Shown one piece after another: positions 1 through 64,000 of a DNA stretch of 64,000 nt (positions are counted from its first letter, which is position 1; the number at the start of each line of letters is the position of its first letter). The stretch is from Candidatus Nanopelagicales bacterium. GTDB lineage: Bacteria; Actinomycetota; Actinomycetes; S36-B12; CAIYMF01. The position numbers and the translations under genes are program-made. The stretch covers positions 1-64,000 of the forward strand of contig JAFIHG010000003.1 of assembly GCA_017848795.1 (NCBI GenBank), written 5' to 3'. A model generated the notes under the pieces. That model did no database searches. It had not been told where the DNA came from and worked only from the letters and a program-made list of their open reading frames with translations.

Positions 1-138
1 CCCTGCCCGAACAGGGCGCGACCACGGACCCGAAGTGGAAGAGCCGGACAGACCGGCGGCCCCCACACGCCCCACCACCCGCGACAGCCCTCAAAGATCA
101 CAATCGAGGCCCACGCATAGTCGCCGGTGGATCAGGGC
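1..138. other. window edge, no gene recognised
   Basis: No convincing coding sequence is visible here. The first 16 bases form a short inverted repeat, CCCTG-N6-CAGGG, which could be the tail of a terminator for a gene outside the window. The MFS gene on the minus strand ends just after this stretch. Confidence 0.4.
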
Positions 139-1302
139 TCAGTGCGCGACGCGCGCGAGGCGCTGGGCGGCCGGGTCGTGCATGGAGCACGACACGAGCA
201 GCGCGATCGCCGGTAGCGCGATCAGCACCGCCAACGTCAGCCGCAGCGAGGTCGTGTCCGCGAGCCAGCCGAGGACCGGACTGAACAGGCCGCCGACCGT
301 GACGGCGAGCCCGACGGTCACCCCGCTGGCGGTGCCGATCCGGTTGGGCAGGTAGTCCTGGCCGAGCATCACGAAGACGCTGAACGGCATGAAGAGGGCG
401 ACCCCGGTGACGGCGACGAGCGCGAGCGCCGCGAGTTCGTTCCCGACCAGCACCACGCCGGCCAGTGCCGGGACGCTGAGCGCCAGCCCGATGCGGATGC
501 TCGCGAGCCGGCCGCGCCGGTCGGCGAGCCAGCCGCCGAGGAGGGTCCCCACCCCGCCGGCTACGAGGAACACGGTGAGCGCAGCCCCGCCGACGGCCTC
601 GGAGGTGCCGAGCTGGTGGATGAAGTACACGGCGAGGAACGAGGTGATCCCGAAGAACACGATGGACCGTACGACGACGACGCCGGTCAGCCGTAGGAAG
701 GCCGGCCAGTCGTCCGTCCCGGACGGCATCGTCTGACGGCGCTGCTGGCCGGTGCGCCCCTCGAGCACGGTCCGGAGCCGCGCCACCAGGAACAGCGCCA
801 TGGCGAGCGCGGGAGCGACGAGCAGCACCGTGCCGCGCACCCCGAACGCGAGCAGCACCGGAGTGGTGACGAGCGACCCGAGCGCGAACCCGACATTGCC
901 CCCCAGGGCGAACACGCTCATTCCCCGGTTGCTCTCACCGGCCGCCTGCCGGGCGGCGCGGGCGGCCTCGGGGTGGAAGGCTGCGACACCCAGGCCGGAC
1001 AGCGCGATGACCAGCCAGGTGACCAGGTACGTGGGGGAGAGCCCGACCAGGGCGACCCCGACGGCCGCGGTCGACAGCCCGGCCGGGATCATCCACTGCC
1101 GGGGTCGGCGGTCGGTCCACCAACCGAACAGCGGCTGGGTCACCGACGAGAGCACCGTGGCGGCAAGGGTGAGGCCGGCGATCGCCGCGTAGGTGTAGTG
1201 CCGTTCGAGGACGAGGAACGGCAACAGTGCCGGCACCGCACCCTGGTAGAAGTCGTCGACCACGTGCGAGGCGGACAGCAGCGCGACGCCACGGCGGTTC
1301 AT
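139..1302 (-). CDS. MFS transporter, fosmidomycin-resistance (Fsr)-like
   Basis: A 387-residue integral membrane protein of the major facilitator superfamily, expected to export small molecules by proton antiport. About 12 hydrophobic segments are visible. The loop motif A of MFS proteins occurs twice, as GWWTDRRPR after the second segment and GGWLADRRGR in the second half, which is the pattern of two six-helix halves. The N-terminal SHVVDDFYQGAVPALLPF resembles the Fsr/MFS sugar-exporter group. The reading frame is open for 27 more codons upstream, but the ATG at 1302 starts directly at the conserved N-terminus, so I chose it. The substrate is unknown. The gene points away from its neighbours and has no visible link to the catabolic region. 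Confidence 0.8.
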   Translation of the reverse strand: MNRRGVALLSASHVVDDFYQGAVPALLPFLVLERHYTYAAIAGLTLAATVLSSVTQPLFGWWTDRRPRQWMIPAGLSTAAVGVALVGLSPTYLVTWLVIALSGLGVAAFHPEAARAARQAAGESNRGMSVFALGGNVGFALGSLVTTPVLLAFGVRGTVLLVAPALAMALFLVARLRTVLEGRTGQQRRQTMPSGTDDWPAFLRLTGVVVVRSIVFFGITSFLAVYFIHQLGTSEAVGGAALTVFLVAGGVGTLLGGWLADRRGRLASIRIGLALSVPALAGVVLVGNELAALALVAVTGVALFMPFSVFVMLGQDYLPNRIGTASGVTVGLAVTVGGLFSPVLGWLADTTSLRLTLAVLIALPAIALLVSCSMHDPAAQRLARVAH

Positions 1303-1548
1303 GCCGTGCCCGTCGCTCTCACGACTCCACAGTGCCAAAGCCGGACGCGTGCGAACGCGCCGGGTCGCATCAAAGCTGCGCAACGGGATCGGGAGTACGG
1401 CACTGCGGGAGTTGCCCGTCGCACGCGCGGGGAGCGGTGCTCGGCGGCCCGCTCGCCTGCGGCTGCGCGCTCCCGATCACGGGCGTGGCGGGCCGCGGTG
1501 CTCGGGTTACGCTGCCGGTCGGTCCAGCGGCATCAGGGGAAGGTGACA

Positions 1549-3336
1549 GTGACAGACGTCGGGTCGCGGCACCGTCGCACGCCGACCCGGCGCCGTCCGC
1601 GGCGCGCTAACGCGCGCCGGCTGTTGCTCGGGGGGCTCGCCGTCGTGGTGGTGGCGCTCGCGGCGGTCGGGGTCTGGATGGCGCGTGATGCCGTCCGGGC
1701 GCGGGACGAGCTCGTCCAGGCCTCCGACCTGGTCGGAGCGCTCAAGGGTGAGCTCGCCGCAGGTGACACAGCGGCCGCCCGGACGACGATGACCGCACTG
1801 CAGCAGCACGCCCGTCAGGCCCACGCCGACCTGGACGGACCGCAGTGGTCGGTGGCGAGCCGGGTCCCGTTCCTCGGGCCGAACGTCGCCGCCGCACGCA
1901 CCGTCGCCGCGGTGGTCGACGAGCTGTCCACCGGCGCCTTGCCCGGGCTGGTCGCGACGACGGCCGCGCTCGACGAGATCACCGGACCCGAGGGCGTGGA
2001 CCTGCGTCCGGTGCTCGCGGCCGGCCCGGCGATCACGGCGGCCGACGCACGCGTCGCCGCCGCGCAGCAGCGGCTCACGACGATCGACCCTGCGGACCTC
2101 GACAGCCGCATCGCTGCCCCCGTCGAGCGGCTGCGTGCGGCGCTCGCCGACGTCCGCGGCACGACCGCCGCGGCCGCCACGGCGATGACGGTGCTACCGG
2201 GCCTGCTCGGCGCCGACGGTCCCCGGCGCTACCTGCTGCTCGTGCAGAACAACGCGGAGGTGCGGGCCACCGGCGGCCTGCTCGGGTTCGTGGCGACCCT
2301 CGACGCGGACGAGGGGAAGGTGGAGCTGACCGGTTCGCGGGCCGGCTCCTCGATGCCGGTGCTCGAACGCGCGCCGATCCCGCTCACGCCGGAGGAGAAG
2401 GAGGTGTTCGGGCCGCAGCTGGGCCAGTACTTCGGCGACGCCAACTTCACGCCCGACTTCCCGCGTACCGCGCAGATCGTGACGGCGATGTGGCAGCGCG
2501 AGACCGGTGTCGCGGTCGACGGGGTGTTCTCGATCGACCCGGTGGCGCTGGCCGCCGTTCTGCGCGCCACCGGCCCCGTGGACCTGCCCGGCGGGCGCCA
2601 GCTCGATGCGGACAACGCGGTACGGCTGCTGCTCAACGACGTCTACCTGCGCATCGCCGACCCGGTGAAGCAGGACCGGTTCTTCGCAGCGGCGGCGACC
2701 GCGATCTTCCGTGCCATCACCAGCGGGCAGGGCGACACGCTGGGGGCGGTGCACGCGCTGGCCGAGGCGACCGGGCAGGGCCGGGTGTACGCCTGGTCGG
2801 CGCACGAGTCGGAGCAGACCGTGCTCGCCCGCACCGCGCTGTCCGGTCACCTGGTCGGCTCCGCAGGTGACGCCCCCGTCGTCGGGGTGTATCTCAACGA
2901 CGGGTCCGGCGCGAAGATGAGCTACTACCTGGACACCTCCGTCACCGTCGCGCAACGGTGCACCGCGGACGGTCAACGGCTCACCACCACCGTCACGATG
3001 CACTCGAACGCCCCCGCGGACGCCGCGAAGCTGCCCTTCTACGTGACCGGAGGCGGCAACTACGTCCCGGTCGGGCACACGTACACGACCGTCGCCGTCT
3101 TCAGCCCCACGGGCGGAACGGTCGTGAGCGTGAGCGACCCGGAGGCGTTCACGGTCGCGCCGTACGAGGACATGAAGGTCGCACTCGGCACCGTGGACCT
3201 CGCCCCGGGCGAGACCAAGACGTTCAGCGTGGAGCTGGCCGCGCCGCAGTCCGCCGTCCCGGAGGTCCGCCTGACGCCCGGCGTACGGACGATGCCGGCC
3301 ACGGTGACCGGCGCCGGCTGTGGGACAGCACGATGA
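1549..3336 (+). CDS. DUF4012 membrane-anchored protein
   Basis: A 595-residue protein with a basic N-terminus, one membrane segment (about residues 20-45, LLLGGLAVVVVALAAVGVW) and a long extracytoplasmic part. The section around RRYLLLVQNNAEVRATGG, together with GVFSIDPVALAAVL, is typical of DUF4012 proteins of actinomycetes, which often lie near polysaccharide or cell-envelope genes. Function is not established. The frame is open far upstream. I chose GTG at 1549 because AGGGGA lies 8 bases before it; GTG 1543 is too close to that site. Its stop overlaps the start of the phosphatase gene (ATGA at 3333-3336), so the two are translationally coupled, consistent with envelope polysaccharide regulation. 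Confidence 0.75.
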   Translation: MTDVGSRHRRTPTRRRPRRANARRLLLGGLAVVVVALAAVGVWMARDAVRARDELVQASDLVGALKGELAAGDTAAARTTMTALQQHARQAHADLDGPQWSVASRVPFLGPNVAAARTVAAVVDELSTGALPGLVATTAALDEITGPEGVDLRPVLAAGPAITAADARVAAAQQRLTTIDPADLDSRIAAPVERLRAALADVRGTTAAAATAMTVLPGLLGADGPRRYLLLVQNNAEVRATGGLLGFVATLDADEGKVELTGSRAGSSMPVLERAPIPLTPEEKEVFGPQLGQYFGDANFTPDFPRTAQIVTAMWQRETGVAVDGVFSIDPVALAAVLRATGPVDLPGGRQLDADNAVRLLLNDVYLRIADPVKQDRFFAAAATAIFRAITSGQGDTLGAVHALAEATGQGRVYAWSAHESEQTVLARTALSGHLVGSAGDAPVVGVYLNDGSGAKMSYYLDTSVTVAQRCTADGQRLTTTVTMHSNAPADAAKLPFYVTGGGNYVPVGHTYTTVAVFSPTGGTVVSVSDPEAFTVAPYEDMKVALGTVDLAPGETKTFSVELAAPQSAVPEVRLTPGVRTMPATVTGAGCGTAR

Positions 3337-3881
3337 GGGTCCTCGCGGTGTGCACCGGCAACGTCTGCCGCTCCCCGGCTGTCGAACGACTGCTGGGCAC
3401 CTGGCTGGGGCCGGCCGGGATCGAGGTACGCAGCGCGGGGACGCATGCGCTCGTCGGTGCGCCGATGAGCGAGCCGATGGCCGCGCTCGTGGCCGGTGCC
3501 GGTGGACGCCCGGAGGGTTTCGCCGCCCGGCAGCTGACCGAGGCGCTGCTCGCCGAATCCGACCTGGTGCTCGCCCTGACGACCGCCCATCGCGCTGCGG
3601 TGGTGGAGGCCTACCCGCGGGCACTGCGTACCGCCTTCACGTTGCGCGAACTGGCGCGGCTCGGCCGAGCACTCGCGCCCGACGCGCTCGCACCGGGGCT
3701 CGCCGCGGACCGGCTGCGAGCGCTGGTGCCGCTCGCGCTGGCAGCCCGCTCCGAGCATCCAGCGGCCCCGGGGGACGACGACGTCGAGGACCCGTACCGG
3801 CGCGGTGAGGAGGTCTACCGGCGCAGCTTCGGCCAACTGCTGCCAGCGGTCCACACCTTGCTGGAGATCGCCGTCGGTTGA
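3333..3881 (+). CDS. low-molecular-weight protein tyrosine phosphatase
   Basis: A 182-residue cytoplasmic phosphatase of the LMW-PTP/Wzb/arsenate-reductase fold. The catalytic P-loop is at the N-terminus: C7-T-G-N-V-C-R13-S14 (CX5RS), with Cys7 as the expected nucleophile. The late general-acid segment is visible as VEDPYRRGEEVY. In other bacteria such enzymes dephosphorylate tyrosine kinases that control exopolysaccharide export. The ATGA overlap with the upstream DUF4012 gene suggests a shared process. The middle part (residues 95-145) is longer than in short Wzb proteins. Confidence 0.85.
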   Translation: MRVLAVCTGNVCRSPAVERLLGTWLGPAGIEVRSAGTHALVGAPMSEPMAALVAGAGGRPEGFAARQLTEALLAESDLVLALTTAHRAAVVEAYPRALRTAFTLRELARLGRALAPDALAPGLAADRLRALVPLALAARSEHPAAPGDDDVEDPYRRGEEVYRRSFGQLLPAVHTLLEIAVG

Positions 3882-3942
3882 GCCTCCGTCGCCAACGGGC
3901 GGGGCCGCCATGCCGTCCGGGGCGCTCCCTAGGATCGCAGGC

Positions 3943-5814
3943 GTGGCTGGCCGGATCCGCGCGGAGGACATCGAGCTGGTCCGGGAGCGGGCGCGCATCG
4001 ACGAGGTCGTCCGCGACTACGTCTCGCTGCGCTCCGCGGGTGGCGGCAGCCTGAAGGGTCTCTGCCCGTTCCACGAGGAGCGCACCCCCTCGTTCCAGGT
4101 CACTCCGAGCCGCGGCTTCTACTACTGCTTCGGGTGCGGTGAGGGCGGCGACGTGCTCACCTTCGTGCAGAAGGTCGATCATGCGACCTTCGTCGAGGCG
4201 GTCGAGAAGCTCGCCGCCCGGTTCGGTGTGGCCCTGCGGTACGAGGAGGGCGGCGCCGCCCCGGTCCGCCGCACCGGCGAGCGCACCCGGCTGCTCGACG
4301 CGCACCGGCACGCTGCGGCGTACTACGTGCAGCAGCTGCGTTCGCCGCAGGCCCAGCCGGCGCGGCAGTTCCTGACCGAGCGCGGGTTCGACGAGGGCGC
4401 CTGGGAGCGCTTCGGAGTGGGTTACGCGCCGACCGGGTGGGACAACCTGCTGACGGTCCTGCGCGCGAAGGGCTACTCCGACGACGAGATCGTCGGGGCG
4501 GGTCTCGCCGCGCGTCGCGACCGCGGGCCGTACGACCGGTTCCGCGGCCGGCTGGTGTGGCCGATCCGGGACCTCTCCAGCGACGTCATCGGCTTCGGCG
4601 CCCGACGCTTGGGTGAGGACGACGACGGCCCGAAGTACCTCAACACCCCCGAGACGGCGATCTACAAGAAGTCGCAGGTGCTCTACGGCATCGACCTGGC
4701 CCGGCGGGACATCGCGCGGACCAAGCAGGCGGTCGTCGTCGAGGGCTACACGGACGTCATGGCGGCGCACCTGGCCGGCGTGACGACCGCGATCGCGACC
4801 TGCGGCACCGCGTTCGGCGGCGAGCACGTCAAAGTGCTGCGCCGGCTGCTCGCCGACGACGATGTCTTCGCAGGTCAGGTGGTGTTCACCTTCGACGGCG
4901 ACGCCGCCGGTCGCAAAGCGGCACTGCGCGCGTTCTCCGAGGACCAGAAGTTTGTCGCCCAGACCTACGTCGCGGTCGAGCCGAGCGGCCTGGACCCGTG
5001 CGACCTGCGCCTGGCGAACGGGGACGAGGCCGTACGTGCCCTCGTGGCGGGTCGGGTACCGCTGTTCGAGTTCGCGATCCGGGCCGAGCTGGACGGCGTC
5101 GATGTCGGCACGGCCGAAGGCCGGGTCGCGGGACTGCGGCGTGCCGCGCCGGTCGTCGCGCGGATCCGGGACGTGGCCCTGCGCCCGGAGTACGTCAAAC
5201 TGCTCGCGGGGTGGCTCGGCATGGAGCCGGAGGTCGTGTCCCGCGCCGTCGCGGACGCGCTGCGCCAGGACCGCCGACCGGCACCGGTCGTGCCGGCGCC
5301 GCCGGACGCCCCCGCCGTGGCCCGGCTGCCCCGGCCCGACCCGCGCGACAAGGTCGCAGCCGTGGAGCGCGAGGCGCTCAAGGTCGCCCTGCAGGTGCCG
5401 CAGCTCGCCGGTTCGTGGGTGGACTCCCTGGAGGAGGGCAGCTTCACCGCGCCGGCCTACCGCGCGGTCTACGCGGCGATCGCGGGCGCGGGGGAGGCTG
5501 GTGCCGGACTCGTCGGCCGCGCCTGGGTCGACGCCGTGCTGGGCGCCGCCGCCGACGACGCGGTCCGGCGCGTCGTGCTCGAGCTGAGCGTGGACGCGCT
5601 GCCCAAGGAGAATCCCGACCAGCGGTACGCCGTATCGGTCGTCGCCCGCCTGTTGCAGCTGGTCGCCGACCGGAGGATCACCGAGGTGAAGGCACACCTG
5701 TCGCAGGCGGATCCCACGAGCCCGACCCATGCGCAGTTGTTCGCCGACCTGCTGGCGATCGAGGCGTACCGGCGCGAGCTGCGCGAGCACGTGGCAGGCG
5801 GGAGCGCCGACTGA
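3943..5814 (+). CDS. dnaG: DNA primase DnaG
   Basis: A 623-residue replicative primase that makes RNA primers for chromosome replication. Seen in order: the N-terminal zinc-binding domain (LCPFHEERTPSF followed by YYCFGCGEGGD, the CHC2-type Cys/His ligands), the catalytic core with WPIRDLSSDVIGFGAR, the TOPRIM segment VVVEGYTDVMAAHLAG with its acidic residue, the acidic FTFDGDAAGRKAA metal site, and a C-terminal helicase-interaction domain. The frame is open upstream. GTG 3943 gives the usual actinobacterial N-terminus (MAGRIRAEDIELVRER); ATG 3910 would add 11 residues. Confidence 0.95.
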   Translation: MAGRIRAEDIELVRERARIDEVVRDYVSLRSAGGGSLKGLCPFHEERTPSFQVTPSRGFYYCFGCGEGGDVLTFVQKVDHATFVEAVEKLAARFGVALRYEEGGAAPVRRTGERTRLLDAHRHAAAYYVQQLRSPQAQPARQFLTERGFDEGAWERFGVGYAPTGWDNLLTVLRAKGYSDDEIVGAGLAARRDRGPYDRFRGRLVWPIRDLSSDVIGFGARRLGEDDDGPKYLNTPETAIYKKSQVLYGIDLARRDIARTKQAVVVEGYTDVMAAHLAGVTTAIATCGTAFGGEHVKVLRRLLADDDVFAGQVVFTFDGDAAGRKAALRAFSEDQKFVAQTYVAVEPSGLDPCDLRLANGDEAVRALVAGRVPLFEFAIRAELDGVDVGTAEGRVAGLRRAAPVVARIRDVALRPEYVKLLAGWLGMEPEVVSRAVADALRQDRRPAPVVPAPPDAPAVARLPRPDPRDKVAAVEREALKVALQVPQLAGSWVDSLEEGSFTAPAYRAVYAAIAGAGEAGAGLVGRAWVDAVLGAAADDAVRRVVLELSVDALPKENPDQRYAVSVVARLLQLVADRRITEVKAHLSQADPTSPTHAQLFADLLAIEAYRRELREHVAGGSAD

Positions 5815-6284
5815 TGCGCGTGCCGAGACCGGTCCGCGATCTCGTCGGCCGCGAGCGCGTCCTGACCTTCACCCGTGACGCGGACGGCCGGCTCGTCATC
5901 GTCACGCCGCGTGCGCTGTACCTGCCCGACGGGCCGGGCCGGCTGCCGTGGGACCGGGTCCTGCACGCCTCCTGGGACGCGCCGTCGTTGCTGTTGACGC
6001 TGCAGCCCGAGCCGGGCCTGCCGGCGTACGAGCTCCGCCTGGCCCTGCCGGCGCCCGGCTCGGTGCCGGCAGTGCTGCGTGAGCTCGTCACAGCAAGCGT
6101 CGTCGGCGAGACCCACGTCGAGCTCGCGGGCGGACGTGGCGTGCGCCTCGTCGCGCGGCGTACCGAGGAGGGCACGGTCCGCTGGTCCGTCGTCTTCGAC
6201 GCGGGACTGGATCCGGCCGACCCCGAGCTGCGCGGCCGGGCCGATGCCGCGCTCGCGGAGGTCCGCGCCGCCTGGGGGGTGTGA
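5814..6284 (+). CDS. conserved hypothetical protein downstream of dnaG
   Basis: A 156-residue protein of unknown function. It overlaps the dnaG stop by one base (TGATG at 5812-5816), so it is probably cotranslated with primase. It contains alternating beta-type segments (VLTFTRDADGRLVIVTPRALYLPD, shown here only as description of a PH-like strand pattern: RLVIVTPRALYLP and LPWDRVLHASWD), similar to small proteins found after dnaG in actinomycetes. No signal peptide, membrane segment or catalytic motif is visible. Confidence 0.65.
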   Translation: MRVPRPVRDLVGRERVLTFTRDADGRLVIVTPRALYLPDGPGRLPWDRVLHASWDAPSLLLTLQPEPGLPAYELRLALPAPGSVPAVLRELVTASVVGETHVELAGGRGVRLVARRTEEGTVRWSVVFDAGLDPADPELRGRADAALAEVRAAWGV

Positions 6285-6359
6285 CGCTCTCGCGGTGCCG
6301 GGCAGCACGCGCCGCTTGCTATCCTCACCTCGCGCATCCCGCAGCGGGGGCGCGCGCGG

Positions 6360-6435
6360 TCCCGCATAGCTCAATTGGCAGAGCAGCCGGCTGTTAACCG
6401 GCAGGTTATTGGTTCGAGTCCAATTGCGGGAGCCA
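6360..6435 (+). tRNA. tRNA-Asn (GTT)
   Basis: A complete cloverleaf. The acceptor stem TCCCGCA (6360-6366) pairs with TGCGGGA (6425-6431), followed by discriminator G6432 and an encoded CCA (6433-6435). The anticodon stem GCCGG/CCGGC encloses the loop CTGTTAA, with the anticodon GTT at 6393-6395. The T-arm contains GGTTCGAGTCC. A TATCCT hexamer at 6320-6325 may be the -10 element. The dnaG to tRNA-Asn order is common in actinomycetes. The catabolic region starts just after it. Confidence 0.97.
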
Positions 6436-6643
6436 CCGCTCCTCTCGGTCGCGAGACCCGTGAGGGCCGGCCGTCCGCGCGCACGCGTGTCCATCGCGCC
6501 CGCGTCCGCCCGGTGAGGACCGCCGCTCACCACCACCACGACCACCACCACCGCGACCGCCAAGGTCACGGCAAGGTAACGGCCACGTCACGACACCGCC
6601 CGAGATGTTGACAGGCGCCGACCCTCCGGGAGACAGTGCGGTG
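6436..6643. other. gene-free stretch between tRNA-Asn and the first importer gene
   Basis: About 410 bases without a gene separate the tRNA from the first binding-protein gene. Apart from the operator pair described separately at 6644-6679, it holds a CAC/CCA-rich low-complexity run at about 6529-6560 and a TTGACA hexamer at 6608-6613. The best partner is GACAGT at 6632-6637 (18-base spacer), a weak promoter for the binding-protein gene. No repeat of the tRNA 3' end was seen. Confidence 0.5.
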
Positions 6644-6679
6644 TCTCGTACTGTGAGGCGGCAGCATCACATTGCGAGA
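6644..6679 (+). promoter_or_regulatory. paired operator a (upstream of BMP protein 1)
   Basis: Two 15-bp inverted repeats with 5-base arms and a 5-base centre: TCTCG-TACTG-TGAGG (6644-6658) and CATCA-CATTG-CGAGA (6665-6679). Their starts are 21 bp apart, about two helical turns. They belong to a family of nine such pairs in this window with consensus near TCTCA-N5-TGAGA. Binding by the IclR-family protein at 32203-32979 is inferred. Confidence 0.6.
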
Positions 6680-6845
6680 TGGGAGCCCAGCGGGGTGCGA
6701 CCCACTCCCAGGTGTGCGAAGGGCCCGAACTGATCCGGTGTCCCGCACGTCTCCCGGTTGTCCGTGTCGACAGGCGGCCGACACCACTGCGTGTACGGCG
6801 TGAGGACGTCATCGCGTCGCCGGTCCCGAACAGAGGCTGTTGGAG

Positions 6846-7919
6846 ATGAAGAAGACCACCTGGCGGGGGCTCGCGGCGTTGGTGGCCGTCCCCGTGATCA
6901 TGTTGGCCGGCTGCGGCAGCTCGTCGTCGGGTGCACCAGCCGACGACGGTACGGCCGCCGCTTGCACGAAAGGTGAGCAGCCGGACGTCAACTGTGACGG
7001 CAAGGTGGTCGTCGGGGTGATGAGTCCGGGTGATACCAACGACAAGGGCTACTACCAGGGGTTCGTGGACGAGGGCCGCGCGTTCGCTGAATCCAAGGGC
7101 TGGTCCACGATCGTCATCGACAAGATCAACCCGGCGGACGGGGCCAACCAGGCCAAGAACCTGTGCCGGCAGCACGCGGACCTGATCGCCATCGGCGCTA
7201 GCGAGCTCAAGGACTCGCTCGTGGCAACGAGCGACCCGAGCTGCGCCGGGGTCCAGTGGTACATCGCGACCACGGCACCGCTCGAGCAGACGGACGCCTT
7301 CGTGCAGTCCAACGACTTTCCGGACGAGCAGGCAGTTGCCGCCGGGTACGCGGCCGGCCTGCTGCTCAAGGAGCGGAGCGGGACTGCGGCTGGCTACATC
7401 TCCGGCCCTGAGCTCGAGTTCGCCAAGGTCGGTGCCAAGGGGTTCCTAGCGGGGCTCCGGCTGGTGGTTCCGGACGCGACCCTCGTGGAGACGTACACCG
7501 GAGACTTCGACGACTCGGCGAAGGCCAAGGAGGCCGCGCAGACCCAGATCGGCAAGGGCGTCCAAGTGATCTGGCCCTACCTGGGCGGCGCGACCGATGC
7601 CGTCGTGAGCCTGGCGAACGAGACCGATGTGCTCACGCTCACTCCGGGCGGGAACCGGTGCGATGACCCGACCGTCAAGTACGACGTCTCCGTCATCTAC
7701 CAGCCGGGGGCCTACTTCGCTGCCGCGCTCAAGGAGTTCGAGCAGGGCAAGCTCGAGATGGGCACGACTCGGACCTGGCGGATCGGCGTGGACCCGGTAC
7801 CCACCGTCATCATGTGCGAGCCGCACACGGCGCTGCAGCCGGAGGTCGACAAGGTCATGAAGGAGATCGGTGACGGCACGATCGACGTCGACGCCGAGAT
7901 CGCGAAAGCGTCGAACTAA
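6846..7919 (+). CDS. BMP-family ABC transporter substrate-binding lipoprotein 1
   Basis: A 357-residue lipoprotein that would capture a nucleoside-like ligand outside the membrane and hand it to the permeases at 10960-13037. The signal peptide MKKTTWRGLAALVAVPVIML is followed by the lipobox LAGC with Cys23 as lipidation site, then a Gly/Ser linker. The mature part has the periplasmic-binding fold: VVVGVMSPGDTNDKGYYQ, the repeated LIAIGASELKDSL and VIWPYLGGATDAV. ATG 6846 has AGAGG 9 bases upstream; TTG 6840 is an alternative. The next gene encodes a close paralogue. Ligand identity cannot be read from the sequence. Confidence 0.85.
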   Translation: MKKTTWRGLAALVAVPVIMLAGCGSSSSGAPADDGTAAACTKGEQPDVNCDGKVVVGVMSPGDTNDKGYYQGFVDEGRAFAESKGWSTIVIDKINPADGANQAKNLCRQHADLIAIGASELKDSLVATSDPSCAGVQWYIATTAPLEQTDAFVQSNDFPDEQAVAAGYAAGLLLKERSGTAAGYISGPELEFAKVGAKGFLAGLRLVVPDATLVETYTGDFDDSAKAKEAAQTQIGKGVQVIWPYLGGATDAVVSLANETDVLTLTPGGNRCDDPTVKYDVSVIYQPGAYFAAALKEFEQGKLEMGTTRTWRIGVDPVPTVIMCEPHTALQPEVDKVMKEIGDGTIDVDAEIAKASN

Positions 7920-7976
7920 GGCAAGAACCTGGCCGCTTACCATTGACAGCGGCCGTCGCACAGGGAACGCTCTGAT

Positions 7977-8011
7977 TCTCACATTGCGAGGCCCCGCCTC
8001 ACAATATGAGA
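7977..8011 (+). promoter_or_regulatory. paired operator b (upstream of BMP protein 2)
   Basis: The clearest pair of the family: TCTCA-CATTG-CGAGG (7977-7991) and CCTCA-CAATA-TGAGA (7997-8011), starts 20 bp apart. It lies between the two binding-protein genes, so the second copy has its own control. A TTGACA occurs at 7943-7948, but no good -10 element is spaced from it. Confidence 0.65.
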
Positions 8012-8146
8012 CGACCTCGGAGGAGGCGCGGAGGCAGTGACGAGCCGCCGCATCTGCTGCCGAACACCCGCACGACCAGTCACGTCCACCAGGTCGACAG
8101 CCACGCCCCGGGCGCGGTTACGACTACCGAACTGTCAGGAGACAGA

Positions 8147-9232
8147 ATGAAGATCAGGTTCCGCGCCACCGCGGTTGCCGCACTGGCAGTGCCTGCGCTG
8201 CTGCTGGCCGGCTGCGGCGGCTCGAGCTCGAGCGCGCCGGCCGGCGACGGTTCACCCGCGGCGAGCGAGACCGCTGGTGGCGGCGGTCAGCCCGATGTGA
8301 ACGGCGACGGTCAGGTCGTCATCGGGATCATGAGCCCGGGTGACACCAAGGACAACGGCTACTACCAGAGCTTCGTCGACGAGGCCAACACGTTCGCCGC
8401 GGACAACGGCTGGAAGGTCATCACGATCGACAAGATCAACCCGTCCGACGGCAAGAACCAGGCGCTGAACCTGTGCCGGCAGAAGGCCGACCTCATCGCG
8501 ATCGGTGCGAGCGAGCTCAAGGACGCGCTCGCGGCGACCACCGACCCGGTGTGCGAGGGCGTCAACTGGTACATGAACGGTGGCGTGGGCGTCGAGCAGA
8601 CGAAGTACTTCGCGCAGTCGACCGAGAACCTGCCGGAGAACCTGTTCAACACCGGTTACGCCGCTGGTCTTGCAATGAAGGAGAAGGGCATCACGAAGGC
8701 CGGCTACATCAGCGGTCCGGAAGCCGACTTCTCCAAGCAGGCCGCTGTCGCCTTCCTGCTGGGCATCCAGGAGGTCATCCCGGACGCCACGCTGGCCGAG
8801 ACCTACACCGGTGACTTCAACGACTCCGCCAAGGCGAAGGAAGCAGCGCAGGCGCAGATCTCGCAGGGCGTCGGACTCATCTACCCCTACCTGGGCGGGG
8901 CGACCGACGCGGTCGCGACGCTCGCCAACGAGAACAACATCCTGACGGTCACGCCCGGCACCGACCGGTGCGAGGACCCGACGACACCGTTCAGCATCTC
9001 GTCCATCTTCAGCCCCGGGGCGTACTTCGCCGCTGCCCTGGGCGAGTTCAAGAACAACAGCCTGGAGATGGGCAAGACCCGCGAGTGGCGGGTGGGCAAG
9101 GACCCGGTCCCCTCGGTGAAGCTCTGCGGTGAGTTCGCCAGCCTGCAGCCGCAGGCCGACGAGATGATGAAGAAGATCGGCGACGGCGAGATCGACATCC
9201 AGTCGAAGTTCGACGCCGCCTACAAGGGCTAG
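8147..9232 (+). CDS. BMP-family ABC transporter substrate-binding lipoprotein 2
   Basis: A 361-residue paralogue of the preceding gene with the same plan: signal peptide, lipobox LAGC with Cys23, Gly/Ser/Ala-rich linker, then the binding domain (VVIGIMSPGDTKDNGYYQ, LIAIGASELKDAL, IYPYLGGATDAVATL). Most core motifs match BMP protein 1 almost residue for residue, so this is a tandem duplication, but linker and loops differ, which leaves room for different ligands. The frame is open upstream; ATG 8147 is chosen because AGGAG lies 5 bases before it. It has its own paired operator (7977-8011), and a strong hairpin follows the stop codon. Confidence 0.87.
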   Translation: MKIRFRATAVAALAVPALLLAGCGGSSSSAPAGDGSPAASETAGGGGQPDVNGDGQVVIGIMSPGDTKDNGYYQSFVDEANTFAADNGWKVITIDKINPSDGKNQALNLCRQKADLIAIGASELKDALAATTDPVCEGVNWYMNGGVGVEQTKYFAQSTENLPENLFNTGYAAGLAMKEKGITKAGYISGPEADFSKQAAVAFLLGIQEVIPDATLAETYTGDFNDSAKAKEAAQAQISQGVGLIYPYLGGATDAVATLANENNILTVTPGTDRCEDPTTPFSISSIFSPGAYFAAALGEFKNNSLEMGKTREWRVGKDPVPSVKLCGEFASLQPQADEMMKKIGDGEIDIQSKFDAAYKG

Positions 9233-9239
9233 GACCCAG

Positions 9240-9284
9240 CTCGGCGTACGCGCAGGCTGCAGGGCGGCCTGCGCGTACGCCGAG
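9240..9284 (+). terminator. 18-bp hairpin between binding protein and ATPase genes
   Basis: A perfect 18-bp stem (9240-9257 with 9267-9284) around a 9-base loop (9258-9266), GC-rich and without a T-run, as usual for actinomycete terminators. It starts 8 bases after the stop of the second binding protein and 75 bases before the ATPase gene. It probably acts as a partial terminator or mRNA-stabilising hairpin that makes the binding protein more abundant than the membrane parts. Confidence 0.75.
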
Positions 9285-9358
9285 CGGGTCGGCTCGCGAC
9301 GAGGGCGTCGTGACCGACCCGACGGACGAGGCAGCCGACAGGACGGACGAGACTGCAG

Positions 9359-10963
9359 ATGCAGACGCAGCACGCCGAAGCTCCGAGCGGCCGTACGGCC
9401 CCGGCGGTGGAGCTTCGCGGACTGACCAAGCGCTACGGCTCGATCGTGGCGTGCGACGACGTGCACCTGACGGTGCCGCAGGGTGAGATCCACGGCTTGC
9501 TCGGCCAGAACGGCGCCGGCAAGAGCACCCTGGTGAAGATGTTGCTCGGGCTCGTCTCGCGCGATGCCGGCCAGATCCTGCTGGGTGGGCGGTCGGTGGA
9601 GATCCCGGACCCGCTCGCGGCTGCCGAGCTGGGCATCGGAATGGTGCACCAGCACTTCAGCCTGGTCAACGAGCTCACGGTCTGGGAGAACGTGACGCTG
9701 GGCGAGCCGGGGCGCCCGGACCCGGCGCGGACCAAGGCTCTCGTGCGTTCCATCGGCGAACGGTACGGTCTGACGGTCGATCCGGACGTGCGCGTCGAGG
9801 AGCTCTCGACGGGGGAGCGCCAGCGGGTCGAGATCATCAAGTGCCTGCGGCGCGATCCGAACCTGCTCATCCTGGACGAGCCGACCTCGGTGCTGACGCT
9901 CGCCGAGTCACGCGAGCTGTTCTCGGTGCTGCGCCGGGTCGTGCAGGACGAAGGGCGGACCGTCATCCTGATCAGCCACAAGCTCGACGAGATCCTCGAC
10001 GCGACCGACCACGTCACGATCATGCGATCCGGGCGGGTCGTCGCCCAGCGCGCCACCTGCGACACCGACGAGCGTGAGCTGGCCCGGGAGATGGTGGGCC
10101 GCGAGCTCTCGAAGTGGGTGGCCGCCTCCGCGCTCGGCGACCTGGACCGGCTGGTCGACCCGTCGCACTCGACCGATGCCGCGATGCTCGACCGGACCGA
10201 GTCGATCGACGAGGACCGCTTCCCGGTCCGGTTGCGGATCACCGACGCGTACCTGAGCGAGGAGGGACGTCCCCAGCTGCAAGGACTCTCGCTGGAGCTG
10301 CGCGCCGGTGAGATCACCGGGCTCGCCGGGATCGAAGGCAACGGGCAGCGGGCGCTCGGCGATGTGCTGTCCAGCCTGATCCCGCTCGACTCGGGCACCG
10401 TCGAGGTCGACGGCGTCGCCCTCCCGACCGGCCGCCCGGGGGTCATGCACCGGGCCGGGATCGGCGTGATCCCCGAGGACCGCCACCAGTCGGGGTGCGT
10501 GCTCGACATGAGCGTCGCGGAGAACCTGGTGATGTCGACGGTCAATTCTGTCGCGACCCGGGGCATGGTCAGCCGCTCGCGGATCCGTGCCAACGCCGAA
10601 CGCCTCATCGAGCAGTTCGAGATCTCCACCCCGTCGCCCGACACCCCGATGCGCCAGCTGTCCGGCGGCAACCAGCAGAAGGTCGTCCTGGCCCGTGAGC
10701 TCTCCCTCGACCCGAAGATCCTCGTCGCGGCGTACCCGACGCGTGGCCTGGACGTCGGGGCGATCGAATACATGACTCAGCAGTTGCACGCCGCCGCGAA
10801 CCGCGGCATCGCCGTCCTGCTGATCTCGACCGAGCTGGAGGAGATCCTCACGCTCTCGCACCACATCGCGGTGATCCACCGGGGTGCCATCGTCGGCCGG
10901 ATGCGGCGCGTCGACGTCGATGCCGAGCGGCTCGGCATGATGATGGGAGGGCAAGCGGCATGA
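9359..10963 (+). CDS. nucleoside/sugar ABC transporter ATP-binding protein (double NBD)
   Basis: A 534-residue cytoplasmic ATPase with two fused nucleotide-binding domains, as in BMP-linked nucleoside importers and ribose importers. The first domain has Walker A GQNGAGKST (residues 49-57), signature LSTGERQRVE and Walker B LLILDEPTSVL. The second has ITGLAGIEGNGQ in place of Walker A, signature LSGGNQQKVVLARE, and ILVAAYPTRGLDVGA where Walker B would be, so its acidic residues are lost. Such asymmetry is usual in this family. It overlaps the first permease gene by 4 bases (ATGA), giving a tightly coupled ATPase-permease-permease operon. Confidence 0.9.
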   Translation: MQTQHAEAPSGRTAPAVELRGLTKRYGSIVACDDVHLTVPQGEIHGLLGQNGAGKSTLVKMLLGLVSRDAGQILLGGRSVEIPDPLAAAELGIGMVHQHFSLVNELTVWENVTLGEPGRPDPARTKALVRSIGERYGLTVDPDVRVEELSTGERQRVEIIKCLRRDPNLLILDEPTSVLTLAESRELFSVLRRVVQDEGRTVILISHKLDEILDATDHVTIMRSGRVVAQRATCDTDERELAREMVGRELSKWVAASALGDLDRLVDPSHSTDAAMLDRTESIDEDRFPVRLRITDAYLSEEGRPQLQGLSLELRAGEITGLAGIEGNGQRALGDVLSSLIPLDSGTVEVDGVALPTGRPGVMHRAGIGVIPEDRHQSGCVLDMSVAENLVMSTVNSVATRGMVSRSRIRANAERLIEQFEISTPSPDTPMRQLSGGNQQKVVLARELSLDPKILVAAYPTRGLDVGAIEYMTQQLHAAANRGIAVLLISTELEEILTLSHHIAVIHRGAIVGRMRRVDVDAERLGMMMGGQAA

Positions 10964-12132
10964 GCGACACCGCAACGCGGCCGGCGCCCCCGGCGCCGCC
11001 CAAGTCGACCGGGGTCGCCGTGACGACCGCCATCTGGTGGCGTCGTGCGCTGCCGATGGCGGCGCTGTACGCGGTGTCGCTCGGGATCGCCCTGACCCTC
11101 GCAGCGCTGCTGGTCATGATGACCGGCGCCTCGCCCTGGTCGGCGGTCGAGGCGCTGTACGAAGGGAGCCTGGCCAGCCCCGCCGCCATCGGGCTGTCGC
11201 TGGACAAGGCGGCACCGCTGCTGATCGTCGCGCTCGGCACCTGCATCGCCGCACGCGCCGGGTTGTTCAACATCGGGCAGGAGGGCCAGCTGCTCATCGG
11301 CGCAGCAGTCTTCACCACGATCGCGCTATTCATGCCCGGGCCCGGCCCGCTGGTGCTGATCGTCGCGCTGATCGGCGGTGCGCTCGGCGGCGCGTTCTGG
11401 GCCGGCATCGCCGCCGTGCTCTATTTCTGGCGCGGCATCCCCGTCGTGATCACCACGCTGCTGCTGGTGTACATCTCGGCACAGGTCGTCTTCTACTCGG
11501 TCAGCCAGTCCTGGTGGCTGCAGGAGCACCTGCCGACCGGCGGGGTGATGGCGCCACAGTCCGACCTGCTGCCGGAGGACCGGTGGCTACCGCACTTCGG
11601 TGAGTACCCCGGCCTCAACTTCGCCAGCACGATCGTCATCGCGCTGGTCCTGACGGTGATCGTGACGGTGATGCTGCGCCGCAGCACCTGGGGCTTCCGG
11701 CTGCGGATGCTCGGGATGAACCGCTCCGCGGCCCGCCGCGCCGGGGTCAGCGCCCTGGTGTTCGGTGGCACTGCGCTGCTGCTCTCCGGCGCGTTCGCCG
11801 GTTTCGCCGGCGCCGCCATGGTGGGCGGCGGCAACCACCGGATGCAGCCGGGGATCTCCGAGAACAGCGGCTGGGACGGCCTGCTCGTCGCCCTCGTGGC
11901 CCGCGAGAACCCGGTGCTCGCGGTGCCGGTCGCGATCTTCTTCGGCATGCTGCGCGCCGGCGGCGGGTTCCTCGCCTCGACCGGCGTACCGCGCTACATC
12001 GTCGACGTCGTGACCGCGATCCTCGTGCTCGCCGTCGTCTTCCCGCCGGCCTTCCGGCTCTACCAGCGTCAGATCGCCACGCGTCGCCAGGCCAAGGCCC
12101 TGGCCGCGGCCACCTCCGGAGCTGCCGCATGA
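10960..12132 (+). CDS. ABC transporter permease 1 (BPD_transp_2 family)
   Basis: A 390-residue inner-membrane permease with about 9-10 hydrophobic segments. The region ITARAGLFNIGQEGQLLIGA-type (here ARAGLFNIGQEGQLLIGAA) is the hallmark of the larger permease in BMP/nucleoside importers such as YufP-like proteins. RLRMLGMNRSAARRAGV marks the ATPase-contacting loop. Both ends overlap neighbours by ATGA, so it is translated with the ATPase and the second permease. Confidence 0.88.
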   Translation: MSDTATRPAPPAPPKSTGVAVTTAIWWRRALPMAALYAVSLGIALTLAALLVMMTGASPWSAVEALYEGSLASPAAIGLSLDKAAPLLIVALGTCIAARAGLFNIGQEGQLLIGAAVFTTIALFMPGPGPLVLIVALIGGALGGAFWAGIAAVLYFWRGIPVVITTLLLVYISAQVVFYSVSQSWWLQEHLPTGGVMAPQSDLLPEDRWLPHFGEYPGLNFASTIVIALVLTVIVTVMLRRSTWGFRLRMLGMNRSAARRAGVSALVFGGTALLLSGAFAGFAGAAMVGGGNHRMQPGISENSGWDGLLVALVARENPVLAVPVAIFFGMLRAGGGFLASTGVPRYIVDVVTAILVLAVVFPPAFRLYQRQIATRRQAKALAAATSGAAA

Positions 12133-13037
12133 TCGAGAGCATCGCCCTCATCCTGGCCAGCACCATGCGCCTCGCCACGCCGCTGGCCTTCGCCGCCGCC
12201 GGGGAGTACATCGCCGAACGCGCCGGCATGATCAACATCTCGATCGAGGCGATGATGCTCGGCGGTGCGTTCTCGGCCGTCTGGGGCGCGACGCTCACCG
12301 GCTCGCCGGTGCTCGGACTGGTGTTCGGCATGCTCGCCGGCCTGCTCATCGGGTTCATCCACGCGAACTTCAGCCACCGGCTCACGGTCAACACCTACGT
12401 GGTCGGCCTGACGCTGAACCTGCTGGTGCTCGGCCTGACGAGCTTCCTGCTCGACGTCATGGACCTCAGCCAGGCGCAGGTGTCGAAGTTCGCCATCCCG
12501 ATCCTGTCCGACCTGCCACTGGTCGGGGACGCCCTGTTCAACCAGCGCTGGCCCGCGTACCTGCTGTGGATCCTGATCCCCGGCATCTGGTACGCGATGT
12601 ACCGCACCCGGTGGGGCCTGAACATGCGGGCCATCGGCGAGAACCCGTCCGCCGTCGACGCGACCGGGATCGACGTCCTGAAGCGCCAGCGGTTCGCGCT
12701 GCTGATCGTCGGGGTCCTCTCCGGCCTCGGCGGCGCGTACCTCTCCGTCGGCGAGGTCGGGCTGTTCAACCAGAACATGACGGCCGCGCGCGGCTACGTC
12801 GTCATCGCGGCGGTCATCTTCGGCGGCTGGTCGCTCAAGGGCACCATGATCGGCTGCCTGGTGTTCGGCGCGGCCGACGCCATGCGCCTTGCCCTTCCGG
12901 CGCTCGGGGTCACCCTGAACGCGCAGCTGCTGATCGCCTCCCCGTACATCCTGGCGATCCTGGCCATGGTGCTGTTCGCCAAGAGCAACCGCGCGCCGGG
13001 CTCCTACGGCAGACCCTTCGTCCGGGGGGTCGTGTGA
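12129..13037 (+). CDS. ABC transporter permease 2 (BPD_transp_2 family)
   Basis: A 302-residue permease, the smaller partner of the preceding one (YufQ-like). It opens with TPLAFAAAGEYIAERAGMIN and contains LNMRAIGENPSAVDATGID, the loop that contacts the ATPase. About 8 membrane segments are seen. It overlaps permease 1 by ATGA. Only 49 bases separate it from the following dehydrogenase gene, so import and first metabolic steps are probably cotranscribed. Confidence 0.88.
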   Translation: MIESIALILASTMRLATPLAFAAAGEYIAERAGMINISIEAMMLGGAFSAVWGATLTGSPVLGLVFGMLAGLLIGFIHANFSHRLTVNTYVVGLTLNLLVLGLTSFLLDVMDLSQAQVSKFAIPILSDLPLVGDALFNQRWPAYLLWILIPGIWYAMYRTRWGLNMRAIGENPSAVDATGIDVLKRQRFALLIVGVLSGLGGAYLSVGEVGLFNQNMTAARGYVVIAAVIFGGWSLKGTMIGCLVFGAADAMRLALPALGVTLNAQLLIASPYILAILAMVLFAKSNRAPGSYGRPFVRGVV

Positions 13038-13086
13038 CCCGCTCGAACAACTCGGACACGCGCAGCTTCGCAGCACGGAGGCAACG

Positions 13087-14118
13087 ATGAAGGCCGCCCT
13101 CTACCGCAGCCACGGCGGCCCCGAGGTGCTGGAGTACGCCGAGGTGCCCGACCCGGTCCCGGGTCCCGGTGACGTCGTCGTCCGGGTCGCCGCCGTCGGG
13201 TTGAACCGGCTCGACCTGCTGCAACGGCAGGGTCCCGGGATGATGCCCGGGTTCTCCCTGCCCCACATCGCCGGGATGGACGTCGCCGGGGAGATCGTCG
13301 CCACAGGAGCAGGTGTACCGGCGTCCCGCGTCGGTGAGCGCGTCGTCGTGAACCCCGCGATCGCCTGCGGCCGCTGCGACTTCTGCCGCCGCGGTATGGA
13401 CCACCTGTGCGGCGAGAAGGCCGTCGTCGGAGGCAACCGCGCCGGGGGCTACGGCGCGCTGTGCGTCGTACCGGCAACCCATGCCCACCACGTCGCCGAC
13501 CACGTGGACCTCGTCGAAGCGGCCGCCATGCCCACGGTGTACTCGCTCGCATGGCACGCCCTGTTCGAGACCGGCCGGCTCGCGATCGGCGAGACGCTGA
13601 TGGTCCACGCCGCCGCGAGCGGGGTGACGACAGCGGCCGTCCAGCTCGCGAAGCGGGCAGGAGCCCGCGTCATCGTCACGGCGCGCACCGACGAGGAGCT
13701 CGACCATGCGCGCCGGCACGGGGCGGACGAGTTCATCAACACCACCGAGAAGGATGTCGTCGCCGCCGTCATGGACCTGACGCGCGGGCGCGGGGTGGAC
13801 ATGGTGTTCGACCACCTGGGTCCCGCGCTGTTCTCCGAGTCGGTCCGCTCGCTGCGGCCCAAGGGGCGATTGGTCTTCTGCGGCACGACGACCGGCGCGA
13901 CCGTGCAGCTGCTGCTGCCCGAGGTCTACCGCTTCGGGGTAGCGCTGCTCGGCTCGGAGAGCTACGGGTTCGAGGAGTTCGCCCGGATGCTCGAGTACTG
14001 CTGGGACGCCGGGCTCACCTCCATGGTGGACCGGGTGCTGCCGATCAGCGAGGTCGCCACAGCGCACGAGCTGATGGCGAGCGACGCGCTGCGCGGCAAG
14101 CTCGTGATGACGCACTGA
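13087..14118 (+). CDS. zinc-binding medium-chain dehydrogenase 1
   Basis: A 343-residue MDR-superfamily oxidoreductase, expected to interconvert an alcohol and a carbonyl with NAD(P). The structural zinc cluster is intact (CGRCDFCRRGMDHLC, C-x2-C-x2-C-x7-C). The catalytic zinc Cys of classical alcohol dehydrogenases is replaced (GLNRLD instead of GxCGTD), while HIAGMD keeps the His, as in a widespread actinobacterial subfamily. The nucleotide-binding stretch is HAAASGVTTAAVQLAKRAG. GGAGG 5 bases before ATG 13087 fixes the start. A paralogue lies at 16680-17717. Both are followed closely by amidohydrolase genes. Confidence 0.82.
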   Translation: MKAALYRSHGGPEVLEYAEVPDPVPGPGDVVVRVAAVGLNRLDLLQRQGPGMMPGFSLPHIAGMDVAGEIVATGAGVPASRVGERVVVNPAIACGRCDFCRRGMDHLCGEKAVVGGNRAGGYGALCVVPATHAHHVADHVDLVEAAAMPTVYSLAWHALFETGRLAIGETLMVHAAASGVTTAAVQLAKRAGARVIVTARTDEELDHARRHGADEFINTTEKDVVAAVMDLTRGRGVDMVFDHLGPALFSESVRSLRPKGRLVFCGTTTGATVQLLLPEVYRFGVALLGSESYGFEEFARMLEYCWDAGLTSMVDRVLPISEVATAHELMASDALRGKLVMTH

Positions 14119-14171
14119 CCGCGCGTCGTGCGCACGGCGCGAAGAGTGCCATGAGAGAAGGGGAAACCGAG

Positions 14172-14660
14172 TTGACCGACATCCAGACCACCACCGAGGG
14201 TGCCGCAGCGAACGGGGCGCCGAACACGTTGCTGACCCACATCGCGTTCCCGGTACGGAACCTCGATGCACAGCTGGCCTTCTACGCCAAGTACACGAAC
14301 ATGGTGGTGATCCACCAGCGCAAGGACGAGGAGACCGGCCTGCGCACCGTATGGATCGCCAACCAGCGCGATGTCACCGACGCTGCGGCCCGGTTCGTCA
14401 TCGTGCTCATCGAAGGGTCGGTCCCGAAGAACATCGTCGGGGACATCAAGGAGGAGTACACCTTCCTGACCTCCTTCAGCCACCTGGGCATCTCGATGGA
14501 CAGCCGCGAGGACGTCGACCGCGTCGCCGCGATGGCCAAGGAGGACGGCGTCCTCGTCCTCGGACCGATGTACCGCAACGAGGTAGTCGGCTACATCTGC
14601 CTGATCAAGGACCCCGACGGCAACAACGTCGAGTTCTCGGTCGAGCAGATCCTGGGATGA
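14172..14660 (+). CDS. VOC (glyoxalase/bleomycin-resistance) family protein 1
   Basis: A 162-residue single-copy VOC-fold protein (LTHIAFPVRNLDAQLAFY at the start, LIKDPDGNNVEFS at the end). Lone VOC domains act as metal-dependent lyases, isomerases or dioxygenases, usually as dimers. Possible metal ligands are the His in LTHIAF, the His in FSHLGI and the Glu in NNVEFS. TTG 14172 is chosen because AAGGGGA lies 8 bases upstream; ATG 14151 is an alternative that adds 7 residues. Two sequence relatives occur at 20273 and 23428, each beside an amidohydrolase or oxygenase gene. Confidence 0.75.
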   Translation: MTDIQTTTEGAAANGAPNTLLTHIAFPVRNLDAQLAFYAKYTNMVVIHQRKDEETGLRTVWIANQRDVTDAAARFVIVLIEGSVPKNIVGDIKEEYTFLTSFSHLGISMDSREDVDRVAAMAKEDGVLVLGPMYRNEVVGYICLIKDPDGNNVEFSVEQILG

Positions 14661-15061
14661 CGGGCGCCGGTACGGCCGAGGTCGTCACCCGCTTCATCGA
14701 GGCGCTCAACAGCCACGACCCGGACCGCATCGCCGGTTGCGTCACCGACGACTTCCACAACGAGCACACGTCCTCCCTCGGCAGCAGCCTGCGCGGCCGC
14801 CAGGCGTACCGGGATCGGCTACCCGTCTTCCTGGCCGGCTTCACCGACCTGCACTACGAGGTCGAGGACCTGCTCGTGCAGGACGACAGGGCCGCCCTGG
14901 CCTACCGGATGACGTTCGGCTACCGACGCGCCGACGACGTCGTACGCCCCGTCTCGATCCGTGGGGTCTTCCGGTTCCGGGTGCGCGGTGGGCTCATCGC
15001 CCACCGCGCCGACTACTGGGACGGGGTCGCCTTCCAGCGGCAGGTGGACGACGCCGAATGA
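14657..15061 (+). CDS. SnoaL/NTF2-like protein
   Basis: A 134-residue cone-barrel protein of the NTF2/SnoaL type (TRFIEALNSHDPDRIAGCVTDDF, then FRFRVRGGLIAHRADYWD). Members are small cyclases, isomerases or binding proteins acting on ring compounds; the exact reaction cannot be inferred. ATGA overlaps link it both to the VOC gene before it (14657-14660) and to the amidohydrolase after it (15058-15061). Confidence 0.72.
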   Translation: MTGAGTAEVVTRFIEALNSHDPDRIAGCVTDDFHNEHTSSLGSSLRGRQAYRDRLPVFLAGFTDLHYEVEDLLVQDDRAALAYRMTFGYRRADDVVRPVSIRGVFRFRVRGGLIAHRADYWDGVAFQRQVDDAE

Positions 15062-16479
15062 CGACCCGGGTCGCGCCGACGGCGCCCGAGCTGCTCGTCA
15101 CCGGCGGCCGGGTCGTGACGATGAACCGCGACCGGGACGTCTACCTCGACGGCGCGGTCGCGATCGCGGGCGGCGACATCGTCGAGGTCGGCGCCAGCGA
15201 CCGGTTGCGCGCCCGCTGGCCGGCGGTGCCCGAGCACGATGCAACGGGATGCGTCGTCACACCGGGACTGGTGAACACGCACCAGCACCTGACGGGCGAC
15301 CCGCTGCTGCGCTCGTGCATCCCCGATCTGCTCCCGCCGGGCAGGTCGATCTTCTCCTGGTCGGTGCCGTTGCACGCGGTGCACACGGCCGAGCACGACG
15401 AACTGGCCGCGACGGTCGGCGCCCTGGAGTCGCTGCGCAACGGTGTCACAACCGTCATCGAGGCCGGCAGCGTCGCGCACCCGCTGGCGGCAGCCGCGGG
15501 CATGGAAGCTGCCGGCGTGCGCGGCTCGGTCGGCGTGTGGGGCTGGGACACGCCCGACCTGCCCTACTCCTACCCGGCGCAGCAGAGCCTGGAACGCCAG
15601 CAGGAGGTCCTCGCGGCGCTGCCGCCCGGCGGGCGGATCTGCGGGTGGGTCACTCTCGTCGGGCACGGACTCGCCTCGGACGACCTGCTGGTGGGGGCGG
15701 CCGAGCTCACCCGGCGGTCCGGCGCCCGGATGACCATGCACATGTCGCCGACGCGCGCGGACCCCGACACCTACCTGGAACGGTTCGGCGTACGCCCGCT
15801 GGTGCACCTCGAGCGGCTCGGCGTACTGGGCGAGCAGCTGCTCATCGGGCACGGCGTCTGGCTCGACGACGACGAGGTCGACGCGATGGTCCGCTCGGAC
15901 ACCGCCGTCGCCTACTGCCCGTGGGCGTACCTGCGCCTGGGGCAGGGAGTCACGGGCAACGGCCGGCACGTCGAGCTGGCACGCCGCGGGGTGCGCGTCG
16001 GCCTGGGATGCGACTCGGTGAACGCCGGTGACCGCATGGACATCCTGCTCGCGGCGTCCCTCGCCGCGGGCCTGGAGCGTGACGTACGGATCGACCCGAC
16101 CTGCTTCGGCGCCCACGACGCGTTCGAGTGGGCGACGATCGGGGGCGCTGCTGCCGCCGGGCTGGGGGAGCGGACCGGTTCGCTCGAAGCGGGCAAGGCC
16201 GCCGATCTGGCGATCTTCGACGCGGATTCGTTCGAGTGGGCGCCGGACGTCGATCCGGTGATGGCGCTCGTGTGGGGGACCGACGGGCGCAGCGTGCGTG
16301 ACGTCTTCGTGAACGGGGACCTGGTGATCGCCGAGCGGCGCTCGACCCGGCTCGACGAGGCCGAACTGCGCGAACGTGCCCGGGCCGGTGCGCACGACGT
16401 GCTGAGGCGGGCGGGCATCGAGGTGCCGGTGCGGTGGCCGACGGTCGATGCGCCCGAGCCGACCCGCCCTGGCCGGTAG
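15058..16479 (+). CDS. amidohydrolase 1 (chlorohydrolase/deaminase family)
   Basis: A 473-residue cytoplasmic metal hydrolase of the ATZ/TRZ-guanine deaminase group, which removes amino or other leaving groups from purines, pyrimidines, s-triazines and related cyclic amidines. Metal ligands are visible: HQH in VNTHQHLTG, His in MTMHMSP, His in LIGHGVWLDDDEV and Asp in LGCDSVNAGDRMD. The N- and C-terminal beta-sandwich is present (ELLVTGGRVVTMNRDRDV; GSLEAGKAADLAIFD). It is much more like amidohydrolase 3 (20772) than amidohydrolase 2 (18778). It is the last gene of the importer-linked operon. The substrate is unknown. Confidence 0.82.
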   Translation: MTTRVAPTAPELLVTGGRVVTMNRDRDVYLDGAVAIAGGDIVEVGASDRLRARWPAVPEHDATGCVVTPGLVNTHQHLTGDPLLRSCIPDLLPPGRSIFSWSVPLHAVHTAEHDELAATVGALESLRNGVTTVIEAGSVAHPLAAAAGMEAAGVRGSVGVWGWDTPDLPYSYPAQQSLERQQEVLAALPPGGRICGWVTLVGHGLASDDLLVGAAELTRRSGARMTMHMSPTRADPDTYLERFGVRPLVHLERLGVLGEQLLIGHGVWLDDDEVDAMVRSDTAVAYCPWAYLRLGQGVTGNGRHVELARRGVRVGLGCDSVNAGDRMDILLAASLAAGLERDVRIDPTCFGAHDAFEWATIGGAAAAGLGERTGSLEAGKAADLAIFDADSFEWAPDVDPVMALVWGTDGRSVRDVFVNGDLVIAERRSTRLDEAELRERARAGAHDVLRRAGIEVPVRWPTVDAPEPTRPGR

Positions 16480-16506
16480 CGCCGGCCGGTGCCGTCCGCG
16501 GACTCG

Positions 16507-16569
16507 TTGACACCGTCCCGCGCACCGCATACCGTATCGCGAAATAGCGTCTCATCGGCAACAGATGAG
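16507..16569 (+). promoter_or_regulatory. promoter and paired operator i
   Basis: TTGACA (16507-16512), a 17-base spacer and TACCGT (16530-16535) form a good promoter for the next operon. Two weak members of the operator family overlap and follow the -10: TACCG-TATCG-CGAAA (16530-16544) and TCTCA-TCGGC-AACAG (16550-16564), 20 bp apart. The second can also be read as a perfect 6-bp inverted repeat, CTCATC-N7-GATGAG (16551-16569). Confidence 0.55.
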
Positions 16570-16679
16570 GCCCCTGCGCCCGCCTCCGGCGGATGTGCAG
16601 GCCGAGTTGCACGCCGGTCGGTGTGCGACGTCTCCTGACCGGTGGCCAGTCCCGACGAGCTGCCTTAGGGGTACGCACA

Positions 16680-17717
16680 GTGAAGGCTGCGGTCTACCAC
16701 GCGCACGGCGATCTCGATGTCCTGCAGTTCGAGGATGTCGACACCCCGGAGCCCGGCCCCGGCGAGGTCCTCGTACAGGTGGGCGCCTGCGGCCTCAACC
16801 ACATGGACCTGCTGCAGCGCCGCGGCCCGGCGCTCATCCCCGGCTACGCGCTGCCCCACATCGCCGGCATGGACATCGCCGGCACCATCGTCGCCGTCGG
16901 TCCGGGTGTCGATGGCCCCGACGCCGTCGCGACGGGTGACCGGGTGCTCGTCAACCCGGCGATCGGATGTGGGAGCTGCTCGTTCTGCCTCGTCGCCGCC
17001 GACGGCAAGTGCGTGACGGCGCTCGTGGTCGGTGGTAATCGCGACGGCGGGTACGCCGAGTACGTCGTGGTGCCCGCGGCGAACGTCCACCCGATCCCCG
17101 ACCACGTGAGCTTCGCCGACGCGGCGGTGATCCCCACCGTCTGGATGACGGCCTGGCACGCGCTGATGGGCACCGGTCAGCTGCGCATGGGCGAGAGCGT
17201 CCTGATCCACGCGGGCGCGAGCGGCGTGAGCACGGCCGCGATCCAGCTCGCGAAGGCCGCCGGCGCCTTCGTCATCGCGACCGGAAGCACCCAGGACAAG
17301 CTGGACTACTCGCAGCGGCTCGGCGCCGACGTCGTGGTGAACTCGGGTGACGACATCACCAAGGTCGCGCGCGAGGCGACCGACGGGCGTGGCGTCGACG
17401 TGGTGCTCGACCACGTCGGCCCGGCAGTCTGGGACGCGTCGATCTACAGCATGCGCGCCGGCGGGCGGCTGGTGTTCCTCGGAAACACCACCGGCAGCCG
17501 CGCCAGCTTCGACCTCGTCTACGCCTACCACTTCGGGCTCAAGCTGCTCGGCAGCGACCCGTACGACCGCCACGAGTTCCCCGAGCTGCTCCAGACGTAC
17601 TGGTCCTCGGACTTCGTCACGCCCATCGACCGGGAGTTCCCCCTCCGCGAGGCGCGCGCCGCACAGGAGCACCTGGAGTCGCGGCGCGCGGCGGGCAAGG
17701 TCCTGCTCGTGCCATGA
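16680..17717 (+). CDS. zinc-binding medium-chain dehydrogenase 2
   Basis: A 345-residue MDR oxidoreductase, clearly paralogous to the one at 13087 (shared LPHIAGMDIAGTIVAVG and HAGASGVSTAAIQLAKAAG). The structural zinc cluster is partly kept (CGSCSFCLVAADGKC), and the catalytic Cys is again replaced by Asn (GLNHMD). GTG 16680 has AGGGG 8 bases upstream. It opens an operon of five genes (dehydrogenase, methyltransferase, amidohydrolase 2, VOC 2, amidohydrolase 3) behind its own promoter and operator pair. Confidence 0.82.
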   Translation: MKAAVYHAHGDLDVLQFEDVDTPEPGPGEVLVQVGACGLNHMDLLQRRGPALIPGYALPHIAGMDIAGTIVAVGPGVDGPDAVATGDRVLVNPAIGCGSCSFCLVAADGKCVTALVVGGNRDGGYAEYVVVPAANVHPIPDHVSFADAAVIPTVWMTAWHALMGTGQLRMGESVLIHAGASGVSTAAIQLAKAAGAFVIATGSTQDKLDYSQRLGADVVVNSGDDITKVAREATDGRGVDVVLDHVGPAVWDASIYSMRAGGRLVFLGNTTGSRASFDLVYAYHFGLKLLGSDPYDRHEFPELLQTYWSSDFVTPIDREFPLREARAAQEHLESRRAAGKVLLVP

Positions 17718-18781
17718 GCACCACCGTGGTGAGCCCGGCTCCGGTCTGGGATGTCATCAACGGCTACGCCGCGTACGCGGCGCTCGTGACAGCCGTGGAC
17801 CTCGGCGTGTTCGACGCGTTCGAGGACGACGCCGCGCTCGACGCCGGCGAGCTCACCCGCCGCATCGACGGGCAGAGCACCGAGGCCCTCGTGCTGCTCG
17901 CGGACACGCTCGTGTCGCTGGGGCTGCTGAGCCACGACGGTTCCGCGTACCGGCGCACACCCGTCGCCGCGCGCTACCTGGTGTCCGGCGCACCGCATGA
18001 GATGACGGCGTTGGTGCGGCTCTCACCGGGACCTGCCGCGTCGTGGGCCCGCCTCGCACAGACGGTACGGGCGGGTCGTGCCGCGGTGGGTGTCGGCGAC
18101 GACCCGGGAGCGTTCTACCCCGACCTGGTCGCTGCCACCGCGCCCACGCAGCGCGCCGTGGCAGCGGCGACCGCCGGCGAGCTGGACGCCCGGGGCTGGC
18201 TCCCGCAGGCGCCGACCGTCCTCGATCTCGGCGCCGGATCGGCCGCGTGGGCGACGGCGTTCCTCGCGGTGCGCCCGGACGCGGCGGCGGTCGCCGTCGA
18301 CCTGCCCGAGGTGATCGGTACGACCGAGCGCCTCGCAGCCGCGTTCGCGGACCGGCTGACGATCGTGGCGGGCGACTACCTCGACGTGGCCCTGCCGGCA
18401 GCTGACGTCGTCGTCCTCGGCCATGTGCTGCGGGCCGAACCGGCGGACCGGGCGCGCGCCCTGGTGCGTCGCGCGGTCGAGGTCGCCGGCCGGACCGGGA
18501 CGGTCGTGGTCGCCGACTATCCCCGACCCGACCCAGTGGGACCCGGTGCCGCCGACCGCGACGCCGTGCTCGCAAGCGCCCGCCACGAACTGCTCCTGTC
18601 CCTCACGATGCTCGCCTCGACCGGCGGTCGTGGCGTCACCGAGCACGAGCTGCGGGACTGGTGTGCCGACGCCGGCGCGTCGGTCGTCGCCCGGCTCGAA
18701 CCCCTTCCACGCCAGCACGTCTTCCTCATCCGCCCGGACACCTCCAGCGTCGCGGGCCCTGACAAGGAGATCCCTGCATGA
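17714..18781 (+). CDS. SAM-dependent O-methyltransferase-like protein
   Basis: A 355-residue protein built like plant and bacterial O-methyltransferases: an N-terminal winged-helix dimerisation domain (GYAAYAALVTAVDLGVFDAF, then ALVLLADTLVSLGLLSHDG) and a C-terminal Rossmann domain with the SAM motif VLDLGAGSAAWATAFLA. It would transfer a methyl group to a small hydroxyl compound, or could use this fold for another SAM-linked step. It is unusual inside a degradation operon and overlaps both neighbours by ATGA. Confidence 0.78.
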   Translation: MSTTVVSPAPVWDVINGYAAYAALVTAVDLGVFDAFEDDAALDAGELTRRIDGQSTEALVLLADTLVSLGLLSHDGSAYRRTPVAARYLVSGAPHEMTALVRLSPGPAASWARLAQTVRAGRAAVGVGDDPGAFYPDLVAATAPTQRAVAAATAGELDARGWLPQAPTVLDLGAGSAAWATAFLAVRPDAAAVAVDLPEVIGTTERLAAAFADRLTIVAGDYLDVALPAADVVVLGHVLRAEPADRARALVRRAVEVAGRTGTVVVADYPRPDPVGPGAADRDAVLASARHELLLSLTMLASTGGRGVTEHELRDWCADAGASVVARLEPLPRQHVFLIRPDTSSVAGPDKEIPA

Positions 18782-20190
18782 CAACGACAGCTTCGACCGG
18801 CACGCAGCGGGCCGACACGATCCTCACCCACAGCCTGGTCGTCACCGTGGACGACGAGCGCCGCATCATCTCCGACGGTGCGGTCGCGATCGCCGGTGAC
18901 CGCATCGCCGCGATCGGCAAGACCGCCGACGTGCTTGCAGCGTGGCACTCCGACCGGATCGTCGATGCGTCGCGGTTCGTCATCACGCCGGGCCTGATCA
19001 ACACCCACATCCACATCACCGGCGAACCCCTCACCCGCGGCTTCGTACCGGACGACACGCCGTTCCTCGAGAACGTGTTCGAGTGGCTGACGCCGATCCA
19101 CACCCACTACACCGAGGAGGACGAGCGGATCTCGGCCCAGGCCGCAGCGCTGGAGATGCTGCGTTCGGGCACGACGAGCTTCCTCGAGGCCGGCACCATC
19201 CGGTTCATGGACTCCGTCGTGGACGGGTTGTCCGAGATCGGCATCCGGGCCCGTATCGGTCCGTGGGCCTGGGACCTGGTGCCGCACTACGAGGCGCTGC
19301 GGATGGACACCGACGAGGCGATCGGCCGGCTCTCGGATGCGATGAGCAAGTACGGGTCGGTCGCCGACGGGCGCGTGCAGACCTGGCCGATCGTGATCGG
19401 CCACACCTGCTGCAGCGACGAGCTCTGGAAGGCGGCGAAGGCGCTCGCCACCGAGCACGGCACCGGCATCAGCTTCCACATGTCGCCCGCGAAGATGGAC
19501 CCGGACTGGTTCCTCGAGCAGTACGGCAAACGCCCCATGGTGCACCTGGAGGAGCTCGGCATCCTCGAAGGTGGCAACGCGATCGCCACGCACCTGGTGT
19601 ACGTGGACGACGAGGAGCTCGACGTGCTGGCGCGTACCGGCACGAGCGTCTCGCACTGTCCGACGACGGCACTGAAGGTGTCGTACGGCGTGACGCAGAT
19701 CGGCAAGTTCCCCGAGATGGCGGCGCGTGGCATCAACGTCGCGATCGGCACCGACGGCAACAACGCGTCGAACTACCACGACCTGATGCGCGCGACCTAC
19801 CTCGTCGCGGGGCTGTTCAAGGACGCGCGCCGCGACGCCAACATGTTCCCGGCAGAGGAGGCGTTCGCCATGGCGACCCGGGGCGGTGCGCGCGGACTGT
19901 GCGCGGAGCAGGAGCTCGGTTCGCTCGAGGTCGGCAAGAAGGCCGACCTCGTGCTGCACGACACCAACCGCTCGGAGTGGCGCCCGCTGCACAACGTCGC
20001 CAACCAGCTCGTCTGGTCGGCCGACGGGCGTGGGGTGCACTCGGTGTACGTCGACGGCCGGCTGGTCGTGGACGACTACCGCTGCACGACCATCGACGAG
20101 GACAAGCTGCTCCAGGACGCGCAGCGGGCCGGGGAAGGGATCCGCGAGCGGTCCGGGCTGCCGGACCGGGCCAAGTGGCCGACCATCTAG
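18778..20190 (+). CDS. amidohydrolase 2 (deaminase/atrazine hydrolase family)
   Basis: A 470-residue metal-dependent hydrolase of the same superfamily as amidohydrolases 1 and 3 but of a different branch. Metal ligands are seen as HIH in INTHIHITGEP, His in ISFHMSP, His in IATHLVYVDDEEL and Asp in AIGTDGNNASN. The segment GFVPDDTPFLENVFEWLTP resembles TrzN/AtzB-like and adenosylhomocysteine-deaminase-like proteins. It probably removes an amino or alkylamino group from a heterocycle. It starts inside the methyltransferase stop (ATGA). Confidence 0.8.
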   Translation: MTTTASTGTQRADTILTHSLVVTVDDERRIISDGAVAIAGDRIAAIGKTADVLAAWHSDRIVDASRFVITPGLINTHIHITGEPLTRGFVPDDTPFLENVFEWLTPIHTHYTEEDERISAQAAALEMLRSGTTSFLEAGTIRFMDSVVDGLSEIGIRARIGPWAWDLVPHYEALRMDTDEAIGRLSDAMSKYGSVADGRVQTWPIVIGHTCCSDELWKAAKALATEHGTGISFHMSPAKMDPDWFLEQYGKRPMVHLEELGILEGGNAIATHLVYVDDEELDVLARTGTSVSHCPTTALKVSYGVTQIGKFPEMAARGINVAIGTDGNNASNYHDLMRATYLVAGLFKDARRDANMFPAEEAFAMATRGGARGLCAEQELGSLEVGKKADLVLHDTNRSEWRPLHNVANQLVWSADGRGVHSVYVDGRLVVDDYRCTTIDEDKLLQDAQRAGEGIRERSGLPDRAKWPTI

Positions 20191-20272
20191 CATCTCCGCT
20201 GAGGAACAACCCAACCGTTGCAACGACGTTGCGGTGTCAGATCGGCGCCGTACAACTGTGAGGAGACAACAA

Positions 20273-20761
20273 ATGGCACAGCTCACCGAGCCGCGCTGGA
20301 CCCACGTCGCGCTTCCGGTCAGCGACCTCGACGCGTCGATCAAGTTCTACCAAGAGGTGTGCGGGCTGGCGCTCGTCCGCGAGAACAAGGACGACAACGG
20401 GCGGGGGGCGTGGCTCTCGAACCCGGGCCAGACCGACGTGCCGTTCGTCCTGGTCCTCGCCGAGTTCATCCCGGAGGTCGGCAAGCGCTTCAACGTCACC
20501 CCGGGGGAGCAGGTCCCGATCCTCACCCCGTTCGCGCACATCGGGATCGAGCTGCCGAACCGCGAGGACATCGACGCGGCCGCCGAGCGCGCGAAGGCGG
20601 TGGGCGGCCTGCGACTCGGGCCGGTCGACATGGCCGCGCACATCGGGTACGTGATCTTCGTCGACGACCCGGACGGCAACACGATCGAGTTCTCCCACAA
20701 GCAGCAGGTCTTCGAGACGATCCAGGAGCACTGGGACGGCAAGGAGCCGGTGAACTTCTGA
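20273..20761 (+). CDS. VOC family protein 2
   Basis: A 162-residue single VOC domain (THVALPVSDLDASIKFYQE; VDDPDGNTIEFSHKQQ). Candidate metal ligands are His in WTHVAL, His in FAHIGI and Glu in TIEFSH. It closely resembles VOC 3 at 23428 and more distantly VOC 1 at 14172. AGGAG 7 bases before ATG 20273 fixes the start. An 82-base gap to amidohydrolase 2 contains the 10-bp palindrome CGTTGCAACG (20216-20225) of unknown role. The reaction is not known. Confidence 0.77.
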   Translation: MAQLTEPRWTHVALPVSDLDASIKFYQEVCGLALVRENKDDNGRGAWLSNPGQTDVPFVLVLAEFIPEVGKRFNVTPGEQVPILTPFAHIGIELPNREDIDAAAERAKAVGGLRLGPVDMAAHIGYVIFVDDPDGNTIEFSHKQQVFETIQEHWDGKEPVNF

Positions 20762-20771
20762 GCGGCCGACG

Positions 20772-22175
20772 ATGACCCAGCCGACGGGAGCCGACGGCAC
20801 CGCCGACCTGCTCGTCACCGGCGGCGACGTCGTGACGATGAACCCGACGCGCGACGTCCTGGTCGGCGGCGCCGTCGCGGTGCAGGGCGAACGCATCCTG
20901 GCGGTGGGCGGCACGCGTGAGCTGCGTGCCGCCCACCCCGGCGCGCCCGAACTGGACGCCACCGGGTGCGTGGTCCACCCCGGGTTCGTGGACGCCCATC
21001 AGCACCACACCGGCGATGCGCTCGTGCGCAGCGCGATCCCCGACGACCTGCCACCCGGTGCGTCGATCTACGAGTGGGCAGTGCCGCTGCATGCGGCGCA
21101 CACCCCGCACGACGACCGCATCGCCTCGCTGCTCACCTGCGTGGAGAGCCTGCGCGGCGGCGTCACGACCGTGGTGGAGGCCGGCACGGTCGCGCACCCC
21201 GACCAGATCGCCGCCGCGATGACCCAGGCGGGGCTGCGCGGCACCGTGGGCCGCTGGGGTACCGACACCGCGGGTCTGCCGCTCGCCGGCACGGCCGGCG
21301 AGGTGCTGGCCGCGGCCGAGGCGCTGCTCGACGCGTACCCACCGGGCGGTCTGGTGACCGCATGGGTCACGCTCGTGGGCCATTCGCTCGCCACCGACGA
21401 GCTGCTCGCCGGTGCCGCCGAGCTCGCCCGGCGCCGCGGTGCCCGGATGACCATGCACATCTCACCGGCCGACACCGACGTGCACGACTACCTGGCGCGG
21501 ACCGGGTCACGTCCGCTGGTCCACCTCGACAAGCTCGGGGTGCTGGGCCCGCACCTCGTTCTCGGGCACGCGGTCCATCTCGACGACGCCGAGGTGGAGC
21601 TACTGCTCGCAAGCCGGACGGCCGTCGCGTACTGCCCGTGGGCCTACCTGCGCCTCGGGCAGGGCGTGAGCCATGCGGGCCGGCACGCCGAGATCGTCGA
21701 GCGCGGCGGGCGGGTCGCGCTCGGGTGCGACTCGGTGAACGCCGGCGACGCCATCGACATCCTGCGTACCGCGGCGCTCGCCAGCGGGCTGGCGAAGGAC
21801 CAGGCGAGCGACCCGACCCGGATGCCCGCGGCGACCGCCTTCGAGCTCGCCACGATCGCCGGCGCCGAGGCCATCGGCATGGCCGACACCATCGGGTCCC
21901 TCGAGCCGGGCAAGGCCGCCGACCTCGTCGTGCACGCCACCACCGGGCCGGGCTGGGCGCCGCGCGGTGACCTCGCCCACCAGCTCGTCTGGTCCAGCGA
22001 CGGCCACGGCGTACGGGACGTCATCGTCGCGGGGCGGGTGGTCGTGCGCGACGGCGTCTGCGCGAGCGTCGACGAGGCCGCGCTGCGAGCCGAAGCCGTG
22101 GACGTGCGCGCCGACCTGCTGCGCCGCGCCGGCGTCGAGATCCCCAGCAGCTGGCCGCTCATCCCCAGCTCCTGA
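20772..22175 (+). CDS. amidohydrolase 3 (chlorohydrolase/deaminase family)
   Basis: A 467-residue paralogue of amidohydrolase 1. Shared landmarks include LLVTGGDVVTMNPTRDV, HQHHTGD (metal HxH), ARMTMHISP, VLGHAVHLDDAEV, CPWAYLRLGQGV and LGCDSVNAGDAID (metal Asp). Two such close copies in adjacent operons suggest successive or stereo-distinct steps on related molecules. The start ATG 20772 follows VOC 2 by 10 bases without a strong ribosome site, so translation is probably coupled. A large hairpin follows the stop. Confidence 0.82.
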   Translation: MTQPTGADGTADLLVTGGDVVTMNPTRDVLVGGAVAVQGERILAVGGTRELRAAHPGAPELDATGCVVHPGFVDAHQHHTGDALVRSAIPDDLPPGASIYEWAVPLHAAHTPHDDRIASLLTCVESLRGGVTTVVEAGTVAHPDQIAAAMTQAGLRGTVGRWGTDTAGLPLAGTAGEVLAAAEALLDAYPPGGLVTAWVTLVGHSLATDELLAGAAELARRRGARMTMHISPADTDVHDYLARTGSRPLVHLDKLGVLGPHLVLGHAVHLDDAEVELLLASRTAVAYCPWAYLRLGQGVSHAGRHAEIVERGGRVALGCDSVNAGDAIDILRTAALASGLAKDQASDPTRMPAATAFELATIAGAEAIGMADTIGSLEPGKAADLVVHATTGPGWAPRGDLAHQLVWSSDGHGVRDVIVAGRVVVRDGVCASVDEAALRAEAVDVRADLLRRAGVEIPSSWPLIPSS

Positions 22176-22250
22176 CCGACGTCACTGTGCTGGTGGTCGA
22201 GAACCGGCGAGTTCAGGCCAGGTTCTCCGCCCTCAGGACAGTGACGTCGG
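22176..22250. terminator. nested hairpin between convergent genes
   Basis: A perfect 13-bp outer stem, CCGACGTCACTGT (22176-22188) with its complement at 22238-22250, encloses a 7-bp inner stem, GAGAACC (22199-22205) with GGTTCTC (22221-22227). It starts on the base after the amidohydrolase 3 stop and ends 12 bases before the end of the opposing aldo/keto reductase gene, so it can stop transcription from both sides. Confidence 0.75.
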
Positions 22251-22261
22251 GAAGTGGGGCG

Positions 22262-23287
22262 TCAGCGGCGGCGGAGTGCCGGGTCGGTGAGCGCTGGTGG
22301 GACGTAGCCCACGTCGCGCGGGTTGAGGTCGGTGCCCGGCGCGACCAGCTCGTCGATCGCGTCGAGGACGTCCGAGCCGAGCGCGACGCCCGCTGCGCCG
22401 AGCTGGCTGTCGAGCTGCTCCATCGTCCGCGGACCGATGATCGCCGAGGTGACGGCGCGGTGCGACTGCACGAACCCGAGCGCCAGGTGGATCAGCGAGA
22501 CGCCGGCCTTGCGCGCGATCGCGTCGAGCCCGTCGACGAGATCGAGCTTGCGCTGGCGCACCTGTTCGCTGCGGTAGTCGAAGTGGTCGGCGTTCGTCGC
22601 GGCTCGCGAGTCCGACGGGGTCGGGGCGCCGTGGCGGTACTTGCCGGTCAGCCACCCGCCGTTGAGCGGGCTCCACACGAGTACGCCCAGCCCGTACCGC
22701 TCGGCGGTCGGGAGCACCGCGGCCTCGGCGTGCCGCGCGAAGATCGAGTACGAGAGCTGCTCGGTCGCGAAGCGTTCCCTGCCGCGCCGCTCGGCGACCC
22801 ACTGCGCCTCGACGAGCGCCTCCGCGGGGAAGACCGAGGTCCCGATGGCGCGGACCTTGCCGGCGCGCACCAGGTCGCTGAGCGCGCCGAGCGTCTCGTC
22901 GATGTCGGTCAGCGCGTCAGGGTGGTGCACCTGGTACAGGTCGAGGTAGTCGGTCCCGAGGCGGGTGAGGCTGTCCTCCACCGCCTTGACGATCCAGCGC
23001 CGCGACGCGCCCCGGCGGTTCGGGTCCTCGCCCATCGGGTTGTAGAACTTCGTCGCGAGCACGACGTCGTCGCGCCTGCCGGCCAGCGCCCGGCCGAGGA
23101 TCTGCTCGCTCTCGCCGTGCGCGTAGACGTCGGCCGTGTCGACGAAGTTGATGCCCGCGTCCAGGGCGTGGTGCACCATGGCGACGCACTCGTCGTGGTC
23201 GGTGTTGCCCCACGCGCCGAACATCATGGTTCCCAGGCAGAGCGGGCTGACCTGGATGCCGGTGCGGCCGAGCGTGCGGTACTCCAC
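22262..23287 (-). CDS. aldo/keto reductase
   Basis: A 341-residue NADPH-dependent TIM-barrel oxidoreductase. The catalytic tetrad is visible: Asp and Tyr in FVDTADVYAHGESE, Lys in VLATKFYNP and His in YQVHHPD. VEYRTLGRTGIQVSPLCLGTM is the standard opening. The frame is open upstream, but GTG 23287 has GGAGG 5 bases before it in its own direction. It is transcribed away from VOC 3, with operator pair c between them. It could reduce an aldehyde or ketone intermediate, or oxidise a sugar. Confidence 0.87.
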   Translation of the reverse strand: MEYRTLGRTGIQVSPLCLGTMMFGAWGNTDHDECVAMVHHALDAGINFVDTADVYAHGESEQILGRALAGRRDDVVLATKFYNPMGEDPNRRGASRRWIVKAVEDSLTRLGTDYLDLYQVHHPDALTDIDETLGALSDLVRAGKVRAIGTSVFPAEALVEAQWVAERRGRERFATEQLSYSIFARHAEAAVLPTAERYGLGVLVWSPLNGGWLTGKYRHGAPTPSDSRAATNADHFDYRSEQVRQRKLDLVDGLDAIARKAGVSLIHLALGFVQSHRAVTSAIIGPRTMEQLDSQLGAAGVALGSDVLDAIDELVAPGTDLNPRDVGYVPPALTDPALRRR

Positions 23288-23344
23288 GGGGACCTCCGGT
23301 CCGGATCGAGGATGAAAGGCGCGAACGGGTCGTACGCACCGCCA

Positions 23345-23380
23345 TCTCACTCTATGATTCGACCGTCTCACATCTTGCGA
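23345..23380. promoter_or_regulatory. paired operator c (divergent aldo/keto reductase and VOC 3)
   Basis: TCTCA-CTCTA-TGATT (23345-23359) and TCTCA-CATCT-TGCGA (23366-23380), starts 21 bp apart. Both left arms match the family exactly; the right arms are partial. It lies 58 bp upstream of the reductase start and 48 bp upstream of the VOC start, so one site could control both directions. Confidence 0.6.
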
Positions 23381-23427
23381 TGCGTACGCCAGCGGATACC
23401 ATGGCCCGAACGCGAAGGAGCCCGCTC

Positions 23428-23877
23428 ATGGCCGACCCCGACCTGTCGAAGGCGCGACTGACGCACGTCGCGCTTCCCTGCGGCGACCTGGACCGATCGA
23501 TCGAGTTCTACACCACGGTGATGCCACTGGCCGTCGTCGAACGGTTCAAGGGCGAGGACGGTGAGACGGTCTGGCTGTCCAACGAGGGCCAGGTCGAGAC
23601 ACCGTTCGTGCTGGTGCTGGTGTCCTTCGACAGGTACGGGGGCGCGCCGCAGCCGGGCCTCACCCCGTTCGCCCACATCGGGCTCGAGGTCGAGACCCGC
23701 GAGCAGGTGGAGGCGATGGCCGACCGCGCCCGTGAGCTCGGTGTGCTGCACTGGGAACCGCGCGACATCGGCGGCCAGGCGGGCTACCTCTGCGCGATGC
23801 GGGACCCGGACGGCAACGTCGTCGAGGTCTCCAACGACCAGCGGGTGTTCTCGCTGGTACGCAAGCTCTGGGGCTGA
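23428..23877 (+). CDS. VOC family protein 3
   Basis: A 149-residue single VOC domain, close to VOC 2 (LTHVALPCGDLDRSIEFYT; TPFVLVLVSF; RDPDGNVVEVSNDQ). Candidate metal ligands are His in LTHVAL, His in FAHIGL and Glu in VVEVSN. AAGGAG 7 bases before ATG 23428 supports this start over the upstream in-frame ATGs. It is followed after 68 bases by a 2-oxoglutarate-type dioxygenase gene, probably in one operon. Confidence 0.78.
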   Translation: MADPDLSKARLTHVALPCGDLDRSIEFYTTVMPLAVVERFKGEDGETVWLSNEGQVETPFVLVLVSFDRYGGAPQPGLTPFAHIGLEVETREQVEAMADRARELGVLHWEPRDIGGQAGYLCAMRDPDGNVVEVSNDQRVFSLVRKLWG

Positions 23878-23945
23878 CCGGACGGCCCAGCGCGACCAAG
23901 ACCCCTGCCGTGCATCCGCACCGGCAGCCGAAATGGGAGTTTCAC

Positions 23946-25028
23946 ATGACCACGACAGCGGATCTCGCGCCGATCTCCGGGCCGCTCGCCTGGCGCGGTG
24001 ACGAGCTCTCCGGACGCACCGACTGGATCTACCTGCTCAGCGACGCCGAGCGTACCGAGCTCGAGGAGGTCGGCCGCCGGTTCCTCGCGGACAACCCGGA
24101 CCTGCGCACCGTGACGGCGGACGACTACCCGCTCTCGGTGTGCGGCCCGGCGGTCGAGCGTTGGGCCGCCGACATGGACTCGGGCCGCGGGTTCGTGCTG
24201 GTGCGCGGTCTGCGGGTGCAGGAGTACTCGGACGCGCTCTCCGGTGCGATCTTCTTCGTCGTGGGGCTGCATCTAGGCGTCCCGATGCGCCAGAACGAGC
24301 TCGGCGACCTGATCGACCACATCATCGCGACGTCCACCAAGACGATGGAGGACCCGACCGCGATGCCCTCGCGCATCCGGGACAAGTTGGTGTTCCACTC
24401 CGACAGCTCGGACGTGGTGTCGCTGATGTGCCTACGCCCGTCGAAGTCCGGCGGGGCGAGCAGCCTGGTCAGTGGTGCCACGCTCTACAACGAGGTGCTG
24501 CGCCGCCGCCCGGACCTCGCGCCGCTGCTGTTCGAGCCGTACCACTTCGACTGGAACAAGCAGGACCCCGACGCGCCCGCCAACACCTACTCCTCCCCGA
24601 TCGTCAGCTACGTCGACGGCACGTTCAGCATGTACGCCGGGACGTCGATGATCTTCTCGGCGCAGGAGTACCCGGAGGTGCCCAAGCTGACGCAGGACCA
24701 GGTCGACCTGCTGCACCTGCTCGACGAGATCACCTACGAGCCCGGTATCGCGCTCGACATGGACTTCCAGCCCGGCGACATGCAATGGCTGCTGAACTAC
24801 GCCGCACTGCATTCGCGCACCGAGTTCAGCGACTACCCGGAGCTCCAGCGGCGGCGCCACCTGCTGCGGCTGTGGCTCAAGCGGGACGTCGGACGGCCCC
24901 TGGTGGAGGGTTTCGGCCGCAACGTCGTACAGGACCGCTCCTCGACCCGCGCCGGAGCGCAGGAGGCAGCGGACGGCAAGTTCCGGGTGACCGAAGCGGT
25001 CATCCCTCGCCTCGACTGGGGCAACTGA
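23946..25028 (+). CDS. TauD/TfdA-type Fe(II)/2-oxoglutarate dioxygenase 1
   Basis: A 360-residue jelly-roll dioxygenase that should hydroxylate its substrate while turning 2-oxoglutarate into succinate. The iron ligands are visible as H151-S-D153 in VFHSDSSD and H289 in ALHSRTEF, and the 2-oxoglutarate-binding Arg lies in RRRHLLRLWLKR. GGGAG 6 bases before ATG 23946 sets the start. A second member (45536-46528) shares the same HxDSSDVV..L region and is in the same inferred regulon. The C-terminal tail after residue 310 is longer than in the second copy. Substrate unknown. Confidence 0.83.
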   Translation: MTTTADLAPISGPLAWRGDELSGRTDWIYLLSDAERTELEEVGRRFLADNPDLRTVTADDYPLSVCGPAVERWAADMDSGRGFVLVRGLRVQEYSDALSGAIFFVVGLHLGVPMRQNELGDLIDHIIATSTKTMEDPTAMPSRIRDKLVFHSDSSDVVSLMCLRPSKSGGASSLVSGATLYNEVLRRRPDLAPLLFEPYHFDWNKQDPDAPANTYSSPIVSYVDGTFSMYAGTSMIFSAQEYPEVPKLTQDQVDLLHLLDEITYEPGIALDMDFQPGDMQWLLNYAALHSRTEFSDYPELQRRRHLLRLWLKRDVGRPLVEGFGRNVVQDRSSTRAGAQEAADGKFRVTEAVIPRLDWGN

Positions 25029-25034
25029 CCGCTC

Positions 25035-25087
25035 CGACTGAATGTGGCAAAAGTTCGTTCAGAACGAACTTTTGCCACATTCAGTCG
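25035..25087. terminator. perfect 26-bp inverted repeat between convergent genes
   Basis: Two perfectly complementary 26-base arms (25035-25060 and 25062-25087) around a single central A (25061). It sits exactly between the stop of the dioxygenase (25028) and the end of the opposing aldehyde dehydrogenase gene (25099). The arms contain AAAAG/CTTTT runs, so each strand has a short T-tract inside the stem. A bidirectional terminator is the simplest reading. Its base composition is far less GC-rich than its surroundings. Confidence 0.8.
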
Positions 25088-25098
25088 ACGGTGAGGGG

Positions 25099-26550
25099 TC
25101 AGGCGTCGGCGCGCAGGGCGACCGAGACGGCCTTCTCCCGGGTGAACTCCTTGAGCGACTCGTAACCGCCGCCCTTGCTGAAGCCGGAGTCCTTGGCGAG
25201 GTTGAACGGGAAGCCGATCACGAAGGCGTTCGCGAACTCGTTGACCGTGACCTGCCCGGACACGACCTCCCGGGACACCCGCAGCGCCCGGCTCAGGTCG
25301 TTGGTCCACACCGCGGCGAGCAGGCCGTACGGCGTCGCGTTGACGAGCTCGACCGCCTGCGACACACCGGAGAACCGCTCCGCCGTCATCACCGGACCGA
25401 AGACCTCCTCGCGCACGATGCGCATGTCGGGGCTCACCTGGTCGTAGAGCGTCGGCGCGACGTAGTGGCCGTGCTGCTCCTGCGGACCACCGGCGACGAG
25501 TCGGGCGCCCTCGCCGGCGGCGATGTCGAGGTAGCCCGTGACCCGCTCGTACTGCTGCTTGTTGATCAGCGGCCCCATGTCGAGGTCCTCGTGCCACGGT
25601 CCGGACCGCACGGCCTTCAACTGCGCCGCGACCCGCTCGACCACCTCGTCGTAGATCGCGTCCTCGACGAGCAGCCGGGAGCCCGCGTAGCAGTTCTGCC
25701 CGGCGTTGTCGGTGATCGACTCGGCGATGACAGGAATCGCGAGCTCGAGGTCGGCGTCGGCGAACACGACATTCGGCGACTTCCCGCCCAGCTCGAGCTT
25801 GACCGGGATCAGGTTCGCGGCGGCGCTGCGCATGATCGCGCGCCCGGTCGCCGTGGAGCCGACGAAGCTGATGTGGCTGACGCCGGGGTGCGAGGTGAGC
25901 GGGACGCCGACCTCGTCCCCGAAGCCGGGGAGCACGTTCAGCACGCCGTCGGGCAGGCCGGCCTCCTTGGCGAGCGCGGCGATGCCGAGCGGGCTCATCG
26001 GAGCGTTCTCCGAGGGCTTGAGCACGACGGCGTTGCCGGCCGCGATCGCCGGAGCCGCGTCCGCCATCATCAGCACCGCCGGCACGTTCCAGGCGATGAT
26101 CTGCGCGCACACGCCGAGCGGCTGGCGCAGCGTGTAGCCGAACCGGTCCTCGGACCGGGCGGGCAGCGTCGCGCCGAGGAGCTTGTCGGCCGCACCGGCG
26201 AAGTACTCGAGAATGCTCGCCGCGAAGAAGATGTTGCCGCGGGCGTCGCTGAGCGGCTTGCCGACGTCCTGTGCCTCGAGGCGCGCCAGCTCCTCGACGT
26301 TGGCGTAGACGAGGTCGGCCCAGCGGCGCATCACCGCGCCGCGCTCGGACGGAGAGGTCCGTGACCAGACCGCGAACGCGTCCGAGGCCGCCGCGACCGC
26401 GGCCTCGACGTCGGGCGCCGTCGCGCGCGCCGCGTGATGGAACGGGTCCTGGGTCGCCGGGTCGAGCACCGGCAAGGTCGCGCCCGCCGACGCGGGCTGC
26501 CACTTGCCGCCGACGAGCAGGCGGTTCTCGGGGATCTGCACGCTGGTCAT
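25099..26550 (-). CDS. NAD(P)-dependent aldehyde dehydrogenase 1
   Basis: A 483-residue ALDH-superfamily enzyme that oxidises an aldehyde to an acid. The catalytic Cys is in NAGQNCYAGSRL and the catalytic Glu in LELGGKSPNVVF; SFVGSTATGRAI is the coenzyme loop. The frame offers ATGs at 26586, 26574 and 26550. I chose 26550 because it starts at the normal family N-terminus (TSVQIPENRLLVGGKWQ), although none has a clear ribosome site. It is divergent from the alcohol dehydrogenase at 26622 with operator pair d between, so the two may perform consecutive oxidations. Confidence 0.85.
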   Translation of the reverse strand: MTSVQIPENRLLVGGKWQPASAGATLPVLDPATQDPFHHAARATAPDVEAAVAAASDAFAVWSRTSPSERGAVMRRWADLVYANVEELARLEAQDVGKPLSDARGNIFFAASILEYFAGAADKLLGATLPARSEDRFGYTLRQPLGVCAQIIAWNVPAVLMMADAAPAIAAGNAVVLKPSENAPMSPLGIAALAKEAGLPDGVLNVLPGFGDEVGVPLTSHPGVSHISFVGSTATGRAIMRSAAANLIPVKLELGGKSPNVVFADADLELAIPVIAESITDNAGQNCYAGSRLLVEDAIYDEVVERVAAQLKAVRSGPWHEDLDMGPLINKQQYERVTGYLDIAAGEGARLVAGGPQEQHGHYVAPTLYDQVSPDMRIVREEVFGPVMTAERFSGVSQAVELVNATPYGLLAAVWTNDLSRALRVSREVVSGQVTVNEFANAFVIGFPFNLAKDSGFSKGGGYESLKEFTREKAVSVALRADA

Positions 26551-26560
26551 ACGGTGAGTG

Positions 26561-26608
26561 TTGACGCCCTTCATCTCATAAGTCAAGATGCCATCTCGAC
26601 ATCGTGTA
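26561..26608 (+). promoter_or_regulatory. promoter and paired operator d
   Basis: TTGACG (26561-26566), a 17-base spacer and CAAGAT (26584-26589) form a likely promoter for the dehydrogenase operon. The operator repeats TCTCA-TAAGT-CAAGA (26574-26588) and TCTCG-ACATC-GTGTA (26594-26608), 20 bp apart, overlap the -10 element and the start-site region, where a bound repressor would block polymerase. Confidence 0.58.
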
Positions 26609-26621
26609 TTCGGAGGACGGC

Positions 26622-27701
26622 ATGCGCATCACCGCCGCGGTACTCGACGGTACCGGCTCGGACCCCGTACTCCGTGAGGTCGACCTGGCCGCACCGGGGC
26701 CCGACGAGGTGCTGGTACGCCTGACGAGTGTCGGCATCTGCGGCACCGACCTGCACTTCGCCACCGAGGTGCCCACGCCCGCCGTGCTGGGCCACGAGGG
26801 TGCGGGCGTTGTCGAGGGCGTCGGCTCCGCGGTCGCCGGGATCACGGTCGGCGACAAGGTCCTGCTGACGTTCGACTCCTGCGGCACCTGCGACCACTGC
26901 CAGGACGCGGCCCCGTCGTACTGCCGCCGTTTCGACGAGCTGAACTTCGGCGGGCGCCGCGCGGACGGAAGCCCGACGATCACGGTGGACGGCGCCGCGG
27001 CCTACTCCCACTTCCTCGGGCAGTCGGCGTTCGCGACCCACACCGTCGTGAGCGCCCGCAGCATCGTGCCGCTGCCGGGGGACCTGGATCTCGGACCGAT
27101 CGGACCGCTGTCCTGCGGGCTGCTGACGGGGGCCGGGGCGGTGCTCAACGTGCTGCGCCCGCGCGCGGGCGACACGCTGGGCGTCTTCGGTACGGGCGCC
27201 GTCGGCCTGGCGGCCGTCATGGCCGCCGCTGCGTCCGGTGCCCGCGTCGTCGCCGTGGACGTCAACGACAGCCGGCTGGCGCTGGCGCGCGAGCTGGGGG
27301 CGAGCGAGGCCGTCAACTCCGCGCACGCCGACGTCGCCGAAGCGCTCGCGGACCTCGCACCGCGGGGCCTGGACAGCGCCGTGGACGCCACCGGACGGGC
27401 GGACGTGGTGGCGAGCGCTGTCGCGGCCCTGCACACCCGCGGCACCGCGGCCGTGTGCGGCGTGGGCCCCAGCATGGAGCTGACCCTCGACTGGCGCACG
27501 CTGTTGAACGGTCGCACCGTCACCGGCGTCATCTCCGGCAGCGCGCTGCCTGCGACGTTCGTGCCGCGCCTCGTCGAGCTCTACCGCAGCGGGCGGTTCC
27601 CCGTCGACCGCCTCGTGGGCTACTTCCCGTTCGAGAAGATCGGTGAGGCGCTCGCTGCGGCCCGCGCCGGCGAGATCGTGAAGCCGGTACTGACGTTCTG
27701 A
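26622..27701 (+). CDS. zinc-dependent alcohol dehydrogenase 3
   Basis: A 359-residue classical MDR alcohol dehydrogenase. Unlike dehydrogenases 1 and 2 it keeps the complete catalytic-zinc set (GICGTD, GHEGAG) and the structural cluster CGTCDHCQDAAPSYC. The NAD site is VFGTGAVGLAAVMAAAASG. The sequence is nearest to aryl/benzyl alcohol dehydrogenase-like proteins, but sugar alcohols or a sugar C1 are also possible. GGAGG 5 bases before ATG 26622 sets the start. It overlaps the next gene by one base (TGATG). Confidence 0.85.
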   Translation: MRITAAVLDGTGSDPVLREVDLAAPGPDEVLVRLTSVGICGTDLHFATEVPTPAVLGHEGAGVVEGVGSAVAGITVGDKVLLTFDSCGTCDHCQDAAPSYCRRFDELNFGGRRADGSPTITVDGAAAYSHFLGQSAFATHTVVSARSIVPLPGDLDLGPIGPLSCGLLTGAGAVLNVLRPRAGDTLGVFGTGAVGLAAVMAAAASGARVVAVDVNDSRLALARELGASEAVNSAHADVAEALADLAPRGLDSAVDATGRADVVASAVAALHTRGTAAVCGVGPSMELTLDWRTLLNGRTVTGVISGSALPATFVPRLVELYRSGRFPVDRLVGYFPFEKIGEALAAARAGEIVKPVLTF

Positions 27702-28114
27702 TGTCCGAACGGGTCTGGTCGGTCCCGGAGCTGCTCGACGCGCGGCACCTCCAGACGCTGCGCCGGCTGCTCGAGCGCGTACTTCCCTACCCCGCGATCC
27801 CCGACGGCCCGACGGTCTCGGACACGGTCGCCTACGTGCTGCGCCGCCTCGAGCACGAGGACCGCGCGCTGTTCGGTCCGCTCGAGCAGCTGCTGGAGCG
27901 TACGGCGGGCTCCGAGGACGACTGGCTGCAGGCTGCCGCGAGCACCCCCCAGTACCCGGACCGCGGCGTGTTCGAGGCGTTGCGCGGCTGGGCATGGGAC
28001 GGCTTCCTGGCCGACCCGCGCTGGGGCGTGAACCGAGGCGGTCGGGGCTGGACCCACCTGGGCTGGGGCGGGCCGCCGCGACGGCGGGAGGCGGGCGCCG
28101 GGGAGGGCAGATGA
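27701..28114 (+). CDS. gluconate 2-dehydrogenase subunit 3-like protein
   Basis: A 137-residue protein matching the small subunit that accompanies GMC-type sugar and alcohol dehydrogenases (LQTLRRLLERVLPYP at the start; GVFEALRGWAWDGFLADPRWGVNRGGRGWTHLGW-like end, of which GWAWDGFLADPRWG is diagnostic). Family members normally carry a Tat signal that exports the complex; none is visible here, so this one seems cytoplasmic. It overlaps the GMC gene by ATGA, supporting a two-subunit enzyme. Confidence 0.75.
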   Translation: MSERVWSVPELLDARHLQTLRRLLERVLPYPAIPDGPTVSDTVAYVLRRLEHEDRALFGPLEQLLERTAGSEDDWLQAAASTPQYPDRGVFEALRGWAWDGFLADPRWGVNRGGRGWTHLGWGGPPRRREAGAGEGR

Positions 28115-29769
28115 TCGTCGACGACCCGGTCGACGTCGTCGTCGTCGGGCTCGGAGCCGCCGGCGGGACGCTCGCGGCCGCGCTCGCCGCGCGTGGGCTG
28201 CAGGTGCTCGGGCTCGAGGCCGGCCCGCAACTCGACCCCACCACCGACTACCGGGACGATGAGCTCGAGTTCGCCGTGGACCGGCGGCTGTGCTGGCAGG
28301 AGCCCGAGGTCCTCGAGTACGAGGGCAGCGAGCTCGTGGCGCCGTGGCTCGCGCGCAACCGCGGCGTGGGCGGGCCGCACGTGTGGAGCGGGTTCGCCTA
28401 CCGCTTCCACCCGTCCGACTTCCGGGTCGCCACCGAGGTCGGTGTGCCCGCGGACAGCTCGGTCGCGGACTGGCCCATCGACTACGACGTCCTCGAACCG
28501 TGGTACGAGGCCGCCGAGGAGCTCGTCGGCGTCGGCGGCACCGCGGGCAACCACCCGTACGAGGCCCCGCGCCGCGGGCCGTACCCCGGGCCGCCGGTGC
28601 CGCGCGTGCCTGGGGCGCTGCGGCTCGAGCCGGCGGCACGTGCGCTCGGCTGGCACCCGTACCAGCCGCCCGCCGCCGTGCTGGGCGCCGCCCGCGACGG
28701 TCGCCGCGCGTGCAGCAAGTGCGGGCTGTGCACGAACTACGCATGCCACCGCGGCGCGAAGGCGTCTTCCGACGTCTTCGCGCTGCCGGCGGGGTACGCG
28801 ACGGGCCGGCTCCGTACCCGCGCGCGGGTGCTGGTCACCGAGGTCGTCTGCGACCCGGCCGACGGACGGCCGGTCGCCGTCCGTTACCTCGGCCCGGACG
28901 GTGTGGCCGGCGAGCAGCCGGCGCGCGCCATCGTGCTGGCCAACAACGCGACGTACGTCGCGAAGTTGCTGCTGCAGAGCAGGTCGGCGCGGCACCCGCG
29001 TGGCATCGGGAACGCGTCGGACCAGGTCGGTCGCCACCTGACCTTCCACACCGGTGGCGTCGCGTGGGGGGTGTACGACGAGCAGCTGTTCATCGACAGC
29101 GGACCGGCGCAGCAGGTCGCGGTCGACGACCTGAACGAAGACCGGCCCTGGCGCGCGGGGGCGGGATTCCGGCGGGGAGGTGTCCTGCACGGCGGGATGC
29201 CGGTGTCGTTCGCGGGCGGTCCCCTCACGTTCGCGCGCTCCCTCGGTGGGGTCGCGCCGCTGCCCGAAGGGGTGCCCGAGTACGGCCCCGGGTTGATGGA
29301 CTTCGCCACGTACGCCTACACCCGCCATCAGGCCGTGTACGTGCTCGGGGAGGACCTGCCGCAGGCGCAGAACCGGGTGGTGCTGGACCCGGTGCGTACC
29401 GACTCGGCGGGGCTTCCCGCGCTGCGCATGGTGTACCGGCGCCATCCGGAGGACGTGCTGCAGGTCGACCACCTGCTCGACGCGGCGACCCGGCTCGTCG
29501 AGCAGTCCGGCGCGCACACCGTCGCGAGCGCCGCCGCCCCGGTGCCGGGCGGGATGTTCGCCGGGCACGCGCACGGGACCACCCGGATGGGCCGGGACGC
29601 CGCCACATCGGTGGCCGACGACACGGGCCTGGTCCACGGCACCGAGAACCTGTTCGTGGCGGGGGCGGGCCTGTTCGTGACCGGCGCCGGGCTCAACCCG
29701 ATGCTCACGATCACCGCGCTCGCGCTGCGCGCGGTGGACCGGATCGCGGCCGCCGCGGGCGGCGACTGA
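28111..29769 (+). CDS. GMC-family FAD-dependent oxidoreductase
   Basis: A 552-residue flavoprotein. The FAD-binding motif is at the N-terminus (VVVVGLGAAGGTLAAALAARG), with WSGFAYRFHPSDF and the C-terminal GMC signature HGTTRMGRDAATSVADD followed by LFVAGAGLFVTGAGLNPMLT. Four cysteines (CSKCGLCTNYAC) near residue 205 are unusual and recall an iron-sulphur or metal site seen in some gluconate/glucoside 3-dehydrogenase relatives. With its small partner at 27701 it may oxidise a sugar or sugar-like hydroxyl. GGGAGGG precedes ATG 28111. Confidence 0.82.
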   Translation: MIVDDPVDVVVVGLGAAGGTLAAALAARGLQVLGLEAGPQLDPTTDYRDDELEFAVDRRLCWQEPEVLEYEGSELVAPWLARNRGVGGPHVWSGFAYRFHPSDFRVATEVGVPADSSVADWPIDYDVLEPWYEAAEELVGVGGTAGNHPYEAPRRGPYPGPPVPRVPGALRLEPAARALGWHPYQPPAAVLGAARDGRRACSKCGLCTNYACHRGAKASSDVFALPAGYATGRLRTRARVLVTEVVCDPADGRPVAVRYLGPDGVAGEQPARAIVLANNATYVAKLLLQSRSARHPRGIGNASDQVGRHLTFHTGGVAWGVYDEQLFIDSGPAQQVAVDDLNEDRPWRAGAGFRRGGVLHGGMPVSFAGGPLTFARSLGGVAPLPEGVPEYGPGLMDFATYAYTRHQAVYVLGEDLPQAQNRVVLDPVRTDSAGLPALRMVYRRHPEDVLQVDHLLDAATRLVEQSGAHTVASAAAPVPGGMFAGHAHGTTRMGRDAATSVADDTGLVHGTENLFVAGAGLFVTGAGLNPMLTITALALRAVDRIAAAAGGD

Positions 29770-29793
29770 CCGTGCCGCGGACCCGGCCTGATC

Positions 29794-29850
29794 GTTACGA
29801 CACGCGTAACGTCGTCGCCATTGACGAACCGCAGCGGGCCTGCCTACCCT
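29794..29850 (+). promoter_or_regulatory. P450 promoter with its own palindrome
   Basis: GTTACG-ACACG-CGTAAC (29794-29810) is a perfect 6-bp inverted repeat with a 5-base centre. It lies just upstream of TTGACG (29821-29826), an 18-base spacer and TACCCT (29845-29850). This palindrome is unlike the TCTCA-N5-TGAGA family, so the P450 gene is probably controlled by another regulator. Confidence 0.6.
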
Positions 29851-29915
29851 GAGCCGCAACCCGGTGGCGCGGCCGGATAACACCGCGCAGAGGCGTATCG
29901 CCCCGGAGCTCGCAG

Positions 29916-32150
29916 ATGACCACCACCGACGACCGCGCTGCGGTCGAGTGCCCGAAGGTCGAATTCGACCACCACACCCCCGAGTTCACCGTGGACCCGG
30001 AGTCGCACTACCGCGCCCTGCGCGAGCAGTGCCCGGTGTCATGGACCGACTCGTACGGCGGGTTCTACATCACCACCCGCTATGCCGACGTCGCACGCAT
30101 CGCGCGTGACGACGACACCTTCTCCTCCGCGCGGTTCGACCCGGTCAGCGACGGCACCGCCATCGTCATCCCGCGCGGCCGCGGTCTCGAGCAGTACCCG
30201 ATCGAGCTCGACCAGCCGCGGGCCAAGGTCTTCCGCGACCTCATCAACCCGCTGCTGTCCAAGGAAGCGGTAGCCGAGCTGGTCCCGCTGATCGAGCGCA
30301 ACGTTCGCGAGGTGATGGACGGCTTCGTCGCCGACGGCAAGGTCGACTTCGTCCTGCAGTACACCAACCCCATCCCGACCAAGATCATCGGTGAGTGGCT
30401 CGGCTTCCCCGAGCAGGACTGGGAAGCGATCGCCGGGCCGGTCCACGACATCTTCTCCGCGGCACCCGGCTCGGATCGGGCCCGCCGCGGCGGCGAGGCG
30501 CTGGGCTGGCTGGACGGCCGGATCCGCGATCAGTTCGCGGAGCGGCGGACCGCGCCGCGCGAGGACGTCATGAGCTACCTCGTCTCGCAGACCGACCCCA
30601 CCACGGGAGCGCCGTTCAGCGACGACGATCTGGTGTCCGTGATGTTCCTGCTCATCGCCGGCGGCGTCGACACCACCACGTCCCTCACCGGATCGACTCT
30701 CGTGCACCTGAGCCGGAACCCGGAGGACCGCGAGCGGCTGATCCGCGAACCGGACCTGCTCGAGATCGCCACCGAGGAGTTCCTGCGCAAGTTCGCCCCG
30801 TCCCAGTCGATGGCTCGTACCGTCCTGTCCGACACCGAGGTCGGCGGCTGCCCGATGTCCCCGGGCGACCGCGTCCTGATCCCGTGGGTCGCTGCCAACC
30901 ACGACCCCGAGGTCTACCCGGACCCGGACAAGGTGCAGCTCGACCGGCACCCGCGCAACCACCTGTCGTTCGGCATCGGCATCCACCGCTGCGCGGGCGC
31001 GCACCTGGCCCGGGCGATGTTCCGGGCGATGCTCACCGAGATCCTCACGCGCATCCCGGACTTCCAGGTGCTGGACGAGGGACTGAAGAAGAACGAGTCG
31101 GTCGGCAGCCAGACCGGGTGGGACGCCATACCTGCGGTGTTCACGCCTGCCGCGCCACTGGGTACCGCGAGCCTGGCCAAGCCGGCGAGCTACTTCGAGA
31201 CGCGCAAGGTGACCCTCGCCGAGGTGCGCACCGAGTCCGACGGGGTCGTCTCGCTGCGCCTGACGGCCGCCGGTGACGAGCCGTTGCCCGCCTGGGAGCC
31301 GGGCGCGCACGTGGACCTGATCCTGCCCTCGGGCAAGGTGCGCCAGTACTCCCTGTGCGGGCGCTCCGAGGACCGCCACTCCTACCAGGTCGCCGTACTG
31401 CGCGAACCGGCCGGCCGCGGCGGCTCGGCGGAGGTGCACGACGCGCTGCAGTCCGGCCAGACCCTGCAGCTGCGCGGGCCACGCAACCACTTCCGGCTCG
31501 TCGACGCGCCGCGCTACCACTTCGTCGCCGGTGGCATCGGCATCACGCCGATCCTGGCGATGATCCGGGAGGCGGTGCGCCGGGGAGCGGACTGGACGTT
31601 GACGTACGGCGGACGTGCGCGTGCGACCATGGCCTTCGTCGACGAGCTCCTCGCGCTGGGCGAGGACCGGGTCACCCTGGTGCCGCAGGACGAGTCGGGC
31701 CACCCCGACCTGGCGGGCATCCTGCGGGCGCTCCCGGACGGGACGGCCGTCTACTGCTGCGGGCCGGAAGGCCTGCTCGGCGCGCTCGAGCGCGTGAACG
31801 AGGAGCTCGCCGCGCCGTTGCCGCTGTACTTCGAGCGCTTCACCCCTCCAGGCGGGGACAAGGTCGACCCGCTGCCCGACGACGCAGCCCCGTTCGAGGT
31901 CGAGCTGGCCCGGACCGGGCAGACGCTCACCGTGCCGGCGGACCGCACCCTGCTCCAGGTCATCAGCGACGTGGTCTCGGTGCCGTACGACTGCGAGGAG
32001 GGCTACTGCGGCTCCTGCGAGACGCGGGTGCTCGCCGGCGTACCGCAGCACCGCGACACGATCCTCTCCGAGCAGGAGCGTGCCGCGAACCACTCGATGA
32101 TGATCTGCGTGGGCCGGTGCCGGTCCGGCAAACTGACGCTCGATCTGTAG
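29916..32150 (+). CDS. self-sufficient cytochrome P450 (CYP116B-like, P450-reductase-ferredoxin fusion)
   Basis: A 744-residue three-domain monooxygenase. Residues 1-410 are the P450: oxygen-activating I-helix A248-G-G-V-D-T-T-T, K-helix EFLR and haem loop FGIGIHRCAGAH with Cys359. About 425-650 is a phthalate-dioxygenase-reductase-type FMN/NADH domain (RQYSLCGRSED, GGIGITPILAM, YCCGPEGLL). The end is a plant-type ferredoxin with C693-x4-C698-x2-C701-x29-C731. The order matches the CYP116B class, which needs no partner proteins and often removes O- or N-alkyl groups or hydroxylates aromatics. It has its own promoter (29794-29850). Confidence 0.92.
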   Translation: MTTTDDRAAVECPKVEFDHHTPEFTVDPESHYRALREQCPVSWTDSYGGFYITTRYADVARIARDDDTFSSARFDPVSDGTAIVIPRGRGLEQYPIELDQPRAKVFRDLINPLLSKEAVAELVPLIERNVREVMDGFVADGKVDFVLQYTNPIPTKIIGEWLGFPEQDWEAIAGPVHDIFSAAPGSDRARRGGEALGWLDGRIRDQFAERRTAPREDVMSYLVSQTDPTTGAPFSDDDLVSVMFLLIAGGVDTTTSLTGSTLVHLSRNPEDRERLIREPDLLEIATEEFLRKFAPSQSMARTVLSDTEVGGCPMSPGDRVLIPWVAANHDPEVYPDPDKVQLDRHPRNHLSFGIGIHRCAGAHLARAMFRAMLTEILTRIPDFQVLDEGLKKNESVGSQTGWDAIPAVFTPAAPLGTASLAKPASYFETRKVTLAEVRTESDGVVSLRLTAAGDEPLPAWEPGAHVDLILPSGKVRQYSLCGRSEDRHSYQVAVLREPAGRGGSAEVHDALQSGQTLQLRGPRNHFRLVDAPRYHFVAGGIGITPILAMIREAVRRGADWTLTYGGRARATMAFVDELLALGEDRVTLVPQDESGHPDLAGILRALPDGTAVYCCGPEGLLGALERVNEELAAPLPLYFERFTPPGGDKVDPLPDDAAPFEVELARTGQTLTVPADRTLLQVISDVVSVPYDCEEGYCGSCETRVLAGVPQHRDTILSEQERAANHSMMICVGRCRSGKLTLDL

Positions 32151-32202
32151 CCGCTGCTCCTGGCCGGCGCGGTCGCGGCCGCGCCGGCCGGGACCGGCGC
32201 GG

Positions 32203-32979
32203 TCAGAGCGGAGTGGAACCGAGGGTCTCGGAGAGCGCGTGCGCCGCACGCAGCAGGGCGCGCGCCGCCGGCGAGCCCGCCCGATCGGAGATGGAGGCGG
32301 TTGTGCCGACGATCGCCATCGTGGCGACGATGTTCGTGTCCTGGAACACCGGCGCCGCGAGGGTGCGGACTCCGTTGTCGACCGGTGCGTTCAGCGAGAT
32401 CCCGGCGGCGCGGATCGCCTCCAGGTCGGCGCGCAGCGCAGGCGACTTGCGCAGCAGCGCCGAGAGGCCCTCCACCTCGTCCTCCGCCAGGAAGGTGCAG
32501 AAGACGCGCCCCTGGGCGGAGGACGTGAGCGAGAGCCGGGCACCGGGGCGCACGCTGATGCGGATGGTGCGGTCGGTGTTGTCGTCGACGCGCACGACGA
32601 CGGCCGTGTCACCGTCCCAGACGCTGAGCACGGTCGTCTCGTTCACCTCGCGGACGAGCTCTTCCATGAACGGGCCCGCGATACCGATGATGGGAAGCCC
32701 GGCCCGGGCGGCCGCGGACAGGGTCAGCACCTGCGGACCGAGGGAGTACAGCGCCTCGCGCTTGTCGTACCGGAGAAGATTGACCGTGCGCAGCGCCTTC
32801 GTGTACCGATGGGCGGTCGGTTTGCTCGTCCCGAGCCGCGCCGTCAGCTCGTTGAGGCTGAGGCGGGGCCGGCCGACGGTGAACGCCGAGAGGATCGTCG
32901 CGGCGCGCTCCACCGCCTGGATGGCGGGAGTTCCGTGCAGGGCCACAGGCAGCTCTTCCGGAGTGCCGGCTCTCGCCAT
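32203..32979 (-). CDS. IclR-family transcriptional regulator
   Basis: A 258-residue regulator. Residues about 15-80 form the winged helix (AIQAVERAATILSAF, LSLNELTARLGTSKPTAHRYTKAL) and the rest is the IclR effector domain (LYSLGPQVLTLSAAA, TVLSVWDGDTAVVVRVDD, SAQGRVFCTFLAEDEV, GVRTLAAPVFQD). IclR proteins bind as dimers or tetramers to paired inverted repeats and respond to a small catabolic intermediate. GGAGG lies 7 bases before ATG 32979. It is divergent from the Rieske dioxygenase operon with operator e in between. It is the only regulator coded inside the region that carries the nine operator pairs. Confidence 0.9.
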   Translation of the reverse strand: MARAGTPEELPVALHGTPAIQAVERAATILSAFTVGRPRLSLNELTARLGTSKPTAHRYTKALRTVNLLRYDKREALYSLGPQVLTLSAAARAGLPIIGIAGPFMEELVREVNETTVLSVWDGDTAVVVRVDDNTDRTIRISVRPGARLSLTSSAQGRVFCTFLAEDEVEGLSALLRKSPALRADLEAIRAAGISLNAPVDNGVRTLAAPVFQDTNIVATMAIVGTTASISDRAGSPAARALLRAAHALSETLGSTPL

Positions 32980-33095
32980 GGGTCGTCCTCCGGTGTCGGG
33001 GCGCTGTGCGCCGGGACGTAGCAGCCGGCGTGGGAGACCGCCCTCGCAGGTCCCCCGACGGCGAGGCGAGGCTAGCAGCGCAGGCCGGTGGACTG

Positions 33096-33159
33096 TTGAC
33101 ACTCCGCCAGCAATCCATGACCATGTCACAATACGAGACACCATCTTCCATACAGAACC
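33096..33159 (+). promoter_or_regulatory. promoter and operator e (IclR/Rieske intergenic region)
   Basis: TTGACA (33096-33101), 17 bases and GACCAT (33119-33124) may form the Rieske operon promoter. The operator TGTCA-CAATA-CGAGA (33124-33138) is a strong family member; the second half, CTTCC-ATACA-GAACC (33145-33159), is 21 bp away but weak. The position beside the regulator gene would also permit autoregulation. Confidence 0.55.
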
Positions 33160-33210
33160 ACGCGGGTCCGCCTCGGCGGTCTCGCAGCACGCGACCAGGA
33201 GGCGGGCGAA

Positions 33211-34566
33211 TTGACCCAGACAGTGGCGCCGCACACCCCTGAGGTGATCGGCAACGACTTGGTGGCCGAGGACTGGGAGCGGCTGACGTTCCGGGTCCAC
33301 CGGTCGGCGTACCGCTCGGAGGACGTGTTCCGTGCGGAGCGCGAACGGATCTGGATGACCTCGTGGCTCTACCTCGGCCACGAGACCGAGATCCCGCGGC
33401 CCAACGACTTCAAGTCCCGCGTGGTCGGCGGCAAGCCGCTGATCTTCGTACGCGACGCGCAGGGCCAGATCCGCGTGTGGCTCAACGCCTGTCCGCACCG
33501 CGGCACCATCCTGTGCCGTGAGCCCGAGGGCAACAACAAGCACATCCAGTGCTTCTACCACGCGTGGACGTTCCGCACCGACGGGGAGATCGCGGCGATC
33601 CCGGGGGAGGACGCGTACGACTTCTCCCCGGGCTTCCGGGAGAGCGTGAAGCTGCGGGCGGTGCCGCGGGTGGACACCCACGAGGGGTTCGTCTTCATCT
33701 CCTTCGCCCCCGAGGGTCCGTCGCTGCTCGAGCACCTCGGCAAGGCCGCGGACATCATGACGATGGCCACGCTGCAGGCGCCGGAAGGCATGACCGTGCT
33801 GCCCGGCGTGCAGCGCTACTCGGTCAAGGGCAACTGGAAGCTCAGCGTCGAGAACGCCATGGACGGCTACCACTTCGCCCCCACCCACAACACGTTCGTC
33901 GGCTACCTGCGCGAGACCGGCTACGCGGTCACCGACGACGACCAGTACGCCTACGACCTAGGCGACGGGCACGGCATGCTGCGCCTGACCGGGCACGGCG
34001 GGCGGATCGGCATGATCTGGGAACCGCGCTTCGGCGAGGCCGAGAAGGAGCACACCGAGCAGGTCCGCGCGGAGATGATCGCCCGCCTCGGCGAGGAGCG
34101 GGCGCTGCAGGCCGCGGACGCCAGCCGCATCCTCTACGTGTTCCCCAACCTGATGCTCTTCGACCTCGAGGCGCTCTCGATCCGGCAGTTCGAGCCGGTG
34201 TCCGCCGGTGTCACGGACGTGCGTGCCTGGCAGTACGTGCCGAACGGCGAGCCGGAGGAGACCCGGCAGATCCGGCTGCGCACGATGGCCAGCTTCATCG
34301 GACCCGGCGGGCTCGCGACGCCGGACGACATGGAGGCCTACGAGGCGGTGCAGCGCGGCATCGAGGCCACCAAGGGCGACGACCGCGGCTTCAACGACTG
34401 GAGCGACATGTCCCGCGGCATGATCTCCGAGGTGCGCGGGGAGCAGGGCCGCTCGATCGACGAGGGCGCGATGCGATCCTTCTGGCGCGCCTGGAGCCGC
34501 GCGGTCGGTCCCGTCGAGTCCGACGACCGCCCCGGCAGCACGAGCACGACAGGAGCGAACCGATGA
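33211..34566 (+). CDS. Rieske ring-hydroxylating dioxygenase, alpha subunit
   Basis: A 451-residue catalytic subunit. The Rieske [2Fe-2S] ligands are C94-x-H96-x17-C114-x2-H117 (NACPHRGTILC; CFYHAW). The mononuclear iron site is in NAMDGYHFAPTH with D218, H221 and H226. The family adds O2 to aromatic rings to give cis-diols, or catalyses N- and O-demethylation. TTG 33211 is supported by AGGAGG 8 bases upstream. The stop overlaps the beta-subunit start (ATGA). No dedicated reductase follows; electrons could come from ferredoxin systems elsewhere, for example 59008-60682. Confidence 0.92.
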   Translation: MTQTVAPHTPEVIGNDLVAEDWERLTFRVHRSAYRSEDVFRAERERIWMTSWLYLGHETEIPRPNDFKSRVVGGKPLIFVRDAQGQIRVWLNACPHRGTILCREPEGNNKHIQCFYHAWTFRTDGEIAAIPGEDAYDFSPGFRESVKLRAVPRVDTHEGFVFISFAPEGPSLLEHLGKAADIMTMATLQAPEGMTVLPGVQRYSVKGNWKLSVENAMDGYHFAPTHNTFVGYLRETGYAVTDDDQYAYDLGDGHGMLRLTGHGGRIGMIWEPRFGEAEKEHTEQVRAEMIARLGEERALQAADASRILYVFPNLMLFDLEALSIRQFEPVSAGVTDVRAWQYVPNGEPEETRQIRLRTMASFIGPGGLATPDDMEAYEAVQRGIEATKGDDRGFNDWSDMSRGMISEVRGEQGRSIDEGAMRSFWRAWSRAVGPVESDDRPGSTSTTGANR

Positions 34567-35084
34567 CCGAGCTGGACACCGCACGACCGGCGACCGGTGC
34601 CGGACGGACCGTCACCCGCGCCGAGGTGGAGGAGTTCCTCTACCACGAGGCCGAGCTGCTGGACACCTGGCGGCTGGATGACTGGTTCGCGTTGCTCGCC
34701 GAGGGCAGCACGTACGAGGTGCCGACCAACGACTGGACCGGGTGGAGCACCCTCGAGGGCGGGTTCTTCAAGTCCGACGACTACGGACTGCTCAAGGCGC
34801 GGGTCAAGCGGCTCAAGAGCCGCAAGGCGCACGCGGAGAACCCGCACTCGCGCACCCAGCGGATGGTCAGCAACGTGCGGCTGGGGGAGCGGGCCGGGGA
34901 CCTGCTCGAGATCCGGGCGAACTTCATCGTGCACCGGTTCCGCGACGACACCACGCAGGCGTACGTCGGCCACTACGAGTACCTGCTCGAGGTGACCGAC
35001 GACGGGCTGCTGATCCGGCGCCGGCGGGCGGTGCTCACCAACGAGGCCATGGCGGCCGGCGCCCGGCTCAGCTTCATCCTCTAG
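34563..35084 (+). CDS. Rieske dioxygenase, beta subunit
   Basis: A 173-residue small subunit with the NTF2-like fold of aromatic-ring dioxygenase beta chains (VTRAEVEEFLYHEAELLDTW; SRTQRMVSNVRLGE; FIVHRFRDDTTQAYVGHYEY; LLIRRRRAVLTNEA). It builds the alpha3beta3 hexamer with the upstream gene. The ATGA overlap gives matched expression. The N-terminal 15 residues are probably disordered. Confidence 0.9.
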   Translation: MTELDTARPATGAGRTVTRAEVEEFLYHEAELLDTWRLDDWFALLAEGSTYEVPTNDWTGWSTLEGGFFKSDDYGLLKARVKRLKSRKAHAENPHSRTQRMVSNVRLGERAGDLLEIRANFIVHRFRDDTTQAYVGHYEYLLEVTDDGLLIRRRRAVLTNEAMAAGARLSFIL

Positions 35085-35093
35085 GGGTCCCTT

Positions 35094-36317
35094 GTGATCA
35101 AGCAGACCGTGGCGTTCCGCTTCAAGGACGAGGTCGACGAGACCACGCGGGCAGCGATTCTCGCGGAGCTGGCCGAGTTCCCGGGCCGCTACCCGGACAT
35201 GAAGAACTTCTCGCTCGGCCGCAACATCAGCAGTCGCGAGAAGAACATGACGCACACCTTCATGTTCGAGTTCGCCGACGAGGCCGCGCTGCGGGCCTAC
35301 CTCGAGAGCGAGTCGCACGAGAGGTTCGTCCGGGAGCGCTGGCGCCCGGTCATCGAGACCCAGTCCATCGTCGCGCTCGAGGTCGAGGGCGAACCATCGC
35401 GAACGGAGACAGCTGTGAGCACCGCACCGTCCCGGCCACGCGGGCCGTACGGCTTCGCCTTCGCGCGCCTCGGCGTGCCGGACCTGGCCAAGTCGATCGA
35501 GTTCTACACCTACCACGTGGGCCTGCAGCTCGAGGGGCACGACGACACGTACGCCCAGCTGCGCAGCAACGTCGCGCACCACGACATCGAGCTGGTGGCG
35601 GACCCGTCGCTGACCGAGTTCGACTCGCAGACGCTCGCCTTCACGGTCGAGTCCGACGAGGTGCTCGACGACCTGGCGCGGCGGCTCAAGGACGACGGGC
35701 GCGAGCTCGGCGAGCTGCACCCGCGGACGAAGGCCGCCTGCCGCAACGGGTTCTCCGTAAAGGACCCGAACGGGCAGACACTCGAGCTGATCACCGACTT
35801 CCACGTCTATGCGGAGCCGCCGCTGCTCGAGTGGCGCCCGGTCGACCTGGTCCACCCGTTCCTGTCGACCCCGCACTACGAGGAGAGCCAGCGCTTCTAC
35901 ATGGAGGTGCTCGGCTTCCTGCCGTCGGACTACATCGTCTCCGACCGTCGGGGCGCCTCCTCGTTCATCCGCTGCGAGGACCGCTACCACCACTCGCTGG
36001 CGCTGCGCCGCGACGACTCGTACTACGTCGCCCACCTGTGCTTCCGGATGAAGAGCCTGGACCACGTGCTGCGCGGGCGCACCAAGGCGATCTACAAGGA
36101 CGTCCCGATCCCGTCGGACATCGTCAACCATTCGGCGTCGACGTCGATCGCGTTCTACATGTACGACCCGACGCACGGGCCGCGCATCGAGCTCTGCGAC
36201 GGGCACCGGGTCTTCACCCCCGAGGAGCACGAGACCCACAAGCCCCGGTACATGTCGGCGGACCCGCGCAACATCGACGTGTGGCGCGCGGCCGCTGACG
36301 ACTGGGAACGGTTCTGA
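35094..36317 (+). CDS. Dabb domain fused to a two-domain VOC extradiol-type dioxygenase
   Basis: A 407-residue fusion. Residues 1-98 are a Dabb/stress-responsive alpha-beta barrel (IKQTVAFRFKDEVDETTRAA; NMTHTFMFEFADEAALRAYL). Residues about 115-400 are two VOC repeats as in type I extradiol ring-cleavage enzymes. The 2-His-1-Glu iron site is intact: H254 (DLVHPF), H314 (VAHLCF) and E366 (RIELCD). It sits after the Rieske subunits, where a ring-cleavage enzyme is expected. GTG 35094 has AGGGG 6 bases before it. A second ribosome site and start (GTG 35415) lie in the linker and may yield a separate VOC protein. Confidence 0.82.
   Translation: MIKQTVAFRFKDEVDETTRAAILAELAEFPGRYPDMKNFSLGRNISSREKNMTHTFMFEFADEAALRAYLESESHERFVRERWRPVIETQSIVALEVEGEPSRTETAVSTAPSRPRGPYGFAFARLGVPDLAKSIEFYTYHVGLQLEGHDDTYAQLRSNVAHHDIELVADPSLTEFDSQTLAFTVESDEVLDDLARRLKDDGRELGELHPRTKAACRNGFSVKDPNGQTLELITDFHVYAEPPLLEWRPVDLVHPFLSTPHYEESQRFYMEVLGFLPSDYIVSDRRGASSFIRCEDRYHHSLALRRDDSYYVAHLCFRMKSLDHVLRGRTKAIYKDVPIPSDIVNHSASTSIAFYMYDPTHGPRIELCDGHRVFTPEEHETHKPRYMSADPRNIDVWRAAADDWERF
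35405..35417 (+). promoter_or_regulatory. internal ribosome site and GTG start in the Dabb-VOC linker
   Basis: GGAGA (35405-35409) is followed 5 bases later by an in-frame GTG (35415-35417) that would begin at residue 108 of the fusion, right before the VOC part. This looks like the start of a once separate gene whose upstream neighbour lost its stop codon; CGA at 35399-35401 is one base from TGA. Confidence 0.5.
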
Positions 36318-36364
36318 CACCGGGCAGTCCGGAGGCCGCCTCGTACGAGGCGGAACTGCTCGAC

Positions 36365-37609
36365 GTGCTCGCCGTGCTCGCGCGCAGTGACGGTACGCGC
36401 GGGCACGAACGCGCAGCGGCCGAGGCGGTGCTCGCCCTGGCTGTCGACCGCTGGCCGCACGTGGCGTGGCAGGTCGACCCGGTCGGTGAACCGGACGGAC
36501 CGTGCGCGCAACTGGTCGGTGCTGCCGGCGAGCGCGCTGGTCGCGCGGACCTGCTGCTCTACTCCCACCTGGACACCTCCTTCACCGGGGATCCGGCCGT
36601 CGACGCGGTCGTGACGGGCCACCCGGCGGGCGCGGCACCGTACCGGGTCGACCGCGCGGCCCGGACCGTGCGCGGCCCGGGTCTCGGCGTGGCGCGTGCC
36701 CCCGCGGCGGCGGCGCTGGTCGGCTTCGCGCGCGCCACGGCACGGCTGCACGAGCGGGGACTCCCGTTCGGCGCGCGGCTGCTGCTCGCCGCGCGCGGCA
36801 CACATCGAGCGGCCGGCTGGGAGCCTGCCGACCCGCCCGCCGACCCGACAGGGGTCACCTCGTTCCTGGCCCGGCACGGCCGTCCGGGTGCCGCGATCGT
36901 CGCCAAGGGCGGCCCTGCCGGCGTGCTCCACGACGAGCCGGGGGCCTGCTACCTGCGTGTGCGCGCCCGCGGCGGATGGGGCGCGATCATGGCGCGCGAC
37001 CGGCTGCACCCCGAGGGCGGGCTGCTCGCGCACGCGGGAGTCCTGGTGGCCGCCGTCGAGCGGGCCGGCGCCGCGCTGGCGGCCGCCGCGCCCCCCGGTC
37101 CACAGTCCGGTGGCCAGTTCGGGATCGGTGCGATCCGTTCCGGGCTACCCGACAAACCCGATCTCGCACCTGCGGTCCTCGACGTGTACTGCTACCTGGT
37201 GGCACCCGGGACGCTGACCCCCGGCGTGCCCGCGCGGACCCTCACCGACCACCTGCAGCGCGAGCTGGCGGGGAGCGTCCTCGCCGGGGTCGAGCTGACG
37301 GTCACGGACCAGGTGATCGACTCGGGTGCCACCACCGACCCCGACGCCGACGTCGTACGCGCGGCGGTCCGCGCGTACGGCGAGGTGTTCGGTGTGCCGC
37401 CCGCACCGATCACCGGGTGGACCGGCTCGACGGACGGCGTGACGCTGCGCGCCGCCGGGGTGCCGACGGCGCGGGTGGGGCCGAGCCGCACCGTGCCGTG
37501 CGGCGACGGCAGCGACGTCGTCGAGCTCGGCGAGCTGGTGGCCTGCACCCGGCTGTACGAGAACCTGGTGCTGTCGCTCGGAAATCCCACGATGTCTCAC
37601 TTGACATGA
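36365..37609 (+). CDS. M20-like metallopeptidase homologue with degenerate active site
   Basis: A 414-residue protein with the overall M20 plan (catalytic domain split by a dimerisation domain; end section GWTGSTDGVTLRAAGVPTARVGP). The first ligand motif is kept (YSHLDTSF, H68 and D70) and so is the STD aspartate. The bridging Asp segment reads GPGLGVARAPAA, the normally invariant Glu-Glu segment reads AARGTHRAAGW, and the final His is replaced by Asp (GDGSDVVELGEL). It may have lost amide hydrolysis. GTG 36365 is used; the frame also extends to a CTG at 36314 that overlaps the previous stop. Its last five codons contain the first half of operator f. Confidence 0.7.
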   Translation: MLAVLARSDGTRGHERAAAEAVLALAVDRWPHVAWQVDPVGEPDGPCAQLVGAAGERAGRADLLLYSHLDTSFTGDPAVDAVVTGHPAGAAPYRVDRAARTVRGPGLGVARAPAAAALVGFARATARLHERGLPFGARLLLAARGTHRAAGWEPADPPADPTGVTSFLARHGRPGAAIVAKGGPAGVLHDEPGACYLRVRARGGWGAIMARDRLHPEGGLLAHAGVLVAAVERAGAALAAAAPPGPQSGGQFGIGAIRSGLPDKPDLAPAVLDVYCYLVAPGTLTPGVPARTLTDHLQRELAGSVLAGVELTVTDQVIDSGATTDPDADVVRAAVRAYGEVFGVPPAPITGWTGSTDGVTLRAAGVPTARVGPSRTVPCGDGSDVVELGELVACTRLYENLVLSLGNPTMSHLT

Positions 37610-37630
37610 CATCGTTTCACAATCGAAGAT
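37595..37630 (+). promoter_or_regulatory. promoter and paired operator f
   Basis: TTGACA (37601-37606), an 18-base spacer and GAAGAT (37625-37630) make a likely promoter. The operator repeats TCTCA-CTTGA-CATGA (37595-37609) and TTTCA-CAATC-GAAGA (37615-37629), 20 bp apart, cover the -35 and -10 elements. The first repeat lies entirely within the last codons of the M20-like gene. The next start codon is only 8 bases after the -10, so the message is nearly leaderless. Confidence 0.62.
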
Positions 37631-37637
37631 AGCGGCG

Positions 37638-38480
37638 ATGGAGACGATCGCCACCTCGCACGGGCTCGCACGGGTCGAGGGCACCGAACTCGCGGTTCTC
37701 GACCTGCCGTACGCCCACGTCGGTGAGCTGCTCGCCGACACCGGGTCGCTGGCCCACATCGAGGCCGCCGCCGTCTCGCGCCGGTTGCCCCTCTCGCGGC
37801 TGTCCGAGGTCGTACGCGCGCCGCTGCCGACAGCGACCGTCTGGGGCGTCGGGCTGAACTACCACGCCAAGGCTGCCGCGACCGGGCGGGCGCTCCCGCA
37901 GTTCCCGATCCTGTTCGTCAAGCCGAGCACCGCGATGTCCGCGCCCGACGCCGCCATCGCCGTCCCGAGCGCGCTGTCCGAACAGGTCGACTACGAGGCC
38001 GAGGTCGGCATCGTCATCGGGCGCCCACTGCACGAGGTCGGCCCGGATCGCGCCTGGGACCACGTCGCGGGAATCGTCACCGCCAACGACTTCACCTGCC
38101 GCGACATCATGTCGGCCACCAAGACCCCGCTGCTGGCCAAGGGACTTCCCGGCTTCGCGCCGCTCGGTCCCTCGGTGCTGCCGATCGCTGACGTACCGGA
38201 CCGCGACGATGTCCGTGTCCGCTCCTGGGTGAACGGCGAGCCGCGCCAGGACGGCCGCACCAGCGACCTGATCTTCCCGGTCGCGGAGCTGCTGTCGATC
38301 ATCTCCCGGTACGGCCGCCTCGAGCCGGGGGACGTCGTGCTGACCGGGACCCCACCGGGCACCGGCCAGGATCTCGGAACCTTCCTCACCGCGGGCGACG
38401 AGGTCACCGTGCAGGTCGGCGACCTCGTCCCGCTCGTCACACCGGTGCGGGCGAGGGAGCGGGAAGCCGCGCCCGTGTGA
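37638..38480 (+). CDS. fumarylacetoacetate hydrolase (FAH)-family protein
   Basis: A 280-residue enzyme of the FAH superfamily, which hydrolyses C-C bonds of acylpyruvates or acts as a decarboxylase/hydratase on oxo acids. The core is visible: WGVGLNYHAKAA, the acidic metal set in DYEAEVGIVIGR, NDFTCRD and VLTGTPPGTGQD. It opens an operon of seven genes reaching 45436. In meta-cleavage or 2-oxo-3-deoxy sugar acid routes an enzyme of this type comes before the aldolase, which here is at 43130. Confidence 0.87.
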   Translation: METIATSHGLARVEGTELAVLDLPYAHVGELLADTGSLAHIEAAAVSRRLPLSRLSEVVRAPLPTATVWGVGLNYHAKAAATGRALPQFPILFVKPSTAMSAPDAAIAVPSALSEQVDYEAEVGIVIGRPLHEVGPDRAWDHVAGIVTANDFTCRDIMSATKTPLLAKGLPGFAPLGPSVLPIADVPDRDDVRVRSWVNGEPRQDGRTSDLIFPVAELLSIISRYGRLEPGDVVLTGTPPGTGQDLGTFLTAGDEVTVQVGDLVPLVTPVRAREREAAPV

Positions 38481-38565
38481 GGGCCGGCCACGCGGAGCAC
38501 GTCAGAGCAGTCCAGCAGATCCGAGCAGGAATCGATCCGGGCCGCAGGTCCGGCCGGAGGTAACG

Positions 38566-39726
38566 ATGACCCAGACGCCCAGCACCTACGAGGTCGTGAT
38601 CAGCGGCGGCAGGGTCATCGACCCCGCGTCCGGCCGCGACGAGGTCACCGACGTCGCGATCGCCGACGGCCGGATCGCCGCGATCGGCCCCGACCTGGGC
38701 GCAGGTACGTCCCAGACCATCGATGCGACGGGGTCGTACGTGCTGCCCGGCCTGGTCGAGGGCCACACGCACATCTTCGAGTACGTCTCGAAGGTGGGCG
38801 CCCCCGCCTACGAGGCTCACCTGCGCCGCGGGGTCGTGGCGGCGGCCGACGCCGGCACCGCCGGCGCCTCGACCTTCGCAGCGTTCCGCAAGCTCGTCGT
38901 GGAACCCAACCCGATGCGGATCGTCAACTTCCTCAACGTGTCGGTGCTCGGCCTGATCGACTTCCGTTACGGCGAGCTGCTCAACCCGGACACGCTCAGC
39001 GTCGAGGACGCGTTGCAGGTCGCGTCCGAGAACCCGGATGTCGTGCGCGGCTTCAAGATCCGGCTGTCCGAGGACGTGGTCGGCGACCAGATCACCCCGC
39101 TGCTCAAGAAGGCCGTCGACCTCGGCGAGCAGGGTGGGCTGCCCGTCATGGTGCACATCGGCGAGACCGCCCTGTCCGTCCCGGAGATCGTCGACATGCT
39201 CCGGCCCGGCGATGTCATCGCGCACTGCTACACCGGCAAGGCGCCGACCATCCTGGGCGAGGACCGGCAGGTGCAGAAGGAGATCTACGCGGCGCGCGAG
39301 CGCGGCGTGCTCTACGAGTCCGCCCACGGACGCAGCAACCTCTCGTTCGAGGTCGCCCGCCCGGCGATCGCCGAGGGGTTCCTCCCCGACGTCATCACCT
39401 CCGACACGAGCGCCCGCAACTGGCGCGGTCCGGTGTTCGACCTCGTCACGAGCATGTCGAAGCTGATCGCGCTCGGGATGACGATCGAGCAGGTCGTACC
39501 GCGGGTCACGACCGCACCGGCGAAGCTGCTCGGGATCGACTCCGAGGGCTTCGGTGCGCTCACCGTGGGCGGTCCCGCACACGTCACCGTCCTGAAGGAG
39601 GTCGGCGCGACGGTGCTTCCCGACGCCGCCGGCAACACCATCGAGGCGCCGCGCCTCGAACCGACTGCCGTGTTCCTCTCCGGGGCCGCGCACGAGCTGA
39701 CGCCCTGGCGCGGCCTGGCGTCCTGA
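38566..39726 (+). CDS. dihydroorotase-like amidohydrolase/deacetylase
   Basis: A 386-residue binuclear metal hydrolase, distinct from amidohydrolases 1-3. Ligands are seen as HTH in VEGHTHIFEY, the likely carboxylated Lys in GFKIRLSEDV, His in VMVHIGE, His in VIAHCYTG and Asp in ITSDTSARNW. The pattern resembles the EF_0837-type amidohydrolase/deacetylase family, whose members hydrolyse N-acyl or cyclic amide bonds. GGAGG 5 bases before ATG 38566 sets the start. It could open a cyclic amide left after ring attack. Confidence 0.82.
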   Translation: MTQTPSTYEVVISGGRVIDPASGRDEVTDVAIADGRIAAIGPDLGAGTSQTIDATGSYVLPGLVEGHTHIFEYVSKVGAPAYEAHLRRGVVAAADAGTAGASTFAAFRKLVVEPNPMRIVNFLNVSVLGLIDFRYGELLNPDTLSVEDALQVASENPDVVRGFKIRLSEDVVGDQITPLLKKAVDLGEQGGLPVMVHIGETALSVPEIVDMLRPGDVIAHCYTGKAPTILGEDRQVQKEIYAARERGVLYESAHGRSNLSFEVARPAIAEGFLPDVITSDTSARNWRGPVFDLVTSMSKLIALGMTIEQVVPRVTTAPAKLLGIDSEGFGALTVGGPAHVTVLKEVGATVLPDAAGNTIEAPRLEPTAVFLSGAAHELTPWRGLAS

Positions 39727-39743
39727 CGAACAAGGAGGAGTCC

Positions 39744-40124
39744 GTGTCGCTGAACGAGGCGTTGTTCCGGACCGTCGTCAACTGGGACGAGGTGCCGGAG
39801 GACGTGATCCGTCCCGGGGTGCGTCGCCGGGTGTACTCCACGGACGAGGTAATGCTGTGCTGGCACAGCCTCTCCGTCGGGATGGACACCCGCCCGCACT
39901 CGCACGACGACTTCGACCAGCTGGTGCTCATCCTCGAGGGCCGGGCGAACTACTTCGTCGACGGCGTTCCCCACGAGATGGGACCGGGGTCGATGATGCT
40001 GGTGCCGGCCAAGGCAGAGCACTACATCGTCCCGCTCACCGAGCCGTGCATCAACGTCGACGTCTTCGCGCCGCCCCGGGCGGACTACGCGGCGATCGCG
40101 CAGCGGACCGTCGACGATCGCTGA
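39744..40124 (+). CDS. single-domain cupin
   Basis: A 126-residue cupin with the metal motif RPHSHDDFDQLVLILEG and a second motif ending KAEHYIVP. Small cupins in catabolic operons are dioxygenases, isomerases or sugar-acid epimerases; the reaction cannot be told. AAGGAGG 5 bases before GTG 39744 is one of the strongest ribosome sites in the window. It lies between the amidohydrolase and malate synthase genes. Confidence 0.8.
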   Translation: MSLNEALFRTVVNWDEVPEDVIRPGVRRRVYSTDEVMLCWHSLSVGMDTRPHSHDDFDQLVLILEGRANYFVDGVPHEMGPGSMMLVPAKAEHYIVPLTEPCINVDVFAPPRADYAAIAQRTVDDR

Positions 40125-40215
40125 ACGCCGCGCCGCGGCTCATGGTGAGCGGCGCGGTGCACCGGTCCCGCAAGCCCGCGGGACCGAGGTTTGCCGAGTC
40201 GAACGGAGTTCTTGA

Positions 40216-41814
40216 ATGACTGTGGAGCTGCAGGCCGGTGTGACCGTCACCGCGGAGCCGGCCGCCGGTTTCGAGACGGTGCTGACCCCCGAGGCGCTCG
40301 CATTCGTCGCCGAGCTGCACCGTGAGTTCGGCGAACGGCGCAGCGAGCTGCTCGGCGCACGCGTCGAGCGCCAGCGCCGGATCGACAGCGGCCTCGACCT
40401 GCATTTCCTGCCGGAGACCGCCGACGTGCGCGCCGGTGACTGGCGCGTCGCCGAGCCCGCCCCCGGATTGGTGGACCGGCGCGTCGAGATCACCGGCCCG
40501 ACCGACCGCAAGATGACGATCAACGCGCTGAACTCCGGCGCCAAGGTGTGGCTGGCCGACTTCGAGGACGCGATCACGCCCACCTGGGAGAACGTGATCT
40601 CGGGGCAGCTCAATTTGCGCGACGCGCTCGACCGCACGATCGACTTCTCGACCCCGGACGGCAAGTCGTACGCGCTGGGCGAGGAGCTCGCCACGATCGT
40701 GGTCCGCCCCCGGGGCTGGCACCTGGACGAGAAGCACCTGCTCGTGGACGGCGAGCGGATCGCCGGAGGCCTCGTCGACTTCGGGCTCTACTTCTTCCAC
40801 TGCGCGCAGCGGCAGCTGGATGCCGGCAAGGGCCCGTACTTCTACCTGCCGAAGCTGGAGAGCCACCTCGAGGCCCGGCTGTGGAACGACGTCTTCGTGC
40901 ACGCGCAGGCGGCGCTCGGTATCCCGCGCGGCACGATCCGCGCGACCGTGCTGATCGAGACGATCTCCGCGGCGTTCGAGATGGAGGAGATCCTCTACGA
41001 GCTGCGTGAGCACTCGTCGGGCCTGAACGCCGGGCGCTGGGACTACCTGTTCAGCATCATCAAGAAGTACCGCAACCGCGGCGCGGAGTTCGTGCTGCCG
41101 GACCGCAACTCGGTGACGATGGCCGCGCCGTTCATGCGCGCGTACTGCGAGTTGCTCGTGCACACCTGCCACAAGCGGGGCGCGCACGCGATCGGCGGCA
41201 TGGCCGCCTTCATCCCGAGCCGGCGCGACGCCGAGGTGAACGCGACCGCGTTCGCCAAAGTGCGCGAGGACAAGACCCGCGAAGCGACGCTCGGGTTCGA
41301 CGGGTCCTGGGTCGCGCACCCGGACCTCGTGCCGCTGTGCCGTGAGGTGTTCGACGGCGTGCTCGGCGAACGCCCGAACCAGCTCGGCACGGTGCCCGAG
41401 GTCAGCGTCGACGCGGCGGCCCTGCTCGACGTCGCCTCCGCGGCAGCGGACGTGACCGAGGACGGCTTGCGCAACAACATCAGCGCCGCGTTGCAGTACC
41501 TGGCCGCCTGGCTCGGCGGCCTCGGCGCGGTGGCGATCTTCAACCTGATGGAGGACGCGGCCACTGCGGAGATCGCGCGCTCCCAGATCTGGCAGTGGGT
41601 CCACAACGCCACGCCGCTCGCCGACGGCAGGACCGTGACCCAGGAACTGGTCGAGGCGCTGATCGAGCAGGAGACCGCCAAGATCGCCGAGTTGCAGGGC
41701 GACGGGTTCGACCCGGCCGCCTACCAGGCGGCGCACGCACTGCTCGCCGAGGTCGCACTCTCCGCGGACTTCGTCGAGTTCCTCACCCTGCCGGCGTACG
41801 AGCGCATGGACTAG
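40216..41814 (+). CDS. aceB: malate synthase A
   Basis: A 532-residue enzyme joining glyoxylate and acetyl-CoA to malate. Typical malate synthase A stretches are [48 protein letters not shown] and the catalytic barrel section [19 protein letters not shown]. No isocitrate lyase is in the window, so its position beside a 2-hydroxyacid dehydrogenase and an aldolase suggests it consumes glyoxylate made by this pathway, not by the glyoxylate shunt. GGAG 7 bases before ATG 40216. Confidence 0.94.
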
Positions 41815-41891
41815 GAGACGCTCCGGCCCGGAGGCACTGCCCACCGGGCCGGGTGCGAGAGTCGGACGACGGCCAGGAGGGAGGGACCGCG

Positions 41892-43148
41892 ATGCGGTTG
41901 CGCGAGCTCAAGGCGCTGCTCGCGCCGCGACCGGTCCCGCTACGTCCGACGGCCAGGGCGCTCGCCGGTGCGTACAACATCGCCGCCCTGCAGTCGGCCG
42001 CGTACCGCGCCCTGCCGCGGGCGGTGTTCGACTACGTGGAGGGCGGGGCGGAGGACGAGGTCAGCCTACGCGGCAACCGGGCCGCGTTCGCCGCACTCGA
42101 GCTCGTCCCCGGGATCTGCAAGGGCGTGTCCTTCGTGGACACCTCGGTCGAGCTGCTGGGGGAACGGCTCCCCACGCCGGTCGTGCTGGCTCCCACGGGT
42201 TTCACGCGCATGGTCCACCACGAGGGCGAACGGGCGGTGGCGCGCGGCGCGTCCGTGTCCGGCACCCCTTACGTGCTCTCCACGATGGCGACCTGCTCGG
42301 TGGAGGCCGTCGCGGCCGCGGCCCCCGGACCCAAGTGGTTCCAGCTCTACCTGCTCAAGGACCGGGCGCTGTGCAGCGACCTGATCCGCCGGGCGCGCGA
42401 GTGCGGCTACCGCCAGCTGGTGCTCACCGTGGACAACGCGGCGCAGGGCGCCCGCGAGCGGGACGTCCGCAACGGTCTGACGATCCCGCCGGCGCTGACG
42501 GCTCGCACCTTCCTGGACGGCGTACGCCGGCCCCGGTGGTCCTACCACTTCCTCGCGAGCGATCCGATCGAGTTCGCGACGATCCGACTCGCCGAGGACG
42601 ATCCGGCGACCCGGATGCGCAAGCTCGCCCAGGGGTTCGAGGGGACGGTCACCTGGGACGACGTGGAATGGGTGCAGGAGCAGTGGGGCGCGCCGATCCT
42701 GCTCAAGGGTCTGCTCGCCAGCTCCGACGTCGCGCAGGCCGGGCGGCTCGGGCTGTCCGGGGTCGTGCTGTCCAACCACGGCGGGCGCCAGCTCGACCAC
42801 GCGCCAGCGCCGATCGACATGCTGGCCGAAGCCCGCTGCGCGGCAGCGGACGGCCTGGCGATCCTGCTCGACTCCGGTATCCGCCGCGGCAGCGACATCG
42901 TCAAGGCCGTCGCGCTCGGTGCGGACGCGGTCCTCGTCGGCCGCCCCTACCTGTACGGCCTCGGGGCGGCGGGCGCGGCCGGGGTGGCCCGCGCCGTCGA
43001 GATCCTGCGCAGCGAGCTCGTCCGGGTGCTCACGCTGCTCGGAGTGGCGGCGGTGGCCGAGCTCGACGAGTCCTACGTCCGGCAACGCCGGGCAGCCCTG
43101 CCCGTGCACCTCCCGTCGAGCGGAGTGAGATGTTCCAGAACACGCTGA
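41892..43148 (+). CDS. FMN-dependent 2-hydroxyacid dehydrogenase 1
   Basis: A 418-residue TIM-barrel flavoenzyme of the lactate/glycolate/mandelate oxidase family, turning 2-hydroxy acids into 2-oxo acids. Landmarks are FDYVEGGAEDEVSLRGN, the FMN site APTGFTRM, FQLYLLKDR, and the catalytic LSNHGGRQLDHA (His and Arg). In this operon glycolate to glyoxylate would feed malate synthase directly. The frame is open upstream; ATG 41892 follows AGGAGGGAGGGA. It overlaps the aldolase gene by 19 bases. A second copy lies at 52642. Confidence 0.87.
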   Translation: MRLRELKALLAPRPVPLRPTARALAGAYNIAALQSAAYRALPRAVFDYVEGGAEDEVSLRGNRAAFAALELVPGICKGVSFVDTSVELLGERLPTPVVLAPTGFTRMVHHEGERAVARGASVSGTPYVLSTMATCSVEAVAAAAPGPKWFQLYLLKDRALCSDLIRRARECGYRQLVLTVDNAAQGARERDVRNGLTIPPALTARTFLDGVRRPRWSYHFLASDPIEFATIRLAEDDPATRMRKLAQGFEGTVTWDDVEWVQEQWGAPILLKGLLASSDVAQAGRLGLSGVVLSNHGGRQLDHAPAPIDMLAEARCAAADGLAILLDSGIRRGSDIVKAVALGADAVLVGRPYLYGLGAAGAAGVARAVEILRSELVRVLTLLGVAAVAELDESYVRQRRAALPVHLPSSGVRCSRTR

Positions 43149-43918
43149 GATCGCTGTGGTCCGATGGTCGGCAGGCGGTCGGTGGGTGGGCGACCCTCGG
43201 GTCGCCGTTCGCCGCGGAGATCCTCGCTGCGGCCGGGTTCGACTACGTCTGCGTCGACCTGCAGCACGGCCTGTCCCACTTCGACACGATGGCGCCGATG
43301 CTCGCCGCCACGGCCCGCACCGGCACCACACCGCTCGTCCGCGTACCGTTCAACTCCACGGCGTACATGGGCAAGGCGCTGGACGCCGGGGCCCAAGGGC
43401 TGATCATCCCCATGGTGAACTCCGCCGAGCAGGCGCGGGCGGCCGTCGCGGCGTGCCGGTACGCGCCCGAGGGCGTGCGCAGCTTCGGGCCGGTGCGCGC
43501 GTCCCTGTTCTCCAGCGGCATGAGCACCGATGACGTGAACCGGGCGGTGCTGTGCCTGCCCATGGTGGAGACGCGCGAGGCCGTGGACCGGATCGAGGAG
43601 ATCTGCACCACGCCGGGCGTGGACGGCATCTACATCGGTCCGGCCGATCTCGCCATCACCTACGGGTTGCCGCCGTACGGGGACCCGGCGCCCCAGCAAC
43701 TCTCCGACGCCATCGAGAAGATCCGGGCGTGCTGTGCCGAGCACGGCCTGCCGGTCGGCATCCACACCGGCGGCGGCGCGCACACGCGCTACTACCTGGA
43801 TGCGGGTTTCGACATGGTGACCGTCTCGACCGATGCGGCGCTGCTGCGCGCCACCGTCGCCGCCGAGCTGGCGGCGGCCCGCGGCGGAGCCGAGGGTCCC
43901 GCAGCCGGCATCTACTGA
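43130..43918 (+). CDS. HpcH/HpaI-family class II aldolase
   Basis: A 262-residue metal-dependent aldolase that splits 4-hydroxy-2-oxo acids into pyruvate and an aldehyde. Seen: GWATLGSPFAAEILAAAGFD, DLQHGLSHFDT, LVRVPFNSTAYM, metal Glu in CLPMVETREAVD and metal Asp in YIGPADLAITYG. Both aromatic meta-cleavage and non-phosphorylated sugar-acid pathways use such an enzyme. GGAG lies 4 bases before ATG 43130. The next gene is an aldehyde dehydrogenase, which would take the aldehyde product. Confidence 0.9.
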   Translation: MFQNTLRSLWSDGRQAVGGWATLGSPFAAEILAAAGFDYVCVDLQHGLSHFDTMAPMLAATARTGTTPLVRVPFNSTAYMGKALDAGAQGLIIPMVNSAEQARAAVAACRYAPEGVRSFGPVRASLFSSGMSTDDVNRAVLCLPMVETREAVDRIEEICTTPGVDGIYIGPADLAITYGLPPYGDPAPQQLSDAIEKIRACCAEHGLPVGIHTGGGAHTRYYLDAGFDMVTVSTDAALLRATVAAELAAARGGAEGPAAGIY

Positions 43919-43948
43919 GCACACCGAACGAACTGTGAGGACGACGAA

Positions 43949-45436
43949 TTGACCGAACCAGACCTGACGCGCACCGACCCCCGCTGGGACGCCTTCGCCG
44001 GCGGCCCGTTCCCCATCCTGCTCGACGGCCGGCTCGTGACCGGCAACGCCGGGACGGGCGACATGGTGGCGCCGCACGACCGCCGGGTGGTCGGCCAGTA
44101 CTCGATACCCGACACCGCCCAGCTGCAGGCCGCCGTCACGTCGGCGCGCCGCGCGGTCGACGGCGGCGAGTGGTCCACGTGCACGGGCGCCGACCGCGGA
44201 CGGCTGCTGCGCCGGCTCGGCGAGCTCGTCGAGCAGCACGCCGACGAACTGGCCTTCCTCGAGGCGGTCGACGGCGGCAAGCCGATCAGCGGCGTGCACG
44301 ACAACGACCTCGCGGTGTCGCTCGAGGCGCTCGACTACTTCGCGGGCCGCGCCTCCTACCAGCAGGGCACGGCGATCGACACCGGCGACCCACTCGTCCA
44401 GCACCGCTCGCGGTGGGAACCCGTCGGTGTCGTGCTGGAGATCCTGCCCTGGAACGGACCGCTGTGGACCGGGGTCCAGCGACTCGCCGCGATCCTCGCC
44501 GGTGGCAACGCGGCTCTGCTCAAGCCCGCCGAGCTGGCATCGGCGTCGTTCCTGCGGTTCGCCCAGCTGGTCGCGGAGGCCGGATTCCCGGCGGGCGCGG
44601 TGCAGGTGCTGCCGGGCAAGGGCTCGGTCGTGGGCCAGGCGCTCGTCGCGCACCCGGGGGTGGATCTCGTGTCGTTGACCGGCGGGATCGAGACCGGGAC
44701 GCGGATCCTGGCGCAGACCGCGCAGCAGGTGAAGCGGACCGTCCTCGAGCTCGGCGGCAAGAATCCCAGCCTGGTCTTCGCCGACGCCGACCTGGACGCC
44801 GCCGTCATGTGGACCGCGATCGGTGGCTTCGCCGGCACCGGTCAGGTCTGCGCGTGCGCCTCACGGGTGCTCGTCCAGCGTCCGGCGTACGAGGAGTTCC
44901 TGCAGCGGTTCGTCGCGTTCGCCGAGTCCTTCGTCGTCGGTGACCCGCTCGACCCGGCCAGCCAGCTCGGCCCCGTGAACGGCGCGGCGCAGTGGGAGAA
45001 GATCTGGCAGTACGTCGAGACCGGCAAGGCCGAGAGCAAGCTGCTCACCGGCGGTACGTCGTACACCGACCCCGGGCGCAGCGCCGGCTGGTACATCCCG
45101 CCGACCGTCTTCGCCGACGTGGACCCCGCCTGCCCCGTCGCCGTCGACGAGATCTTCGGCCCGGTCGTCGCGCTCACCCCGTTCGACGACGAGGCGGAGG
45201 CGATCGCGCTCGCCAACGACACCCGCTATGGGCTCACCGCCGGGGTCTTCACCAGTGACGTCGCCACCGCCGGCCGGGTGAGCGACGCGCTCGCGGCCGG
45301 GCAGGTGTTCGTCAACCAGTGGTTCGGCACGGGCGGTGTCGCGATCGCCTCGCAGGGGTACAAGACGAGCGGTCTGGGCGGCGCCGGGATGGAGAAGTAC
45401 CTGCACCACAAGAACGTCTTCACCCGCCTCGCTTGA
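43949..45436 (+). CDS. aldehyde dehydrogenase 2
   Basis: A 495-residue ALDH, expected to oxidise the aldehyde released by the upstream aldolase, for example glycolaldehyde to glycolate. Catalytic Cys in GTGQVCACASRV, Glu in LELGGKNPSLVF, and coenzyme loop SLTGGIETGTRI (the usual FTGS reads LTGG). TTG 43949 is chosen because TGAGGA precedes it by 7 bases and it gives the normal family N-terminus. It ends the operon; its stop codon overlaps the -35 of the following promoter. Confidence 0.87.
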   Translation: MTEPDLTRTDPRWDAFAGGPFPILLDGRLVTGNAGTGDMVAPHDRRVVGQYSIPDTAQLQAAVTSARRAVDGGEWSTCTGADRGRLLRRLGELVEQHADELAFLEAVDGGKPISGVHDNDLAVSLEALDYFAGRASYQQGTAIDTGDPLVQHRSRWEPVGVVLEILPWNGPLWTGVQRLAAILAGGNAALLKPAELASASFLRFAQLVAEAGFPAGAVQVLPGKGSVVGQALVAHPGVDLVSLTGGIETGTRILAQTAQQVKRTVLELGGKNPSLVFADADLDAAVMWTAIGGFAGTGQVCACASRVLVQRPAYEEFLQRFVAFAESFVVGDPLDPASQLGPVNGAAQWEKIWQYVETGKAESKLLTGGTSYTDPGRSAGWYIPPTVFADVDPACPVAVDEIFGPVVALTPFDDEAEAIALANDTRYGLTAGVFTSDVATAGRVSDALAAGQVFVNQWFGTGGVAIASQGYKTSGLGGAGMEKYLHHKNVFTRLA

Positions 45437-45481
45437 CACCCCTCATATCGCAATCGAAGATGCGGATATCACCAACAGAGA
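45433..45481 (+). promoter_or_regulatory. promoter and paired operator g
   Basis: TTGACA (45433-45438), 17 bases and GAAGAT (45456-45461). The operators TATCG-CAATC-GAAGA (45446-45460) and TATCA-CCAAC-AGAGA (45467-45481) start 21 bp apart, and the first covers the -10 as in operator f (both share CAATC-GAAGA). Confidence 0.58.
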
Positions 45482-45535
45482 CGACCGACCCGAACTGATC
45501 GGCGTCCCCAGGGACGGCAGCCGAGTGGAGTGCAG

Positions 45536-46528
45536 ATGGTAGAGATCGCCGGCGGGCCCGCTGCGTGGCGCGGTCCGCAGATCCTCGACGACCCGAGCTG
45601 GAAGATCGAGCTCACCCCCGAGCACGTCGGCGAGCTGCGGGCTGCGCTCGCCGCCGTCGACCGGCCGGGTGCGGCCTTGCGCGACATCGCCAAGGAGGAC
45701 TTCGGGCTGCCCACTCTCGCGCCGGTCCTCTCCGGTGTCGTCGACGAGCTCGTCGACGGACGGGGTTTCGTGCTGTTGCGCGGCGTACCGGTCGAGGAGC
45801 TCACCGAACGGCAGGCCGAGCTCATGTACTGGGGGATCGGGCTGCACGTCGGCATCCCGATCCACCAGAAGACCGAGGACGACCTGCTGGTGCACATCCG
45901 TGACCAGGGTGTGGACCCGAACGACCCGCTGGTGCGCGGGTTCCAGACCAACGCCAGCCTGGACTATCACGCCGACTCCTCGGACGTCGTCGGACTGCTG
46001 TGCATCCGCCCCGCCAAGCGCGGCGGAGTGAGCACGATCGTCAGCGCGGTCGCGGTGCACGACGAGATCGTGCGCCGCCGCCCCGACCTGGCCGAGCTGC
46101 TGCACCAGGACTGGTGGCACGACCGCCGCTCCAGTGACGGCCCGGAGTCGTTCTTCCAGTGCCCGATCTTCGGGACCAACGAACAGGGCCGGCTGTTCGC
46201 GCACTACGGCCGGGCGTACATCGAGTCCGCGCCGCGCGGGCCCGGCGTGCCGGCGTTGACGGCTGCCCAGATCGAGGCGATGGACCTGCTCGACGAGCTG
46301 GACAACTCGCCGGAGTTCGTGCTGAACATGGACTTCGCGCCCGGCGACATCCAGTTCCTGAACAACTACACGATCATGCACGCGCGCACCGACTACGAGG
46401 ACCACCCCGAGCCGGAGCGCAAGCGCGACCTGATCCGCCTCTGGCTCGTCATCGACCGCGACCTCGGCCTGCCCGAGAAGTTCGAGGCGGGCGGGATAGT
46501 CCCGCGGGCGGTCGCGCTCGCCCGCTGA
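45536..46528 (+). CDS. TauD/TfdA-type Fe(II)/2-oxoglutarate dioxygenase 2
   Basis: A 330-residue dioxygenase related to the one at 23946. Iron ligands: H145-A-D147 in DYHADSSDVVG and H282 in IMHARTDY; the 2-oxoglutarate Arg lies in KRDLIRLWL. The two proteins share DSSDVVxLxCxRPxKxGG, so they descend from one ancestor, but this copy lacks the long C-terminal tail. GGAG lies 5 bases before ATG 45536 (GTG 45530 is a close alternative). It is cotranscribed with the SMP-30 gene 5 bases later. Confidence 0.84.
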   Translation: MVEIAGGPAAWRGPQILDDPSWKIELTPEHVGELRAALAAVDRPGAALRDIAKEDFGLPTLAPVLSGVVDELVDGRGFVLLRGVPVEELTERQAELMYWGIGLHVGIPIHQKTEDDLLVHIRDQGVDPNDPLVRGFQTNASLDYHADSSDVVGLLCIRPAKRGGVSTIVSAVAVHDEIVRRRPDLAELLHQDWWHDRRSSDGPESFFQCPIFGTNEQGRLFAHYGRAYIESAPRGPGVPALTAAQIEAMDLLDELDNSPEFVLNMDFAPGDIQFLNNYTIMHARTDYEDHPEPERKRDLIRLWLVIDRDLGLPEKFEAGGIVPRAVALAR

Positions 46529-46533
46529 TCGAC

Positions 46534-47373
46534 ATGGCCGGGTCCGCTGCGCGGCCGCTCGGCATCGGACGGTTCGCGCTCGCCGAGAGCCCGGTGATGA
46601 CGAGCGACGGCCTGGTGTTCGTCGACCTGGAGGGGCACGCGCTGCACCGGCTCGACCCGGCAGCGAGGACTCTCGCGAGCTGGTCGTACGCGTTGCCGGT
46701 GTGCTGCGCGGTACCCGCACGCTCGGGCGGCCTGCTCGTGGCGCTCGCGGAGCGGGTGGAGCACCTCGACCCCGCAGACGTCCGCACCGTCATCAGCGTC
46801 GACGTGCCGCCCGGCGTGCGGCTGAACGACGGCTCCTGCGACCCGCGCGGTCGGTTCTTCGTGGGCAGCTGCGGCTATGAGCGTGAGCCCGGACGTGGTG
46901 CGCTGCACCGCCTGCACGGCGAGCGACTGGTGCCCGTCCTCGACGGCCTCACGCTCCCGAACGGGCTGGGCTGGTCGCCTGACGGCGACCGCCTCTACCT
47001 CGCCGACTCGGTGCGGCGCGTCGTACTCGTCCACGCCTACGACCTCGAGCGCGGCGAGGTCGGCCCGCTGCGGGACACGCTCGACACCTCCGCCGTCAGC
47101 GGCTACCCCGACGGGCTGACGGTGGACAGCGACGGCCGCCTCTGGGTGGCGTTCTGGGGCGGCGGCGCCGTCCGCTGCCTCGACCCGGACGGGAACGTCC
47201 GGCACGAGGTGCGAGTCTCGGCGGCGGCGACGACCAGCTGTGCCTTCCTCGCGCCGGGCAAGCTGGTCGTCACGACCGGAACCGGTGGCCCGGACCCGGC
47301 GGGCGATCTCTTCGTCGCCGATGTCCCCGCAGCGGGACTCCCGCAGCACAGCTGGACGCCGGCACCGCCCTAG
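46534..47373 (+). CDS. SMP-30/gluconolactonase-like lactonase
   Basis: A 279-residue six-bladed propeller (about six repeats) of the SMP-30 family, which opens sugar lactones with a divalent metal. Metal-site candidates are Glu in LAESPVMTSDG, Asn in LNDGSCDPRG, Asn in LPNGLGWSPDGDRLYLAD and Asp in YPDGLTVDSDGRLW. It follows the dioxygenase by 5 bases without its own ribosome site, and its stop overlaps the end of the opposing dehydratase gene by 4 bases. A lactonase next to a sugar-acid dehydratase is typical of oxidative sugar breakdown. Confidence 0.85.
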   Translation: MAGSAARPLGIGRFALAESPVMTSDGLVFVDLEGHALHRLDPAARTLASWSYALPVCCAVPARSGGLLVALAERVEHLDPADVRTVISVDVPPGVRLNDGSCDPRGRFFVGSCGYEREPGRGALHRLHGERLVPVLDGLTLPNGLGWSPDGDRLYLADSVRRVVLVHAYDLERGEVGPLRDTLDTSAVSGYPDGLTVDSDGRLWVAFWGGGAVRCLDPDGNVRHEVRVSAAATTSCAFLAPGKLVVTTGTGGPDPAGDLFVADVPAAGLPQHSWTPAPP

Positions 47374-48533
47374 ACACGACCGACGAAGCGGTCGGGCACG
47401 CCGGTCGTCGTGCCCGCCACCCGGGCTCCGGGTGCCTGGTACGGGTGCTTCGCCGCCGCGTCCTCGTCCACCCGCACCCCCAGACCCGGCGCGTCCGGGA
47501 TCGCGACCGTGCCGTCGACGATCGACTCCAGCCCGACGGGAAGATCCAGCCCGAGCTGTTCCCACACCGGGACCAGATGCAGGGCGTACTCGGCAGCCTG
47601 CACCGAGCTGGTCGCTGCGGCCAGCTGCAGGCCGGCCGCGAGCGCCACTGGACCGGCGCAGATGTGCGGGACGACCCGGGCGCCGTGGTACGCGCCGAGC
47701 TGGCAGATCTGCCGGGCGACAGCGAGACCGCCGACCACGGCAGCGTCGGGTTGCAGGACCGCGAACTCGTTGTGCGCCAAGCCGTCCTGCGCCTCGTGCA
47801 GGCTGTAGCAGTGCTCACCGTAGGCGATCGGGACCGGGCTGCGTCGCGCCAGTTCACGGATGCCGGCGCGCGCGCTCTGCAGGAGCGGTTCCTCGAACCA
47901 GGTGACGCCGAGGTCCGCGAGCCGCTCGGCGATCCGTAGCGCTGTCGGCAGCGTGAACGTCTCGCTCCCGTCCACCATGAGCTCGACGTCGGGTAGCAGC
48001 TCGCGCAGCTCGGCGAGCGTGGCGAGGTCGCTTCGCCAGTTCGGCCCGACGCGCACCTTGGCCATCGTCACGCCACGCTCGAGCCATGGCGCGAGCCGGT
48101 CGTGGTGCCAGGATGCCGAGCCCTCTTCGAGGAAGGTCCAGGAGGCGTATACCGGGATCCGCTCGCGCACCCTGCCGAACAACGTGCTCACGCTGACACC
48201 ACGCTGCTGCGCGAGCAGGTCCCACAGCGCGATCTCCACCGCGGACAGCGCCTGCACCGCCATGCCTGCGTCCCCCAGCCGCCGCCTCGTCGAATCGCGC
48301 AACCGCTCGACGAGCGGTTCGACGGCGACCAGCTCGGCGCCGAGCAGCATGGGCGCGTACGCGTCGGTGATCACCCGGGAGACGAGCCCCGCGTAGGTGC
48401 AGCAGTAGCTGTCGCACGCCTCGCCGTACCCGACGCGGCCGTCGTCGGTCTGCACGCGCAGGAAGCAGAACGACACCGGGTCGCGCTCGGTGGATACGGT
48501 GACGGGGATCGGGGTGACCTGCGTGATCCGCAC
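47370..48533 (-). CDS. enolase-superfamily (mandelate racemase-like) dehydratase
   Basis: A 387-residue enzyme, probably a sugar-acid dehydratase. The lid domain (RVGYGEACDSYCCTYAGL) precedes the barrel. The catalytic positions are KVR in TMAKVRVGPN (a K-x-R version of the usual K-x-K), metal ligands Asp in LMVDGSETF, Glu in TWFEEPLL and Glu in IAYGEHCYS, then Asp in LQPDAAVVGG and the general-base His in VVPHICAGP. GTG 48533 has GGAG 7 bases before it. It is divergent from the kinase at 48639 with operator h between. Confidence 0.87.
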   Translation of the reverse strand: MRITQVTPIPVTVSTERDPVSFCFLRVQTDDGRVGYGEACDSYCCTYAGLVSRVITDAYAPMLLGAELVAVEPLVERLRDSTRRRLGDAGMAVQALSAVEIALWDLLAQQRGVSVSTLFGRVRERIPVYASWTFLEEGSASWHHDRLAPWLERGVTMAKVRVGPNWRSDLATLAELRELLPDVELMVDGSETFTLPTALRIAERLADLGVTWFEEPLLQSARAGIRELARRSPVPIAYGEHCYSLHEAQDGLAHNEFAVLQPDAAVVGGLAVARQICQLGAYHGARVVPHICAGPVALAAGLQLAAATSSVQAAEYALHLVPVWEQLGLDLPVGLESIVDGTVAIPDAPGLGVRVDEDAAAKHPYQAPGARVAGTTTGVPDRFVGRV

Positions 48534-48567
48534 GGAGCGACTCCTTCGAGGGGCGGATGGATGCTCT

Positions 48568-48602
48568 GACCGTAATATGAGACGCCGTCTCGGATCGAGA
48601 CG
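48568..48602. promoter_or_regulatory. paired operator h (divergent dehydratase and kinase)
   Basis: GACCG-TAATA-TGAGA (48568-48582) and TCTCG-GATCG-AGACG (48588-48602), starts 20 bp apart. One arm of each repeat matches the family well; the second can also be read as TCTCG-GATC-GAGA. It is the last pair found, at the right edge of the inferred regulon. Confidence 0.58.
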
Positions 48603-48638
48603 CACGCGTTCGAGGATCCGCGAAGAGGGAGGGCCGGG

Positions 48639-49520
48639 GTGCCGGTTGTCGTTGTCGGTTCGATCAACGTCGACGTGACGGTGCCGGTGGGCCTGCCGCC
48701 GCGGGCGGGGGAGACCCAGCTCGGCGGTGCGGCGGTACGCAGCGCCGGCGGCAAGGGCGCGAACCAGGCGGTGGCGCTGTCCCGGCTGGGTCGGCAGGTG
48801 CAGATGGTGGGCGCGGTCGGCGCCGACGCCGACGGCGACTTCATGATCGCCACGCTCACCCGAGAGGGCGTCGGCGTGGACCACGTCCACCGCGTCGCCG
48901 AGGCCACCGGTCAGGCGTTCGTGTTCGTTTCCGCAGGCGGGGAGAGCACGATCGTCGTGGCGCCCGGGGCGAACGGCGCGCTCACCCCGGACCAGGTACG
49001 CACACCGGAGGTCCGCGACGCGGATTTCCTCGTGCTGCAGCAAGAGGTTCCGGCCGACACGGTCGCGGCGGCCATCGCTGCCACGCGCGGCCGGGTGCTG
49101 CTCAACCCCGCGCCGGCACGCCCGCTCGCGCCGGCGGTGCTCGCGCAGGTCGACGTTCTCGTACCCAACCGGGAGGAGCTCGCGGCGCTCGTCGGCGGCG
49201 CGCCGCTGCACACCTACGAGCAGATCGCCGGGGCCGCGCGCGGTCTCGCCGTCCGCGGCAGCGTGGTCGTCACGCTCGGCAGCGACGGAGCCCTGGTCGT
49301 GACGCCGGAGCGCACGATGCACGTTCCGGCGCGTGAGGTGGTGGCCGTCGACGCGACCGCGGCGGGCGACAGCTTCTGCGCCGGGCTCGCCGACGCGCTG
49401 CTCGCGGGCGCGGACCTCGTCGCGGCGGCCGAGTTCGCGACCGGCGTGGCCGCGGTCACGGTGACCCGGCCCGGGGCGATCGACTCGCTGCCGCGCCGGT
49501 CCGAACTCGCCCGGGCCTGA
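48639..49520 (+). CDS. ribokinase/PfkB-family carbohydrate kinase
   Basis: A 293-residue kinase of the PfkB family, closest in layout to ribokinase. Start pattern VVVVGSINVDVTVPVGLPPRAGE, substrate-site GGKGANQAVALSRLG and C-terminal signature DATAAGDSFCAGLADAL with the catalytic Asp. It would phosphorylate ribose or a related sugar or deoxy-oxo sugar acid. GTG 48639 has GAGGGAGGG before it. It is controlled through operator h. With a BMP-type importer this hints at a nucleoside- or pentose-containing substrate. Confidence 0.88.
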   Translation: MPVVVVGSINVDVTVPVGLPPRAGETQLGGAAVRSAGGKGANQAVALSRLGRQVQMVGAVGADADGDFMIATLTREGVGVDHVHRVAEATGQAFVFVSAGGESTIVVAPGANGALTPDQVRTPEVRDADFLVLQQEVPADTVAAAIAATRGRVLLNPAPARPLAPAVLAQVDVLVPNREELAALVGGAPLHTYEQIAGAARGLAVRGSVVVTLGSDGALVVTPERTMHVPAREVVAVDATAAGDSFCAGLADALLAGADLVAAAEFATGVAAVTVTRPGAIDSLPRRSELARA

Positions 49521-49541
49521 CGGGGTCGCCGGCGGCGGGCG

Positions 49542-50117
49542 CTAGCCCGGCAGCAGGACCGTCGCGACCAGCCGGCGCCGCCGCCCGTCGCGCGGTTCGT
49601 GGTCGGAGCGTGCCTGGACCACGCGGCGCAGCTCCTCGACGAGCTCGGCGTACTCGGCATCGTCGAGCCACAGCGCCGCCTGGCGGTAGCCGACACCGTC
49701 GCGGGCGAGGTCGACCCCGCCCGTCGTGCGCGCATTGCTCCTTGCGGCCCGGCGGGCCGGGCGACTCCCGCGGTCGAGGTACCGGTCGAAGTCGCCGAGC
49801 AGCCCCGCGACGAAGGCGAGGAACGCCTGCCGGTGCTCCTCCACCGACATGGTCGCCAGCTCCTCAGGCGGGATCTCCGTCGCCTCGAGCCGTACGGCGT
49901 ACGTGCGCTCGACCGCGCCGCGCACCCGCTGCTCGTCCACCACGGTGAGCACCTCGGCGTCGGCCAGCGCAGCCACGTGTCGGTACAGGGTCGCCGCCGG
50001 GACGTCGGTCAGCTCCGCCTGCAGCTCATTGGTCGTCATGCGGCGCCCGCCCAGCAGCGCCTGCAGCACACGCAGCCGTACCGGATGCAGGAGCAAGGTC
50101 GCGCTGGGGCTGGCCAT
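49542..50117 (-). CDS. ArsR-like winged-helix regulator
   Basis: A 191-residue protein with an N-terminal winged helix (LLLHPVRLRVLQALLGG, LTDVPAATLYRHVAALADAEVL) and a C-terminal helical part (VEEHRQAFLAFVAGLLGDFDRYL; DDAEYAELVEELRRVVQ). It resembles regulators annotated as helix-turn-helix/ArsR or PadR-like. The gene is divergent from 50199. An 18-bp palindrome between the two starts is its likely operator, suggesting autoregulation. Confidence 0.78.
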   Translation of the reverse strand: MASPSATLLLHPVRLRVLQALLGGRRMTTNELQAELTDVPAATLYRHVAALADAEVLTVVDEQRVRGAVERTYAVRLEATEIPPEELATMSVEEHRQAFLAFVAGLLGDFDRYLDRGSRPARRAARSNARTTGGVDLARDGVGYRQAALWLDDAEYAELVEELRRVVQARSDHEPRDGRRRRLVATVLLPG

Positions 50118-50135
50118 GGGCAGACGCTCTCATAG

Positions 50136-50164
50136 TTGACATTGATATCAAAGTCGAGAATAGT
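50136..50164 (+). promoter_or_regulatory. promoter overlapped by an 18-bp palindrome
   Basis: TTGACA (50136-50141), 17 bases and AATAGT (50159-50164). The spacer contains GACATTGATATCAAAGTC (50138-50155), an 18-bp palindrome with a single mismatch pair and a perfect TTGATATCAA core. Its place between -35 and -10 suits a repressor, most likely the divergently coded winged-helix protein. Confidence 0.65.
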
Positions 50165-50198
50165 TGTGGTCGTATCGAACCTGGGAACGGAGAGAGCC

Positions 50199-50561
50199 AT
50201 GGCGGAGCTCGGCATCGAGCAGCAGTCGGACGAACGCGTGCTGACGCTGCGCCTGACGACCGGTGAGAAGGTGGCCGCCCTGCACGGCGATCTGACTGCG
50301 CCGCTGTCGGCGGTGCGCCACGTGGAGGTGGTCCCCGACGCGCTGGCCGCGACGAAGGGGCTGCGTGCCCCCGGCCTGGCACTGCCGGGGTCGCGGAAGA
50401 TCGGGACATGGCGCAGCAAGGGCCACAAGATGTTCGTCGTGGCCCGGCGCGGCGAGCCCGCGGTGCGCGTGGAGCTCGAGGGCCAGCCGTACGCGACGCT
50501 GCTCGTCAGCTCTCCCGACGCGCCGCAGGTGGCCCGGCGGATCGTGACCGCACGTGGCTGA
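50199..50561 (+). CDS. conserved hypothetical protein
   Basis: A 120-residue protein of unknown function with a beta-rich pattern (ERVLTLRLTTGEKVAAL, SAVRHVEVVPDAL, KMFVVARRGEPAVRVEL). ATG 50199 has GGAGAG 4 bases before it. It overlaps the hydrolase gene by 8 bases and is under the palindrome-controlled promoter at 50136. No motif allows a functional call. Confidence 0.68.
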   Translation: MAELGIEQQSDERVLTLRLTTGEKVAALHGDLTAPLSAVRHVEVVPDALAATKGLRAPGLALPGSRKIGTWRSKGHKMFVVARRGEPAVRVELEGQPYATLLVSSPDAPQVARRIVTARG

Positions 50562-51501
50562 GCTGGACCTCACCTTCAGCGGCGGCGGGGTTCGGCTCGC
50601 GGGTACGCTCGCGCTGCCCGCGGCCGCGGACGGTCCGGTGCCCGCCGCGCTCGTCCTGCCGGGCTCCGGCCCGATCGACCGCGATGCCGACATGAAGCGG
50701 CTGCGGCTGGGGATCAGTCGCGAGCTCGCCGGTGCGCTGGCGGCCGCCGGCATCGCCAGCCTGCGGTACGACAAGCGCGGTGTCGGCGCCTCCGGCGGTG
50801 ACTTCCTCCATACCGGCCTCAGCGACAACCTCGCCGACGGGCGGGCCGCGCTGGCGGCGCTCGCCGCCCGGCCGGAGGTCGATCCGGCCCGGCTGCTCGT
50901 CGTCGGTCACAGCGAGGGCGCGCTGCTCGCGATGGCGCTGGTCGCGGGCCTGACCGCCGGACCGGTCGAGGCGACGCCGGCCGGCGTCGTGCTGCTGTCA
51001 CCGGCGGCCGTCCCCGGCAAGGAGATGCTCGCGTGGCAGACCCGGCAGGTCGCGGCCACGCTGCCGTGGCCGGTCAAGGCGCTGCTGCGCCTGCTGCGCA
51101 TCGATCTGGTGCGCAAGCAGCGCGCGAACGTGGCACGGCTCGAGGCGAGCACGGCCGACGTGCTGCGCATGGGCGGGCGCCGGATCAACGCCCGCTGGCA
51201 TCGCGAGCTGCTCGCGTTCGACCCGGCGCCGGCGCTGGCCCGGCTCACCCTGCCGGTGCTGGCCGTGACCGGATCCAAGGACCTGCAGGTCGACCCGGGC
51301 GACCTGCAGACGCTCGCGCAACTGGTCCCCGGGCCGGTCGAGACGCATGTGATCGCCGACCTGACCCACCTGCTGCGCCGCGACGCCCAGGTCGCGTCGC
51401 TCTCGCACTACCGGAAGCTGCTGCGCCGCCCTGTCGATGCCGAGCTGCTGCGCCTGGTCACGGCCTGGGCCGAACGGGTGACGGCAGCACCCCGGCCGTG
51501 A
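50554..51501 (+). CDS. alpha/beta hydrolase
   Basis: A 315-residue serine hydrolase. The oxyanion region is LVLPGSGPIDRD, the nucleophile elbow GHSEGALLA, and a late Asp and His lie in GSKDLQVDPGD and DLTHLLRRD. The opening LDLTFSGGGVRLAGTLALP is typical of the YqiA/acyl-peptidase-like or DUF-type esterases. GTG 50554 overlaps the upstream gene by 8 bases, indicating a two-gene operon. The substrate is unknown. Confidence 0.8.
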   Translation: MAELDLTFSGGGVRLAGTLALPAAADGPVPAALVLPGSGPIDRDADMKRLRLGISRELAGALAAAGIASLRYDKRGVGASGGDFLHTGLSDNLADGRAALAALAARPEVDPARLLVVGHSEGALLAMALVAGLTAGPVEATPAGVVLLSPAAVPGKEMLAWQTRQVAATLPWPVKALLRLLRIDLVRKQRANVARLEASTADVLRMGGRRINARWHRELLAFDPAPALARLTLPVLAVTGSKDLQVDPGDLQTLAQLVPGPVETHVIADLTHLLRRDAQVASLSHYRKLLRRPVDAELLRLVTAWAERVTAAPRP

Positions 51502-51505
51502 GGGG

Positions 51506-52234
51506 TCAGCGGATCGCGCGCTCCACGCGGCGTACGACGTCCTGCGGGTCGGCGGAGTCGTCGAACACCGCGACGACGAGCCGTGGCGGGCGATCCCCGC
51601 GCTGCGCGAGTCCGAAGGAGTGACGCATCCACGCCAGCGCCTCGTCCAGCTCACCCATCGGATCGCCGCCGCCACCGCGCCGCAGCCAACTGCGCAGCAC
51701 GTGGTTGTGGATGGCCACCAGCCCGGCTCCGAGCGCCTCGGCCGCCAGCCCGCCGTGCGGATCGTCCCGGTAACGCTCGTCGAGGTAGCGGGTGAACAAC
51801 AGCTGGTACCGGTGCACCCAGGCGATCTCGCGGGCGCGCAGCTCGGGCTCGCGCCGCAGCAACCGGTAGCGGCGCAGCGCCAGTTCCTGGTCCTCGATGT
51901 AGGTGGAGAACACGATGCGCAGCGCCTCGCAGACGGCGTCGATCGGTTGCTCGTCCCCGGGGCCGTCGGGCTGACCGGCGAGGTGGTCGCTGATCCGGGC
52001 GACGAGCGCCTCGTGGCCGGGGAAGACGACGTCGTCCTTGGAGCGGAAGTGGTGGAAGAAGGTGCGCCGGGCCACGCCCGCGCGGGTGGCGACCGCGTCG
52101 ACGGTCGTCGCGCCGTACCCGTCCTCCTCGAAAAGGTCCAGGGCAGCGGCCGTGATCCGGCTGCGCGCGTCGCCCCGCGGCCGGGCGGGGCCGACCGCGG
52201 CAGCGCTCGTGGTCTTGGCCACGTCGCGCACCAT
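51506..52234 (-). CDS. TetR-family transcriptional regulator
   Basis: A 242-residue regulator with an N-terminal TetR helix-turn-helix (RSRITAAALDLFEEDGYGATTVDAVA, quoted here only in part as ITAAALDLFEEDGYGATTVD; then RRTFFHHFRSKDDVV) and a helical ligand domain. ATG 52234 is used; GTG 52222 is an alternative. No ribosome site is visible, so the message may be leaderless. It is divergent from the whiB-like gene, whose transcription start region carries a perfect 15-bp palindrome. Confidence 0.85.
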   Translation of the reverse strand: MVRDVAKTTSAAAVGPARPRGDARSRITAAALDLFEEDGYGATTVDAVATRAGVARRTFFHHFRSKDDVVFPGHEALVARISDHLAGQPDGPGDEQPIDAVCEALRIVFSTYIEDQELALRRYRLLRREPELRAREIAWVHRYQLLFTRYLDERYRDDPHGGLAAEALGAGLVAIHNHVLRSWLRRGGGGDPMGELDEALAWMRHSFGLAQRGDRPPRLVVAVFDDSADPQDVVRRVERAIR

Positions 52235-52243
52235 AGCGAACCG

Positions 52244-52290
52244 TTGACACCACGCTGCACCCGGTGTACTAATGACTGCACTGAGTGCAG
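52244..52290 (+). promoter_or_regulatory. whiB promoter with CTGCACT-G-AGTGCAG palindrome
   Basis: TTGACA (52244-52249), 17 bases and TACTAA (52267-52272) form the strongest promoter in the window. A perfect palindrome with 7-base arms around a single G (52276-52290) sits on the expected transcription start. The divergent TetR gene makes that protein the natural candidate to bind it. Confidence 0.75.
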
Positions 52291-52302
52291 GAGGGCCGTG
52301 TC

Positions 52303-52629
52303 GTGCCGCGTGCGATCGTGGAAGACCCACAGGTCACCATCGAGCGGGAGCAGTCGTATCTGTTCCGCGACGATGGTCACGAACTGCAGGAGGTGTCCTG
52401 GCAGGGCGCGGCCTGTCGCAACGCCGAACCCGACCTCTTCTTCCCGATCAGCGCTCAGGACCTGATCACCCGGACCCGCGCGTTGCGGTACTGCGAGGCC
52501 TGCCCGGTACGCGCCGAGTGCCTGCGCGTCGCGCTCGCCGACGCCACGATCGTGGGCATCTGGGGCGGCACCGACGAGGTCGAGCGCGCCCGCATGCGCG
52601 CGGGCTCGCGCCGCCTCGTCGCGGTCTGA
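52303..52629 (+). CDS. WhiB-family iron-sulphur regulator
   Basis: A 108-residue WhiB-like protein, found only in actinobacteria and their phages. The four [4Fe-4S] ligands are C38, C64, C67 and C73 (C-x25-C-x2-C-x5-C, in AACRN and YCEACPVRAEC), followed by the GIWGG turn (residues 85-89) and a basic C-terminus. GTG 52303 is chosen because AGGAGG lies 8 bases upstream; that site overlaps the right arm of the palindrome, so repressor binding and translation signals are close. It is followed after 12 bases by an FMN dehydrogenase gene. Confidence 0.92.
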   Translation: MPRAIVEDPQVTIEREQSYLFRDDGHELQEVSWQGAACRNAEPDLFFPISAQDLITRTRALRYCEACPVRAECLRVALADATIVGIWGGTDEVERARMRAGSRRLVAV

Positions 52630-52641
52630 CAGCGACCGGGC

Positions 52642-53856
52642 ATGCGGCTGCGGGACGCGCGTGCGCTGCTCGCGCTACGCCCGCCCGCGCTCAGCCGCAT
52701 CGGTCGCAGCGCGCGTGACGACGTCACCGTCGCCGATCTGCGCCGCCGGGCGTTGCGGTACTGGCCGCGCGGGGTCAAGGGCTACGTCGAGGGCGGTGCC
52801 GACGGGGAGCTGAGCCTGCGGGTCAACCGGGAGGCCTTCGCCTCGTACCGCTGGGTGCACCGCGCCCTGGTCGACGTGTCGCGCGTGGACACCGGCACCG
52901 AGATCCTCGGCCGGCACACGCCCGTCCCGCTCGCGCTCGCCCCGACCGCGTACACCCGGATGATGCACCCCGATGGCGAGTGCGCCGTCGCCCGCGGCGC
53001 TCGTGACGCCGGTGTGCCGTACACGCTGTCCACCATGGCGACGACACGGCTGGAGGAGGTCGCACGGGTCGCGGGTGGCGCCGACCTGTGGTTCCAGCTG
53101 TACGTCTGGCGGGACCGTTCTTTGATGCACGACCTGATCGAGCGGGCGCGGGCGGCGGGCTACCGCGCGCTGCTGCTCACGGTGGACACCCCGGTGGTCG
53201 GGAACCGGGTGCGCGATTTCCGCACCGGCTTCGTGCTGCCGCCACGACTCACCCCGGGCGTGCTGCTCGACATGGCATGGCACCCGGACTGGTCGCTGCG
53301 GATGCTCGCCGGCGAGCCGATCACCTTCGCCAACTTCGCGCGCGAAGTGAGCGCGGACCCGCAGAGTCTGATGCACTTCGCGGCTCGCCAGTTCGACCCG
53401 TCGGTGACCTGGGACGACCTGGCCGAGGTACGCCGGCGCTGGCCGGGCAGGCTGCTCGTCAAGGGCCTCGCGGACCCCGGTGACGCCGTCCGCGCGTACG
53501 ACGTGGGCGCCGATGCGGTGGTGCTGTCCAACCACGGTGGTCGCCAGCTCGACCGGTCGGTGGCGCCGATCGACCAGGTGCGTGCGGTGCGGGACGCGAT
53601 CGGGCAGGACCGCGAGCTGCTGGTGGACTCCGGGGTGCGTACCGGCGGGGACGTCGCACTCGCGCTGGCGCTCGGAGCCGACGCGGTGCTGGTCGGGCGC
53701 GCGTACCTGTACGGGTTGGGCGCGGCGGGGCAGGCGGGAGTCAGCGCGGCGGTGCGGATCCTGGGAGGGGAGCTGCAGCGCACGATGGCGCTGCTCGGGG
53801 TACGCACCGTGGCCGAGCTGCGCGCCAGCGGCTCGGACCTGATCGCGTCCAGCTGA
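52642..53856 (+). CDS. FMN-dependent 2-hydroxyacid dehydrogenase 2
   Basis: A 404-residue member of the same family as 41892, sharing the N-terminal MRLRxxxALL, GYVEGGADGELSLRVN, APTAYTRMMHPDGE and the catalytic LSNHGGRQLDRS. It likely oxidises lactate or a related 2-hydroxy acid. It lies 12 bases after the whiB-like gene and probably shares its promoter, which would place it under redox or TetR control. A tandem hairpin repeat follows. Confidence 0.85.
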   Translation: MRLRDARALLALRPPALSRIGRSARDDVTVADLRRRALRYWPRGVKGYVEGGADGELSLRVNREAFASYRWVHRALVDVSRVDTGTEILGRHTPVPLALAPTAYTRMMHPDGECAVARGARDAGVPYTLSTMATTRLEEVARVAGGADLWFQLYVWRDRSLMHDLIERARAAGYRALLLTVDTPVVGNRVRDFRTGFVLPPRLTPGVLLDMAWHPDWSLRMLAGEPITFANFAREVSADPQSLMHFAARQFDPSVTWDDLAEVRRRWPGRLLVKGLADPGDAVRAYDVGADAVVLSNHGGRQLDRSVAPIDQVRAVRDAIGQDRELLVDSGVRTGGDVALALALGADAVLVGRAYLYGLGAAGQAGVSAAVRILGGELQRTMALLGVRTVAELRASGSDLIASS

Positions 53857-53866
53857 TCGCGCGCAC

Positions 53867-53981
53867 GCCGACCGACCCGGTTGGCGGGTGTGGTTCCGGT
53901 ATAGGCGCACGTCACCCGCCAGCGAAGCCGACCGACCCGGTTGGCGGGTGTGGTTCCGGTATAGGCGCACGTCACCCGCCA
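53867..53981. repeat. two tandem copies of a 60-bp hairpin unit
   Basis: A 55-base sequence is present twice without change, at 53867-53921 and 53927-53981 (period 60). Each copy contains the inverted repeat TGGCGGGTG ... CACCCGCCA (for example 53882-53890 with 53913-53921) around a 22-base loop. The array lies between the convergent genes at 52642 and 53992 and may act as a double bidirectional terminator. Confidence 0.85.
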
Positions 53982-53991
53982 ACGGGGGCGG

Positions 53992-55206
53992 TCAGCGTGG
54001 TGCTGCGGGCAGGATCGTGCCGCTGACGTCGCCGAGCTCGATGGTGGTGGCGTCCGGGCCGGGAGCCGTGCCGCGGATGGTGAGGGTGTCGCCGTCCTGC
54101 AGGAAGCTGACCTCGCCGATGCCGTCGAGTTCCAGGGGCGCGGTGCCGCCCCAGGACAGCTCGAGGAACGACCCGCGCTGGTCGGGTTCGCTACCGCTCA
54201 CCGTGCCGGAGGCGTAGAGGTCTCCGGTGCGCAGCGCGGCGCCGTTCACCGTCAGGTGGGCCAGCTGCTGACCCGGTGTCCAGTACATCCCGGCGAACGG
54301 CGGCCGGGAGACGACCACGTCGGTCCCCCCGCGCTGCAGCGAGAGCTCCAGGCGCAGGTCGAGCGCCCACGGGTCCGGGTCCTGCAGGTACGGCAGCACC
54401 GGCGGGTCCTGGGCAGGCGGGGCGACCCGCGCCGCGGCGAGGGCGGCCAGCGGCGTGATCCAGGCGGCGGCGCTGGTGGCGAAGCTCTTGCCGAGGAAAG
54501 GCCCGAGCGGGACGTACTCCCAGGCCTGGATGTCGCGGGCGGACCAGTCGTTGACCAGCACCACCCCGAACACGTGATCGGTCAGCGCCGCTGCCGGCAC
54601 CGGCGTGCCCAGCGTGCTCGGCATGCCCACGACGAAGCCGACCTCCACCTCGACGTCCAGGCGCCGGCTCGGGCCGTACGTCGGGGTCTGCTCCTGGGGC
54701 GCTTTGCGCTGCCCGCAGGGGCGCCGTACGTCGGTGCCGCTCACCACCACGGTGCCGGCCCGACCGTGGTAGCCGATCGGCAGGTGCTTCCAGTTCGGGG
54801 TGAGGGCGTCCCCGTCCGGGCGGAAGATCCGTCCCACGTTGGTGGCGTGGTGCTCGCTGGAGTAGAAGTCGACGTAGTCGGCGACGGTGAAGGCGAGCAC
54901 CGGTGCCGCCTCGGCGACCGGGCGCAGCAGCGCGCCGAAGCGGGTCTGCTGCGCCGGGTCGGTGAACAGCTCGGTCAGATCGCGGCGTACCTGCTCCCAG
55001 ACGGTCGGGCCGGCGACCAGGAACGCATCGAGGGTCGGCCCGGCGAACAGCGCCTCGTGCCCGGGCAGCCGTTGCAGAGGCAGCGCCAGGTCGCCGATCC
55101 GCACCACCGGTCGCGGCGGCTCGCCGGGCCAGGCGAGCACCCCGTACGGCAGGTGGTGCACCCCGAAACCGGGACGAGCGGTGGTGTCCACCCAGCACGC
55201 GGTCAT
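53992..55206 (-). CDS. fahA: fumarylacetoacetase
   Basis: A 404-residue enzyme that splits fumarylacetoacetate into fumarate and acetoacetate in tyrosine/homogentisate breakdown. Landmarks are DYVDFYSSEHHATNVGRIF (catalytic Asp and His), PIGYHGRAGTVVVSG, metal acids in DVEVEVGFVVG, NDWSARDIQAWEYVPLG, FLGKSF and the end YASGTVSGSEPDQRGSFLE. The length is close to the family norm. It overlaps the upstream unknown gene by ATGA (55203-55206). No homogentisate dioxygenase is in view. Confidence 0.94.
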   Translation of the reverse strand: MTACWVDTTARPGFGVHHLPYGVLAWPGEPPRPVVRIGDLALPLQRLPGHEALFAGPTLDAFLVAGPTVWEQVRRDLTELFTDPAQQTRFGALLRPVAEAAPVLAFTVADYVDFYSSEHHATNVGRIFRPDGDALTPNWKHLPIGYHGRAGTVVVSGTDVRRPCGQRKAPQEQTPTYGPSRRLDVEVEVGFVVGMPSTLGTPVPAAALTDHVFGVVLVNDWSARDIQAWEYVPLGPFLGKSFATSAAAWITPLAALAAARVAPPAQDPPVLPYLQDPDPWALDLRLELSLQRGGTDVVVSRPPFAGMYWTPGQQLAHLTVNGAALRTGDLYASGTVSGSEPDQRGSFLELSWGGTAPLELDGIGEVSFLQDGDTLTIRGTAPGPDATTIELGDVSGTILPAAPR

Positions 55207-56069
55207 TCCGTCTCCTTCTCCAGCAGCCCGAGCGCGACCAGGTCGGCCACCGGGTCGGCGATGCTGCACGTGCCGATCGAGGTGAGCCGCGCGCGTACCA
55301 GCGACGGTGGTACCGCGCGCAGCACGCGCAGCAGTGCCTCCGCTTCCCGCAGCACGAGCAGGTCGGCGAGCGCGCCGCGGTCCGCGCCGTCCGCCGCGGC
55401 CGCCGTCGCGGCGAGTACGTTGAGGAACCCGTGGTGGGGCACCCCTTCGGTCTCCTCCATGCCGTGCAGCGCGTGGTGCAGCCCGGCCGTGAGCTTGTAC
55501 GGCAGGGCGCGGGTCACCGTCGCGTGGATCAGGTCCGCGAGCACGTCGGGAGCGGGCACGGCGGCCCCGGTCGGGCCGCCGGTGCGGAACTTCGCGCGCT
55601 CGGCGCCGTCGGCGGCGAGCACGTCGAGCGCCTTCTCCCACCCCGGCACCACCGGCACCTCGATGGCGGTCGGGACCGCAAAGCTCAGCGCTTCCAAGGT
55701 GTGCTGGGCGAAGACGTGCGGGTCGCCGTCGCGCGGCAGCGCCACCTCGAGTCCGACGAGTTCCACCCGGTCGTCGTCCAGCAGCAGGTTGCGCGCCTGC
55801 TCGACGCCGAGCACGCCGCTGTCGGCGATCAGCGTGACCGGCAGTGGTGCCAGTGCATCCGCGGCGACCAGGGCCTCCTGCAACTGCGGTACCCGCGACG
55901 TGGCGCAGAGGAACGGTCCGACCAGATCCGCATACCAGGCCTGGACGTGCTCCCGGTGCGCCGGTACGGCCTGCGGGAGCGGGGCGTTGCCCGGCGGGAA
56001 GATCGCTGCGTCGTCGAACAGAGCGGACACCAACGCGCGACAACGCGCCCGATCCTCATCAGCCGGCAC
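55203..56069 (-). CDS. hypothetical protein coupled to fumarylacetoacetase
   Basis: A 288-residue protein I do not recognise. It starts DRARCRALVSALFDDAAIFPPGNAP and has a barrel-like run of segments (LPVTLIADSG, VELVGLEVALP, AIEVPVVPGWE, KFRTGGP, KLTAGLHHAL). The last two resemble phosphate- or sugar-binding barrel strands. The ATGA overlap with fumarylacetoacetase suggests a role in the same pathway or an accessory function. Confidence 0.7.
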   Translation of the reverse strand: MPADEDRARCRALVSALFDDAAIFPPGNAPLPQAVPAHREHVQAWYADLVGPFLCATSRVPQLQEALVAADALAPLPVTLIADSGVLGVEQARNLLLDDDRVELVGLEVALPRDGDPHVFAQHTLEALSFAVPTAIEVPVVPGWEKALDVLAADGAERAKFRTGGPTGAAVPAPDVLADLIHATVTRALPYKLTAGLHHALHGMEETEGVPHHGFLNVLAATAAAADGADRGALADLLVLREAEALLRVLRAVPPSLVRARLTSIGTCSIADPVADLVALGLLEKETE

Positions 56070-56270
56070 GCGGCCATGCTAGTGACGGCGCCCGCGCAGC
56101 TGCCGGGTGCTGCGGTCCGGAGCGCGTACGAGCGGCCGGCCAGCAGCGCCCTGTGCGGGGTGCCCAACCCGCCGGGCCGGATCGGGGGCACTTCGTCCAG
56201 AGGCGGGCGGGTGCTGCGGCGGTACCGTCGAACCGACCCCCGATCCCGAGCCCCGGAGGCGGTAGCCCGC

Positions 56271-57254
56271 GTGGACCTCGAGATCCCGCCGTGGCTGTGG
56301 GTCGCCACCCTGGCGTTGTACGCGACGCTGTTCACCATCGACCTGCTGGTCGTCGGCCGGCACCCGCACCGGCCGAGCACCCGCGAGTGCGTCGGCTGGC
56401 TCGCCTCGTACAGCGGGATCGCCGTGCTGTTCGGCATCACGCTGTGGTTCTTCGCCGGCCACGAGATCGGGGTGCAGTTCTTCGCCGGCTGGGTGACCGA
56501 GTACAGCCTGTCGGTCGACAACCTCTTCGTGTTCCTGCTGATCATGTCGCGGTTCTTCGTGCCGGCCGCGCTCCAGCAGGCGGTGCTGATGTACGGGGTG
56601 CTCATCGCGTTGGTGCTGCGCGCGATCTTCATCGCGCTCGGTGCGGCCATGATCGCCCGGTTCAGTTGGGTGTTCTTCATCTTCGGGGCGTTCCTGGTCT
56701 ACACCGCGATCAAGCTCGCCACGCAGCGCGACGAGGACGAGGAGTACCACGAGAACCGGCTGGTGAAGACGATCGGTCGCGCGCTTCCCACCACGAACGA
56801 CTTCCACGGCACCAAGTTCCGGGTCACGCTCGAGGGTCGGCGCTACTGGACCCCGATGCTGGTCGTGATGCTGGCGATCGGGACCACCGACCTGCTCTTC
56901 GCGCTCGACTCGATCCCCGCGATCTTCGGCCTGACCCGGATCGCGTACGTGGTCTTCGCCGCCAACGTCTTCGCGCTGCTCGGCCTGCGCCAGCTGTACT
57001 TCCTGCTCGGGGACCTGCTCGACCGACTCGTGTACCTCTCGCTCGGGCTCTCGGTGGTGCTCGGCTTCATCGGGGTCAAGCTGGTGCTCGAAGCGCTGCA
57101 CACGAACTCGTTGCCGTTCCTGAACGGCGGGGACCCGGTGCCGGTACCGGTCCCCTCGACCTGGCTCTCACTCGGGGTGATCGTCGGCGTGCTGGCGATC
57201 ACCGCGGTGCTGAGCCTGCGCGCCTCGGCCCGGGCAGAGGTCGCCGAGCGCTGA
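56271..57254 (+). CDS. TerC-family integral membrane protein
   Basis: A 327-residue membrane protein of the TerC/Alx family, linked to manganese export and tellurite resistance. About 8-9 hydrophobic segments are visible, with the two conserved acidic membrane motifs SLSVDNLFVFLLIMSRF and FALDSIPAIFGLT. The frame is open upstream; GTG 56271 begins right before the first membrane segment, with GGAGG 11 bases earlier. About 200 bases upstream are gene-free and show nothing notable. Confidence 0.88.
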   Translation: MDLEIPPWLWVATLALYATLFTIDLLVVGRHPHRPSTRECVGWLASYSGIAVLFGITLWFFAGHEIGVQFFAGWVTEYSLSVDNLFVFLLIMSRFFVPAALQQAVLMYGVLIALVLRAIFIALGAAMIARFSWVFFIFGAFLVYTAIKLATQRDEDEEYHENRLVKTIGRALPTTNDFHGTKFRVTLEGRRYWTPMLVVMLAIGTTDLLFALDSIPAIFGLTRIAYVVFAANVFALLGLRQLYFLLGDLLDRLVYLSLGLSVVLGFIGVKLVLEALHTNSLPFLNGGDPVPVPVPSTWLSLGVIVGVLAITAVLSLRASARAEVAER

Positions 57255-57320
57255 ACCCGCACGACACGAATCACGACGTCGGCCGACGGGGCCGACGCCC
57301 TACGACGGGATGGGAGTCCG

Positions 57321-58088
57321 GTGGACCTGGGACTGCAGGATCGCAAGGCGCTGGTGACGGCGGCCACCGACGGGCTGGGGCTGGCGGTGGCGCGTGCGCT
57401 CGCCGCCGAGGGTGCTCACGTCGCGGTGTGCGGCCGACGCGCAGAGGGTGTCGAGGCCGCCGTCGCGCAGCTGCCGGACGGCGTCGGCGTGGTCGGTGAC
57501 GTCACGCACGAGGACGCCGGCCGCATCGTCGACGAAGCGGCAGACCGATTGGGCGGCCTCGACATTCTGATCGTCAACACCGGCGGTGCCGGGATGGGCG
57601 GCATCGTCGAGCAGCAGCCGCAGGCGTGGGACGACGGGTACGCCTCGGTCCTGCGGCCGGCACTCGCGCTCGCCCGGGCCGGAGCCCCTCACCTCCGGAA
57701 GAGCGAGGCCGGGCGCATGGTGTTCGTCACGGCGCGCTCGATCCTCGAGACCTCGCCGGACCTGGCGCTCTCCGGCGTGTTCCGCAGCGGGGTCGCGGCT
57801 GCGGCGCGTGTGCTCGCCGAGGAACTGGCACCGGACGTCCTGGTCAACATCGCGGTGCCCGGCCCGTTCGACACGGGCGGGCTGCAGCGCCGGGAGGAGC
57901 GCCTCGCCGCGATCGAAGGCGTCGACGTGAGCGCGGTACGCGCTAGGCACAACGCGGAGGTGCCGCTCGGACGGGTCGGACGCGCGCACGAGTTCGGTGA
58001 CGTCGTGGCGTTCCTCGCCAGCGCGCGGGCCAGTTTCGTCACCGGCTCGGTGGTGCGGGTCGACGGTGGTGCGGTCCGTGGCTACTGA
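57321..58088 (+). CDS. short-chain dehydrogenase/reductase with altered catalytic residues
   Basis: A 255-residue SDR with a Rossmann start (ALVTAATDGLGLAVARALA), NTGG in place of NNAG, and the family end GSVVRVDGGAVRGY. The usual Tyr-x3-Lys is missing: the aligned stretch GVFRSGVAA has F154 and V158, although S140 in VTARS remains. Such variants form a known but poorly studied SDR branch and may use other residues or bind without reduction. GGGAG 4 bases before GTG 57321. Confidence 0.8.
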   Translation: MDLGLQDRKALVTAATDGLGLAVARALAAEGAHVAVCGRRAEGVEAAVAQLPDGVGVVGDVTHEDAGRIVDEAADRLGGLDILIVNTGGAGMGGIVEQQPQAWDDGYASVLRPALALARAGAPHLRKSEAGRMVFVTARSILETSPDLALSGVFRSGVAAAARVLAEELAPDVLVNIAVPGPFDTGGLQRREERLAAIEGVDVSAVRARHNAEVPLGRVGRAHEFGDVVAFLASARASFVTGSVVRVDGGAVRGY

Positions 58089-58121
58089 CCGGCGCGCCGC
58101 TCGGAAGCCAGTGTGCAGACA

Positions 58122-58149
58122 GCACAGGATCTCGCCGGAGTTCCTGTGC
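58122..58149 (+). terminator. 8-bp hairpin between the SDR gene and the di-iron protein operon
   Basis: GCACAGGA (58122-58129) and TCCTGTGC (58142-58149) form a perfect 8-bp stem with a 12-base loop, 34 bases after the SDR stop. It may end the SDR transcript or serve as an operator for the following operon; no clear promoter hexamers were found beside it. Confidence 0.45.
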
Positions 58150-58229
58150 ACTTTGGGTCTAGGTTCTGCAGCGTGCCTCGCCTACGGTCGGAGGAACCGA
58201 GCACCGTACGAGCGCTGTGGAGGCGGCCG

Positions 58230-58991
58230 ATGACCACGCTCATGGACAAGACCGAGTTCCGCGCGGCCCTCGAGGACGCGATCAAGGGCCGGGAGGCGAA
58301 GAACGCATCGTTCAGCCAGGCCTGGGCCGAAGGCAAGCTCCAGCGGCACCACTTCGCCCGCTGGGCCGAGAACCACTACCACTACGTCGGGCCGTTCGCC
58401 GACTACCTCGCGTACATCTACGCGAACATCCCGGACCAGCACACCGAAGCCAAGGACTTCATGCTCCAGAACATGTACGAGGAGGAGCTCGCCGACATCC
58501 GGCACACCGAGCTGCTCATCAAGTTCGCGGAGACGTGCGGCACCACCCGGGAGAAGATCGAGGACCCGGAGAGCATGATGCCGGTGACCCGCGGGCTGCA
58601 GGCCTGGTGCTACGCCACGGCGATGCGCGAGCACTTCGCGGTCGCGACCGCCGCCCTGGTCGTCGGCCTGGAGTCGCAGGTGCCGGCGATCTACAAGAAG
58701 CAGATCGTGCCGCTGCGCGAGGTGTACGGCTTCACCGAGGACGAGATCGAGTTCTTCGACCTGCACATCACCTCCGACGTCGTGCACGGCGAGCGCGGCT
58801 ACCAGCTCGTGCTCGAGCACGCGAACACCCCGGAACTCCAGCAGCGCTGCCTGCAGTTCGTGCGCTGGGGCGCCGGGATGCGGTTCTCCTACACCGCCGC
58901 GCTCTACGACACGTACGTCAAGCCGGACCTCGGCGAACTGTCCGAGACCAAGGTGGACGTCGACGGCGACCTGCACGCCGCGATCGCCTGA
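58230..58991 (+). CDS. haem-oxygenase-like di-iron oxidase (HDO, CADD/PqqC fold)
   Basis: A 253-residue all-helical protein of the TenA/PqqC-like fold. All six ligands of the di-iron HDO group can be read: E85-x6-H92 (EEELADIRH), E148 (VVGLESQ) and H179-x3-D183-x2-H186 (HITSDVVH). Metal-free PqqC lacks this set, so a di-iron oxygenase like CADD, UndA or SznF is more likely. GGAGG 6 bases before ATG 58230. Directly after it come a Rieske protein, a ferredoxin reductase and an aldehyde dehydrogenase, which fits an oxygenase fed by its own electron chain. Confidence 0.82.
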   Translation: MTTLMDKTEFRAALEDAIKGREAKNASFSQAWAEGKLQRHHFARWAENHYHYVGPFADYLAYIYANIPDQHTEAKDFMLQNMYEEELADIRHTELLIKFAETCGTTREKIEDPESMMPVTRGLQAWCYATAMREHFAVATAALVVGLESQVPAIYKKQIVPLREVYGFTEDEIEFFDLHITSDVVHGERGYQLVLEHANTPELQQRCLQFVRWGAGMRFSYTAALYDTYVKPDLGELSETKVDVDGDLHAAIA

Positions 58992-59007
58992 CAGGACGGG
59001 GGACGCA

Positions 59008-59406
59008 GTGGTGGTCGACGACGCGGCACGGGTGAGGGCGCCCGAAGGGGAGGCGCCCGCCCCGTCGTCGGGTGGGTCCTGGGTCGAGGTTGCGACCGTG
59101 AAGGAGCTCGCCCGCCACAAGAAGAAGCTGGTCGAGGTGGCGGGCGAGCCGATCGCGCTGTTCTACGCGGACGGCGCGGTCTCGGCGATGTACGACGTGT
59201 GCATCCACAAGGAACGCTCGCTCTCCAAGGGCATCGTGATGGGCGGCAAGGTGATCTGCCCCGGCCATCAATGGATGTTCGACGTCGACACCGGTTGGTG
59301 CGAGGAGGAGGAGCGCTGCCAGCCGAGCTATCCGGTACGCGTCGACGACGACGGTGTCGTCTACGTCGAACCGCGTCAGCGGATCGCTCGCACCGCCGAC
59401 GACTGA
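59008..59406 (+). CDS. Rieske [2Fe-2S] ferredoxin
   Basis: A 132-residue soluble Rieske protein with C65-x-H67-x16-C84-x2-H87 (VCIHKER; CPGHQWMF). It lacks the disulphide cysteines of bc1-type proteins, so it is of the low-potential ferredoxin kind that feeds oxygenases. About 22 N-terminal residues look disordered. GTG 59008 follows GGGGGA. The next gene is the matching FAD ferredoxin reductase. Confidence 0.88.
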   Translation: MVVDDAARVRAPEGEAPAPSSGGSWVEVATVKELARHKKKLVEVAGEPIALFYADGAVSAMYDVCIHKERSLSKGIVMGGKVICPGHQWMFDVDTGWCEEEERCQPSYPVRVDDDGVVYVEPRQRIARTADD

Positions 59407-59470
59407 CCTCGTCCGCTGCCGTGCTGTCGACCGGGTCGACAGCCTCGACGTCCCGACGGAGGGGTCGGTC

Positions 59471-60682
59471 ATGACAGACACCGTTGTCGCGGTCGGCGCC
59501 GGCCAGGTGTCCGCCGTGCTGGCACGCACGCTGCGGCGGCGCAAGTTCGACGGGCGCATCGTGCTGGTGGGCGCCGAGCCGCACCGGCCGTACCAGCGCC
59601 CGCCGCTGTCCAAGGAGTACCTCGTCGACGGCGACGACGAGGACCTGTACCTGCTGCCCGAGCAATGGTGCGCCGACAAGGACGTCGAGCTGCTGCTCGG
59701 CACGCCGGTCACCGGGCTCGACGTGGCGGGCCGGAGTGTGACGCTCGCCGACGGTCGGACCATCGGCGCCGACGCGATCGTGCTCGCCACAGGGGGACGC
59801 GCCCGCCGGCTGCCGGACGTCGAGGGTGATCGCATCCTCTACCTGCGCACGCTCGACGACGCAGGGCGTCTCGACCAGCTGCTGCAACCGGGGGCACGGC
59901 TGGTCGTGGTGGGCGGCGGGTTCATCGGCTCGGAGGTCGCCGCCGCCGGCCGCGCCCGCGGCGCCGAGGTCACCCTCGTCGAGATGCTCGAACAACCCCT
60001 CGCCCGGGTGCTCGGCACTCAGCTCGGCGCGGTCTGCGCCCAGGTGCACGTGCGCGGCGGCGTGCAGCTGCGCCTCGGGCAGCCGGTCGAGTCGATCGTG
60101 CAGAGCGGCGACGTGGTGCGGGTCCGGGTGGGCGACGAGACCCTCGAGGCCGATGTCGTCGTCGTCGGCGTCGGCATCGAGCCGAACGTCGAGCTCGCGG
60201 ACGCCGCCGGGCTCAAGGTCGACAACGGCATCGTCGTCGACGAGCAGCTGCGCACCGGTGCGCCCGGGATCTACGCGGCCGGCGATGTCGCCAACGTCCA
60301 CCACCCGCTGTACGGGAAGTCGCTGCGCGTGGAGCACTTCGACGCGGCCAGCAAGCAGGGCGCGGTGGTGGCGAACAACATCCTGGGGCGCGAGAGCACG
60401 TTCGCCGACCCGTACTGGTTCTGGTCGGACCAGTACGACCTGAACCTGCAGTACACCGGGCACGCGACGAGCTGGGATCGCGTGGTGCTGCGCGGATCGC
60501 TCGACGACCTCGCGTTCACCGCGTTCTACCTCGAGGACGGCGTCGTACGCGCCGCCTTCGCGATAGAGCGCGGCGACGACATCGCGGCCGCCGGGCAGTT
60601 GGTCGCGGCGCAGGCCCGCCCCGACCCGGAGGCGCTGGCCGACGTCGATACCGACCTGTTCGACCTGCTGGAAGGGGAGTAG
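59471..60682 (+). CDS. FAD-dependent ferredoxin reductase
   Basis: A 403-residue NAD(P)H:ferredoxin reductase of the type found with Rieske oxygenases and P450s. FAD motif AVGAGQVSAVLARTLRR (the third Gly reads Ser), YQRPPLSKEYL, NAD motif VVVGGGFIGSEVAAAGR, and FAD-binding GIYAAGDVANV. The C-terminal reductase domain follows (YWFWSDQYDLNLQYTG). GGAGGGG lies 6 bases before ATG 59471. It would pass electrons to the upstream Rieske ferredoxin. Confidence 0.9.
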   Translation: MTDTVVAVGAGQVSAVLARTLRRRKFDGRIVLVGAEPHRPYQRPPLSKEYLVDGDDEDLYLLPEQWCADKDVELLLGTPVTGLDVAGRSVTLADGRTIGADAIVLATGGRARRLPDVEGDRILYLRTLDDAGRLDQLLQPGARLVVVGGGFIGSEVAAAGRARGAEVTLVEMLEQPLARVLGTQLGAVCAQVHVRGGVQLRLGQPVESIVQSGDVVRVRVGDETLEADVVVVGVGIEPNVELADAAGLKVDNGIVVDEQLRTGAPGIYAAGDVANVHHPLYGKSLRVEHFDAASKQGAVVANNILGRESTFADPYWFWSDQYDLNLQYTGHATSWDRVVLRGSLDDLAFTAFYLEDGVVRAAFAIERGDDIAAAGQLVAAQARPDPEALADVDTDLFDLLEGE

Positions 60683-60685
60683 CCG

Positions 60686-62182
60686 GTGACGAGCGACACG
60701 ACCGGGGCCGCCGCTGCGGGCGGCGAGGACGGGAACGACCCCGCGCGCGGCAACTTCATCGCCGGCGCGTGGACGGGCGCGGCGTCCGGCGAGCATTTCG
60801 AGCGGCGCGACCCGGCGGACACCTCGCAGCTGATCGGGCGCTTCCCGGCCTCCGGGCCGGCGGACGTGGACGCGGCGGTGGCCGGGGTCCGCGACGGCTA
60901 CGGCGAGTGGGCCGCGACCGCACCGGAACGGCGCGCGGAGGTCCTCGAGGCGGCGGCCGACCAGCTGGCCCGGCAGGCCGACGAACTCGCCGCCGAGCTG
61001 GTGCGCGAGGAGGGCAAGACCCTCGCCGAGGCGCGCATGGAGGTCAGCCGCACCCCGGCGAACCTGCGCTACTTCGCCGCCGAGGCGGTCCGGCTGCTGG
61101 GCGAGACCTACCCGACGGCGGACGGGGGACTGCTGCTCACGCTGCGCCAGCCGGTCGGCGTGGTCGGGGCGATCACCCCGTGGAACTTCCCGATGAACAT
61201 CCCGTCCCGCAAGCTGGCGCCGGCGCTGGCCGCCGGCAACGGCGTGGTGTTCAAACCGTCCGAGATCACGCCCCTGCTCGGGCAGCGCCTGGTCGAGGCG
61301 CTGCTCGCCGCCGGCCTGCCACCCGGCGCCATCGCGCTCGTGCAGGGTGACGGTGCGGCAGGTGGCGCGCTCGCCGCGCACCCCGACGTCGCCGCCATCA
61401 CGTTCACCGGCTCGACGGCCGTCGGCACGAAGATCCATCACGCCGGCGGGCCGACGCGGCGCACCCAGCTCGAGATGGGCGGCAAGAACGCGGTCGTCGT
61501 CCTCGCCGACGCCGACCTGGACCGCGCGGCCACGCTCATCGCCAAGGGTGCGTTCGGGCTGTCGGGCCAGGCCTGCACCGGCACCAGCAGGGTGGTCGTG
61601 GACAGCGCCGTGCACCAGCCGCTGCTCGAGCGGCTCGTCGCGCTCGCCGAGTCGCGCCGCATCGGCTCCGGCCTGCAGGACGGCGTCGAGATGGGCCCGC
61701 AGGCCACCCGGGCGCAGGCCGACAAGGTGCTCGACTACGTCGCGGTGGGCCAGCAGGAGGGCGCCAAGCTCGTCACCGGTGGGGAGGCTCTCACCGAGGG
61801 CGAGTACGCCCGCGGCCACTTCGTGAGCCCGGCGATCTTCACCGGCGTGACGCCGACGATGCGCCTGGCGCAGGAGGAGGTCTTCGGGCCGCTGCTGGCG
61901 TTGCTGCAGGTCGACGGGCTGGAGCAGGCCATCGAGGTGGTCAACGCGACCGCGTACGGGCTCTCCTCCGGCATCGTCACCTCGGACCTCGCGCAGGCGC
62001 TACGGTTCGCGCGCGAGTCGCAGACCGGTCTGGTGAAGGTCAACCAGCCCACGACGGGCGTTGCCATGAACGCGCCCTTCGGTGGGTTCAAGAATTCGAG
62101 CACCCAGACGTTCAAGGAGCAGGGCGGCCCCACGATGATGCACTTCTACACACAGGAGAAGACGGTCTATGTCAGCAGCTGA
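60686..62182 (+). CDS. aldehyde dehydrogenase 3 (2,5-dioxovalerate dehydrogenase-like)
   Basis: A 498-residue ALDH. Catalytic Cys in LSGQACTGTSRV, Glu in LEMGGKNAVVV, coenzyme loop TFTGSTAVGTKI, and the end FKNSSTQTFKEQGGPTMMHF resembling 2-oxoglutarate semialdehyde (2,5-dioxovalerate) dehydrogenases. It starts 4 bases after the reductase stop and overlaps the next gene by 14 bases, so it belongs to the same operon and probably oxidises the product of the di-iron oxygenase. Confidence 0.87.
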   Translation: MTSDTTGAAAAGGEDGNDPARGNFIAGAWTGAASGEHFERRDPADTSQLIGRFPASGPADVDAAVAGVRDGYGEWAATAPERRAEVLEAAADQLARQADELAAELVREEGKTLAEARMEVSRTPANLRYFAAEAVRLLGETYPTADGGLLLTLRQPVGVVGAITPWNFPMNIPSRKLAPALAAGNGVVFKPSEITPLLGQRLVEALLAAGLPPGAIALVQGDGAAGGALAAHPDVAAITFTGSTAVGTKIHHAGGPTRRTQLEMGGKNAVVVLADADLDRAATLIAKGAFGLSGQACTGTSRVVVDSAVHQPLLERLVALAESRRIGSGLQDGVEMGPQATRAQADKVLDYVAVGQQEGAKLVTGGEALTEGEYARGHFVSPAIFTGVTPTMRLAQEEVFGPLLALLQVDGLEQAIEVVNATAYGLSSGIVTSDLAQALRFARESQTGLVKVNQPTTGVAMNAPFGGFKNSSTQTFKEQGGPTMMHFYTQEKTVYVSS

Positions 62183-62549
62183 GGAGGGCGGCGCCCAGTA
62201 CGAGCGGGTCGCCCGGTCCGGTCAGGTCGAGGAAGGCTGGGTACGCCGGTTCTTCGCCGGTGAGGTGGAGTTGTGCGTGGCGCGCCTCGACGGCAAGGCG
62301 TACGCGACGACGAACTACTGCACGCACCTGGACTGCCTGCTGTCCTCGGGCAAGCTCCAGGACGACGGCATCCGCTGCTCCTGCCACGGCAGCGTCTTCG
62401 ACCTCGAGACCGGTGAGGCGATCTACCCGCCGGCCACCGAGCCGATCCGGACCTACCCGGTCAAGGAGGAGAACGGCGAGATCTTCGTCGCGATCTCCGA
62501 GGAGGACCGGGCGCAGAGCGGCCCGCGGCGGCGCGCCCGGCGGGACTGA
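62169..62549 (+). CDS. bc1-type Rieske [2Fe-2S] protein
   Basis: A 126-residue soluble Rieske protein with ligands C51-x-H53-x16-C70-x2-H73. Extra cysteines C56 and C72 (CTHLDC; CSCHGS) match the disulphide pair of high-potential Rieske proteins of cytochrome bc1. No membrane anchor is visible. Its partner in this operon differs in redox class from the Rieske protein at 59008. The end is strongly basic (RRRARRD). It starts inside the aldehyde dehydrogenase gene (14-base overlap). Confidence 0.86.
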   Translation: MSAAEEGGAQYERVARSGQVEEGWVRRFFAGEVELCVARLDGKAYATTNYCTHLDCLLSSGKLQDDGIRCSCHGSVFDLETGEAIYPPATEPIRTYPVKEENGEIFVAISEEDRAQSGPRRRARRD

Positions 62550-62596
62550 GGCACCGTGACCGCAGCGGGTTCGTGGGCGAGCGGACCGGAAACGCC

Positions 62597-64000
62597 GTGA
62601 AGGCCGAGATCGACCCGGCGCCCGTCCGCCGGGCGGTACTGGCCGCCGACGCGATGGTCGTCGCGAGCCACCCGTCGGTCTCGCTCGCGGGGGCGCGCGT
62701 GCTCGCCGACGGCGGCAACGCGATCGACGCGACGCTCGCGATGGCCGCGATGTCCTGGCTGGCGCTGCCGGGCCAGTGCGGTGTCGGAGGTGATGCGTTC
62801 GCCGTCGTACGGGAGCCGGACGGCCGGGTCTGGACGGTCTGCGGCAGCGGATACGGCCCGGCGGGAGGGACCCCGGAGTTCTTCGCCGAGCACGGCCACC
62901 GCAGCATTCCGATGGACGGCCCGCTGGCCGTCGCCGTGCCGGGTGCCATCGCGGCGCTCGACGCGCTCGCGGCCTCCGGGGCGAGTCGCGAGCTGGCGGT
63001 GCTGTGGGAGCCGACAGCGGCGCTCGCCGAACGCGGCATGCCGTGCACCCTCAAGACCCGCGACGACATCGCCGAACGGGTCGCGGCCCTCAGCGGCGAC
63101 CCGGGCACCCGTGAGGTGTTCCTTCCGGACGGTCGGCTGCCCGCCGTCGGCCAGGCGCTGCCGCAGCGCGCGCTGGCCGCGACGATCCGCACCCTCGCGG
63201 CCGACCCGGGCGGGTTCTACCGCGGCGAGCTCGCCGAGCGGGCGGTCGCTGCGCTGCGGGCGGCCGGCGCGCCGTTCGAGGGGGACGAGTGGGCGGCGAG
63301 CGGGAAGGTGTCTGCGCAAGCGGCGATCTCCACGTCGTACGCCGGATACACGGTGCACCAGACGCCGCCGCCGACCCCGGGCTGGATGGTGCTGCAGCAG
63401 GCGGCGCTCTGCGACGGCGTCCTCAGCGGGCAGCCGCTGCTCGGCGTCGGCGCCATCGACCGGATGGCCCGCGCGGCAGCGTTGGCCTTCCGTGACCGGT
63501 GGGAGCGCTGCGGCTCCGACACCGACCGCTGGCAAGAGCTGCTGGCCCCGGAGACGATCGCCGCGCGTCGCGCCGAGCTCGACACCGGAGCGGTGCCCGT
63601 CGTCGGGACGCCGGTGCGGGCCGGCGACACGACCTCCACGGTCGCCGTCGACGCCGAAGGACGCGCGGTGAGCTTCATCCACTCCCTCGCCTTCACCTTC
63701 GGCGCGCGGGTGACGATCCCGGGCACCGGGGTGGTGCTGAACAACCGGCTCGCGCGCGGCGCGTACCTCATGCCGGGGCACCCGAGCGAGGTGCATCCCA
63801 CCCGGCGCCCGCTGCACACCCTCAACGCGTGGATCGTCACCGACGCCGACGGCCGGCTGCGCCACGTCGGCAACACCCCTGGAGGAGACGGTCAGGTGCA
63901 GTGGAACATGCAGCTGCTCTCGCACCTGCTCGACCACGGCCTGGACCCGCAGGAGACGGTCGCGGCGCCCCGCTTCACGGTGTTCCCGGGGAGCGACGCC
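62597..64000 (+). CDS. gamma-glutamyltransferase family protein (3' end beyond window)
   Basis: The first 468 codons of an Ntn-hydrolase of the gamma-glutamyltransferase family, running off the edge. Landmarks are ASHPSVSLAGARVLADGGNA (position of GxGGNA), GQCGVGGDAFAVV, and the autocleavage/nucleophile region GDTTSTVAVDAEGRAVSF with T345 as the likely nucleophile; late NTPGGDGQVQWNMQ is also conserved. Neither a signal peptide nor a lipobox is seen, so it seems cytoplasmic. It may deglutamylate or modify an amine or acid in the operon's pathway. GTG 62597 is the best start. Confidence 0.82.
   Translation, partial: MKAEIDPAPVRRAVLAADAMVVASHPSVSLAGARVLADGGNAIDATLAMAAMSWLALPGQCGVGGDAFAVVREPDGRVWTVCGSGYGPAGGTPEFFAEHGHRSIPMDGPLAVAVPGAIAALDALAASGASRELAVLWEPTAALAERGMPCTLKTRDDIAERVAALSGDPGTREVFLPDGRLPAVGQALPQRALAATIRTLAADPGGFYRGELAERAVAALRAAGAPFEGDEWAASGKVSAQAAISTSYAGYTVHQTPPPTPGWMVLQQAALCDGVLSGQPLLGVGAIDRMARAAALAFRDRWERCGSDTDRWQELLAPETIAARRAELDTGAVPVVGTPVRAGDTTSTVAVDAEGRAVSFIHSLAFTFGARVTIPGTGVVLNNRLARGAYLMPGHPSEVHPTRRPLHTLNAWIVTDADGRLRHVGNTPGGDGQVQWNMQLLSHLLDHGLDPQETVAAPRFTVFPGSDA

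Follow-up and report, generated by a model that had tools for sequence, protein, structure and literature searches.

A predicted haem-oxygenase-like oxidase encoded with Rieske proteins and a flavin reductase in a gene module conserved across Actinomycetota

A predicted haem-oxygenase-like di-metal oxidase (HDO) encoded in the window, a 64,000-nucleotide stretch of a Candidatus Nanopelagicales bacterium contig, is followed by genes for a Rieske ferredoxin (Rsk1), a ferredoxin reductase (FdR), an aldehyde dehydrogenase (ALDH) and a second Rieske protein (Rsk2), and this string of genes recurs in many other genomes. We consider it likely (probability roughly 0.7) that the module constitutes a multicomponent oxygenase in which HDO is the terminal component, and that it opens the catabolism of a nitrogen-containing organic acid.

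Table 1. Positions of the module genes that lie within the window.
Feature	Position	Strand	Description
HDO	58230..58991	+	253 aa; haem-oxygenase-fold di-metal (probably di-iron) oxidase/oxygenase, predicted
Rsk1, Rieske [2Fe-2S] ferredoxin	59008..59406	+	CxH..CxxH; PF00355 3.1e-16
FdR, FAD-dependent ferredoxin-NAD(P)H reductase	59471..60682	+	Rieske-dioxygenase type; Pyr_redox_2 + Reductase_C
ALDH, aldehyde dehydrogenase	60686..62182	+	Pfam Aldedh 2e-153
Rsk2, second Rieske [2Fe-2S] protein	62169..62549	+	PF00355 2.6e-18
GGT-fold Ntn amidohydrolase	62573..64000	+	continues to ~64210 on contig
SDR-family dehydrogenase, upstream of HDO	57321..58088	+	facultative module member

The original prediction had placed the HDO, Rieske, FAD reductase, ALDH and second Rieske genes at these positions with short spacing, and this held for every feature: all five genes are on the + strand, with intergenic gaps of 16, 64, 3 and -14 bp, the last representing a 14 bp overlap of ALDH and Rsk2. 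The start of Rsk1, a GTG codon, is uncertain, and the conserved part of the protein begins at about codon 25. FdR matches the Pfam families Pyr_redox_2 (8e-63) and Reductase_C (3e-26); Reductase_C has three matches genome-wide, of which FdR is one. The operon extends past position 62549 into the GGT-like gene and beyond the window end, where the remainder of that gene is found together with genes for a Rid1-type imine deaminase (predicted), an HbpS-like protein, a PucR regulator, an MFS carrier and an organic-anion-type permease. The SDR gene is also present in the sister genome and in three of the comparison loci (L047, L048 and L075).

HDO matches Haem_oxygenas_2 (PF14518) at 6.7e-35, and its nearest solved relatives by sequence are NePabS (3e-18) and CADD (5e-15). 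An AlphaFold (AF2) model with a pLDDT of 84.8 gave CADD as the best fold match (Z 26.3, 1.7 Å over 212 residues); the HDOs UndA and HrmI matched with Z 22.5 and 22.7, respectively. The claim that the protein keeps the six ligands of di-iron HDOs was borne out, as Glu85, His92, Glu148, His179, Asp183 and His186 align with the CADD metal-ligand positions in a phmmer alignment and the complete 3His/3carboxylate set is kept in 85 of 86 HDO sequences (the exception, L078, has lysine at position 148). Family match, modelled fold and ligands together identify the 253-residue protein as an HDO; its occupancy by an Fe/Fe or Fe/Mn pair and its activation of O2, both defining properties of HDOs, are inferred. 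Structure prediction, which had been proposed as a check on the metal site, produced a CADD-like fold, and the metal pocket remains a model-based prediction that was judged from the fold match and ligand conservation without measured distances.

The gene neighborhood was compared in a main set of 80 fetched genome loci, in which counts refer either to loci with sequence long enough for the gene in question or to the 59 full loci. The HDO-Rsk1-FdR-(ALDH)-Rsk2 string recurs across these 80 loci, which represent many actinomycetotal genera, among them Rhodococcus, Mycolicibacterium, Gordonia, Nocardioides, Micromonospora, Streptomyces, Actinomadura, Pseudonocardia and Blastococcus, and is therefore not a chance arrangement. 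Rsk1 comes after HDO in 77 of the 79 loci that extend far enough to show it, FdR after HDO/Rsk1 in 74 of 74, Rsk2 is present in 70 of 70, and ALDH occurs in 58 of the 59 full loci. This order persists through several different rearrangements of the remaining module genes, and Rsk2 remains beside FdR where ALDH is located elsewhere. The Rieske motif of Rsk1 is retained in nearly all orthologues. A second, separately drawn set comprised 28 loci, the 27 positives among 248 genomes of the genus that contains Mycolicibacterium plus one other, and in every one of the 28 both Rsk1 and FdR share the strand of HDO. The conservation of the operon is thus shown, and the association, for which a neighborhood search had been suggested, is not unique to this genome, HDO-Rieske-reductase being conserved in nearly all loci examined. 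Among sampled species, about 1% of those in the window's class and 11% of those in the genus holding Mycolicibacterium carry the HDO gene. Rsk1 and FdR are conserved far less (about 52% identity) than HDO (82%). Distance correlations between module genes ranged from 0.54 to 0.91; these may track species relatedness and were given no evidential weight.

Versions with other redox partners were also found. The HDO orthologues of Cupriavidus and Caballeronia are 66–70% identical, and their loci contain no Rieske/FdR genes, carrying instead a Fer2-FAD-NAD reductase and Fer2 ferredoxins; a redox partner is therefore kept even though its type changes. At the divergent G090 locus a Rieske gene adjoins HDO, and no FdR match was present within 20 kb. 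An ornithine cyclodeaminase/mu-crystallin-type enzyme is encoded in both the Cupriavidus and G090 versions and, like the Rid protein, points to imine chemistry.

The products of the accessory genes carry residue signatures that bear on their predicted functions. The full GGT-fold gene matches PF01019 at 1e-91 and is present in 56 of 59 full loci. Its product resembles GGT-fold Ntn amidohydrolases, of which the oxamate amidohydrolase HpxW is an example, in fold and in the Thr nucleophile, which is kept in 69 of 69 homologues. In E. coli GGT, Arg114, Asp433 and Ser462/Ser463 are the γ-glutamyl-binding residues; alignment of the 69 homologues to the E. coli enzyme shows that they are replaced, with the module protein having an Arg-containing NNRxxRG motif in their stead. 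A true γ-glutamyl pathway of the type used for putrescine or isopropylamine degradation, considered because of the GGT gene, was rejected owing to the loss of these residues; no γ-glutamyl ligase was recognized among the recurrent neighbor genes of the loci. The Rid protein has PA0814/Rid1 as its nearest solved chain, from a subfamily with demonstrated imine deaminase activity, and the equivalent of RidA Arg105 is found in all 65 aligned sequences with a residue at that position. By residue signature and nearest structure it is a Rid1-type imine deaminase, with its activity inferred. The closest NCBIfam models to ALDH are those for 2,5-dioxovalerate/α-ketoglutaric semialdehyde dehydrogenase, whose cut-offs are not reached. 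The module permease has an organic-anion permease fold.

In the mechanism that we propose, a nitrogen-containing organic acid would be imported by the organic-anion-type permease and oxidized by HDO, which would serve as the O2-activating terminal component in place of a Rieske oxygenase or P450. Electrons would pass from NAD(P)H through FdR and one or both Rieske proteins to the di-iron HDO, re-reducing it between turnovers, with the direct donor left undecided. The product may carry or release an imine and an aldehyde, of which the imine would be hydrolyzed by the Rid1-type protein and the (semi)aldehyde converted to a carboxylate by ALDH; an amide of a carboxylate-bearing product would be cut by the GGT-fold amidohydrolase. 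The pathway would be controlled by the PucR-type regulator. Oxygenase activity, electron flow and the order of these steps are inferred rather than shown, and the catabolic reading is inferred from gene content alone, with the substrate put no more precisely than an amino- or amido-carboxylate. Lactam, pyrroline and pyrrole-carboxylate substrates were considered because hydroxylation followed by opening of the ring would give an amide-aldehyde on which ALDH and an amidase could act; nothing in the analysis bears on choosing among them. Literature searches by gene names returned no paper on the operon, and no substrate could be derived from them. The original proposal of a multicomponent oxygenase with an HDO rather than a Rieske or P450 terminal component is supported, with electron transfer and oxygenase activity as inferences. 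No Ring_hydroxyl_A (Rieske oxygenase α) or P450 gene is present in the module, the nearest lying about 24 and 27 kb upstream; the match at 24 kb is the closest Ring_hydroxyl_A in the genome.

The closest functional precedent is MboA/MboB, in which MboB is a dedicated flavin/Fe2S2 redox partner of MboA and which may be the first characterized HDO-redox partner pair (PMC13185094, 2026). Here too, a 3H/3C HDO is encoded beside a dedicated flavin/iron-sulfur partner, and MboB is needed for full conversion. The two differ in that MboB combines flavin and Fe2S2 in one reductase whereas the window encodes a separate FAD reductase and two Rieske proteins, and in that MboA modifies a peptide toxin in mangotoxin biosynthesis whereas the window module appears catabolic. 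The Cupriavidus/Caballeronia module is nearer to MboB in type than is that of the window. Flavin/iron-sulfur partner genes conserved beside HDO meet the criterion for a pair of the MboA/MboB kind, and their support of turnover is inferred. Set against such a role, the HDOs studied so far need no protein-based effector according to a 2026 review (PMC13108848). UndA, BesC, HrmI, FlcD and PolF share the HDO fold (Z ~18–23), but are natural-product enzymes with 13–18% identity for which no Rieske chain appears in the literature searched. The ferredoxin and FAD reductase families are those of three-component Rieske dioxygenases such as HcaCD and AndA (HcaD 1e-104 and AndAb 3e-17, both below curated cut-offs). 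The Rieske plus mononuclear iron α subunit of those systems is absent, with HDO in its place; no Ring_hydroxyl_A α subunit was found in the module or recognized among the recurrent neighbors.

Two alternative identities of HDO were weighed. That it is a self-sacrificing p-aminobenzoate synthase of the CADD/NePabS type, with the other genes supplying reductant, is suggested by its six shared ligand positions and by its relatedness to both enzymes in sequence and to CADD in fold. This reading is very unlikely and was rejected: CADD sacrifices Tyr27 and Lys152, in whose places HDO has Ser29 and Gln158, both invariant across 86 sequences, and relay tyrosines 141 and 170 correspond to Leu147 and Phe175 (CADD residue roles per PMC13108848, which mentions no Rieske carriers for these enzymes). 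The score against the NCBIfam CADD model TIGR04305 (96.9 bits) does not meet the cut-off of 200, and the permease, ALDH, amidohydrolase and Rid genes are ill-suited to folate synthesis. Just as improbable is that HDO acts as a metal-free cofactor enzyme resembling PqqC. Its fold matches do include PqqC structures (Z 24.6), but PqqC is metal-independent (PMC13108848) whereas HDO conserves the full 3H/3C set, its score against the PqqC model TIGR02111 is 54.9 bits, far under the cut-off of 240, and no other pqq gene was recognized in the module; this identity was likewise rejected. The warning that the gene could be misannotated as PqqC held in part, given that model score and the generic name of the Caballeronia orthologue, "iron-containing redox enzyme family protein".

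It is also possible, but in our view unlikely, that HDO is self-contained or runs on generic reductants, the Rieske proteins and reductase serving another oxygenase and their adjacency reflecting a shared pathway. The genome contains five Ring_hydroxyl_A and several P450 matches, two of these oxygenase matches lie within the window (33814-34503 and 30531-31052), and mediators or chemical reductants have sustained HDOs besides MboA (PMC13185094). Against this, the clustered neighbor genes contain no recurring oxygenase family of this kind, the carriers lie directly 3' of HDO in nearly every genome despite rearrangements, and Cupriavidus, which lacks Rieske/FdR, has another flavin-FeS reductase instead. 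Several observations do count against the electron-chain reading: several HDOs function with chemical reductants or mediators, the five Ring_hydroxyl_A proteins could in principle use the same carriers, G090 lacks FdR, and Rsk1 and FdR are less conserved than HDO. Similarly doubtful is a biosynthetic module, with HDO tailoring a natural product derived from an amino acid, in the manner of MboA/MboB, for export by the MFS carrier. Characterized HDOs are mostly tied to natural-product biosynthesis (PMC13108848) and an MFS gene is present in 54 of 59 full loci; however, no assembly enzyme, whether ligase, NRPS, PKS or another kind, was recognized among the recurrent neighbors, the module holds an organic-anion permease, ALDH, amidohydrolase, imine deaminase and PucR-type regulator, and its distribution is patchy.

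The original statement that characterized HDOs have no dedicated Rieske ferredoxin and reductase operon needs updating: since MboA/MboB has been characterized (PMC13185094), having a dedicated redox partner is in itself no longer unprecedented. A Rieske-type partner and an apparently catabolic setting for an HDO were not described in the literature searched. Because MboA/MboB, the sole characterized HDO-partner pair found, is biosynthetic and uses a flavin/Fe2S2 reductase, we conclude that the module is a new, widespread variant of an HDO with a redox partner, its activity and electron transfer being inferred. A bolder reading, for which we see the arguments as evenly balanced, is that it represents a first class of HDO multicomponent oxygenases fed by Rieske ferredoxins, serving catabolism instead of natural-product synthesis and opening an undescribed route for degrading a nitrogen-containing carboxylic acid, with electron modules that differ by bacterial group (in Actinomycetota, Rieske proteins with an FAD reductase; in Burkholderiaceae, a Fer2-flavin reductase).

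About a dozen HDOs have been characterized, mostly from natural-product biosynthesis (PMC13108848), and their re-reduction in the cell has been little explored, with one dedicated partner, MboB, reported in 2026 (PMC13185094). A module conserved in multiple species with an intact predicted electron chain therefore makes physiological HDO turnover directly testable, and it predicts a role for HDOs in environmental catabolism by a gene that now goes under the generic name "iron-containing redox enzyme".

Five open reading frames, all on the forward strand and tightly spaced between positions 58230 and 62549, encode a haem-oxygenase-like di-metal oxidase (HDO) of 253 residues, two Rieske proteins (Rsk1 and Rsk2), an FAD ferredoxin reductase (FdR), and an aldehyde dehydrogenase (ALDH). 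The original prediction had listed an HDO followed by a Rieske ferredoxin, a reductase, an ALDH, and a second Rieske protein; this list held in full.

Coordinates of the HDO-Rieske-reductase gene string
Feature	Position	Strand	Basis
HDO-family protein	58230-58991	+	open reading frame, translation
Rsk1, Rieske ferredoxin	59008-59406	+	open reading frame, translation
FdR, FAD ferredoxin reductase with Reductase_C domain	59471-60682	+	open reading frame, translation
Aldehyde dehydrogenase (ALDH)	60686-62182	+	open reading frame, translation
Rsk2, second Rieske protein	62169-62549	+	open reading frame, translation

Relatives of the HDO were sought in one genome per species across 84,980 species; 105 were recovered and the best 80 fetched. 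The fetched loci span many Actinomycetota genera and encode HDOs of 77–87% identity, with 89% in a sister genome. Among loci with sufficient contig, Rsk1 lies downstream of the HDO in 77/79, FdR in 74/74, and Rsk2 in 70/70; in the two Rsk1 exceptions, the gene overlaps the scored HDO end (L068) or persists as a remnant (L028). A second set of 28 loci was obtained by genome sampling (27 positives among 248 genomes of the Mycolicibacterium-containing genus, plus one other), and in every one Rsk1 and FdR share the HDO strand. An association unique to one genome would have refuted the original prediction; instead, the linkage is conserved across almost all of the loci examined. The HDO gene itself is patchily distributed in the sampled genomes, since only three besides the window's own carry it among 395 sampled from the class, and within the order it is confined to the window's genus (60 relatives checked). 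One contig of that genus (JANWJC010000009.1, locus L012, genome G001), in the class that includes Mycolicibacterium, is titled 'Acidobacteria bacterium', which looks wrong.

The HDO matches Pfam Haem_oxygenas_2 (6.7e-35); the NCBIfam CADD and PqqC models also match, with scores well under both cut-offs. The closest solved sequences are the self-sacrificing pABA synthases NePabS (3e-18) and CADD (5e-15). The AlphaFold2 model (pLDDT 84.8) superposes on CADD with Z 26.3 (212 residues at 1.7 Å); its Z against HrmI, UndA, FlcD, BesC, and PolF is about 18–23. By alignment, Glu85, His92, Glu148, His179, Asp183, and His186 occupy the ligand positions of CADD, and all six are conserved in 85 of 86 sequences. 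In the remaining protein (L078, Geodermatophilus sabuli), Lys replaces Glu148, reflecting either a sequencing error or an altered metal site. Model and sequence together predict an HDO-type fold and metal-ligand set, from which metal occupancy is inferred. CADD-type chemistry is not expected, since invariant Ser29 and Gln158 stand in place of the sacrificed Tyr27 and Lys152, and relay tyrosines 141 and 170 are replaced by Leu and Phe (CADD residue roles from PMC13108848).

The strongest available argument that the HDO itself takes up the electrons is indirect and comes from divergent loci. Plasmids or megaplasmids of Cupriavidus and Caballeronia encode HDOs of 66–70% identity beside ALDH, HbpS-like, and permease genes of the same kinds. 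No Rieske or FdR match was found in about 24 kb around these HDO genes, which are accompanied instead by a Fer2-FAD_binding_6-NAD_binding_1 reductase and Fer2 ferredoxins. An actinobacterial locus (G090; HDO 71% identical) has an adjoining Rieske gene, together with GGT-fold, ornithine-cyclodeaminase-type, HbpS-like, ALDH, and SDR genes; no match to FdR lies within 20 kb. The iron-sulfur partner thus differs in type among these loci, yet some partner remains, from which electron transfer to the HDO is inferred.

Past position 64000 of the contig, an amidohydrolase gene ends at about 64210 and is followed by Rid, HbpS-like, PucR, MFS, and permease genes, extending to about 70.9 kb. Of the 59 loci with full flanks, 58 have ALDH, 58 a Rid-family gene, and 58 a PucR-type regulator; 57 encode an HbpS-like protein, 56 a GGT-fold protein, 54 an MFS carrier, and 50 a permease with no Pfam assignment. 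These genes are arranged in several ways; the order HDO-Rsk1-FdR-(ALDH)-Rsk2 is constant throughout. A genome search placed neither a Rieske oxygenase alpha subunit nor a P450 inside the module, the nearest Ring_hydroxyl_A (33814-34503) and P450 (30531-31052) matches lying about 24 and 27 kb upstream.

The Rid protein is closest to PA0814 of the Rid1 subfamily, which has demonstrated imine deaminase activity (PMC5619798), and the equivalent of RidA Arg105 is present in 65/65 sequences. In the GGT-fold protein the Thr nucleophile is conserved (69/69), other residues stand at the positions of the Escherichia coli gamma-glutamyl contacts Arg114, Asp433, and Ser462/Ser463, and an NNRxxRG motif shows almost no variation; from these features we infer that the protein is likely an amidohydrolase of non-gamma-glutamyl specificity, with a carboxylate-bearing amide as a possible substrate. 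For the permease, the predicted structure (pLDDT 79.7) matches organic-anion transporters (Z 26.4 for the MleN model and about 20–23 for NaDC/INDY/NaS and Pho90), suggesting that the imported compound is an organic anion, although a match of folds is not enough to identify the substrate. A second permease of the organic-anion type, with about 45% identity to the query, is encoded 3' of Rid in mostly mycobacterial loci (L050, L056, L059, L062, L064, L069, L071, L076, L081, L083, and L085).

Upstream of the module are a fumarylacetoacetate hydrolase-like gene (53992-55185, minus strand) and a TerC-family membrane protein gene (56271-57251); TerC genes also occur, in varying orientation, near the HDO in L012, L063, L086, L034, L027, L018, and L019. 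TerC proteins are linked to metal (Mn) handling, and this one might bear on HDO metallation. Next after the permease is a DUF1275 membrane protein gene (8902-9708 of the window's own locus, L092; contig position about 70901-71707); genes like it also occur repeatedly around the module elsewhere, including in mycobacterial loci. Farther downstream (L092:14099-17579), CN_hydrolase, dihydropyrimidinase-like amidohydrolase, and luciferase-like monooxygenase genes resemble, in content, a pyrimidine-type degradation set.

In the mechanism we propose, the di-iron HDO would receive electrons from NAD(P)H by way of FdR and the Rieske protein(s), a route inferred solely from gene families and linkage. 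The HDO would oxidize an amino- or amido-carboxylate, after which Rid1 may hydrolyze an imine, ALDH oxidize an aldehyde, and the GGT-fold enzyme hydrolyze an amide; the substrate class and all of these steps are inferred from gene content. About a dozen HDOs have been characterized, mainly tied to natural-product chemistry, and those studied so far need no protein effector (March 2026 review; PMC13108848). MboA/MboB of mangotoxin biosynthesis (April 2026) is, per its authors, possibly the first characterized dedicated HDO-redox partner pair (PMC13185094). No paper joining an HDO to a Rieske ferredoxin was found in the open-access literature searched, a scope that leaves out all preprints and most subscription papers and does not exclude other work. 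Given MboA/MboB and this search, the novelty is confined to a known enzyme superfamily: within the literature searched, the partner set and the apparent physiological role are new for HDOs.
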